Below, piece after piece: positions 1 through 64,000 of a DNA stretch of 64,000 nucleotides; position 1 is the first letter of the stretch, and each line of letters opens with the position of its first letter. Source of the DNA: Branchiostoma lanceolatum. Lineage: Eukaryota > Chordata > Leptocardii > Amphioxiformes > Branchiostomatidae. The stretch covers positions 5,358,001 through 5,422,000 of the forward strand of contig NC_089735.1 of assembly GCF_035083965.1 (NCBI RefSeq). Reading direction: 5' to 3'. The notes beneath the pieces are model-generated. The model was not told the origin of the DNA. It worked only from the letters and a program-made list of their open reading frames with translations, and ran no database searches. Made by a program: the position numbers and the translations under genes.

Positions 1-125
1 ACGAGTTGCGCTTTCCCTGTACCGTATGACGCTTTGCTTCTCGGATGTAGTGTACGTATTGCCTTCGGGGTCGTATCATTCTTACGAAGGACCAATGGTA
101 CAAAAGCTGTGTTCAGCTGAGGGTC

Positions 126-384
126 TGTGTTCGCCATAACATGGACTGTGTTCGCCAGAACATGGACTATGTTCACCAGAACATGGACTGTGTTCACCAG
201 AACATGGACTGTGTTCACCAGAACATGGACTGTGTTCACCAGAACATGGACTGTGTTCACCAGAACATGGACTGTGTTCACCAGAACATGGACTGTGTTC
301 ACCAGAACATGGACTGTGTTCACCAGAACATGGACTGTGTTCACCAGAACATGGACTGTGTTCACCAGAACATGGACTGTGTTT
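126..384. repeat. 21-bp minisatellite, array 1
   Basis: About 12 head-to-tail copies of a 21-bp unit (AACATGGACTGTGTTCACCAG). The first three units vary (GTTCGCC, CTATG) and the rest are nearly identical, which suggests recent expansion by slippage or unequal exchange. Because 21 is divisible by three, any frame without a stop in one unit stays open through the whole array, so the apparent proteins here are artefacts. Confidence 0.97.
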
Positions 385-489
385 AGCCTGACTAAATCGC
401 GCTCCTAGCGACCGGCCCGACGGATACCGCCCCTAGAGGTGGTGGGGGTCATTTACCTCCGCCCAAGAGCTTGTGTAAACACAGACTAG

Positions 490-733
490 ACTGTGTTCAC
501 CAGAACATGGGCTGTGTTCACCAGAACATGGACTGTGTTCACTAGAACATGGACTGTGTTCACCAGAACATGGACTGTGTTCACCAGAACATGGGTTGTG
601 TTCACCAGAACATGGACTGTGTTCACCAGAACATGGGCTGTGTTCACCAGAACATGGACTGTGTTCACCAGAACATGGGCTGTGTTCACCAGGCCACATG
701 GGCTGTGCTCAGGGAAGGGGCTGTGTTCAGCGT
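490..733. repeat. 21-bp minisatellite, array 2
   Basis: About 11 copies of the same 21-bp unit as the array 100 bp upstream. Several units carry GGGCTG or GGGTTG instead of GGACTG, and the 3' end degenerates (GGCCACATGGGCTGTGCTCAGG). The roughly 105-bp unrelated spacer between the arrays suggests a single array split by insertion, or two seedings of one unit. Confidence 0.95.
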
Positions 734-1834
734 TCATACCTAATGCCCTTAATGAAATGAACGATTTCGTACCATCTCTGTATAACTGGACCTGGAAACG
801 ATCAATTTTATGCAAATAACTTCATCATGACTTTTCTGCGTAATCAGTGTATTTTACCAAGGAGGTTGATTTTACGTAAAGCGTAATTGACAGCTTTGTT
901 TCTAAGTAATACGTAGCAGCTACATGGAATTCACCATAAAACGCAAGAGATAAATCATTCGTAATGTGTGGTTAAATTGGTCTAACATCGTTCAAAGTCA
1001 CAAACCAGGGTCTGGTTGTCTGAGAATGGAGGGTGGCCTACAGTGTTTTCACTAATCTTGCAGCTTGGACGGACAATGTAAGAGATTTAAGCTTGCAATG
1101 CAATAGTCACGTATTCCAGCCAAAAATGATTTACGTCGAGTTCACCCGATCTACGCCATACTTCACAAACGCTTTTCAGCAATGTACTTGGATGAAATAC
1201 GGTCTCAAATTAAAGAGGACTGGGTTTCAAAATGTGACATGCAGCAGTGGCACGTACAGAGCTGTCATGCTCAAGGTTTGTATTTTGAGTTTATCCAGCA
1301 ACATTACTAACATGTACATGTAGATGTATGTCCAGTGCCCTTGCCAATGCATGCCTGGGTGTGACCCGTCTTACCAATTCAGTGAACCAAGTGAACCAGT
1401 GCAACAGACGTATATCCCTGTTTGGCTGTGAGCTAAGTAGTTGCAAACCTTGATCCCTAGCCAAGTCCTAGTAACGTTACCCTCTTCGTTATTGATAGCT
1501 GACAGAGCAGACGTGTGCAGCCCTCCAAGTTAATGAGAGGTCCTATTTGAACCCAGTGAATCAGTGCAACAGCTGAATAACCTTTTTTGGCTGTAAGCTA
1601 AGTAGTTACATAGCTTGATCCCTTGGCAAGTCCTAGTCCTTTTGAATAGTTACATAACTGTCTGTCAGATCAGAAGTGTGCAGCCCTCCAAGCTAACGGG
1701 TAACCAGACGTCATTAGCCTACATGCACTAGTCCTACAGCCCCGGTGTTCGTAAACAGTGTGTAGAGGACAGAAACTGTGTTCTCAGATCCTGCTCTCTC
1801 GCCTTGGTTACACCCTCCCTTACACATCTCAGGC
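734..1834. other. Gene-free upstream region of GAPDH
   Basis: I see no convincing coding exon here. A 96-codon open frame at 1033-1323 has no recognisable domain and no splice context. The stretch includes a diverged tandem duplication (1376-1697) and should hold the GAPDH promoter and 5' UTR. No TATA box is evident within 100 bp of the GAPDH start codon. Confidence 0.6.
1376..1697. repeat. Two-copy tandem duplication, about 165 bp per unit
   Basis: Unit 1 (about 1376-1535) and unit 2 (about 1545-1697) share ordered blocks: CAGTGCAACAG, TTGGCTGT-AGCTAAGTAGTT, CTTGATCCCT, GCAAGTCCTAGT and GTGTGCAGCCCTCCAAG. Substitutions and small indels between blocks show it is old. It lies 140-460 bp upstream of the GAPDH start codon, so it may duplicate promoter-proximal sequence. 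Confidence 0.8.
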
Positions 1835-7584
<5,750 letters not shown>

Positions 7585-7643
7585 GTCACAACTGTCGCCA
7601 GTGTAGCACACGGACATCAGCCAGCAAATCAAGTAAAGAATCA

Positions 7644-7649
7644 AATAAA
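7644..7649 (+). terminator. Poly(A) signal of GAPDH
   Basis: AATAAA 60 bp after the GAPDH stop codon, the first canonical signal downstream. It predicts a short 3' UTR of about 80 nt, as is usual for highly expressed glycolytic genes. Confidence 0.75.
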
Positions 7650-8349
7650 GAACTGTGTAGGTTTCGTCAGGAGATCAGTATCTACCCGCATACGAAAAAT
7701 CCTAACAATCTATATTTTAAGGAGCTTGAGTTATGAGTGCTGACACACACACACAGACAACAGAAGCCCTAAACAATACCCCATTCACAGAGGTAACAAA
7801 CCTAAGAATAAGCTTTAGTACATTTATTATTTCATGTTGCCTCATTCATTATGAAAATAAGGCTGTAATCAATTCTAGATGATAGTCTTCTTTACCAGAA
7901 TTACATCTATTGTATGTGAGAAAAGTATTTTCCTTTGGCTGAATTTTACGTTTATGTCCTATCATAAATTCTGTAAATGACTTGCATGTTTACATAATCT
8001 ATGCATAGTGATGTACACCTTTAACTAACTTACAAAGCTATTTGTAAATATGTCTCCTGTCAATTATAATGTAATGTCCTGACGCAATTCAGCCATTTTG
8101 GTTGCCATTTTTGAGACAATGCATTTGTTTTTCGAAATAAACCATTCATGTAATACAAATGGGGCGCCGCTGTTCCTGGTGCCTTTCGACCACATCCAGG
8201 TTCATTACGTGGTTTTATAGTGACGATGTTCGCCTTCCCCTCTCACCTTTGAATCTAGAATTTGGCTCGGAGTCGAGGGCCTACAGCAGTGTCCGTAATA
8301 AATGGGTCCGTGTTGTGTTTAAGATGTATAGCTGTGGACAATATTTCTA

Positions 8350-8475
8350 GAACAGAGGCTTCGCCGCAACAGGATGTATTTCTCATACCGGATGCGTCCG
8401 GTGTGTTCCCGGTATCCTCTGGACCTCCGACAATCCATCAGTAATGGAGGGATAACGGCACAGGGAGTCCGCATG
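8350..8475 (+). repeat. Dispersed repeat, family R2, copy 1
   Basis: Shares ordered blocks with 9545-9665: ACAGAGGCTT, a central CGTCC-GG-TTCCCG segment, and CGAC-ATCCAT-AGTAATGGA-GGAT-ACGGC. The two copies lie in direct orientation 1.2 kb apart. Nature unknown. Confidence 0.5.
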
Positions 8476-8884
8476 CTACACGTTCACACGTTCTTTCAGC
8501 CTCCGGGCTTTGCAATATGGAATGGTTCACGGTTGGAACTTGTAATTGTCAAGGAACAGTTTCCTCATATAGATCTGAATGCAGTGGACATGCATGTTAC
8601 ACGTGACGTGACGCGTTTTGTCGATATCTTGGTGTCCGAAAAGACCGAACAACGTTAGCACTGTCAAACACGGGGTGCTACATCTTGTGTCCTTTCAGAC
8701 GTGTATCTGTCATGCCAGATAGAGGAAAGTTTTTTATATTGTACATTCCCATTTGCAGCCTGAATCCAGTCCATTAGTACGGCTCGCAGCGTAACAAAGT
8801 TCACAGTACAGAGACTACTCACTCACGTGCGCAACAAGAAAAGGGTACGTCATTTTCAAGACCCGAAGCGTTGCGTTGAGTGAT

Positions 8885-9065
8885 GGAAGGGTGTTTGGCC
8901 CATAGGTCCTGGTTCGAATCCCCTGACATATCTGACATTTCTCGACGTTGTGTCCATAGGAAAGGCACGGATTTCTTCGATTCACTCAGGTGAAAATGGG
9001 TACCTAGCTTCGGAGCATGGAGGTCCCGTGTTTGAGGAGAGCCACACTCCGATCGCGTATACGAC
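8885..9065 (+). mobile_element. tRNA-derived SINE, family 1
   Basis: A strong RNA polymerase III B box (GGTTCGAATCC) at about 8910 is followed by GTTGTGTCCATAGGAAAGGCAC, ATTCACTCAGGTGAAAATGGGTACCTAGCTTCGG and GGAGG, in the same order as at 55800-56060. The upstream half that would carry an A box is weakly preserved. Not a tRNA gene: there is no acceptor stem and the body continues past the tRNA length. Confidence 0.7.
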
Positions 9066-9544
9066 GTATCGACAGGAAGAGCGGTCTTTCCCGATGTGTG
9101 TGCAGCTTGTACTGTTCAGTACAAGCCTGATGTGTTGCGCCATGAGGCGGTTTACTGGGCGAACAAGATAACCTTTCCACTCACAAGCCCCAACCCCCAC
9201 GACCCTTTCTGTAAAAGAATTGGTGAAGAGATCATTACCTATTTATTTATGTTACATCTTATTTGGGACATTATGATTATAATTGTATGGTATTTAATTC
9301 CACAGGTCGTATCTTTCCTTCTTGCTTCTTGCTGAATGTCTAGCCTCTGCCAACAATTGAAACAATTGAATGGGGAGACTGGCAAACAAAAGCATAACTG
9401 CATTCCTCTAGAGTCTTCCGCACACCATGTGTCCAACATCCACTACCTGATCTATCTGATTCTAATTGACATAAGAGTGCGTCTGCCTGGAGACTCTCAG
9501 TCGACACATTTTAACATTAATCCACGGCGAAAATGTTACCATTT

Positions 9545-9665
9545 ACGGTATTTCACAGACAGAGGCTTTACTTCAGCACGACAAGACTAATACCGTTTTG
9601 TGCGTCCCGCATTCCCGCGAACCCTCGACGATCCATTAGTAATGGACGGATGACGGCGCTGGAGC
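9545..9665 (+). repeat. Dispersed repeat, family R2, copy 2
   Basis: Second copy of the sequence at 8350-8475, in the same orientation, with roughly 65-70% identity by eye. It ends at GATCCATTAGTAATGGACGGATGACGG before the flanks diverge. Confidence 0.5.
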
Positions 9666-12149
9666 TCGGTTTGCCGGTGGAAAGTGCTTCCCGCGGCGGA
9701 AAAAATCGGCGCTGTGCCCGTACAGACTTTTATTCCGGCTTGGCTTTGAACCGTCTTGACAGATAGTAGCTATGTAATGGAAGAGTTGGCACAGAAACTT
9801 GGAAGATTCATTTTTTTTCAACTCTCTTGTGTCTGGAAAGGATCAGCCTGGATTATTGTGTTCTACCTGAATTTGTCATGAGGCTACCTTCCTATTCTCA
9901 GACTATGTACTCGTAGCACGTAGCAAGAGCTGTTCATCAGATGTACCTCAAATATACTGGAATCACAATTCCAACTTCACAGAGTCTACATCATATACTC
10001 TTCCGTAGCTGAGCAAAGCTTTCTATGCACCCCTTTGTATCTTACAGGACAAAACGATGTATAGACGTCTGCTTCTAAGACGGCTATTTTGAAAGAAGAA
10101 GCGCCATACGAGCAACTCCAATGATGTGATGTCTGACGCTTTCGTCATTTTCATGAGAATGACTCGCTACATCTGTGCACTATCCTTGGCACAGGTTCAC
10201 CTTCTCTGTTTGTTGGTAACCTTTCTAAAAGCCGCGGCCTGCTGAACGTATTATCATGGGAATAATGGCAGTCGGGTACGTGTTTTGGGCTGCCTCAAGT
10301 AGAGAAATTTTGCGCCTGAGAAGATTATGTTGTGTTTCCGGTTACGTTACTGAAAAAAAATAGGTAGGAATTTTCTTTTTTTTCAGATTTCGGCAGATCC
10401 AACAAATTACAATATTCATACAAATTACAAATATATATCACTGTACGAGCAGAGGTATATCAATATAGTGAACAAAGAAGTACAATGTTAACTACACACC
10501 TATAAACCTTAATCTGTTAACAGAGAGTGAAATACAGGAGACTACAAGAAATTATGCATGACTTCTTGGATTCTGTTTTGAATTTTCATCACTCAGATGT
10601 CAGATCGAAATTTTACTTACCTTACTCATGGTCGACTTAAAAAGGAAGGGTCAAGGTCAGGTAACCGAAAACACACAATTTTTTCTAGGCATTTGGAGTA
10701 TCTCAGTCCACAGTTAATAGACCATGCAAACTTTACCGCTGTGGTAGTCGAGGCTTAAGTGCCACACTAGAGAGAAGAGTAAAGGCCCCTCAAAACGACC
10801 AGAAGAGCTTAAACAAGATAAACGTATCTGTAAAAGGCCAGTATGACGCACACGTTAATTGTTTTACACGACCTGGTGCTCAAACGTTTACAACCGTTCG
10901 GTCATTAAGAGATACCTCTTGAGAGATGGCGGATCTTAAAACAACCTGACGTAAAAGGCCGGAGTTGGAAAATGAAATAGATCTCTTGATACCTACAATG
11001 GCACAAATAACGCCTCAATAGGTCACACACCGTTCCGTGGACTATAAGAAAGTCAGAAGTAATAAAGAAAAGATTTCAAAGCATATGAAACAAAGGTCAC
11101 ACTGCTGGAGGGCCATATTTTGACCATAACCGACAAGTAATAACGAAGAAACCTGTGATCTACAACTTAAAGGGAAACCGCCAAACTGGAAGACAGAAAA
11201 CGCTATGAATCACAATCCGGGATCCTGACCTTCTCCAACATTTATGATTTGTTCTGAAAACCTATCTATCCCACAAAAATAAAATCATGGAAGAAACGTT
11301 AATGATTCTAAAGACAATGACGGTATCAACGTCTTGTTTCTGATATCAATACCTTCTAGTGGACCGGTGACGTTGCGTACAGACTAAACGAAAACGTGTC
11401 AAAAATAACCTAATCGGTCATTGTCACAAATCAAAGTGCAAAGCTTTCAGAGAGTTACGGAATTTTTAAACCGTCCGCTAACGCGGCAGTGAATCAGAGA
11501 CAAAGGCATACGTGTGTGCCTTTTGATAGAAACAAGTGTTCAATCTGGCTGTGCGTACTTGTCGAGTGGTGATACGACCTCTGTCAGCTTTGACTTGAGT
11601 TTCTCGGCAAGCCGCGATGGTTTTGTGACGGAGCTTTACACACCATCCATCACTATACATCTTCGTCTGCTGAGAGGTAGCGGCTTGTGACACTTCCTCC
11701 GCGAAATCGCGCTGGGTTCCGTCAACGCAGGTCCACCGTAATCAATTTCCGACGTTTTGGCGGTGTTCTGCGGATTATCCCGAAATTGCCGGTAGTAAGG
11801 CCTAGGGAAAAAATTATGTGTTTCTGGTTGCCTGACCAAAACTGGCAAAATCCTCCCGACCCCTGCTTTTCTAGGGATCGACCGCTGGCAAGGGACATAA
11901 TATTTTCGATCAGACATCTGAGTGCTGAATTGAATTCCAACTTCCTCCAACAGCCTTGAAACTTTTTCTTGCAGACTTTCTATATTTCATACTTTCTAAT
12001 AAGGCTTTTAAACATTATCAATGCAAGAATGCGTAGTAAACATTGTACTTATCTCTTCAGTTAATTAATATGCTTGTGCTTGTACAATCTATATTTGTAT
12101 AATTGCCGCATGATATGGTGTTGAAAGTATTAGTACAGTTTTAAATTGT

Positions 12150-12385
12150 ATTTGTTGGGTCACTTCGGCCGAAATCCTACTTACCGACCCTGTTTTTTTT
12201 AAAAGAAATTCAATATCCCTGTGCGGCACATTTTGCCATTACTCACGGGGCTGGTGTGGGAACCATTGAAAAACAAGAGGCGAGTAGTACAGTCTCCTGG
12301 TTCCCGGTATTCGAACCCGCGCCGAACCCGGGCCGCCGGCTCATGAATCCAACGCACTAACCGCTAGGCTAAAAGGTCCGGCCCG
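12150..12385 (-). mobile_element. tRNA-derived SINE, family 3, minus strand
   Basis: Read on the minus strand from about 12385, it shows an A-box-like TAGCCTAGCGGTTAGTGCG, then CCGGGTTCGGCG and a B box GGGTTCGAATACC. A non-tRNA body follows, ending near a T/A-rich stretch and TTCGGCCGAAGTGACCC. The tRNA-like head is the best preserved in the window. The lack of a closing acceptor stem and the 150-bp body argue for a SINE rather than a functional tRNA. Confidence 0.7.
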
Positions 12386-13739
12386 CTTAGACTGGTCAGT
12401 TGGTGGTGGCTGAACCCCACTGTTACGCCGTGGTCGGAAACACAGTAATAATTTTCAAAGGCCCGGTGCAAAAAAAGTTACATATCAGACCGAATGCAGA
12501 CAGAGGCAGAAACTGATCATGTTTGAGCCTCAAGCCTTTCAGAAATACATCAGCCGCATCCCAGCACCACGGATGTGTAGCGTTGGGTTGGTGCTGCCAG
12601 AATCTACTTTACTTTCGCTGTTGTATATAAAGGTTTTGTGCATTACTACTGACATCCAATGGTAAACACACAGGTACCAAACTGGCACAAAGTAATCGGG
12701 TCTGTGGGCTTATAACAAGCTTACGTGTGAGGAAGTGCAACAACTAACTTACTTATGTCTCCCTCGGTGTTCCAAATTAATGATCGCCATAAATAATTCA
12801 AACTTCGTCAACTCCAGCGCAGCTCCCTTTCAAGTCTTTTGAAGTGGGTTTGATTGCATGCAGAGCGTGAACTTTAACGTTACCTTATACTCTCATGTCT
12901 GACACGTAAGATAGTGGTTCTCTTTTCAATGTAATTAGAAACCAATTAACGGTGTACGCCTCAGTATCATCAGTCCAGTCGTACAGGAAAGAAAAAGTCT
13001 CCTAATGTTTGACTTCATTTGTGCTGACTCGCCAGAAATGGTGCTACTGCAGTCATACATTAGTCTGAAAGCTACATATTTCCTAGGATCCTACCGACGC
13101 CACCATTGTTTTCGAAATATGCACTTGAGTGTTTTCTCGAGCGGTAGTTGGTTTCAATCTTTCCGGGAATTTTCTGTGCTAGATTCCAGGAACTCTATTT
13201 TCGCTGTGTAGCGGACGGACTATCCAATCACGTTCGTCTGTTCTTCTTGGCTCTTGCACAACAAGTTGTATAGAATAAAGTGCCGGGCCCAAAAGCTGTA
13301 ATTTGTTTGGCTTTCTCGGCAATAAGTCCCGGTAGTCTGCCGCTGGAATGTGAAACAGAGATAATCAAGAGACAGTTTGAATGTGTAGTTTGAAGTAGAC
13401 TGGTAGAGAATAACATTTTTGTGCATTCACAACATTGTCTAGTCATTAGTGTACAGGGTAATGACCATGAACCCTGATGATCTTACAGACCGTAGAATGT
13501 TAAGTTAGAATCCTCTGTAGACGACATTTTCGTTCAAGAGTCGCAAGGTGGCGCTTTACTCAAGTGCTTCCATGTGAGAAGCCGAAGACGATTGTGCACT
13601 CAGCACGCTTTCTAAGCTGTTGCTGTATTCATTCCATTATGATGATATTGGCCCATTTGAAAACATAGAACTAGTTGAGGCTTGGACACTGCAGCGCCAG
13701 ACGCATAAAAGTTCATATCACCCATAACGGTGGATACCG

Positions 13740-14035
13740 GTGCCTGTCCTTGGTGCTGAACGACGAAAAATTGACGAAAGGGTTCCAAGGGTCCAGCTCT
13801 TCCACTATCTGCCACCAACAAATCAAGACCATAGCGCGTCCAGTTCAAAAGATAGAAAAAACGGAAGTTCTACTGCAGTGCCAATGTCACATACCAGGGG
13901 GCCCAAAATCGACCTTGACCTTCGTATTCCCAGTACCTACCCACATACCAAATATCATCATAATCCATTGAGAGGTTCTTGAGTTATGCTGACTACAAAA
14001 ATCCAGAAACACACACACAGAGACACACCCAAAAC
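13740..14035 (+). repeat. Dispersed repeat, family R3, copy 1
   Basis: Shares ordered blocks with 39335-39540: CCA-CAA-AAATCA-GAC-ATAGC--GTCC, TTCTRCTGCAGT, CCAG-GGSCCC, GA-CTTGACCTTCGT, CCCACAT and ATACC. It ends in GAGGTTCTTGAGTTATGCTGACTAC and a CA-rich tail. A shorter related piece is near 20492-20560. It has the layout of an old retroelement 3' end, but I cannot classify it. Confidence 0.5.
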
Positions 14036-14379
14036 TATATCCCCAGATAACGAATCAAAATCGTTTCGGAGATACTTTTGACCAGTGGGCTAACTTGTGG
14101 CATTCCTTTTATCCTTTTAATCCGGCGCCCTTGACACGCAGAGAAGAATCGGCTTGAAGAAGAAGAAAGTGACTCTGCCAGAAGAAAATGACTCTAAGGT
14201 CAAAGGTGAAAGCAGCTTTGCTGATTACTCATCGACGATGTCTATTTGTGACGTCATTATTGGTGGTTTTAGCCTGACATGAACAGCAGACCTCACAATT
14301 TTTATTACCTTATTTTTATATTAATGATTAAAACGCCCCTACGAAAAAGTGAACTGCGCCGTTGACCCCGTGACACGAA

Positions 14380-14458
14380 GATGGCGGACTGCCAACTCGA
14401 GACGTGACTGTCAGAAAATAAACGTCTGCGTAGTTCCGGCAAATGGCGTTTCTTTGAG
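14380..14458 (+). promoter_or_regulatory. Probable promoter and non-coding first exon of FBXO7
   Basis: Contains AAGATGGCGGAC, which resembles the YY1-type element common at TATA-less housekeeping start sites. It ends in a good splice donor (TTTGAG|GTAAGA, donor at 14459). A plausible acceptor is at 14950 (AAATGCAG), 32 bp before the FBXO7 start codon. Two very short upstream open frames begin at the ATGs here. Transcript data are needed to confirm it. Confidence 0.45.
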
Positions 14459-14720
14459 GTAAGAAAGGTTCACAAATGCTCACTACTGGTATACTGTTCG
14501 TTTCTGACCTGTTACAATACTTCTTATATTGTTCAAGAAGTATTTTAGCCAGTTATTTTGCGTTGGGGAGGGGGGCGGTTGCGTCGGGTTATTTTTTCAG
14601 CAGAAGAATTTGTTCTGCATGAACAAAACCTTTCAAATCTAGAGATATCACCCCCCCCCCCCCCTCTTCTCTTATTGTCCTTTTCATACGCCCTTTTGAT
14701 ATTTTAACCTGGTAAGACAT

Positions 14721-14893
14721 TAGCCGTAGCGACTGTTGCAGGGCAGGGCTTACTTTTACTCACTGTCTTGTATATGTTGTTGTTGTTACTCAGTCACTGT
14801 CTTGTATATGTTGCTGTTGTTGTATATAGCCCGAACTACATAATGTTACAAGAGAGCAAGTAAAAGTAAGCCCTGCAACAGGCGCCACTGCTA
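14721..14893. mobile_element. Foldback element with about 45-bp inverted ends
   Basis: The left arm (14721-14770: TAGCCGTAGCG-CTGTTGCAGGGC...TTACTTTTACT) is the inverted complement of the right arm (14846-14893: AGTAAAAGTAAGCCCTGCAACAGGCGCCACTGCTA). The loop holds two direct copies of TCACTGTCTTGTATATGTTG. It lies in the inferred 5' UTR intron of FBXO7. MITE-like in structure, with no coding capacity. Confidence 0.75.
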
Positions 14894-14981
14894 GTATGAC
14901 ATAGTCTTTTTTTATCAAGCTATCATGATGAATGATGATGTACAAATGCAGTACCCAGAGTGCAGTACTGGAGTGAGAAAT

Positions 14982-17900
14982 ATGAAGTTACGAGTGAAGA
15001 TCAGCGGAGAGAAGACCCGAGTAGACGTGGGGCAGGACTGTCACACTCTGGGCATGCTCAGGACCCTGCTGGCTCCTGTTCTGGGGGACCTCAGGTAACA
15101 AATGCAACTGTTGTCAGTTATTCCTCATATTATAAGATCATGTAATTTAAAAATAATGTTATCTTAGGTTTGTTTGTTTAGTAATAGGGCATAAGGATGT
15201 TTCATCAGCACCTAGACAGTTCAGCCCTTAGCCAATCAGGACCCCAGGCTAGGTACCAGGCTAGGTACCAGGCCTAGGATGGAATAGTATAATGGTTAGT
15301 GTTAGTGTTAGTGTTGAAGTTAGGGTTAACACGCCTGGATCTGGCGTTGAGTAATCCTGATCTGCTAGAGGCCCAGGGCCAAACTGTCAAACTCATGCAT
15401 TCATTCATTAGACTAGATCAACCCCTACCAAACCAAAAACTCTACTCTTTAATCTTTGCCTTTGTATTTTCCCCTTTGTTGCTTACAGGAGTGTCTCTCT
15501 GTTTTATATGCAGCTATAACAGTTACTGTATTGAAAGTTAAAACTGAAACTGATTGTTTAGGACTGTGTTTCTATTTTCAGAGATGACTTGCCATTTGAG
15601 ATAAGCCTGAATGGCCGAGATGCACTTCTTGGTGACGACAAACCCCTCTCTGATCTTGGTATTGTTTCTGGTGACCTCATACACATCCTCCTGCCAGCTG
15701 ATGACCCCCATACTTCATCCAATCACAACTCTCAGCCACAGGCGCAGCTTCGTTCCTCCCCAGAACACCCCCAGCCTTCCACCAATCACAGAGCTCAGCC
15801 ACAAGCTCATGATCATTCCTCCCCAGAACAAGCTTGTGGACTGAGAGAAGAAAGTGATGGCACAAAGAAAGCAAAACATCCTGCAAGCTGTGGAAATGGT
15901 GAGAAAACAGTCACAGCCAACCAACAGGATACATGTAAGTCTGACACCACAGAGGCAGACCCATACAATGCTTCAGCAAAAGCCCTTCTTAACAAAGAGA
16001 AAGAAACTGTGGGGATGGACAAAGAAGAAGAATCAGCAGACAACAATGGAGATGGAGAAGATAAAGACCTGATGGATGTGGAGGAAGAGGAAGCTCAGAG
16101 CCTATCAATGGAGGGTGCAGGGGTGGGAGGGGTCCCCTCAGAACCAATGCTGTGTCGGGAAGCCACGGTGGACTCTGTGCCATTGGTGTTGCAACAAGTC
16201 TACCATGCCAATGATGTGAAGAGTAGACATGATGCACTGTGTGTGGTGCTGCATGTGCTCATGATGGAAAGTGGATTCTCAGCAAAGGTGAAAAGATAGT
16301 ACAAAAACTTTTTCAATCCTTCTTACATAAAGAAGAGTCAAAATAACTTTCTGGAACCACTTACCTTTTACTGCTGATGCTCATTTCAGTAATTCCATCC
16401 CTTTTCATTTTGGAACATCTTTATGTCTATGTCTCTGACATTTTGGATAAGATTGTTGTCAATGAAGTCAGTCATGTGTTGTATTTGTTCCTTATGTGTG
16501 TACTAGTATACATCAATTTTTTTGCATACTCAGGAGTCATCTTCCCCACAAGACCAAGAGAGCATCAATGGTTTTACCCTTCCTAAGGGCTGGAAGTTAC
16601 CAGGAATGTACAAGATGACCTACAGGCACATGGCCTGTGAGGGATCATCATGCAGTCTCACTCTGGTACCTATGGGGTCCCTCTTGATGGCTCATGGTAT
16701 GTAGCAGACATTTACAAATTGAAATTTGCTGGAAGACATAAGGAAGATATCCAGACTATATGCATGATGTACAAAATGACTGATAAACTCGTGGATGTAC
16801 CAACTACTAAGTATTTAGAACCAGCTCAAAAAAGAAAGTATCAGAGTTGAGAACCTAGGATCAATATGTTAAAAAGTTGTTTTTCCCTAGAGCAATTGTA
16901 CAGTAGAACTTGTTGCCACCAAGCACTGTGGCAGCATCCTCATCAGATAGCTTTAAACAAGGTCAGATGTGAAAAAGTTAGGTGTGACAGGTCATTCTGT
17001 GTGATATAACAAGCTGCTGCATGCAAAGCTGGTGTGTTACGTCAAAGGGGGGTTATACTGGCGTTAGAGATACAGAGATAGACTCTTTGTTGTACAGACA
17101 TGAGAGAGCAACCCTACAGGTTTTATAGTGATGGGTGTAATAGTTCCTGAGCTGGTGTTAGATACTTAGTGGTTGCTGTTGGTACATCCACCAGCTAAAC
17201 ACAGATGCTGATGCTGTTTATTTGATATGTTGTATTTACAGGTGTGGTCACTGGGAGCAATCCCAGCATGCATCACCAGGTCCAGCTGAAGACTGACAGT
17301 TTCACCTTTCATGTTCCACAAGGTCAGAAGAATTCCATTTCAATCATTACCGCACAGCAGCATCTTTTTAAAAAGTTAACTTACTCTGCATTGCAGTTGC
17401 TTTAGATGTCCAATATACATGTAATTGTCAATCCAGAATATTGCAGATATTCAGCTACATTTGTAGGTTTAAGATTATTGTCAAGGTATGATTCTTTTTT
17501 TCTACTAATAATTGATTTCAAATTCCTCTCCAGATCCTAACAGAGCCTACAAGAATCTTCCCCAGTTGTCTAAAGTGTTTAAGGATTCTGTCGCTCAACC
17601 CCTACTGGCTGACATGAGACAATGTAAGTAAGGGGAAACATTTTTTCTTATCCTACATATCAAAATAAAGTCATGAAATCTCCAAAATCTTGATACACTT
17701 TCTCAAACCTCAGGCAATAAAACATCATAACATCAGCTGCGTAGGCAGTTTATGGGGCTAAAACTTACTTCATATTGTACTTACAATATACTGTATGTAA
17801 TTCCTCTGCTCTTTGTTATTTTGTTATTCATAGTTGATAAAAGGTTTGAATAACAAAATGTGAACCTTCCTATAGTACTGGGGCTACCTGCACTGCATGG

Positions 17901-19431
17901 TCTTCTGGCACTGTCAGCAGAAATTCAGGTAAGATGTTGTCACCTAGGAAAATGTGTTTTTTTTTTAGAGTTTAGAGAAGTCTTCAGAGAATAGTACATG
18001 ATTTTTTTACTGTTTTACACAATACAAACAGTAGATGTTGGTTAACATGTAAATCTGTTTTTTTGTAATCATTCTTGGCCCCCCGAAATAGCCGTAAAGA
18101 GAACCATTTCCTAAATCTATTTCTTATATAACCATCCTAGGCTTTGCATACAAAAAACTAAAACCTATGAAATGTGTCCACAGTTGATGGTGTTACAGCA
18201 CCTGGATGTGTTAAGCCTGGTCAGACTGTCAGCTGTCTGTAAGGACTTACACAGTGTGGCCAACGACCAGAGTCTCTGGAGATTCAGGTACCTCAGGGAC
18301 TTCGGAGGTGAGTTTCTTTTTCTGAAATGTGTGCATGTGTCAACAGGTCTGTACATGTTGTTGTGTGTAATGTTTGAATATTCGTCAAAAGGTCTGTACA
18401 TTCTGAAAGAAGTTTTAACTGTAATTTCCAACATAAAAATTGGACTTACCCAAATTTTCGACTGTGCATCACCAGTCTTTGTCAAGGAGTGAGCAGTCCA
18501 CCGCTGGGATGATGTCTGTACATGTTACAGTTTGTTTCAAAAGTTTCTTGTATCATAAAGAAAAGTAAGAAAGTAACATACTGTAAAAAGGGTTAATGTT
18601 TGCAGGGATTTAATGTTGCAGTTGGGAGAAGATGGAGTGTTCACAGTGGTTTTGCGTTTGCGCAATTGGGTAGGCAGGCAGAAGACAATTGTATATACAA
18701 GAGCATCAAGGTACAAATTGATATATAATCATATTTTCCTGTATTACGATAACTTACTGACAAATGACCAATACTTAGAGTGGTCTTTAGCACAGCTATT
18801 TATTTGTGATCATGTCATGTTTACACATTTTCTGAAAGTGTCCTTTTTGTACTTTTTAGAGTTCAAAAATAAAACATCAACCCTGGATTGGAAAGAGGTA
18901 AGTAATAATCTAAAAGACTACATGAATATAGTTTGAAGTTTTCATTTTTTGTTTCATGACCTGTTTACATTGTTAAGCATTTATGCTGATATCCTAGTAG
19001 TACATAGCTGTAAAACCCTAAAGGACTCATTTTATACATGGATTGTTCTACTGCAGTTGTACAAGAAGCACTATCATGACCGTAAGAAGGCCAGGGAGTG
19101 GATGCGCCACCAGCGATCCTTCCACCCCCCACCGCCACCATGGGCCATCCCCACCCCTCCCCACTCCTTCCCCCCAACATACCCCCCTGGCTTCATCGGA
19201 GGAGACTACGACAGATACCCCCCTGGGATGCCTGGGGCGTTCTTCCCCCATGGGATGGGGAGGGGGTTTAACCCCTCCCAGCCGATCAGACCCCCTCCCC
19301 TGGGGCCACGGTTTGATCCCATTGGTCCTTTACCAGAACACCAAGTGATCCCGGGTCGAGGCATGAGAGACGGAGGCAGGGGAAGGATGGGACCATCACC
19401 ATCGTTCGGCTTCATGCCAAAATTCTTCTAG
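14982..19431 (+). CDS. FBXO7: F-box only protein 7 (9 exons, 580 aa)
   Basis: Substrate receptor of an SCF (SKP1-CUL1-F-box) ubiquitin ligase. In vertebrates it also binds the proteasome regulator PI31 and acts in mitophagy with PINK1/Parkin. Exons: 14982-15094, 15582-16287, 16534-16696, 17242-17322, 17534-17623, 17876-17928, 18184-18307, 18860-18897, 19057-19431; all phases join. Domains: N-terminal ubiquitin-like (about 1-85, ending GIVSGDLIHILLP); a long acidic Ser/Thr-rich linker; an FP (Fbxo7/PI31) dimerisation domain from about 222 (PSEPMLC...LMMESGF, then GWKLPGMYKM and CEGSS); an F-box at about 395-445 (LDVLSLVRLSAVCKDL, LWRFRYLRDFG); and a proline-rich C-terminus with the family signature RFDPIGPLP. 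It is longer than the roughly 522-aa human protein, mainly in the linker. The start at 14982 gives a UBL beginning MKLRVKI, like the human N-terminus. No breaks seen. Confidence 0.95.
16979..17062. mobile_element. Short foldback repeat, family B, copy 1
   Basis: In FBXO7 intron 3. TTAGGTGTGACAGG, CATTC-GTGT-ATATAAC-AGCTGCTGC, AAAGCTGGTGTGTTAC and GGTTATAC match 60357-60462 in the same order. The core is an imperfect hairpin: CATTCTGTGTGATATAACAAGCT pairs with AGCTGGTGTGTTACGTCAAAGG. Confidence 0.6.
18590..18715. repeat. Fragment of dispersed family C
   Basis: In FBXO7 intron 7. TACTGTAAAAAGGGTTAATG is followed by TGTTCACAGTGGTTTTGCGTTTGCG and GGTAGGCAGGCAGAAGACAA, which parallel 62728-62800 (TGTTCACAGTGGTTCTATGTTTG, GTAGGTGGGTAGAAGACAG). 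A partial, diverged copy. Confidence 0.5.
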
Positions 19432-19552
19432 CACTTTGATAATTTTGCTGCTGTCCACCTCTGTGTCAGGGACCCTGGCAACAGTATAATCAAATAATGG
19501 ATAATGGAATGGAAAAAAAAACTACAGAAACAACTGAAACCGGTTCTGTAGC

Positions 19553-19893
19553 TTAGGCCATACTGTTTTCATTATATGGATGACATTCTCTGGGCACCCC
19601 AAAAGTGTTGCCAGCGTGCAAAGAAAAAAAGCTGGACAAAAAAAGTTACCTTCGTTATGAAATCTAAGTGGTCAAGAGGGTTGAACAAATGGCTGAACAC
19701 ACAGAACATGGTATACCAGTCAATAAATTCTTTATCCTTTTCGACTTTGGAAGACTTCACTTTAACTGCAATTCATGACAAGTTTTGCAGCTTCTTTGTA
19801 CAATTTACAGTATGGTCACAATTGTTTTTAGAGACAGGAAAATTGATGCACACACACATATGTCATCCATGTAATTAAGTCAGTGTGGCCCTA
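19553..19893. mobile_element. Foldback DNA element (MITE-like), family A, copy 2
   Basis: About 340 bp, inverted relative to the copy at 3255-3634. Left end TAGGCCATACTG...ATTATATGGATGACATTC; right end inverted, GTCATCCATGTAATTAAGTCAGTGTGGCCCTA. It lies 120 bp after the FBXO7 stop and before the AATAAA at 20061, so it is probably transcribed in the 3' UTR. It carries its own AATAAA at 19732, which could serve as an alternative poly(A) signal. Confidence 0.75.
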
Positions 19894-20060
19894 GGACAAA
19901 GGCAAAATGTCTTGATCTGTCTCATCTGTATTTTTGATTGTTGCACAGTTTGCCATTAGATGTGTTCAATCATGTACTGTAATCTATCGAGTATCTAAAG
20001 TGCAGATCCAATCATATGCCGATAACCCTTTGTAAATTTGAACAGTGGTGGTTTGTGTCA

Positions 20061-20066
20061 AATAAA
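20061..20066 (+). terminator. Poly(A) signal candidate of FBXO7
   Basis: AATAAA about 630 bp after the FBXO7 stop codon. Alternatives are AATAAA at 19732 inside the foldback element and one near 20399. Which is used cannot be decided from sequence. Confidence 0.5.
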
Positions 20067-20586
20067 GGTACCTGAAGGACTTGAGATCAGTTGATCTATT
20101 ATTGATAGTGTCAGAAGATTAGCACAGTGTCATACTATCAAGTATTCATTTATCTAGATTCATCAGTGGTACGGTTAGTGCAAAGTGCACTTATCAACAT
20201 ACAAGAACAACTACATGTTAAGTTAACAGCAGGAATATAAGGGCCCTATCAAGTAGTTATGTCATGGTTTCACCATTAGATGTAAAAATCACCAATGAGG
20301 TAGTTTGTACATTCTTTGTAAAATGTGACAGGAATCCCTTTATTGCATCAGGTCCGAGTGGGCTATGAACATGTCTATCTACATTGACGTGGGTCTAAAA
20401 TAAAGAGTAAAATTCAAATCATCAACCTCTTGTTGAGTTATTCTTTTAAAGTTTCCTACAAAAAGGCCATTGCAGTTCCATAAAAGCTGCTAGGGGGCCA
20501 TAGCATGTCCAGAACACGAGATTTAAAGGTTCTGCTTCAGTACCAAAGAAAGCCGTTGGCTTACTTTTCGTTTTGCCAACAATATT

Positions 20587-20787
20587 TAGTCTCTACCAGA
20601 CTAACCGCGCCGGCTATAGGGAGAACATTTGCCGGGGGACTTTGGCCATGGAGGGTAATATTCGCAGCCGCAGTTAGGGTTGCAATATTGGACCCTCTCT
20701 CTGTAGCCGACTCCCTTCATACAATTGACTCTATTTGGCCAATTTCTTCTATTTTCCCAGCGACCCGCGGAGGCTGGTAGAGCCTTA
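20587..20787. mobile_element. Foldback element, family D, copy 1
   Basis: Begins TAGTCTCTACCAGACT and ends, inverted, AGGCTGGTAGAGCCTTA. The right end (GGCCAATTTCTTCTATTTTCCCAGCGACCC) matches the ends of the element at 31190-31380 in SAPLIP1 intron 7. The left arm is more diverged than the right. Confidence 0.55.
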
Positions 20788-20964
20788 ACAATATTAACGT
20801 TACTGCGATCAAATGACGACTTTTGACATGTCATCACACACGTGAAGACAAACAAACGTATCCAAAAATATAACCTAACCGGAGGTAACTGGCAAATAAC
20901 AAGATCATCTGTCGGACGTTCTGTTTAGACATTTCAGGGCAATAAAGTCAAAGAAATCACTAAA

Positions 20965-21113
20965 TTAGCCTCCATAGCATGCTCTCTGGGCCTTATTTGG
21001 GACTTTTGCAGATGATTTCTTTTTACAATTATGGTTACGGGCTTGCTGGCTACACAAAGGACCCGGTAGAAAAGTCATCTGCAAAGGCCAGAGACCCTAC
21101 TATAGAGGCTAAC
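20965..21113. mobile_element. Foldback element with about 45-bp inverted ends
   Basis: The left arm TTAGCCTCCATAGCATGCTCTCTGGGCC...TTTTGCAGATGATTTC pairs with the right arm GAAAAGTCATCTGCAAAGGCCAGAGACCCTACTATAGAGGCTAA. The ends are intact and no coding capacity is present. I see only one copy of this family in the window. Confidence 0.7.
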
Positions 21114-22029
21114 TGAAGTATTTTTCATGATTTTTTTCTTTTAATTTTTCCATTTTTGATATTGGCGTCAGTTCACTAATAAGTAGTCTTTATAGCCATC
21201 TAAAATATTGCGCGCATCCAAGACGCGTTTGCATTTTATGTTTAGTATCAATGCACAACGTTAACCTGCCCTTAAATGTAAAATGGATGGTCCTAACCAG
21301 GTGACATGCCGCAGCATTCCCCAGCTGGCCATCACGTGTTTCCCGTGAACCCACCACTTACACATCCTGACGTGGGCAGACAGCTCCAGGCGGTTTCAGA
21401 GGCACAGTTCGGAACTCTTTCCGCATCACACGGTCTCCAACCGTTGAAACTTGCCTCTCAAGCTACCAGCCGACATTTACAGCGGAGTCGCTCCTCGTCT
21501 CGTTCCAGGTACTGTACGTTCTTTTGCGCCAGTTTCTCGGGGTCATGGAAAGTTAAGGGATGCGTCACTTACTGGCTAACTCTTGCTGAAATTAATCGTG
21601 CCGGGAGCCTTCCCTTTTATACAGAAAACGAGGTACATGTATTTTGGATTGAATGGTATCATGTCACAATATGTGACCCACTGCAAAGGGTCTCACTGGA
21701 AATAGCAGTATTTTAGAGATAGTACGAATAAATAATCTTAGCAATTGCCATTTGCATATTGTCCTGTAAATCCAAGATCTCTGCGAATAAGCCATTCCAC
21801 GGTTTGAGCTGCGCATGAGCAGTATAATACATTGTGGGTAATATCTCAATAACCGACAACCGGCGTATTGTATGTAGCCTGGAATCCAACCTTATTGACT
21901 TAAGTCCGCTCCCCGCCTTGGGCTATATTGTATGGACCTTTATCTCGATTTTGTCCAGATACATACGAGTCTTAAACTGCATATTTCTCATGACGTAAGT
22001 AACCGAATTTTCCACAGGTGAAAACGACC

Positions 22030-26178
<4,149 letters not shown>

Positions 26179-26431
26179 TTCACGAACCTCGTACCCAGGG
26201 CACTGTATGATTTGTTACGAGATTCTAGTTTTTGTACCTAGTTGTGTGAGGTCTATGGCCTTACGTCAAATAATGCATTAAGATTATGGAACAATATAGA
26301 TTGGAACTGAAGCTTGAGCAAGCACATATCCACTAGTTTACTCAATGTTTAGGACACTGTACAGTGCACATGACTGTAGGGTCTTCACAATATGTTGTGT
26401 ATCAGGGCGTATATCTGCTCCATGTCTGAGA

Positions 26432-26437
26432 AATAAA
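26432..26437 (+). terminator. Poly(A) signal of the cathepsin D-like gene
   Basis: AATAAA about 255 bp after the stop codon; the first canonical signal downstream. Confidence 0.7.
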
Positions 26438-27013
26438 CACTTTATTGGAGAAATGTTTGTATCTTCCCGTGCCTGTTGTTATTAACGGTTGAGTTGACTC
26501 AGTTATTCAAGCTGTTCCCCCGCCGAGAGGCCATGTTATACAAGGGTCTGGGAACATTGGCAAGGCTTCGAGTGACTACACCGTGTACACGTACACATTG
26601 TTAAGGAATGGCAAAGAGTCGAAGAGACGAAAATGTTCGATTTGTCTTGCTATCGTAATACAGGATGCAATTCAAAATTGTTTCAGAAAACGCGTTACGT
26701 TAACGTTACCCTCCAAACAGTGTTCACAAGATGAGGGAAAAAAATCTCGGCAATCTTTGATATCTCCCACGGCCTCAGCCAATCCTTTAATACTGAATTG
26801 AAATGGTTATGTTTTTGCAAGCAATAATGTTGTATTTAGTTGTTGTTACAACGCATGACAAGAAGCAAGAAACCAACCATTCAAGGCCATGACTTGTTTT
26901 ATTGGAACAGATTTAGGCTGCTCATAAAATGACGGGTTAGTATGACTTTGAGAAGTGTGCACCCCCCCTTCCGTTACTTAACTTCTGCATAATCAATTCG
27001 TCGAGTGCACACC

Positions 27014-27019
27014 CACGTG
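27014..27019. promoter_or_regulatory. CACGTG E-box upstream of SAPLIP1
   Basis: CCCACGTGAA, about 190 bp upstream of the SAPLIP1 start codon and 48 bp upstream of the palindromic E-box at 27061-27078. Binding is not demonstrated. Confidence 0.4.
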
Positions 27020-27060
27020 AAATGTCGTCATTGTTTTTTTTCCAAAAAAGGTAATACACC

Positions 27061-27078
27061 GAGAATCACGTGATTCTC
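27061..27078. promoter_or_regulatory. 18-bp perfect palindrome with a CLEAR-like E-box
   Basis: GAGAATCACGTGATTCTC is a perfect 18-bp palindrome centred on CACGTG, 134 bp upstream of the SAPLIP1 start codon. TCACGTGA is the core of the CLEAR element (GTCACGTGAC) bound by TFEB/MITF-family factors at vertebrate lysosomal genes, so it is a plausible site for co-regulation of the neighbouring lysosomal-type genes. The function is inferred. Confidence 0.5.
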
Positions 27079-27211
27079 CATCCAATGATCACTGAGTGTC
27101 CACTAGCAGTTCTCAGTCTTGTGACGTAGGCGTAGTGCAGCCACATTTCCACCTGTTACTTCTGCCCGGTAAGCTGTGTTCTTGCGACACCAAGACTCTC
27201 CACCGATCAAC

Positions 27212-30200
27212 ATGGCTTTCTCGTGGATGCTTTTCTGCTCCTTGATGGTGGTGATTGCTGGAACCCCCGGTGAGTTGGAGAACATGTTTTGATCTAACTT
27301 TATCAGTTATCGAATTCATGTCATGGATCGAAAAACAGCTGCGTCATTCCCACTGAATCAGTTATCAAGGGCAGTCTTGCATGAGGAACTTTTCAAAATC
27401 ACTGCGTCGGAAGGGCTAACGTTTTTTTGGATTTCAGCAGAATTCTGTCCCTCAGCAGAATTGAAAACATCTGGTAAATCTGTCATGTTGGACACGAAAT
27501 TTCATGGCTAAATGGGGGAGGGGTCGGTAAAATATATGGCGAATTTATTATCGTAAACCATTCAAGGACGTAGATACGTCCTCTGGAAGAACAGACAATA
27601 AAGTACAGTTGATATGAATGGATTCTACTGAAAGAAGCTTCTGTGTGTCACGGAATGAAGAGACATTTCAGTACTTTTCTACGTTAAATTTGTGTTGTAT
27701 AAGTTATGACAGAATGACATCAGCAGAAAAACGTGGGGAAAAAACTGACTAGATAAATCTGCCACTCCAAACAACCTGGGCGGAAGACGATCAGGTTGTG
27801 ACGTAGTGGCGTGGGAGGGGCACTGGTCATATGATAGTGTGTTTGGATAGCATCACCAAGCAAACCTGTACTCTACAAGCAGAGGAATGGGTCCGGTTGG
27901 TTTTTGACGTGTTTTAAGCGTTTTTGTCGGGCTTTCTATTTTGTCCTGTTTTCTTTATGTCACCAACCCACAAAGAAACCTGGACAAACTAAAAAGCCCG
28001 ACAAAAACGTCTAAAAACACGTCAAAAATCATCCTGACCCATTCCTCTACAGGCCTGAACATTCTAGATAGTTTAGCAAGCAACCTCGCTCTCATTTCTC
28101 GTCAAGTGATAAGCGCATGCTCACTGAATCGAACCTGTATGTTTTCTTGATATGTACTATTCTTCTAATTTTCTTTCAGTGAGTGGGTCTCCGTCAAATG
28201 GATCCGACAAGATAGAGGTAAGGTATCGCTGTATGCAAAGGTGTTCCGATCACTGTGGTACAAGTAATAATCATTTGAGCCTGTGGTTGTTGTACGTTGA
28301 ATATTCTCATAGCAAGCAAAACATTTCATGCCATAATCATAGTCATAGACTAGTACTGATAGGCATCTTTCCAAACTGCCCTTAGAATGTACCATGCCTA
28401 TCCAGCATTATATTGCATAACGATCTTCCTCGTGGTTGTGCCTCCGTGGAACTCGTGTGTACTAACGTTAGTATCTGTACATATATATGTACATCATCAC
28501 GGTGGACTTAGAATAAAATCACAGGAGAAGCTATCTGGATCTCAACATGTACTAGTATTAACCCATGCGGTTCACAAACAGATATATTCCCACCTTACCA
28601 TCGTTTGTTGATCTAACATTACCCCTTTGTCCGCAGTGCTTCGCTACGGTGGAGATGGTCCGTGCGTACCTCATGAAGGATTCCACGCAGCAGTTCGTCT
28701 CTTCCGCTCTGAAGAAGGGCTGCCTCAGCGTCTACTCTAAGGACAAGGATGTGTCGGATATACATGCTTTTGTTAGTTTGATTGTTTTGCTTTACTCTTA
28801 ATGTGCCCAAACAGCGTTTTCAGTACCACGGACATAGCCTGGATGTAGCAAACATATAATAATATTTAGTACCATTGGACATACCTGGATGTAGTAAACA
28901 TATAATAATATTTAGTACCATTGGACATACCTGGATGTAGTAAACATATAATAATATTTAGTACCATTGGACATACCTGGATGTAGTAAACATATTACAA
29001 TATTCAGTACAATGGACATACCTGGATGTAGTAAACATATTACAATATTCAGTACAATGGACATACCTGGATGTAGTAAACATATAACGATATGCAGTAC
29101 AGTTGGACATAACCTGGATGTAGCAAACATATAATGATATTCAGCACCATTGGACATAGCCTGGATGTAGCAAACATATAACAATATTCAGTACAATGAG
29201 CATACACTGGATGTAGCAAACATACAATGATATTTAGTACCATTGGACATAACCTGGATGTAGCAAACATATAATGATATTCAGCACCATTGGATCTAGC
29301 CTGGATGTAGCAAACATACAATGATATTTAGTACCATTGGATCTAGCCTGGATGTAGCAAACATATAATGATATTCAGCACCATTGGACATAACCTAGAT
29401 GTAGCAAACATATAATGATATTCAGTACAATGAGCAAAGACTGGATGTAGCAAACATATAATGATATTCAGCACCATTGGACCTAGCCTGGATGTAGCAA
29501 ACATATAACGATATTCAGTACAATTGGACCTAGCCTGGATGTAGCAAACATATAACGATATTCAGCACCATTGGACATAGCCTGGATGTAGCAAACATGT
29601 AATAATATTCAGTACAATGAGCAAAGACTGGATGTAGCAAACATATATTGATATTTGGTACCATTGGACATAACAATGACAATGACAATGACAATGAGCA
29701 AAGACTGGATGTACCAAACGTATAATGATATTCAGCATAATGAACATAGTGTGGATGCCGACTGATTGTTTTTTAATGGACAATTTAGTTGTATTTTTTA
29801 CCGAATGTAGTTTTTCCCCCCGTACAGTGTGATCAGGGGGTGAAGGTAGCCATGTCCGACATAAATAACTTCGCTAACAGCAAGCTGCAGCCTAAGGAGA
29901 TATGTCACCTCCGCAACTATACAGGTACAACAGAACAAAATGTATATCCCATCTTATATAATGCATGTAAATAGTTGCTTTGGCCGTGTCTTAAGATCTT
30001 TGTGACCATTTCATTCAGCTGAGCTTTCCTTAGTTTTGCTACAATGGAGTCGTGTTAGCACTCCATGTCATTGCTGATTATCTTGGTCTTTTAGAGATGT
30101 GTCACTACGTAGCGTAGCGTCAGTAAAACCGCCAATTCGTTTGATAAATAATGATAGTGATAATGTAGTAATGTTCACGAACCAGTTTAGCTCACTGAAG

Positions 30201-31603
30201 ACCTATTCTTCCACTGGTCATGACAGAGAAGACAAACACTATGTACAGTATTTACAGGTTCATTGTACCGGGAAAATTCCCCTAGCTCTTTTCGACAAAC
30301 ACAATGAACAGTGGACCACGGCTTAACGTCCCGTCCTAAGAACGTGCTAATAGCGTGCATGTCGGGTGAGCGGCACAGCCAGGATAACCTCCTGTATTTG
30401 TTTGCAGGCAATGAGGTCACCAAGGAAGTTCTGCAGGATACATTTGTAAGTTGACACCGTTTAATACTTCGTGTTTCTCTTAATTTATTTCTGGGGGGGG
30501 GGGCACTCCATGCATATTTCCTAAGCTGATACCATTTCTTGTCTATTTCGCTTTCATGCAAACAGGGAGGTGTCATCTGCCGCACTGCCGTGTCCTTCTT
30601 CGGTTACGTGCTGGAGAATCATGGCGTAAGTTACAGTTTTGTTAGTGTGTGTTAAGCACTTGTATGGGACAGCAAGGATGGAGATGCTCATTCCGAATGT
30701 GCTAGCCTGCTTAATCGATCACTAATCGGTTACAGATGTCTGGTGTCTCTGTCATAGGGCCACCAGTGGATAGCCCGCCTTCCTGTTATTATAGCTAAAA
30801 CATCTTGCACCCTCTAAATGTGCTCACGACAGGATAGATGTCTATATTCGCAAACTATTCAAGTCTCTTTTACTCCACAGGACGGCCGCAATATCAATCT
30901 CCTCGCTTTTCATGTATCTTGCTCACCAAAAACAGCAAACAAATAACAAACAAAAATGAACAGAAAAGGCAAACTTCGCCGGGCTTGGAATTGGATCTCT
31001 AAATGACTTGATATACTACATTTTCTTTACTGGCATAGGGCCTGATCGCCAACGCCACCACCGGCATCTGCAACTACATCCCGCTGCCTTCGTTCCAGTC
31101 CCCGGTAAGTATCACTAACCTCTCTTATCACACCCAGCAGCAGAAACTCACAATTTCCCTTAAGTATGTAGGGGTTAACGGAGACTTATAGTCTCTACCA
31201 GACTCCATAGGTCGTTGGGAAAATCGTAGAAATTGACCAAAAAGACAGATAAATAACATGCTCTCTACTTTTGACCGGTTTGAGAGTACAGCATGCGACC
31301 TAGCTGTACTCCCAAGCCGACTAACTCCTCTAGCATGTTATCTGTCTATCTGGCCAATTTTTCCAGCGACCTATGAACACTCTTACGTTAGCACAGTGTC
31401 AGTAAGCTCAGTGTCAATGCCAAGAGTAGGAAGGGATCTTGTGGTGTTTTGGTAGGCCGGAACAACCTCTACTATTTGTAATGTGTCTTTTCCTCAATCT
31501 ACAGTGCAAGGATCTTGTCAGCCAGTTCATGATGCAGCTTTTCAAGGGGATCCAGGAGGACGTTTGCCCAATTGCCCTCTGCAATGCCATCCTAGGCAAC
31601 TAG
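27212..31603 (+). CDS. Saposin-domain secretory protein 1 (8 exons, 189 aa)
   Basis: A saposin-like protein (SAPLIP) with a signal peptide (about 1-18, MAFSWMLFCSLMVVIAG) and two saposin-B-type domains. Such proteins bind or perturb lipids, as lysosomal sphingolipid activators or secreted membrane-active peptides. Exons: 27212-27269, 28180-28217, 28637-28750, 29828-29924, 30408-30445, 30566-30625, 31039-31104, 31505-31603. Domain 1 keeps C33, C61, C71 and C96 but has Thr36 and Thr102 at the second and sixth cysteine positions. Domain 2 keeps C120, C146, C158, C178 and C183 but has Gly117 at the first. Alignment to the neighbour at 32864 by identical exon phases shows these losses. Thr102 completes an N-glycosylation sequon (NYT); NGS and NAT occur elsewhere. 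Exon 3 may instead end at 28771, where a better donor (GTTAGT) would add seven residues. Both choices keep frame. Physiological role unknown. Confidence 0.82.
27881..28048. mobile_element. Long hairpin (about 75-bp arms) in SAPLIP1 intron 1
   Basis: The left arm (27881-27955) starts AGAGGAATGGGTC and runs through TTTTTGACGTGTTTT-A-CGTTTTTGTCGGGCTTT. The right arm (27972-28048) is its near-perfect inverse, ending AGCCCGACAAAAACGTC...GACCCATTCCTCT. The loop is only about 15 nt. Structurally a foldback element; transcription through the intron would give a long double-stranded stem. Confidence 0.85.
28821..29757. repeat. Minisatellite of about 46 bp, about 20 units, in SAPLIP1 intron 3
   Basis: Tandem units of 44-47 bp with the core CCTGGATGTAGCAAACATAT and AATGATATTCAGTACCATTGGACATA. 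The first few units use GTAGTAAAC and ATACCTGG; later ones use GTAGCAAAC and ATAGCCTGG or CTAGCCTGG, so there are at least two subtypes in blocks. The last units decay, with an inserted (AATGAC)n near 29672. Apparent minus-strand proteins rich in YMFATSR are by-products. Confidence 0.95.
31190..31380. mobile_element. Foldback element, family D, copy 2
   Basis: In SAPLIP1 intron 7. The left arm (31206-31262: ATAGGTCG-TGGGAAAAT...AGACAGATAAATAACATGCT) is the inverse of the right arm (31332-31374: AGCATGTTATCTGTCT...GGCCAATTTTTCCAGCGACCTAT). Outer ends include TCTCTACCAGACT, shared with 20587-20787. Confidence 0.75.
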
Positions 31604-32863
31604 ATGGCGCACTTGACACATGTGGCCAGTACATCATGAACTTGGCAGTAGTTTATGTAAGAGATATGTTAAGAATATGTAAGAGAACACCTTGTTACGC
31701 CAATGGCCACAAAGTTGACAAAACGGTGATTCTAAGCGTGTTAGCACACGCATACTATATATTTATTCAATGCTAATACTAGTACTAGTAATTATAAGTC
31801 TGAATCGAAGGAAACCGGCGTCAGGTAGTCAAAATGTTATGATACTACTTACCTCTAAGCAAACTATCTAAGGAAACCTTACCTATCTTAGGAATGCGTA
31901 AAAATCATCCAATGTATATCTAAGGTGTATACGTAGCGTCTGGTCATTTTTCTTAAAGGGCTGTAAGACTATCATGTAACGTCAACAATATATATCATAC
32001 TCAGAGGCCCGATAGTAAAAGTATATATTCAACGTTTAACAAGTATTGCAAAATCAACGAAGTTACAAAGTGTATCAAACACGCTCTCTAGCGATAAGGA
32101 ATATAATTGTCATGCATAGCTATAACAGGTGTAGTGTTCTGATGGAAAGATCTTGTCTGGTGAACGATGTTGTATTTTTCAGAGGATCGAAGCACCATTC
32201 TGGACATACAAATTAGATGCGAAAAGCAACCTTTATCTCTCTAAGATATAAGATTGATTGTAATAGATATTGGCGAAAATGGTACCATACTCATTATACT
32301 ACACGTGTGATATTGGTATTAATTTAGATTTATGCTGCTGGCATAGAAAGCTTATTCTTTTCGACAGCGGATGCTTCGATATAGTACACGTAATAAAACA
32401 AGTTCTGTCTCTGCCAGATACATGTATTTGCCTGCGTATTATCTTGCATACGGATCACCTGCGTCTTTACTTTGGGAAAATAGCAGTACCAAGTTAAACC
32501 TGAAAAGTCATGTCACCAGTTACAGTAGAATGATAGCGCGGCGACAGTTGCGGCAACATTCAGTTTACGAAGCCATCAATAGCTCACTTAACAGACACGA
32601 TTGGCCGTATCTCCAAATAATCAATAACTGATACTCCAATGGTTGACACGCAAATCTGCTGTCATCACAGGAAAATGTTTTCTCACGGGCAAAGTCTAAA
32701 GATTAGTCTTATCACGTTCCGCACACAGTGGCAGGTCACAAGACACACAGCTAATATGGTTAACTTCGACCCTTATACAGCCACGCACCCAACAACAGGA
32801 AGTCACACAGAGCTAGCTGTAGATATACGGCTTCGTAGTTTTTAGTCAGCTGTTGAGTGGAGA
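31604..32863. other. Intergenic region between the two saposin-like genes
   Basis: No coding exon, repeat or clear promoter motif recognised. Possible AATAAA at 32392 for SAPLIP1; no nearer canonical signal was seen. Confidence 0.5.
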
Positions 32864-35800
32864 ATGTATCGGTGGTCAGTTGTCTGCGTTCTTCTCTGTG
32901 TGCTGGGACACTGTGGTAAGTCACGGGTAACTAGCGTGGGTTTTCATACTACAAGGTACAGTTAGCTGGCAAACCTTTGTGACCTACATTTTTCGACCCT
33001 AAGCTTGACGCAGCGTCACAAGGTAATGGTATGGTATACAGTATACTGCCTCGTTCGTCCAGACCCTTGTAGTGTATGGTGCCACATATATAGGGCAGCA
33101 AGCTTCCTTGCTTGCTGTTTCAGTGGCAGGGTATATCTTCACACTTCAGGGAGGCACCTCCTCGAACAACTGACCCCCAGTTTACGTCCCTTCCGAGATG
33201 CCCTTCCTAGGATTGAACCGGGGTCTCCCAGTTACGAAACAGCACTATATTTAAAGCATGCACTGCGGGTAGCACAAACCTTAACATGCAAACACTTTTC
33301 CTCTATCTTACTGCATTACCACGAGTTTGTCACACATAGGACGGTGTTACAGTTCTATACCAAAATCAATCCGTTTTAGCATCCAATCATCTAATGTCAA
33401 ATTTACGTAGACGCCCGTTCACGTATGAATCTGCATAGCACAGTTATACTAGTGCTCATGAAGCAGCACGATCTTGTCTATTTACGAAATTTTTCGTCTG
33501 TAGCATCTGCGCATGTGCAACCCAGGGAGATCAGCAAACAAGCCTTCTCCATCCACACTAATGAAGTGCAGGATTTGAAGCAGGTAAGGGATTTACAAGG
33601 AAAGAAATTACAAAAAGTGACAAATTTGTCGTTTTTACGTGTTCATTGTTGTGTTGGATCACAGTTTAATCTCTAACTCAGTCAGCACTGAATGCCAGGA
33701 GAAAACATATTGATAGAATAAAAAAGGTTCCGCGTTGTAATAGTTTCGCGGTACCGGTAGTTTGATGTTGACCTGCGAAATCACGCCAATATTTTCTCAG
33801 ATCATGGTGCTACCTCAGATATATTTAAGTGGTCGTTATACGTCCTTATCATATATCCTTTTATATGACGTATACTATTAGTATTACGGTTACGTTTCCT
33901 AAATGGAGCAAAGAAAAATATATTCAAATCTTGTTGCTGTGCATCATTAAAATGTCAGTACAATTAGACATATTTCATACGTTTTCTTGTTTCTTCCCAC
34001 CTTTCTGTCAGTGTTTGGAGTGCCTGAGTTTGGGAGAAGCGGTGCGAGCGGAGCTGTCCAAAAGCGCCACCCAGCAGTTCATAATGAAACTGCTGGAGAA
34101 GGCATGCATGCTCCTGCCTACAGCCGAAAGCGCCCAGGTGATTAAAGGTCTATTTCCACTAGGATAAACATTTTCGCGTATTTCTGAATAATCAAAAGGA
34201 AATTCTATGGTCCTTTAACGGTCAGAAATACATACCGCAAGTATAAACGCAACGATATATATTACTTTCTAAGACTAAGAGAAAGAAAATCAGCCGCCCC
34301 CATACTGACATTAAATAGCATTGGGACGTTCACGCTAAAATCATTATCGAACTACTTAGATTAAGATGATCTTTGAAATACGTTCTTACTTCCACACTGT
34401 TTCTTTTGGGAGCACACTTCAATGTAAACGCACATGACATAAATTTGTATTGCATTGATTAATTTGCAAGATTTCCTCTTCGGCAGCGGTCTGTAGATGC
34501 CCTCTCAGTAACATATCTATGCATCCCCCACCCCCGATTGGATGTGACACACATGTGTTATTCTCTCCTATTATCAAAGTGCCTCCCTTGATCTACTGGC
34601 ACGCCTTGAGGAAGGTACAGGCGACTTTAGGGTCCAGGGTTTGCGAGTTCACATACAACGATTTATATCCCTGTCTTTCCCCGCAGTGTTTGAGCACGCT
34701 TGATAACGTAGGCCCGATGTTCATGGCGTACTTGATTGAAAAGCTGGAGCCGGCAGCAGTCTGTCGGGACTTGGGTATCTGTGACGCTTCAGGTGAGGCT
34801 GGAGACATTTGAAACAGATGCCGTCCTTTTTTTTTTTTTTTTTTGCTCCTCGAAGGGTTGTATACACGCTCAAGTGTGCATATCTTTCGTGTCAATCAGT
34901 GAAGCGTTAAGTAATTTGCAGGTTTCGTGGTCTTGCCAGGGATGTGTACTGCCAGTACTGTTACTCATGCAAGCAATGTATCCGAGCAACAAGCTGATAA
35001 CTACTGAACACATATATTTCTAATTTCTTCCCACTTAGGAAGTGCGCTGGCTAGAAAACACAGTAATAACTTCAAGGTGAGTTAAGAACGATTGTTTTGT
35101 TCCATATGTACCAATTCAATTTATGTATCAACAACCATAGTAAGGGGACAAACCATTGTAGATCAATTACAAAGATAAGAATATGTAGCCATAAATTGAA
35201 CATTGAAGCTGGAAGGTATCGTAAAATTCCCCGTGATCAAAGGTTTTGTCCATTCTGCCCAAATGAGATTGAAGATGAACGTCACTTAATCATGAAGTGT
35301 CCAAGATATGAGGATAAACGCTCAAAGCCATTCACTTTTATCTCCGCTTGTTCAAATGAATCAATGCGCTCCGTTCTGTCGATAGATTCAATTACATACT
35401 CGGAGGTGATCATCTCTACTGTGTACTGATAGGTATATACATCAAAGAATGTTTGGACATTAGAACAAGCAATGTATAAGTATATGACATGTGATATTTC
35501 GATATGTTGCTCTATCCCATATGATTGTGTGTAATCAAACTCATTTGTATGCACCTATTCGTTTGTATGTATGTATGTATGTATGTATGTATGTATGTAT
35601 GTATGTAGTAGACCTTACGAAAGTCGCTGTGCTTTTGTTGTGTCAATAAAGATCTTGTATAATCACGCGGGTTGCTGTTTCAAACAGTGAACGTATGTTT
35701 GCAAGTCGAGGCATATTTATATAAAAACGAGTACGTGTGTTGAAAACCCACTAATTACAGTCTTCCTCTGCTTCCCAAAAAAAGTCAAACCCAAAACATT

Positions 35801-36656
35801 GTATTCCGTAGCAGTTCTTATTAAAATAGCCCGTTGTCCCACTTCTCACCATTGTTATGCTGCACTATCTGTATGATTTTTCCAAATACTGTTACATGTT
35901 GCAATATTAGTCGCCTCGGGCAAAAACTCGTCACTGTAAGTGAAACGCGCCATTCTTGTAAAATCTTGAAGATTTAATTTTTCTCCCATATCCGTGTCCT
36001 GTCAGGGCACGAACGTGACGATTGAGTGCCACCTGTGTGAGATGCTGGTCAGCGCTGTGAAGGACGAGGTGGACAGTTATCAGGTTAGTTGAAGTCATAC
36101 ATACTAAGGACATCCACCCGTTTTTGATTGTGAATATATAGATATATTCATACAGGCGTCAAATAGAGATTTACTTTGTATCATTTAACAGCTCAGCTTT
36201 GCCCTTTCTGTGGGGTTCTGACATACAGAAGAAGAAGTTAATTGCGCGACAATTGTAGCTGGTACAATGTATGGCAACTTACGTACATGAAAATTAAACT
36301 ACATGTATTGCTAATTGTTGACAAATATAGAGAACTAATCTAATCTATGACTGGCAGTAAAATAGTCTATAGAGTAATGTACATGCTTACACTCTAGAAT
36401 ACAATATGTTGGTAACAGTATGCTGTGTCAGGAATGTATGATATTGTCTCGTTTTTGCACAGAGTTATATACAAAATTAACAGATAGATCACTTTGTGGC
36501 TCAATCTGAACCCCCCCCCCCTCCCCTCTTACAGTGGTACATCAAGGGCTTCATGGATGACTTCTGTGCGCGCCTGCCGGTGATCGTGCAGCCCGAGGTA
36601 CGTCTTATCGTTATTACCTCCTTAAAAAATGGAGGTTATATTTTCAACATCAGCGT

Positions 36657-36699
<43 letters not shown>

Positions 36700-36772
36700 T
36701 GTATGTGTTCATGTGTGCATGTGTTCATGTGTGTGTGTGTGTGTGTGTCTCTCTGTGTGTGTGTGTATGTGT

Positions 36773-36822
<50 letters not shown>

Positions 36823-37088
36823 TCTCCCCAGTCATCTTGTGTGCCAGATCTAAGACTAATTGGAATTAAGATGCGAGTAATTTTCCCAGAATTTCACGAT
36901 GAGAGGCATGAATGGTAGATCATATTCTATACTGCTTTCACAGAAGTGGACGACGAGACTAATACTTCTCCATGTTTTGTCCCCAGTGTCAGAAGATGGT
37001 GGACGAGAAGTACCCTGACGTCGTGAAGATTATAGACCAAATCCTGGACCCTCAAGTCGCCTGTACCGCCCTCAAGGCGTGTCAGTAG
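32864..37088 (+). CDS. Saposin-domain secretory protein 2 (8 exons, 214 aa)
   Basis: A SAPLIP with a signal peptide (about 1-17, MYRWSVVCVLLCVLGHC) and two complete saposin-B domains, each with the canonical six cysteines: C45, C48, C76, C87, C112, C118 and C142, C145, C171, C182, C207, C213. These should form the usual C1-C6, C2-C5, C3-C4 disulfides. Exons: 32864-32915, 33504-33583, 34012-34137, 34687-34792, 35039-35076, 36006-36083, 36535-36597, 36987-37088. Exon number and phases are the same as in the gene just upstream, and ATQQF in domain 1 echoes its STQQF, so the two are tandem duplicates. One N-glycosylation sequon (NVT) precedes domain 2. Unlike vertebrate prosaposin, which has four domains flanked by saposin-A motifs, it has only two. 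A lysosomal activator or an antimicrobial role is possible; the sequence does not decide. Confidence 0.86.
33065..33250 (-). mobile_element. tRNA-derived SINE, family 2, minus strand (5'-truncated)
   Basis: In SAPLIP2 intron 1. On the minus strand it reads GGGAGACCCCGGTTCAATCC (B box), GGAAGGGCATCTC, AAGGGACGTAAACTGGGGGTC, GAGGAGGTGCC, ATATACCCTGCCACTGAAACAGCAAG and TGCCCTATAT. These are the family 2 blocks seen at 59568 and 62020, in order. The A-box end (GTAGCTCAA) is missing. Confidence 0.75.
35110..35662 (+). mobile_element. 5'-truncated non-LTR retrotransposon 3' end
   Basis: In SAPLIP2 intron 5. An open frame (about 35097-35429) encodes the C-terminal segment typical of LINE reverse transcriptases: HKLNIEAGRYRKIPRDQR followed by a zinc-binding C-x2-C-x8-H-x4-C (FCPFCPNEIEDERHLIMKCP). 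The 3' UTR ends with a (TATG)n run at 35565-35610, then GTCGCTGTGCTTTTG and AATAAAGATCTTG. The endonuclease and catalytic RT domains are absent. Clade not determined. Confidence 0.78.
35740..35936. repeat. Dispersed non-coding repeat, family R1, copy 2
   Basis: In SAPLIP2 intron 5, directly after the LINE fragment. Collinear with 4728-4946 (see the blocks listed there). Best pair of the three copies. Confidence 0.6.
36658..36819 (+). repeat. (TG)n microsatellite
   Basis: About 160 bp of TG dinucleotides interrupted by TGTGAGTGTATG, TTCATG and TCTCTC, in SAPLIP2 intron 7. Translated Val/Cys runs here are artefacts. Confidence 0.97.
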
Positions 37089-39084
37089 AACGAGGGAGGC
37101 ACTTTGATAATACGAGAGAACATGACACATGTGCAAACGAAATTCAATGGGGTGGGGTGCACAAGGGCTTAGAGGGCATCTACAGACCGCTGGCGATGAG
37201 GAGTATTAGAAAGAGAGACGTGTTACTCACTGTAATCCCTATCTCAAGATATCACTGACATGTTCCTAAAGCTGGGTATCTAAATACAATGTAAAACTGG
37301 AGACCAGCGTTTGCAGTTGAAAATACATACAAACTTACGTTGAAGTGATCTCAGCCTTTCTTTCTCCAATTGTCTCAACTAGAAATGATGTACTATGTCT
37401 ACAAATACATGATTGATTGATTAGCATTCAGACGTACTCTGTCAAGCACATGCATAGATCAACAGGATTAGAATATCCCTAATTCTTTTGCGTTGACCAT
37501 CAAGTTTCTTGCTCACGGGAAGGAGTGCTGGAATCGCGATTTAGTCAGGATAGTCTTCTATGACTGTTAAGTAATTTTGACCCCCCCCCCCCCCCCCACC
37601 CCCCTTTTTTGCTTTCACCAGCGAAATATATTCATTGAGCGACTGCAAACGGTTGGTTCTGACTCTTCGGAATTGCCACACGTCCAGCGCAAGTTTTCTT
37701 GTTGACGTTTTCCAGCGAGAATAAAGTCGGTAGGTGTCGTTGCAAACGAGCGAGGTCGTTGCCACACACCACACAAAGGCCATTGTTTGAACAAGAATGA
37801 AGAATTCTGTTTCACAGTACGAGCAAATACCTGGAAAAGAAATCTCCGTTGTAATGGGGTTCAAGAATTTTTGTAACCCCCTTTTTACCCACTTCAAAAG
37901 GCGATTATTATGTTGTTTTTCTTCCGGCCAGGTGTGGATATAAATCTCCAAAGATTTGAACGCACACCTGCACCGCGTGGTCCTGCTGTCGTCTGCGTTG
38001 TCATGGGAACGAAATAAGGGGTCCTTTGAACATTTTATAAACGCTAGGACTAAAAAGATTTCTTTGCTAAATTTCCCGTTACAAATCCATGAAATGTTTC
38101 TTCTTGACAGAGATTAGTATCATTAGATACAGTAGTTGTCTTTGAGGTTCGCCATTTTGATTTGGGACTTAGTGAAACGATTCATAACTTTTCTGTTTCC
38201 CATATAGTCTTAGTTATGGACAGAAAAAGTTTGATTATGGGGAATCATCTTCTCTAGAGGTGTAATTTTATCTACAACAAAAACACTAAATTTAGTGTGA
38301 TCCGGCTGGAAGTTGTTAACACAGGGATAGAGGTCATCCAAATAGGGCATGACCGGTCATTGGTCCGTAAGAAAGGCAAAATTAGAAAGAAAAAAAAAAC
38401 GAAGTACTTATCCATTCTGCAATTGCCGAGTGAAATAATTGGTGGTATTCTCCCTTTTCGGGGTATGGCTCAAGTGTTCCCCTGGCTTTGATTTTATTGA
38501 ATCGCATCCAAAAACAGATCTATTCCATTCAAAGAACGCGGTTACATAAGCAATATAGACCTGTATGACGTGACTTCTGAAAGCCTATTTCAAGTGTAGT
38601 CTAAAAATACCATTTTCAATCGCTCTTTATGTTGCATGCTCTATGTTTAAAGGCTTCAGGATTTAGCAGTGACGTAAATAGTACAATAACAACTTGTATG
38701 TAAGGCAAATTAGAAGATATGAAGGATGCGGGACTATTATCAGATTAGTTATGTGGATGAGAAACGTTGAGTAGACACATTGGATATACCAAGGAGGTTA
38801 AAATCAGGAACCCCGTTGGAGCTGCGCCCTCTTGTGGCCAACATTACAAGTGCAACTTTTCCATTTTGGTCCTGTCTTTTCCTGTTGATGGAACCTCTTT
38901 GTACGGTACGTAACGCCACGCCACAATACATATGACCGCATATTTACTTGACTTTTCTACAATCATCGCTCAAGTCTTCTTGCACGCCGGGGGTTACATG
39001 AAGAATGCCATCTAAAATCTATCTCTACGAATATAGTTTTGCAAACGTATAGCTCACATAGCCTACCACTGAGAGTCGCGTTGA

Positions 39085-39280
39085 GATGGTCACCGTAGGG
39101 TCAAAAGATCGAGAGGAAGACCGAGGGAGACGTGGAGACGCAGTGTGGAGAGAGAGGTAAAGAGAAGAGGCTTCTCCCTGAACGAGGCTCCCAGTATTGC
39201 GGCAGACCGGTGAAGATGGAGGGACTTCCTAAAGCCTCATGCGCCACATGGCTCAGAAGAGGATTGAGTGAGTGAGTGAT
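39085..39280 (+). mobile_element. Decayed non-LTR retrotransposon tail (RTE-like)
   Basis: One frame reads RSRGRPRETWRRSVEREVKR, then SLNEAPSIAADR, a stop, and RWRDFLK. This is the familiar C-terminal motif of RTE-type and related reverse transcriptases (RGRPR-TWRR...A-DR-RW). It ends in GAGTGAGTGAGTGA, a short-repeat tail typical of such elements. One in-frame TGA and a frameshift show it is dead. Confidence 0.65.
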
Positions 39281-39334
39281 AGCTCATGCGAAGTCTTGAA
39301 GAAAAGTCATTTTCCATCAAAGCTATCTACCACT

Positions 39335-39540
39335 CAAAAATCACGACTATAGCATGTCCGGAACCGGAATTTCTGCTGCAGTAAAGTACAAAGCCACCAG
39401 GAGGCCCCGTCGAACTTGACCTTCGTCTACAAAAGGATGTTTAATCCTTGGTTTTCCCGACCCCTATCCACATTCTAAATACCATAAGGATCCATAGTAT
39501 TACATACACGTACACAGCTTCTCGAGGTAAGCTGTCTACA
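39335..39540 (+). repeat. Dispersed repeat, family R3, copy 2
   Basis: Collinear with 13740-14035: AAATCACGACTATAGC-TGTCC, TTCTGCTGCAGT, CCAGGAGGCCCC, GAACTTGACCTTCGT, ATCCACAT and AATACCATAAGGATCCAT. Diverged. Confidence 0.45.
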
Positions 39541-42500
39541 ACAAACACACACCGCCGGCACCCAAAAAAAATTGTTTTTGGGTGAAGGTAAAAATCTATT
39601 TGAAAGCCATTGCTCTGGAATTGAGCACAAATGGTGATCACGTGTACAGGCAGCGTTGATGACCATACTTCAGCCGTAATACCCATCTTGAGCAGGTATT
39701 GTTCTGGGTAAGAAGGCAGCCGAGCCTTATCGGAAGTCTTGTCTTTAGCTTGCATGCTTGAGGTGCGGAAAACCCTTTGGTTTAGGATGAATTCATATAA
39801 ATATCCCCCAGCTGTAAACATAGCACGACGTTCGTGATAACTTCTGTCCACCCGATAATTACTCGAGGCCAGCTGGGCGGCCTTGAGGGAGAGGATGCAG
39901 TGCGAAAGTGATGACGGTGAATAGTTTGCTGTTGTTCTTCTGCTTAGTTCGCGATATTGCTGTTGATAACTATATTCAGTATGTAACGTGCTTGCTTGCT
40001 TGCTAAATCCGCCCATGTGTACAACATAGACTATACAGTATCACCCTAATAATTGTGGATGTATAGGCTAAAAACATACTCTTCGAATGGTGTCTTAGTC
40101 TCTACTAATAAAGTGCGACAAATGCCATCCGACGAAGGTGACCGCGTCTTCACACAGGTTCCATAATTACTGTTTACTTAACTTTCTGGAATATTTCTCA
40201 TTCCACAAAAGCAACACTCTAAAAACACTAATCACAGGTGTTGACATCTGTTTGACACTAGTAAACAAAGTGGGCATATTTCTCAGGTTATGTTCGTACC
40301 TGGGCATTTTAAGTCGCTACGAGCAGGACACTTTTGGTCGCATTTCAAAAGCTGCTACGTTGCGTATCCAGTTCGAAACATTTTTCAATAAGACACGGTT
40401 GAATATGTTTAAGATCTCTTGTTTCCAAAACTATAAATTCACAGTTCTCGTCACGTAGTTGACCGTCACACAAGCAAGGCATGTCGGGACGGTCATGGGC
40501 CGTAAGTTTTATGTATCCCATCATGCCATGCAGGGAAAGGATATATCCGGAGTTGACTAGCTAACATGGCTAATGACAGTTTGTTTCAGAAGTATTCAAT
40601 GTCTATAAAAACGCTTATTGCAAGTACACGACCGAGGGCTAATTACAAGTACATCTATATAGATAGATAAGAATGATAGATAAACTTTATTAAGAACTAT
40701 AACGTTATGCAAGTATACTTCCTATGTTATATTACATTCTAAAAACATAAATCGAGCTAGTTTTGTTGGGTTTGACTCCTTCTTTTGAGGCAATGGAAGA
40801 CGAATGGCAAGCCTTCTCGCCGACTGACATCTGACAGACACAGCCCCCCAGACGACTGATGACAATGATATGATATGTAACAGAGCTTTCTTCCCCGGTG
40901 CAGACCGCATAATTAACTGGAGACAGTTTCTTTACGCACATCGCACCGGATGATTAGAACGTTCCGGCGGCATGCCACGTGACACGTTACCATGGAGACG
41001 AAACCTTCCGTTGCATGGACATATTTGACGGGTTTGGGATTTTTGAGGAATAGTTGCTGCACTCGTCATTATTTCATTTCTATATCTATTTCTACATTTA
41101 GATTTAACTGTAGATTCTAAAAACACCCTTTGAAAGAGTTAACGTTATTTATGCTTCCAACCTTTGCTAAAACGTCATATTGTTATCCTTACATTTGAGT
41201 AACAGCAACTATATAGAGCACAAGAATAGCTTTGTATACATCACTACGAATAAAAAGATACAATATGGTAAAACTGGTGTCTTCTGGTTAGTTACCGACA
41301 TTGGGACAACCCCGGTGGATAGCCTTGACCCTGTTATATGGTGGATTTAGTCCGTTGTGCAGTCCGACTGTACCCGTGGGTTATAAATGTTTGTGTTAAG
41401 TGTGTTCTCAGTCGAGGTGTCGCCGGGGTCATCACGGGTCACGGGTCCCATGTTAGTTGTCAATTTGTCAACGTCAGTCCTCTCGCCCTTACCTGGGCGC
41501 CATGCCTGACCTGGGCGCCAAAACTCACCGCAGGTATGGCCCCGTCACTTGGCACTCTGAGATACTGCAGACCACGTCTGAACAACACAACACGGACAAC
41601 GATGTCGGAACAGAACACAATCGTCAGATTGTCAGCAGCGACGGATAATTAGTTATAAGGAGTGGTAAAATAGATTTCATGGCGCCAGAGTGAAACATGC
41701 GTTATGTCATCTTCCTGAACGTCGGATATGACGCTTTTTTTTTCTCTCTATCGTCTGTTTTGGACAATGGGAGAAACGTGCAGTGTCACAAGGCATTGGG
41801 ATGAGATTCGTGGCATTAGAAGATACTGTTTTTCAAAATCATGTCAGTTATCATCAGATTGAACGTTAGAAACATATAGTATTGTAACGAATATTTCTGT
41901 GGAAAAACACAAGGAATCTAAGAACATTGAGTGAACTGAATCTGTCAAAAATGTTGATTATTTGTTGTTAAAAGGTCCACCGATTTTCAACAGGATGTTA
42001 GAAATGAGACAAATATGCAGGTGAGGTAATGTAAATAATACAGCGTCCTCTTGTTTCTCTCTTGTGGCGCCAAAAACTGTCAGAAGACCAATCATACCCT
42101 AATGTGACGCACAACAGGCCGGTAGTTGAAACGGAACATTAATTAGTATGTTACAGTTCAGTCGATTATGCGGCAGACAAAAAAAGGTGCGCCTAGTGGT
42201 CTACTGTAATAAAGGAAATATTTCCGTCGCTTTTCTTTCTGTATCGAAAGATTAGATGCCCGTATTCTTTTTTTACTGGTTCTCTAGTGGTGTCAACTAA
42301 ATTTAACAAGAGTTATTCTGTGTTCTTTCTTGACTGTTCTTTTATTTCATTGTCATGTCCAAAGAAATTGTTTTTACCCAACATCTACTGTAAAAAAATC
42401 GTCTTCAGCTTGATAATTCATCACTGTAGTTCACTGTATGAGAGACAGTGGCTACCGTATATTTTCCGGTGATATTGTTGTAATTCACGTTGCACAACAT

Positions 42501-43799
42501 TGTACATTTTCATAGTCTCCCGATCAAATCTTTCCCGACTACTGTTTCTGACTCAGCTTCAATGGGCTTGTCACCCCAACAAGGTCCCGTGATATTTATG
42601 ACTCTCCTAGACTTCCTAAGGTCGGACATCAGTCAAAGTTACGATGCATGATCGTTCCGGACATTGGGTAATAAGTGCCCCCCTCCCCACCCACAAGTTC
42701 CGCTGGGCCCTTGACAGATCGTTGACTGTGTGTTTCATGATTATAGGTTAAATCGACTCGCCTTTTCGCCGGGAGCATTTCCTGCGTATCTGGCTAATAT
42801 AATATCTCCTGTTTACGAAAGGACGGTTGATCGGAATAATGATAGGGTTTGGTCAGGTTAAAAACTGTCATTTACCCTTGAGGACAGACAATGTGGAGTT
42901 CTGTTTGTGATAAGCATTTTAGATTTCAAGCTTGTGAAGACCTAACCAATACAAAGATGTGAGGGAACACAAACAAATACATCTTACTAACACACGGTAA
43001 TACTCAGCTAAAATAAGAAATTGTATAGAATAACGAAATTATGAAAAATTATGACAAGCAATAACGAAAAGCAAGATGAAAGAAAACTAAGAAAAAAAAT
43101 GCTCTGGGAAGAACAACAAAAGTTAGTTCGGCAGAAGAAAATTTCGCCCACCCTCCTAAACACGACTCTGTATTCTTCATATTCAAGGTGGGTAATGTTT
43201 TGATGTTTTGTCTGCTCATAATTTACAGTAAGAATATCTTACACGGATGCTTTTTTATGCTTTTTTTTTCAAAATCTAAATATACAGTAAACCATTGATG
43301 GCAATCGGCTGTGCCCACAGCGGAAATGCCCCCATTCTACCGTTACATGAGTAAGAAAACCTTCCTTCGGTAAAGTAAACAATGACAACATCGGCGGCAA
43401 CAAACGTTGTTGACCTCGCATCCATACGTGTGTGTTGACACACCAAACGAGCTACGTTTCTCGGAAAACAGCGAAATCTTCTCAGACAGACCGTCTGTCT
43501 TCTTACACGTCCACACATCAAACAAGAACAAGTACTGTTATCGGTCAGACGTTGACAACTTGCGATTGGTTGCGAATTAGTTGGCATCTAACACGTGACG
43601 GATTAGAAAGCCGACGGTTGACAAGGTCTAGGTACGATTGAAAACGATTGAGGACGAAGGTCATTTTATGTCTAGTCGTCCATTTTATGATAATAAAAGA
43701 AACTAATTATTTACAAACGTGTACAAAATACCTTCTTAACTCCCTACCTTCCCAACCATGAGGAATTCTAGCAGTTTCTACTACTAACGTTAGTGTTAA

Positions 43800-44012
43800 A
43801 ATGGGTGAACCCACATGTCATAGAAGAAGTGGGTAAATTTATCTTCCCTGGCTTCAAAAGAAGAGGTCAAATCTAACGAAACTCCCTTGATGTATACTAG
43901 TATGTTAGAATGTAGAAAATCATAGCAAGTGGTTCTCAGTATCATCGCATTTATCATCATTATATCAATATTATATATACTGGCGTTTAGCCTTCGGGTA
44001 TGTATTTGCAAT
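43800..44012. repeat. Dispersed non-coding repeat, family R1, copy 3
   Basis: The start (CCCACATGTCATAGAAGAAGTGGG, TCTTCCCTGGCTTCAAAAGAAGAGGTCAA) and the end (TAGCCTTCGGGTATGTATTTGCAA) align with 4728-4946. The middle is diverged. Confidence 0.45.
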
Positions 44013-44652
44013 AAACGTATTACCAAAAATGGACTTGTCGCCAGACGGTATTTCTGATAAAACGTTCAACTCATTTTTGTCTGTTTGGAAGATTTGTTGT
44101 TAATATAGTTGGAAACGTATTTAAGGAATGAATGAAAGACCGCTAGTGCTATTGCACATGGTGGTAACTGCGCAGAGGTATAATTACAGTGATATAAGAA
44201 TGTGGTATTTTACTTCATCTACAAGATCTATATTGTTATTAGCATGTGTAGGTTCAACTTCTTTTCGCTTCTTAAGACTGCTATAAATGTCAGGTTGAGC
44301 TTTGATATGATATCTAATCGCATAAGGAATATGGGGTTTGAATATCGAAAACTGGGGAACTACAGTTGCAATATTCATACTGTGTACAATCTGAAGATAA
44401 GTTCTATCTACTTTTAGCTTTTTTTCATCTAACTTCGATAATCATTTATATGTAATGTTGCCAGTAGTCAGATATAAAAGGTAGAAACGTCGCCTGATAT
44501 AGTAGCGGTATTTCAAACGTTGGTAAAATGATTGTCATTCGATCTCAATTTACAGACTCATGTATCCTAAGGCCTAAAAAGTCAGACGACCTCGTCGAGA
44601 ATTATCACATCAAAGAGACAGCTCAGTCGTTCTTTGTGAATGGTTTTCATGG

Positions 44653-44658
44653 TTTATT
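44653..44658 (-). terminator. Poly(A) signal candidate of Dkk
   Basis: AATAAA on the minus strand, about 760 bp past the Dkk stop codon. No nearer minus-strand canonical signal was seen, so a 3' UTR of about 0.8 kb is predicted. Confidence 0.45.
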
Positions 44659-45419
44659 GTCAACATAAAAAACACAGACTTCTGTACAAGTAAACCTCCG
44701 AACTCATTTAAATTACACAACGGGAGAGGGGAGAGTATTATTTACAAAGAGGCAATCATATCAAAATAAAGTTATCTGCAAGAGCACATCTAAATAAATA
44801 CAATCTAGATAAATAGATCTCGAGTATTTTGTAGTTTACACAGCGCCAACCGAGTCGAAACGTCCGCGCCCCACGCATATCGATGAATTTAGTGCGATCC
44901 GCACCGATAAAAGAGCATACAAAAAGTCAGCAGCAAACGTTGATACTTCTGAGGTATTCGGCCATGCGGAAACTTCCAAGCTGTCATTTGATTGATATTG
45001 TGATTACCATACTGCTTCCGGCAAAAAATTCTTCTCGCTTCCTTTACTCAATAGCGGCAACCTTCTAGAGTACATCACTAGAGCATTGGAACAATGATAG
45101 CCTATGACACTACAGACGAGGGTCGTCCGATACTTTTTCTATTATTTCAGTAGATCTGAGGGATTTTCTGACACATCGCTAATGACAGGGGCGGTATCCC
45201 TCAAAGTGACGGGGGATTAAACCCAGGGCAGATTTGTAACAGTTTACTGAGTCCGGTGTGTGCTTTGATGCGTCCGGTTGGGCCGAAATACGAGCGGGCG
45301 TCTTTCCCTGCTGCCTGCTGCTAGAGAACAACACTTGATATCTGTCCGATAAACTCCTGCGGGGGGTTACAAAACTTCCCAACGCCCAGGATAATAATGT
45401 CCGTCCCACGTGGGTTGTT

Positions 45420-48400
45420 CTACTGCTGGCACGTGTACAGTCTGGGTTTCCCCTCCACGACCACGTCTCTGCTGGGTCGGCAGGAGAGCTCCTCCTCGCA
45501 CGGGCACCTCTGGAACAGCTCGCCGGGCACCGTGCGCTTGTCGGGTCGGGTACAGGCGTCCCCTTGCGTCAGCATGGGCTTGCACACCTTGGAGAACCAG
45601 TGGCGCGCACAGCACAGCCCCTCCTGACAGTCGGACGACCTCAGGCACCGTGACCAAGCTGAACCTGAAACATACAGAACACACATGGTCAGCAACAAGT
45701 TGAACAAGAGCGGACTGAATTAAACAATATCAAACTTTCTTAACTTTACTTGAAATGTAACCCAAAAAGAAAGTAGCCTATATGAGCGACAAGAAGTAGT
45801 CGGTTCTTACCTCGCTGAAACGTTTCCTTGGTGTCCTGGAAGGTCTCTCGGCTGTCCACACTTTCAGAAGTCTCCTCCACCTCCGTCGCCTCCTCTCGTT
45901 CCTCTCCGTTGTCATGACGACGTCCCTCCAGTGCCACTCGTTCCCTGGGCCTGACGCAGATGCCGTTGAGGCAGGCGTTGCCCTTACAGCACATGGAGTC
46001 GCGGTTGCAGCGGCGGCGGAGGCGACGACACGGCAGGCAAACCTTCTCGTCTCTCCGGCCGTGACAGAACTGGTCAGCATCGCATGACTCGTCGTCAAAA
46101 CATCTCACCTGAAGAGTGGAATAAAAAGAACGACATTTGGTCAGACTAAGTGTTGAATACACATATACACACAAAAATTGACTACATTGATGTGTCATAT
46201 CTAATTCCGGCTACTTGAGAAGATATATTTGGCTGTAATGATAAAAAGATAGTCAAAAGCAAGACGTTACATCTTCCACATGACAATGATAACAGCTACC
46301 GGGCGGTCAACAAACTCTTCTTTGCAAAAGGGCGGGAAAAGGACGCAAAGCTTTGAAGTCCAGAGGTGAGAATCATCTGCTGGCGGGGTTCGATTTTCAC
46401 AGGTGTATTGTGGACTTTTCCGATCATCTGTCGAGTTTTTCACAGTTGACCCGAGAAGTATTGGCGTCTTTTTGACACAATCGGTAATTAAATCCATATA
46501 TTTGTGGAGATCTTTCTATGTGACTTTGTTGGTGTCCAATTGTCTTGGGGTATTAGCGTTTTCTGATCAAAGAATATATAGTCCCAATAACGATTGCTTG
46601 ATAAGCAATATTGTTATAACCTGCTCTGATAAAAATTGGCATCACGTAATGAGTGGATAGGATACAGAGAAAACAGACCGAAAGAAAACACATAGGCCAC
46701 GCGTTCATACCGACGGACGCTTTTCTGCACCGACATATGAACACACCAGGCGATAATGAGGCGTTCAAAGCGGTTAGTCTGAAGCCGCAAGACGCTGTAC
46801 CAGCGCCACGCGTTCACACACCCTTGTCGGGTCGTGTTGCACCTCCTTGTTAATACGCCGTGAGAACGGAGAACAAATCCTCAGCACCTCTCTAGGAAAG
46901 CCGCAACACCCCACTGTGATGACAACACCCCCTTTTTTCTCGCCCGCCAGGAAAAAAATCTCCTTCGATATTGCAGCCCTCACGCTCGCACTTCCAATGT
47001 CATTTCTACTACCAAAGGTGGGAACACAGCTCGCCGATGTGAACTCGGTAATTCTACCCGCGAAGAAAGAAGGGATTTGTGAGAGATGTAACAACTACCG
47101 ATCCTTTAAGACGGTTAAATCTTGTCACGGAAAGTCGCGAGGCTTTGAAGTGTTTCAAACAAAGACCAGGAAAGGCGTCTTCCCGGGGATCAGATTGGAT
47201 CTAACTGTCAAAACAGGCCAGGGAAACCAGTTGAAACGCTTCCGGATTTAACATTTGAGCCTGTGCGAAGTAGGGGTAAATGAAGGCGTGTGTAGCTGCG
47301 TAAAGAGAGCCTGTGACGTTTTAGGGAGGTCAGCAATTGTTGAACACATAACAATGGCCAGGGTGGCAAGGTATTATAGAAAGTCCATTGACTACGCTCT
47401 CTCACGACAAAAAAGGAGGACTAAGCGCGAACCAGGTTTAAGAAGAAAGAAGCAGTTTCACAGGGTCGTGCCAGATGAAAGAGGTTTGCCCTGTACCAAC
47501 TACCACCGGAGGTTCCGGCTTTTCTTCTTTCTGATGCTTTTCATCCCATCTTTTTTGCGGGCGACAAAAATAGCCACTGTATTTCAGAATAGAAACGTGG
47601 CTTTTCAACGTCTTTGAAGTTCCTACTCGGAACCCGTCAGAAAACGTTTCACAGTTTCGGACTAATTTCGGTCAGTACATGAGGAATTTCGCATAAAACA
47701 ACTGTCTTCGCCAAGGGCAAGGAATCACGGTTGATTTTTTACTGTTATGTGTGGAACTAGGCGCTCATTACCCTTTATATACGTGTTTGGGGCTCAATAT
47801 TGACTTCGGAAATCATCAACAAAGAGATTTGTTGTTGCTCACAATACCTGTCCATACCATAATTATACAAACTAAGACCACGGTGAGAAAGCGATGGCAC
47901 TTGTGGATTTTTTGTGAGTATTCAGCAAAAACGTACACGTATTGCACGTTTGCTTCGTACGATGTGCTTGTCACCTGAAAACTATGCAGCGAATCCGGAC
48001 GGTGACCTCACCCATGTTGCCGTTGATTATAATCATTTACAGTCTCATTAGACAAAAACTATAGTTCCCACTGACCAAATGGTCCTCCGTGTTGTGCTTG
48101 AGTCTGCACGCACTGAAGAACATCTCTGCGGCCACGTTTTGAATTTTTCAATTCAAGATACCGCGAGACACAACTGTCCAGCACTAAATATACGAATGGC
48201 TGAAATCCTAGCATGGATGCCAGACCCCCAATCTCTAAGATATCTATACGATAGGCTACTGAAATCCCAAAGGATCAAGGGTCGGCAAATTTTGTACAAG
48301 TGCACAGCATGTTTCAACAACTGCGTTTGTGTTAGGTGAACATGTTGCCAAAACAGAAACGCCGCCAGCGATAGCAGAATGGGTCTGATGTTTAGATAGA

Positions 48401-49572
48401 AACGGAAGACCTTTTCATGTCTGATGTACCGTTCGAAATAACAGCAAAGAACGTGATGACTTGGCGTATTGTCCACAAGTCCCTTTTGTAAGATCTTGTA
48501 AGGTGCGTAAAAAGCGAGTCTCGTGTGAAGCCTTTTCTGCAAGTTAAAATAAAACGTTTGAGTTTGACAACTACGCGCCCAGTTTATGTAGTAAATCAAC
48601 CCGTTGGTGGTTCTACACAACTTGTGTCCAGTATATCTTCACCTCCGAAAAGTTCAAAACGTCCGCGAAACGACCTTGGGACTCTCTGCGTTTTGCTGAT
48701 ATTAACTTCGCACTCAGGCCCCTCGGTGATTTCAACTGCCACGATGCATCACATCTTTCGCCACAGGTGCTGACGGACTAGGATTTGATCCATGAGCCAC
48801 ACGCTGTTTCCCAACACGCGGGGATAGAACCCGTGTCCGGGGGGTCACTGGTATCAGCCGGGCGACATTTGTCGGTACCCTTGTTCTACAAATTCACGGC
48901 TAAGCACCAAAAATCTCATGAATACAGGAATAAAATGAACGGCCGCAAAATGTACTCGATATTCTAACGTCGGTGCGTCCAAGCTTTGACCTCAACTACA
49001 TTAGTAAGGAATGTGACAGGTAAAATACTCTTTGTTACAAACCAAAAGCTATTTCTGACTAAATGCGTCAATAGCAGCCAAAGAAAGAATCACCCAAACT
49101 GCCAAAGCCTGTCAATGTGTAACCACGGCTGACCTCCAATGTAAAGTTTGGAGTGGCCGAATGTCAAACAAGTTTGTGGCAGTTACATCTAGCTATGGTA
49201 GGCTACCGGATCGGTTTGAACACGTGAAAACGTGTAGTAAGACTCCATATCCTCCGTCACAAGTGCCCTAGGCCTAAACGTCAGAACACGGATACAGGAA
49301 AGCCAAAAAGTAACACTTAAAGCTCGCCGATAAATAAAAACAAATAGAATAAGAAATGATTTCGAAGAACACCGAAGAATCATAACAGAACCTACCTCAA
49401 ATGTTTCTTCCTCTATCTCACGGCTGGCCTCGTTCTCCGTGGTCGTCGCGTTCCTACCGACCGTCTTGATGTGGTTGGTCGGCGACCTGACGTTGTTGCT
49501 GCCGACGACTTGTCGGACCATCACGGCGATCAAGACGGCGAGTACGGACAGCTGTAGCATGGAGATCGACAT
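45420..49572 (-). CDS. DKK1/2/4: Dickkopf-1/2/4-type Wnt antagonist (3 exons, 239 aa)
   Basis: Secreted modulator that binds LRP5/6 (and Kremen) to block canonical Wnt signalling. Minus-strand exons: 49572-49396, 46108-45811, 45664-45420; phases 0 and 1 join cleanly. Signal peptide about 1-24 (MSISMLQLSVLAVLIAVMVR). An acidic Ser/Thr-rich stretch leads to Cys-rich domain 1 (C62-C110, all ten cysteines, containing CLPCRRLRRRC and MCCKGNACLNGIC). A charged linker follows, then the colipase-fold Cys-rich domain 2 (C165-C237, ten cysteines: CLRSSDCQEGLCC, FQRCPC, LYTC). ARHWFSKVCKP keeps the His and Lys that contact LRP6 in vertebrate DKK1. Domain 2 assigns it to the 1/2/4 class and not DKK3. Length is within the 224-266 aa of vertebrate members. 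It lies upstream of, and in the same direction as, POLB's 3' end; human DKK4 also neighbours POLB. Confidence 0.96.
46109..49395 (-). other. Dkk intron 1 (3.3 kb)
   Basis: No repeat family or coding exon recognised. Donor GTAGGT and acceptor ...TTCAG are good. Near 48800-48880 the minus strand shows a B-box-like GGGTTCTATCCCC in a possible SINE relic, too weak to annotate separately. As the longest Dkk intron it is a natural place for enhancers, but no motif decides this. Confidence 0.5.
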
Positions 49573-49746
49573 CGTTGTGCTCAGTAGAGACGATCAGGTG
49601 AATAAAATAATCCAAGTCTACGGCGTGGACAAGTTTCGGGAAGATCCTTGTCGTAGAGCGGCTGACACGAGCGGAGGAGAGCGGGAGACTCGGACTGACT
49701 ATGCGAAGAACAGCACGAAGACTGACACAGCAGCGGCCAGACCGGG

Positions 49747-49754
49747 TTTAAATA
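49747..49754 (-). promoter_or_regulatory. TATA-like box of Dkk
   Basis: TATTTAAA on the minus strand (GGTATTTAAACCC), 175 bp upstream of the Dkk start codon, in a GC-richer context. It would place transcription initiation near 49720 with a 5' UTR of about 150 nt. A developmental gene with a TATA promoter is plausible; no transcript evidence. Confidence 0.5.
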
Positions 49755-52700
49755 CCAGCGCCGACCCGATACGTCAACTTGTGCGCTTTTTCATCAGAGC
49801 CGCACATGAGAGGACGGCCCGACGCTGTCAAAGATAATCTGGAATAATTTGCTTAATTACCTTGGCCAAACTTTTTGTCTGTAGTGACGGCGGGCGCCTT
49901 TGTGCGTTAATTTGCTCCCATGGTCCCCGGCGCGCGCTCAAAAGGAAAAGAAGGCGGGGCCTAATGGTAGTTATTGTTTCAGATGGGGGTTGCGGGTGTG
50001 TGTCGTGTCTACTTGTGGCACCTTCCGTGTGAAAAATTGACTGCCTTCTTTATTTATGGCGGCATTTCGCACGTCCTTGCTAAAAGTCGATAAAGTCCCC
50101 GAACTCCACCATAACTGTCCTCTTCTCTCATTGGTCTGTTCATTTTCCCGACCGTCAGGGTGTGCGTTATTGTGTACCGGCGGCATGTACAGCATTCTTT
50201 TAAGTGACAGCCACTCAATACCATTCATTTGGACTCAAAGGCACAAAAAAAATGGATTTTGTAAAGACTAGAATGGGATAGAAACAACAAAAACACTCTA
50301 CAGACGAAAAAGAAACGTGGCGCACACTTAGGAGAAGAAAAAAAGAACACAAAGAGAACATAGACGCCAAAGGTCGTCAATTTTCTTTCACTTGACGACA
50401 GTAAAAAAGTGAACTCCATGTGCTTTGTTGTAGGCTAAGACAAGACAACTATGAAATTGCAGACTAGTGTATAATCATCATTAGGACCGCAAACTCGTCG
50501 CCCCTTTGTACGCAGAAAAAAGCCAGGCCAGATCGATTGCCGTTGGCTTGTCTCCAACATAAGTGGGCGATGAGAAAATTGATACATGCATTCATTTCTT
50601 TTTCTCTGAAATTTAGCCGAACACTTTTTCCATTCCCATCGTATTTCGGCTGATTTCTGAGCACGACATATTCTTGGAAACAGAATATATAGAAATTAGT
50701 AGGGATGTCAGATTTACTCGATTTTTTTCACTCAAAGTTCATTTGAAGTGACGTGTCGGCACGGTGACTTTACACAGAACAATAGGTTCAGTCGCCCGTG
50801 TGATTGTCGCCATTTTTCTCCCCATTCGCACTGCTGTGACAGAGGTGGTCACATCGGGGTGATAATTAGGGAACGAGGCCCCTGGCGGGCTGAGAACCAC
50901 GCCGGCGGAGGCATGCGGGCAGTCATCCGGGTGGAAAGCCGCTAGCTGGCGGCACGATCGCTCCGGAACACCGAGGGAACATGGTTCAGTTTGCCGGGCC
51001 ATCTCCGACCATTCACGACAGAGGGAAGAAAATAAGCGAATTCTGTCTTAGTATTTCCTTGAAGAGAAAGGGAAGGGGATGTGCGGTTGATCGGACAGGA
51101 GGGAAAAAGGAGAGGTCGAAAACGTTCACATACATCCGTTCCTTCGACCACGAGTGTCAGACAAGTCCCAAATGTTTTTTCCTCACACCTGTCTATCAGA
51201 ACAGTTTCGTCTGTTTCCCAATGCACTGTCGTGTACGGGGCTCGCCGGACACCTGAATAATGATACCGGCGCCAGGGTAACATCAGGCCCGCCTCTAGCT
51301 GAGAAATATTCCACCCCGACTTTCTCACATACTTCCCGACAATTTCTGACCATTTTGTTACCGACGCAATCTAAAAGAATTCGACGCTTCCCTCCCTCAC
51401 CAGTACATGTGGCGATAGCGTCTGGAAAAGGGAGATTCCTTCTAGGCGTATTATTCTTCACTTCAGCCACGCGAGCTAGACTCATTAGCGTCGCTTGCTT
51501 GATTCAGAAAAACAGCTTAATGCCAGGCTTGTCAGTAAACATCTGTCGAATTCGTACTTACGACTTAGAATCGTATTCATCTTTGTTTTCTTTCTTTCTT
51601 TGCTTGTTTGTTACATTTTCCTTTGCACAACAGAAAAGCTAAATTGAGAAGAAGGCCACCCATGGTAGTGTCCTGTACGGGAGATCTGAGAACACATCAC
51701 GGACAAAAGGCTTATCGGAGAAACTGTATCAAAGTAATATGTGATTACCAGATTATCGCAGGGGTAAAAGGTGCCGACCTGTCCCAGGGGTACGGGCCGG
51801 ACAACAGGGAAGCGAGGGAAAGGCATGCGTGAAAAAAGATTCCGCCAAAAAGACCTCGGACGTAGAAAAAAGACGTGAAACCAAGCGGAACAGATGGACA
51901 CAAGGCGCCAGCAGGTCAAAAGGCTGGCTTTTATTCTCTTTTCTTCTTTCTCTTTTTACCTTTCTTTCTTTTCCTGGGTGTTCAGGTAGAGGTGTGTCCG
52001 GCCCTAAGTAACGCACGTTTCACATGACGTCAACCTTGGACATGGACCGGCTATAAAAAGACATTGAAAGTTGACAGTTACGGGCGCGGCGGCCGCGTAT
52101 GTACTTGAACCGTACAACTTAAAGGTCATCGATGAAACAGCAAGCAGGTCCTCTTTTCTTACGATACATCTTTAATTCTTTGCTGTAAGGTTCCAAAAAA
52201 TGCATTGTCTAGCCTATCTTCAAAGATTCTCATGATACGATTTTCTTTGTGAAAATCACCTGTACATGTGCCAATCATCTTATTCAGATCATATAAAATC
52301 ACGCCATGAAAACCAGTATCTAATGTCTCCCTGCCGCTGGCTTTGTTTTTACTGAACTGGAACCCTCCACGGGAGTTAAGTTATGAAAAGTGAAACTCTT
52401 TTGGAGATTTGATGAATCAAAACAAACAAAACCCTAGATCGCCTCAAGGCTTATCCTTGACTGACAGGACAATCGGACTGTTTATTGCGAAGTAATCAAC
52501 AAATACGAATCACTTTGACGTAATTGGCGCACTCAAGATTTACCTTTCAATCTACCGCACAAAGGATTCGTCAAAATAAAGCGAACCAATTGTCACTCAA
52601 TAGAATAAACGTCTCAATCGTTCTGTCTTTTGTTGAGAGATATCAAAGGCTCTTTTTGATTGGCTTGTTTATCACACAAACGCAACAGTTGGTGGTAAAC

Positions 52701-53844
52701 AATGGCCATATGTTGTATTAGGTACTTGACTCGAGTGCAACTGGAACGTTGCAGAAAGTTACAAGTACATTTCAACACTGTAGTGTCAAACTCTACGGCA
52801 CGGACTGGGAAGGATGGCGCGCGCGTGTCTGTGTTTGTGATGGGAGAAGAAAAGACTACCGCCGAATTTACATGCCAGTGGTCCTATGTTCAACTCCCTT
52901 TGTTTATCTTACAGGTCGAAACAAATATTTAAAAGAAATAAATATCATCGGCTAGAAATCTGGCAATATTTGCAGGATAAACGAGTAGTTCACTAACTAA
53001 ATACAGCAACTAATGAATTAACGAATTGATCAATTTTTTCATGTGACGTGTTACATATTATACATGCCAGCCGCCATGCATGGTTGGGAGGGCCTTTCAC
53101 ATTTGTCCCACGATATGCTTACGTCATATCCAGGACATTCTGGGGACCGCCGTGGACATACAGTACAAACATAAGTTGTCTTGTGTTGGGAAATGTTGTC
53201 GTATATCATTTTCGACGATCGACACTCTCATTGGAAAATCCTACAACAAAACAAAAACCCGTACAAGGAATAATTGTTGTAATTATTCTCTCTAACGGAC
53301 TAACTGTAAGACGGGCTGTACGAAAACGTCTTGGGATTTTCTTACATCTATCTACTTGAGGATTAATAAGGATGGTTACAAGAATGTTCTGTCGCTTCAA
53401 ACTTTACTCAAGGCGAAACCCGTATATGTAGCGTCTTTCACTTAACATTTGTACTAAGGTGCAGTTTACATTTTTACATAGTTTACGTCACTCCTTCTTC
53501 CCTCGCCATAGGCAATACACCTGCAAACATTCGGGAACGCCACAGCAGTGACTTCACCGATTACGGCAGATAAAACACAACAGCTTGGCTTTTGTGGCCA
53601 TTTATGCGCGGAGGAGAACAAACAAGAGGCTAATAATTTCTAACAATGACCCGTTCACGTCACCTTGGGGTGTTTATGGAGGAATGACAGTAACACCTGT
53701 GCGTGGTGTGCGGTGGAAAACCGTGGGACACGGGAGGAGAGACACAGGTGTGTTCTCAACTTCTCATCAACACAAAAATGCACCAACACTACCGAGGAAA
53801 ATTACTCAGGAATCCTACTCGTCTTTCGACACTCGACCTTGTTG

Positions 53845-53905
53845 AAAAGCGGCCTTATGGCCGAGCAAGCTGTCGAGGTGAAATAAAGGATTTGACTTGA
53901 CTGGA
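53845..53905 (+). mobile_element. Possible retrotransposon 3' terminus
   Basis: GAAAAGCGGCCTTATGGCCGA and GTGAAATAAAGGATTTGACTTGACT has the layout of a non-LTR element end: a small hairpin (GCGGCCTTATGGCCG), AATAAA, then a short tandem TTGACT tail. No coding part was identified upstream. Confidence 0.4.
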
Positions 53906-55799
53906 CCGTTTCAGGTTGTAGAAGTTTGCTTTCATGATGAATTCGAAAGGATGATGATAGAACAATGTATTGGTATTTCTCAAGTTGAGAGATATACTTG
54001 AGTGTCAAGTCAAATTGACAAACCATCCATACCCGTAACTACATTTTAAAGTCAAATAATTGAGTATATATACTAATACAGGAACTTCATTCAAAAGGCG
54101 AGACCAAATCATCACTACGACATTGTTGTTGCCATACATTGTACACTGTACTATTGTCGAGCAATAAAGTTCGTTCGTAGTACTTCGTACACTTTAGTGC
54201 CATGAAATGAGTAGGTGAAGTTCAAAAGGTCACGACAGTACCCCTTGTAACCTGTAATAGATGACACAAATATTGCCGCACCACGTCAGCTTATCGCTGT
54301 ACCAGATCGGTGAGGTCATAGGGATGGAGTGTTGAATATGTACAGTTTGCCCTTGCCGCTCGGAAATGGTCTTTATTTGGGTAAATGAACATGAGATAAG
54401 AATCGCGGGCCTGTCCTCGCTATGAGGATAAATGGTGATGACAACTGTGTAATGGAATGTAGGAAAACATTGAACGTTTGTTGGATGCCACGATGTTGGT
54501 CGGTCGAACATGGCAGAGTTAGTTTAAACTTGCATGTGTATAATGTGTTGAAACGTCATTTAACGTTATCAATCATCATTCAAACTCATAGACCATGCTT
54601 TAAAGTTTAAAATGACCTGGGTTCCCTTTGATTCAGAAGCATTAAGAAGATAATAAAGTTGAGCCGAGGTCAAATCAAGTTTCTCTCATATTCAAAAACA
54701 TATCATTTAAATGAAAGAAATGATGTCGCTTTATTGCTTGACTTTGATGGACATGTTTTTCAGCAAAATGAAATCATTACTTTTAAGAAAAAAGTGATGA
54801 TGATCAGAGGATTCATATATATATATATGAATATATGTGAATAATTCAAAAGATTGAACACAAGGCAGGGATTCTCGTCCTCTTTTGCTCATACTCTCTA
54901 TTTCAGTTATGTTCAAAGTGCGGAGAAAACTCATCATAACTGAGGGTACTACGAACACATAGAGCTCAGCTTTGTTTACGTTATGAATCATAAGTAAACA
55001 CAGCGGGGCTCTAGGTGTTCGCAGCACCCTTAGAAACCCTATCCCCAGCTCTATCTCCCCTACTTCTCCGGAAACTGCAGACGTGGGTTGTGTGATCCCT
55101 CACTTTGATCCACCTGCAGCGTGATTCACAGCCCGGGCCTGCGCGGCTGGTCCGCCATTCACACCGGCTTTACCCGGCTTAGGCCGCCAAAACTTTCAAC
55201 AAAACGCGTGCGTCAGTGGATCGGCCGCCGGTGGTTTGTTGATGCACGGCTCGCTTGTGGCGGCGTTCTGGCGTGAAGAAACAAATTTGTGCAGGCTCTG
55301 GACAGGAAATGAGAGGGTGAAGAGTTCACGGGTCCGTCCTGCTGACCAGACCAAACACCTTAGGAAAATATGGGTCCGACAACCTTTCTTGTTTTCGTCC
55401 GTTCACATCAATTTGATTGTTCGCGGTAAAATGTCATGATAAGTAGGCAGTAATCACTGTATTTCAGATCGGTAGAACCAACTAACCAACAACGAAATCA
55501 ATTTAGTCAATCAATCAATCAAGCAATCAATCGATCTAACAAGTATCATTCACATCTGTAACAGAATCAAAGAAAATTAAGTCACAAATTTGAAGGGCGG
55601 ATTCATGACATTTGAAGAAACCATTCAACTTGTCATGACATGAAAGTGTCTAAAGCTAGATTGGAAATAAAACATTATATCATAACCTTTCATAGACAAT
55701 AAAAAAGAAAGTGGCCCTAAGCTGTGCAGATAATTCTATGCCAGAACTAAGAAACAAAAATCTGACAAGAGCTTTTCGATGACTCGTTGAAAGAAAAAC

Positions 55800-56060
55800 C
55801 GTTCTGTGGCGTCGAGTGGCTAGGCTAGAGAACTCGAGATCTAGAGTTCATGTGTTTGATTCCTTGCATTTCTGGCTATACGTTGTGTCCTTGGGAAAGG
55901 CACTTAACACGACTTTACTCACTCCACCTAGGTGTAAAATGGTACCTGATATCGGTTGGCGAGGTAAATAAGCGTCGCCTTCCAAAACCTTGCCCTAGAG
56001 GCCTAAACACAAACCACTGCCTCAAAAAGACTATGCTATGGGACTACATTAACCGTAAAA
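55800..56060 (+). mobile_element. tRNA-derived SINE, family 1 (most complete copy)
   Basis: A-box-like GAGTGGCTAGGCTAG, a B box GTGTTTGATTCC, then GTTGTGTCCTTGGGAAAGGCACTTAACACGAC, ACTCACTCCACCTAGGTGTAAAATGG-TACCTGATATCGGTTGGCGAGG, and an A-rich 3' end (AAAAAAAGAAAC). It serves as the reference for the copies at 2735 and 8885. Confidence 0.72.
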
Positions 56061-56639
56061 AAAAGAAACAGAAGCAAACCAAACGTTACATCCTCATCAT
56101 CATCCTCCGGTTCGTTACACTCATAAACACCTGTTTCCCTTACAATCCTCCAGAGGGCGTTGTGCGATGCAGCTTGTGTAAATCACTGTCAACCGGGGAA
56201 GGTTAGAGAGCTAGAAAACATTCGCGGGATGATTGGGTTGGCACCTCTTCAAAGAAAGGACGGTTCCTGAGCGTCGAGATAGGCGGGTCAAGCCTGAGTC
56301 ACTCCACAGAACTTTTAATCGGTTGTCTTGTTCCGAAACCACAGTCATTTTCACCACAATAAATCCTGCAAATGAGGAGTAATTACGGTAAATGGGAGGA
56401 TGATGTGGCGACTGTGGCCAGATGAAGGGGACAGGAAAGACGGCTGTATTAACGGTAAGTGGGGCTCGGACGTCCGGTAACATGCCTGCCGTATTGACAG
56501 GGACAGAGCAGATGTGGCGTTCTCGGAAATGATAATCCACGCTTCCAAAGGAGAGACAATTGGAGATAGAACTAGATGGAGAGAGATGGGGAACACAAGG
56601 AAAAATTTGTGTGATATTTGACTCATGCTTTTCAGTCAA

Positions 56640-56885
56640 CACTGCCCCTCTAAGTCTTTGTAGGTCAACTGGTAGCAGCCTCAAAGTTGAGCTCCTGGTT
56701 TCACTTAGTTCTAACCAGTTGCAGGAAACCCCAGTTTAATCCTGGGCAGGACATCTCGGTTGGGACTGCACCCGTTTTTTGGTAGGGATGTAAAAGGGGG
56801 GTCCTGTGTTTGAGTAGGTGCCAGTTAAAGGGAAGGGGCTATGTCCCACTAGCCACTACAACTAAGTTGAAACAAACGAACAAAC
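56640..56885 (+). mobile_element. tRNA-derived SINE, family 2
   Basis: GTAGGTCAACTGGTAGCAGCCTC (A box), GAGCTCCTGGTTTC, CCCCAGTTTAATCCTGGGCAGGACATCTCGGTTGGGACTGCACCC, GGGATGTAAAAGGGGGGTCCTGTGTTTGAG, then GGGAAGGGGCTA and AACAAACGAAC. These are the same blocks as at 59568, 61572 and 62020. Confidence 0.8.
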
Positions 56886-57179
56886 AGACGAAGATGATGA
56901 TGCAAACAGTTGTAGATGTTAGAGTGTATAACGAAGTCGCACAGGTGAAGGGAGCCAGAAAGTTATACTTAGTCTTAAATTTGTCCTAAGATGGAAATCG
57001 ATGCCTAAGCAGAAACACTTGTACTAGTACTGAATAGGGGAGAGGCACAAAACTTAAGAAGAAATAACAAAAAAAACAAGTGGGAGGTTTCCCATGTATT
57101 CTACGTCGTATCCTTGACAGTTGGATTAATTCACATGGAAGATACAAAGGTTAACTTGAATAACAACTATAAATGTGAC

Positions 57180-57213
57180 CAAGGAGGTTTTATATATATA
57201 TAAAACCTCCTTG
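57180..57213. other. Perfect 34-bp palindrome
   Basis: CAAGGAGGTTTTATATA followed directly by its exact reverse complement, with no spacer. It has direct TGTGAC repeats on both sides (57175 and 57215). It could extrude a cruciform or be the fused ends of a foldback element. Confidence 0.9.
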
Positions 57214-58262
57214 ATGTGACATATTGAAGAGATAGAAGCATGATTTTCCTCAGTGCAGTAAGCATTGAATATGACTTGAATTATGCATACTCCCAATTTG
57301 GTACTGTCAACAGTAAGCAATAAAAGTTTGGCAATACATGTACCAATCTGAGGAATCTCTACAGTGCACACTTAAAAATGCCAATGATTCTACCACATAA
57401 AACAAGGCAGCTGTTCAGTGTCATTTGTTCAGAGGTTCCGCCTTGCTTCCTGAAACAGATATACACAGAAGTGTAATGTTAAAGTTACAGGCCAGCTGTG
57501 ATAAGGTAGATTAAAAAACACCAAAGACTGCCAACTTTTGTTTAAGCTACAAGCAAGACTTTCTTTTACCTTGTGTGAACATTGGACTTGATTGCTTTAT
57601 AAATCATACAATATGAGATAGCTGTCTGACCAAGAGTGCATCTCACTAACGTTACATGTACAGTATTATCATCCTTCTGCTTGCTTATCTACTCCATACA
57701 CACAATGTATCAAACAGTAATGGCAGTTGAGGAAAATATGTCAAGGGGTTGTCTTTCTTTTCTTGCATCACTAAAGAAATTAAAGACTTGTTTTGGGGTT
57801 TGCAGACTTCCATAAATCTTAAATACAATGATGTACCACAGATTTTCTAAAAAATACATTATAAATGTTGCAATACATGTGCTTCACAATTTCTCTGCTT
57901 GTATCTATCATGATAGTGAAAGACTATTATTACCCTAATGATGCTAAAGAAGACCTAGTTGCTTCATGTTCAACTTTATGGTTATCTTTGGAAGAAATTC
58001 ATGAAGAAAGAGTGTTGAAATCTATGTAGGAATTTCCAGTAAAGCATGATTGATATGTACTAAAACATAAGTTTCAACAACATTTTTAGATACATGAGCA
58101 CATCTGTTAGATTAACCTTTCCATACAGAAGACGGTACAACTGCACAGAATACCAGTCAATGTTCAAAACTATCACCCCTTTTTAACAGTAGAAAAGTCA
58201 AAATTCAGTGAGAGACTGGATGCTACCACCAAGATGCAGGGGTGTTAAGTGACGATTGGTTA

Positions 58263-61200
58263 TTATTGGCCTTCACTCCTCTGTGAAGGCTTCAGGTACT
58301 TCATGCCAATGATGTCAAAGACGTCTTCTTCTGAGCTGACAGGTAAGGCTTCACCTGGCACACCTGTAAGGTATGGGGGAGGAATAATGATATATTTACA
58401 TAACAGTACTACAAATAGAAACCAGAGAAATACAGTGTTTGCCTTGCATTTGGTAGGTCATGAGTTTGATCCCCAGCTGAGTCATACCAAAGACTTGATA
58501 ATGGTATAAACTGTACTTTCTGCTTAGCACTCAGCACTTGGGAAACAGCATGGTTTAAACACACAGCACTAGCCCCCTAGTGTAGTGATTGCACAAAGCT
58601 GTGTGTCCCAAAGACTATTGGAACAGAGATGAGTGCCGTCCAATGCACCAACTGGTGCAGGAAGGACTTTAACTAAGTACAAACATAGTTTAGACACAAA
58701 ACCGTTAAGCCTTTGCCAAATACAAAACATTCTGAAACAAAAATAACACAAGATTCTATTTGCTTTGGAGGGAATTTACAACATATCAACTGAAGTTTTT
58801 GATTTTCTGTAGTTACAACAAACACCCATACAGAAATTCTTCATTGGTTTTAACTTTAAGTACTAGGAGAGAACAATTGTGGTTGACTGAATCAGCAACG
58901 CTGTCTCCACTTAACCACTGTCATATATATAAACACTGTCATTGTCCTAAACAAGTTATAATCTTCCTACACTATCATATTCATCAATCAATTGGTCAAA
59001 CTTATGTCGATGAAGGTTAGACATCCAGATAGGAAGATACGCAAGACAACAGATACTCAAGCAACTGGATGGATTCAATTATCTTGCGTAATTGGTCAAA
59101 CTTTATGCATGTACCTGACCCAGAAGTTTTAGTTGGAGAAAACTAGGATTTAGACGGGCTATCGAAAATGAATATTGGGTAGTTAAACTTAAGCTAAAAA
59201 AAGCACTACCCAGTCTTCATTCTATATATGAAGCTTCATCTTCATTTATGGACTTTTGGAATCTTTTAATACAAACTTTTTGGCATTCATTTGTTTAAAT
59301 TTTCAATGATGCACAAGCCAATAAATGAAGTGTACAGCAATGTGCAATTTAAGAAACAAACTGACAGAGAAAGGATGCCATTGCAAGTTTCACGCTGAAT
59401 AGATAACAGCTATTGTTAACTAGTCCAGCACTAATAGCTGGAATTTAGACTCTGTAAAATGAGATCACGTCTGCCAGAAGGAACAGTTTTTTAAACAAAG
59501 GTGGGCAGGTTATACATTCACACTCAAAACTTCTCTGGTACAACAAACACATTGAATTTTCAGACATGGGATGTCCCTGTAGCTCAATTGGTAGCAGCTC
59601 AGTTTAGCTCCTGGTTCTAATCAGTTTCTAACTTGGAGAACTGGGTTTACGCCTGGAAGGGGCATCTCAGTTGGGGCTGCACCCCCCCTTCGGAAGGGAC
59701 GTAAAATGGGGATACCATGTTTGAGGTAGTGCCTCAAGTGTGTTAAAGGCGAAGGGCTGGAGACCCCTTCCTGTAGAAATATACCCTGCTACTGAAACAG
59801 CAATGAGACTTGCTGACCTATGAGCCACTAGGCATTACAAAGGTCTGAACTGATAAACGAACATAACCATTATATGATAATTTTGTCATGAAATGGTTTC
59901 TATCTGGTGACCATCAATTGTACTTAAACTACATAGCCAGAGCAACCATCTTCTACACCCAGTAAAAATCCTACACACAAAACTTCCAGTCTGGTCTTAC
60001 GCAGCTTGTATTTGACTGGTTATTCAAAACAAACAAATAAACAAACAAACAAACACCCACCTGTGCTCCCCATGGGACGGATGGTGTACTCGTTCAGAGT
60101 GAAGCCCTGCTCCAAGGCGTGAGCTCTCATCTTCTTGTTGAAGACATCGCTGCCAGTGAAGTACAACACTCCACAGTAGTACTGGTCATTGGGCAGCAAT
60201 CTGTATTGTAAAGAGGTAGAAAGTACAGTCAAAATATTCACTGTACTTCACGGTTTAAAAAAAAGATTTCCATGGGTTGTTACAAGGAATAGATCAACAA
60301 AGGTAACATTTGTCTTAAACATACTGAGAGACTTTTGCAATTTGACGTGCAAAGACTAGGTGTGACAGGCCGTTCAGTGTAATATAACCAGCTGCTGCCG
60401 CACCGTGTGCCTGCGAAGCTGGTGTGTTACCCCGAATGGCAGTTATACCATCTATATAGATACAAATTCTCTTGATCTCCTTTAGATACAAATAACTAAG
60501 AAACAATACAGCAACTGCTCAAAAAGATCCTGCAATCCTTGTTAATCTTGAGCTTTGAGTTTGACATGCTGAAATATCTGCACATGCAAGTATCTAATCA
60601 TTACACAATGGTAGCAGTTACTGCAATGTTCTCAATACTACTATGGCCTTCCATGTGAATGTTTGTTGCCTGTTTGAAAGAGTTGCAGTGTAAACACATT
60701 TCATTTTACGATATGCAATAATTACAGTAACTTTAGTACCCATACCTGATGTCAATTCTCCTGAACACTCTCTCCGTACTACTTTTCCCAGCAGGCAGTC
60801 TGCAGACACCCTTTGTGAGAAAAACAATTGTCTGAGGCATGACCTTGATTTCCTTTTTTTCCAAACTTAACTTATTTGCCTGTTTTGCTTCATAAAAAAA
60901 AGGTAAAGCAGGCATCCTCAATTCCTCTTCCTCTTCCTGTTGTAGCGACCGCTATCATCTTGTTGATCATTCTGTCGCTATCTTGAGGTGAAGCATAATA
61001 CTTTTTCAAGTAGCTAGTGGTAGTGCAATGCGGCTTCGCCACGGCCAAGCACACCGGGTCATATCTACTCGTAATATAATTTCAAAAAGGTGTTTATCTG
61101 ATGAAAATATCATATGTAACAGGCAAATACAATATTCATACAGGACATGCATCAATCAGATCGAAGAAGACATAGATAAACCATACAAAAACTTTGTGTA

Positions 61201-63238
61201 GACTTCACCATTGGTCTGTTTCCTTATATTCTGTTATTCTATATATCTATGGTCTGTTAAATTACAACAAACTTCTCACCATGAACTTAGTGTCCCCTAG
61301 GGAGATGATGTCCAGAAAATTTCCCCGGTGTGTATCGGGTCATAGATGAACCGTACAAAAACCTTGTGTAGACTTCACCATTGGTCTACTTTTCTTATAA
61401 CAAACTTCTCACCATGAACTTAGTGTCCCCCAGGGAGATGGTGTCCACCACAAACTTGCTTTTCTCCAGGTGCTGGACAACCTGCTTCAGAAGCTCAGGC
61501 TGAAAAAGTGGAACACAAGAGCTACAGTTACCGTAAGTCGTGAGACAGTGGTTCTATCATGTTGACCTCTCAGACTGTCCCTGTAGCTCAACTGGTAGCA
61601 GCCTCACAGTTGAGCTCCTGGTTCCAATTAGTTGCTACCTGGGAGACCTCGGTTCAGTCCTACAAGCTGCACCTGTCTTTCGAAAGGGACGTACCGGTAA
61701 AATGGGGGTCCTGTGTTCAAGGAGGTACATGTACCTCTGACATAGGTACCAGTACTGTAGGTACAATAGAATACAGAGAATTGTATTCGAAGTCATGACC
61801 ATAAACAATTTGTATCAATCTCAAAATGCAACTCAATGAAGCACACTTTCTAGTTTGTTTTCACGTATTCATCTACAAAGGAAAATGAATCTGTTGCTTT
61901 GCAACTCATGTGAGACACCTATCAGTCCATCTATGTACTGCAGTACAGATCAGCTTGCCTTGTAGTGTTACATTTGTTACTTACATAAAGACAAGTACGT
62001 GGATTAGATGTCAGATGCTAGAGGGATGGCCCTGTAGCTCAACAGGTAGCAGCCACACACTTCTCACAGCTGAGCTCCTGGTTCCAATCACCATAGTTGC
62101 CTTTTGAGAGATCCCCGGTTCAATTCTGGGAAGGGCATCTCAGTTGGGGCTGCACTGGTCTTTCGGAGAATGTAAAATGGGGGCCCCATGTTTAAAGGGG
62201 AAGGGCTAGCAACCCCTCCCTGTAAAAATATACCCTGCTATTGAAACAGTAAGATGACCTTCTGCCCTATGTGCCACTAGGGCTACAACTTAGGAGTAAA
62301 GGGAAATGTAAGATGCCAGAATCTATGGTGCAAGGAAAACAGACTACTGTACCTTTTTCTTGTCCTCGCTGGAGTAAGAGGAATGGGTCAATAGGATATC
62401 AATGTCACCACTTGATGACGCTCCTGTAACAAGTGATAACAGTTACTTAGTAGTTTATCTAGTACATCACATAAGTTTCAATGGCAATTTGCCTTTACAC
62501 AGGCGATAAGGTTAAGACATTTCAATTGTTGCATATTTGTTTCAGTGACTGTGATGATGATGATGATGATGTTACAACTGTCTCATTTCTGTGCTCAAAT
62601 AAAAACAAATGCATGTAAACAAACTCAAACAGATACATAGAGTCAGTTGGAAAGCCTGTTGGCATGTACACTGCTTGAAATGATACAAAGTAATGGAAAA
62701 GGAGAAATGTTTGCACTAGGGGGAAAATGAAATGTTCACAGTGGTTCTATGTTTGTGGTTACAAAAAGGGTGTAGGTGGGTAGAAGACAGAACAAAAATA
62801 TTCCCAGTGGTTTTAAGTCCGCAGTGAAGAGGTCAACGTGAAAACTGCAAACATAAAACCACCGAGAACATTTCCCCTTTTTCAGTATTCCTGAGAATGT
62901 GTCATTTTGGTCCAAAGTACTGTAAATGCAGACATTTTTGCGGTTGTTTTCTGTTCGCAGTTTTCGGGGTAAGCTCTTTGCTGCGAACTTAAAACCACCA
63001 CAAACATCTTTTCGCTGGTGTTTCTGTAGTACTACTAGTACTATTGTTTCAAATGCAAACTCAAAACCATCATGAACACTCCATTTTCTCCCTACTGCAA
63101 AATTAAAACCCTGCGAACTGAAATGCATTTACAGTATTCTATATGTATTCAAATCATATTCCCACCTCTTCTGAAGCTGCCACAGATTGTGGCTACATAG
63201 TCAGTGTCCAGCTGGTTGATATCCCCTTGAATCAGGGA
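58263..63238 (-). CDS. POLB: DNA polymerase beta, C-terminal part (6 exons seen; 5' end off window)
   Basis: Family X polymerase that fills one-nucleotide gaps in base-excision repair in the nucleus. Minus-strand exons: 63238-63166, 62423-62353, 61499-61413, 60810-60746, 60200-60061, 58363-58263. They join into 178 codons, matching residues about 158-335 of the human enzyme (335 aa); the lyase and fingers domains lie beyond the right edge. Visible: ICGSFRRG (dNTP-phosphate contacts), [11 protein letters not shown] with both palm aspartates (Asp190/192 in human), DTKFMGVCRLP, RRIDIRL with the third catalytic Asp256, [25 protein letters not shown] (thumb, with the conserved Asn279 and Arg283), NEYTIRP, and a C-terminus [17 protein letters not shown]. 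Nothing is broken. The introns hold three family-2 SINEs and a decayed partial copy of exon 61413-61499. Upstream neighbour unknown; downstream is Dkk. Confidence 0.97.
58430..58670 (+). mobile_element. tRNA-derived SINE, another family (weak)
   Basis: In a POLB intron. GTAGGTCATGAGTTTGATCCCCAGC holds a B-box-like GTTTGATCCCC, followed by GAGTCATACCAAAGACTTGATAATGGTATAAACTG and CTGCTTAGCACTCAGCA-TTGGGAAACAGCATGG. The layout is SINE-like, but no second copy is in this window. Confidence 0.45.
59568..59868 (+). mobile_element. tRNA-derived SINE, family 2 (near full length)
   Basis: Starts GATGTCCCTGTAGCTCAATTGG (A box). It continues GAGCTCCTGGTTCTAATCAG, GAACTGGGTTTACGCC (degenerate B box), GAAGGGGCATCTCAGTTGGGGCTGCACC, GGGACGTAAAATGGGG, AATATACCCTGCTACTGAAACAG and GAGCCACTAG, and ends in AACGAAC. 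Antisense to POLB. Confidence 0.85.
60357..60462. mobile_element. Short foldback repeat, family B, copy 2
   Basis: In the POLB intron between exons at 60200 and 60746. CTAGGTGTGACAGGCCGTTCAGTGTAATATAACCAGCTGCTGC...GAAGCTGGTGTGTTACCCCGAATGGCAGTTATACC aligns end to end with 16979-17062. CCGTTCAGTGTAATATAACCAGCT pairs with AGCTGGTGTGTTACCCCGAATGG. Confidence 0.65.
61171..61448 (-). pseudogene. Partial tandem duplication of a POLB exon and flanking intron
   Basis: 61343-61448 (intron plus the 3' half of the exon 61413-61499) is repeated at 61171-61313. Both units carry CATAGAT-AACC-TACAAAAAC-TTGTGTAGACTTCACCATTGGTCT and the exon-donor block. The extra exon piece (61313-61279) still reads [11 protein letters not shown] with a GTGAGA donor. 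It has lost its 5' half and acceptor, so it should not be spliced in. The left unit contains a 37-bp AT-rich insertion. Confidence 0.85.
61572..61765 (+). mobile_element. tRNA-derived SINE, family 2 (3'-truncated)
   Basis: TGTCCCTGTAGCTCAACTGGTAGCAGCCTCACAG, GAGCTCCTGGTTCCAATTAG, GGGAGACCTCGGTTCAGTCC (B box), TTTCGAAAGGGACGTA-GGTAAAATGGGGGTCCTGTGTTCAAGGAGGT. The later ACCCTGCTACTGAAACAG part is missing. Antisense in a POLB intron. Confidence 0.85.
62020..62290 (+). mobile_element. tRNA-derived SINE, family 2 (full length)
   Basis: GATGGCCCTGTAGCTCAACAGG (A box), GAGCTCCTGGTTCCAATCAC, GAGATCCCCGGTTCAATTCTGG (B box), AAGGGCATCTCAGTTGGGGCTGCAC, TAAAATGGGGGCCCC, AAGGGGAAGGGCTAGC, AATATACCCTGCTATTGAAACAGTAAGATGACC and GTGCCACTAGG. 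Antisense in the POLB intron between exons at 61499 and 62353. Confidence 0.88.
62705..62885. repeat. Dispersed family C, internal part
   Basis: GAAATGTTCACAGTGGTTCTATGTTTGTGGTTACAAAAAGGG...CAGTGGTTTTAAGTCCGCAGTGAAGAGGTCAACG and the inverse AAAACTGCAAACATAAAACCACCGAGAACATTTCCCC. The two halves form an imperfect hairpin. It lies directly beside, and is related to, 62918-63136. Confidence 0.65.
62918..63136. mobile_element. MITE-like element, family C, with intact terminal inverted repeats
   Basis: 219 bp bounded by perfect 13-bp inverted repeats: TACTGTAAATGCA at 62918-62930 and TGCATTTACAGTA at 63124-63136. The interior repeats GCGAACTTAAAACCACCACAAACA-type blocks, also seen in inverse orientation nearby and at 18590-18715. 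Sits in a POLB intron, 30 bp from an exon. Confidence 0.75.
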
Positions 63239-64000
63239 CTGCGAGAAAAATAAAGAAAGAAAAGAAAAACAGATTTAGAAATGGCTTGATCAACAAGGGC
63301 ATAAAACCCCATACACTCTTGTAGAATTGATAAATCTTTGACATACATGTAAAGGAACTGGGCTGGAAGTTTTGCAGGCCAAAATCAGTACATAGAAATG
63401 AGAGCTGGCTTTGTTACAGACTAGTTGAATTACCAGTATACATGTACTGTATAAGGAAATCACATTTGGAACAACTGCAGTTCAAAAGAGACACCTAGCA
63501 GTCTAGGCATGTACTACAATTCTATGCCAATACAGTCAAACCTGTCTATAGCGGTCACTCAAGGGACTGGCCAAAACTGGCCGCTAAGAACAGGTGGCCG
63601 CTATGGAGAAAATGTCGATTAATTGACCACGAGTGACACATATTTTCAGTACCCACTGAGATACATTTATTCACCGTACAGTACACATGTAAACTGGTAA
63701 GGCACATTTTAGAAGTTCGATTGTTGTTCTTTTACTCCTAGTTAGTTAAGAACAAAATACATGTTGCTCAGTTGTCACTTACTGTTCGTTTTTGACCGTT
63801 TTCAAACATAAAATCGTGGCGACAATTTTCCTCAGTCTCTTGTTCTGGCTTGTGTTGATCAGCATCTACCATTATGCTCATAGGGTACTCAGAAGAAGGT
63901 CGCTCTTTTGAAGGCTTTTTGTCTTTTCAGAAAATTGCAACAGCCCAAATTTTACATCATAGTAGTATTATTCACATTCATTTTGAAGCTTTTGGTTTAG
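63239..64000. other. Right-edge sequence: POLB intron
   Basis: By position this is intron upstream of the POLB exon at 63238. No further POLB exon was recognised before the window ends. Apart from the repeat near 63530 it appears unique and AT-rich. Confidence 0.6.
63530..63640. repeat. Possible DNA-transposon terminus
   Basis: CAGTCAAACCTGTCTATAGCGGTCAC, then CTGGCCAAAACTGGCCGCTAAGAACAGGTGGCCGCTATGGAGAAAATG. It holds nested inverted pieces (CTATAGCGGTCAC against GTGGCCGCTATGG, and TGGCCAAAACTGGCCGC). It looks like one end of a repeat whose other end is not recognisable before the window stops. Confidence 0.45.

Follow-up and report, generated by a model that had tools for sequence, protein, structure and literature searches.

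Adjacent POLB and Dkk1/2/4 genes in a lancelet: a probable remnant of an ancestral chordate linkage

Do the neighbouring genes POLB and DKK4 of jawed vertebrates owe their position to a linkage that predates the duplications of the vertebrate genome? The question is raised by the stretch of lancelet DNA analysed here (64,000 bases, hereafter the window), in which a Dickkopf gene is found next to a gene for DNA polymerase beta. In an earlier note, made from the letters of the window, this pair was compared with human POLB–DKK4 and conclusions were drawn on the age of the linkage and on the fate of DKK1, DKK2, and DKK4. Below, the identity of both genes, the place of the Dkk gene in its family, the comparison with vertebrates, and the stretch between the two genes are described.

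The two genes

The Dkk1/2/4 gene is complete and occupies 49572–45420 of the minus strand with three coding exons. Splice sites of the GT/AG type are present at the internal exon boundaries, and an uninterrupted frame leads from ATG to TAG and encodes 239 aa. Coding exon 1 (49396–49572, minus strand), which was assigned from the frame, the GT donor, and a motif, encodes a hydrophobic leader followed by an N-terminal stretch with NHIK. Coding exon 2 (45811–46108, minus strand) encodes the first cysteine group, CRD1, with 10 cysteines, and the linker, as evident from Dickkopf_N (64.3 bits) and a match to CRD1 of DKK4. Coding exon 3 (45420–45664, minus strand) encodes CRD2, with another 10 cysteines, and the stop, on the basis of DIKK1-2-4_C-subdom1 and 2 and matches to CRD2 of DKK2 and DKK1. 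The hydrophobic N-terminal stretch, MSISMLQLSVLAVLIAVMV, at the start of the product is a probable signal peptide. The 20 cysteines of the protein thus fall into two groups of ten, CRD1 and the colipase-like CRD2. The N-x-I motif is an LRP5/6 contact located N-terminally in DKK1, DKK2, and DKK4, and the term ‘NXI motif’ is used in connection with LRP6, DKK1, and sclerostin. In the window protein NHIK takes residues 33–36, and a second N-x-I (NGI, 107) is situated inside CRD1.

Profile and structure searches point in the same direction. Dickkopf_N of Pfam matched with 64.3 bits over a cut-off of 25, and both DIKK1-2-4 C-terminal subdomains matched with 50 and 41.5 bits over a cut-off of 27. In controls with human sequences, DKK4 and DKK1 carried both subdomains (67.7 and 42.9 bits in DKK4) and DKK3 carried neither, which bears out the assignment to the 1/2/4 type made in the earlier note. 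Among the seven distinct PDB sequences that matched the protein (E up to 1), six come from Dickkopf proteins and one is of prokineticin type (E 0.0029). CRD2 matched DKK2 at 6.2e-22 and DKK1 at 2.2e-21, and CRD1 matched DKK4 at 1.2e-11. The NCBIfam scan of the protein returned no match. The product is most likely a secreted, LRP5/6-binding Wnt antagonist; the domains and cysteines are observed in the translation and the binding is read from the family. As a separate observation, CRD2 (45664–45420) reads ARHWFSKVCKP where human DKK1, DKK2, and DKK4 read ARHFW-S/T-KICKP, that is, with the aromatic pair swapped; the histidine beside this pair is an LRP6-contacting residue.

The second gene, POLB, runs on the same minus strand from 63238 to 58263 and is represented by its last six coding exons including the stop, which encode 178 aa of palm and thumb. 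All six were assigned from the frame, Pfam, and structure-sequence matches. The palm is encoded by the exons at 63166–63238, the most 5′ exon in the window, 62353–62423, 61413–61499, and 60746–60810; the exon at 60061–60200 belongs to palm and thumb, and the last coding exon, with the stop, at 58263–58363 belongs to the thumb (all minus strand). The best match is the DNA polymerase beta chain at E 9.5e-77 with 109 of 174 aligned residues identical, while the best pol lambda reaches 9e-33 among the best 60 of 89 matches. By these sequence comparisons the polymerase gene is POLB and not pol lambda, and its product is most likely the base-excision-repair polymerase. The gene is partial because the window ends; the 5′ exons, and with them the 8-kDa lyase domain, would be located past base 64000, and inspection of the final 770 bases by eye, in all three minus-strand frames, showed no further exon. 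A tandem duplication was also observed in POLB, at 61171–61330 and 61341–61500, that places a copy of the 3′ end of the exon 61499–61413, splice donor included, in the intron downstream of it. A polymorphism may be the cause, or two haplotypes may have been merged in the assembly.

The two genes therefore adjoin as had been claimed, and both identities, the order, and the strands are confirmed, with 8,690 bases between the 3′ end of POLB and Dkk. The bounds given for the pair in the earlier note, 45420 and 63238, are exactly the end of the Dkk stop and the edge of the most 5′ POLB exon found. The layout described there, a complete Dkk gene, 8.7 kb free of genes, and then POLB, stands for the complete Dkk gene and for a gap with no credible protein domain, with the qualification that POLB is partial here.

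The Dkk gene within its family

Identities of the window protein are 79/173 to DKK1, 67/168 to DKK2, 64/165 to DKK4, and 49/129 to DKK3; in sequence, DKK4 is not favoured over DKK1 or DKK2. The best tree of the five sequences places the window Dkk outside DKK1+DKK2+DKK4 with low support. The split that joins DKK1+2+4 without the window gene obtained 91/86, which is below the mark for a firm branch, in a tree with a very long DKK3 branch, and it drops to 71.7/55 when the 128 gap-free columns are used. Ten tree orders were compared by topology tests. Three of them fell below 0.05 in the AU test: window+DKK4 was part of two (0.045 and 0.041), window+DKK2 of the third (0.046). The KH and SH tests rejected none. 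A clade of the window Dkk with DKK4 is thus rejected marginally, by the AU test only (0.041–0.045).

Orthologues of dkk1/2/4 in cephalochordates and hemichordates, and loss of the gene in protostomes, are reported in PMC11414264, which agrees with a lancelet source. The amphioxus dkk1/2/4 of PMC8586503 and PMC11414264 shares, as far as these passages go, both subfamily and animal group with the window Dkk, which is most likely that gene or its orthologue. The same passages of both papers do not describe the chromosomal neighbours of amphioxus dkk1/2/4. A different possibility is that the window Dkk is a lineage-specific or dkk5-type gene rather than the pro-orthologue of DKK1/2/4, so that the likeness to the human pair would be superficial. 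Cephalochordates do possess a dkk5 subfamily according to PMC11414264 (passages), and the five-sequence tree is weakly resolved (71.7/55) and contained no dkk5 sequence. Against this, the window protein exceeds the cut-off of the two C-terminal models specific to 1/2/4 (50 and 41.5 bits), human DKK3 scores neither, and the 20 cysteines in the two-domain pattern occur together with the N-terminal NHIK. Such an identity for the gene is extremely improbable. A search with a Dkk pattern in collections of bacterial/archaeal and viral contigs gave 18 and 1 stretches, respectively, with no relative among them.

Age of the linkage and the vertebrate loci

The order POLB–DKK4–VDAC3 is described as highly conserved in human, soft-shell turtle, and whale shark in PMC10967326, the single paper from which the jawed-vertebrate evidence for POLB–DKK4 is taken. 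The adjacency of human POLB and DKK4 cited in the earlier note agrees with this report of the pair from human to whale shark (PMC10967326). In alligator, IKBKB (printed ‘IKBK3’) is given in place of POLB beside DKK4 (PMC10967326). The species sentence of that paper names human, alligator, turtle, Xenopus, and zebrafish; the whale shark is unnamed in it, and the DKK4 region of the last two species is unmentioned, for which reason the paper is relied on with care. The 3′ UTR of human IKBKB is located upstream of the POLB start (PMC12810902, in part). With IKBKB on the 5′ side of human POLB, DKK4 should be on its 3′ side, as is Dkk in the window. The window and the jawed-vertebrate block POLB–DKK4–VDAC3 accordingly have in common a Dkk1/2/4 gene immediately next to POLB, on its 3′ side. 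They differ in that no VDAC was seen beside the window Dkk, where a saposin-type gene is the next recognised one, and in that the window would contain one pre-duplication Dkk rather than an ohnologue. Human POLB and DKK4 are on opposite strands; in the window POLB and Dkk are on one strand. The comparison is between one lancelet window and a published vertebrate order, and the window ends before the IKBKB side of POLB.

The split of lancelets and vertebrates precedes the vertebrate genome duplications. Since the pair is present on both sides of this split, the simplest reading is that the two genes were already linked in the chordate ancestor and underwent one inversion later. The claim that the linkage predates the duplications is therefore upheld as far as the pair in lancelet and jawed vertebrates, with the same 3′ side, suggests it. 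On orientation, the single strand in the window is observed, and one inversion is the simplest reading of the difference from human. We consider it fairly probable that the window holds the lancelet copy of an ancestral chordate POLB–Dkk1/2/4 pair, followed by duplication, losses of POLB beside DKK1 and DKK2, and one inversion. POLB with a single pre-duplication Dkk1/2/4 at its 3′ end would go back to the ancestor shared by lancelets and jawed vertebrates, and common descent would account for the pair in both. In the vertebrate line the POLB–Dkk block would have been duplicated with the whole genome, POLB being kept only beside the DKK4 copy and presumably lost beside DKK1 and DKK2. A single inversion, of Dkk (or POLB), would have taken place in either the lancelet or the vertebrate line, and the lancelet genome would contain one Dkk1/2/4 gene. 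No shared function would be needed for such a history, as slow rearrangement would suffice for the adjacency.

Alternatively, POLB and Dkk1/2/4 could have been carried on one ancestral chromosome and have become neighbours independently in lancelets and jawed vertebrates. The different strand arrangement would fit with such convergence, and so would the other four recognised adjacencies in the window, which are unlike human 8p11. A lancelet chromosome holds ~1,400 genes. With this gene number, chance adjacency of two given genes is ~2 in 1,400 (~1 in 700), and the chance becomes roughly 1 in 50 when five adjacencies and three vertebrate Dkk loci are allowed; in both lineages, moreover, the 3′ side of POLB is the one that Dkk occupies. 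Chance adjacency is possible and is not the best reading; we regard independent arrival as rather unlikely.

What the ancestral linkage implies for the three vertebrate loci was put differently in the earlier note, where the DKK4 locus alone was taken as ancestral in position, with DKK1 and DKK2 as relocated or differently retained copies. Whole-genome duplication leaves every copy where it was, and differences between the loci arise from the neighbours lost. PMC4042849 groups DKK1, DKK2, and DKK4 in a single family of 2R ohnologues, and the human genes are assigned to one homologous chromosome group in PMC10967326. With the three listed as 2R ohnologues, all three loci probably descend from a single ancestral locus and differ in their losses. 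That POLB is found beside DKK4 alone then reflects its survival at this locus and no move of DKK1 and DKK2. The special standing of the DKK4 locus is hence not borne out, as 2R-ohnologue status and POLB loss explain the pattern with no relocation and the window protein is not closest to DKK4. Of the two options offered for DKK1 and DKK2, relocation is not supported, and differential retention suffices, through loss of the extra POLB copies.

Among the titles, abstract openings, and passages searched, with most subscription journals outside the search, no published report of the lancelet POLB–Dkk pair was found. Neither Polb nor Dkk is mentioned in the passages available of the hemichordate genome paper PMC11175523, nor POLB or DKK in those of PMC6784235 on amphioxus lincRNA microsynteny, and the literature on the paralogon around ANK, VDAC, and SGMS offered nothing on the subject by title and abstract opening. 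The POLB–Dkk pair resembles deuterostome microsynteny blocks such as the pharyngeal cluster (PMC11175523, in part) in an adjacency kept since pre-vertebrate times, and differs from that cluster in that its genes are functionally unrelated and were observed in one species. It is a sound but ordinary, modest example of ancient microsynteny and, taken alone, one more conserved adjacency. If ancestral, the lancelet pair would be a fixed anchor for tracing the loci of DKK1, DKK2, and DKK4 through the genome duplications, and it would point to the flanking DNA in which the original Dkk control elements may be sought.

The intervening stretch and the other genes

The intergenic stretch from the Dkk ATG to the POLB stop (49573–58262, 8,690 bases) contains no credible protein domain by the Pfam scan of its open frames: for 54 open frames of at least 58 aa the sole match to E 0.01 was a family of unknown function (0.0083). 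On the other side, between 35.1 kb and the Dkk stop, there are 39 frames of at least 62 residues. Thirty-six of these, with three on a GT/AC repeat near 36.7 kb omitted, were scanned over the 10.3 kb past the Dkk 3′ end and gave two chance-type Pfam matches (E 0.0013 and 0.0027). Isolated Pfam matches in open frames to DUF4489, PapC_N, and Phage_FRD3 were dismissed as of chance type. A short-exon or non-coding gene is possible in the gap or between 35.1 kb and Dkk. As a check on the linkage, the presence of VDAC or SLC20A homologues nearby had been suggested; neither was seen by Pfam in the 36 frames over the 10.3 kb beyond the Dkk 3′ end or, for most of the remainder, by eye. Rfam and tRNA scans gave no match. 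An interspersed element is found in four copies, at 56641–56830, 59551–59840, 61561–61680, and 62011–62290, with a tRNA-like start (TAGCTCAACTGGTAGC ... GGTTCAATTC), and is perhaps a tRNA-derived SINE.

The stretch also bears on the idea that POLB and Dkk are held together by regulation, with Dkk enhancers in POLB introns or in the 8.7 kb gap and breaks selected against. Developmental genes often keep bystander genes in place, which lends the idea some plausibility. The gap has 17 CTTTGWW (TCF-like) sites where 9.0 are expected, and 4 of 300 first-order resampled sequences reach 17. The excess is mild, however: outside the gap the window contains 70 of these sites, or 11.0 per 8,690 bases, and 3 of 82 same-size windows off the gap (overlapping, 38.0–47.7 kb) also reach 17. 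In the whole scan 18 of 111 windows of the gap size did so, most of them overlapping the gap. The count concerns a single motif in a single species. In human colon organoids, moreover, high-FST variants near a POLB indel were tied to expression of POLB and not of DKK4, according to passages of PMC12810902. The excess of TCF sites neither supports nor excludes a regulatory bond, which we consider distinctly unlikely. A more far-reaching version, which is very unlikely in our estimate, would derive the adjacency from a deuterostome or bilaterian ancestor and have it kept by Dkk enhancers in the POLB introns and the gap, with POLB as bystander and DKK4 as the one vertebrate copy still using the original block.

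Four further genes, all on the plus strand, were recognised in the window; their extents were set by eye, and the intervals among them were mostly read by eye. A GAPDH gene of several exons (2235–7584) is supported by Pfam, sequence matches, and primer sites. An FBXO7-like gene (15293–19428) has an F-box by Pfam, a Pro/Gly-rich tail seen by eye, and a weak match of the FP domain to F-box only protein 7 (E 0.044), while its frame 15293–15538 gave no Pfam match. A cathepsin D-type aspartic protease gene (22934–26178) rests on Pfam and sequence matches. A saposin-domain, prosaposin-like gene has some Pfam support at 33829–34812 and by eye may extend over 28562–35020. In its six frames SapB_2 was above the Pfam cut-off (2.5e-06) and SapB_1 below (0.0051), four frames having no match, and the similarity to surfactant protein B and prosaposin is weak (E 0.008–0.39). 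Human GAPDH, FBXO7, cathepsin D, and prosaposin are located at 12p13, 22q12, 11p15, and 10q22, respectively, and none of them is known as a neighbour of human DKK4. Of the five adjacencies between recognised genes of the window, only one matches human order. The saposin-type gene is the next recognised gene past Dkk on the side away from POLB. Human PSAP and DKK1 are both on 10q, which is at most a hint that the saposin side of Dkk echoes the DKK1 locus.

The GAPDH region (2.0–7.7 kb) was also compared with published lancelet GAPDH primers for B. belcheri (PMC5116582), B. lanceolatum (PMC6224433), and B. floridae (PMC8361754 and PMC10794066). Seven of eight primers fit, with 0, 2, 2, 1, 3, 1, and 2 mismatches, and the eighth has 7; in 60 shuffles per primer the best place averaged 6.4–8.7 mismatches. 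None of six control GAPDH primers from passages on Ciona (PMC10258323), Xenopus (PMC6784235), and tilapia (PMC4463629) fits (4–8 mismatches). The seven fitting sites encode the expected GAPDH residues, for example VVSSDF. The fit speaks strongly for a lancelet without singling out a species: mismatches were seen with primers from each of the three lancelet species, and the window GAPDH could be a paralogue. Two tandem arrays were observed in addition: ~27 copies of a 21-base unit at 125–692, and ~18 copies of a 47-base unit at 28819–29674, near or inside the saposin-type gene.
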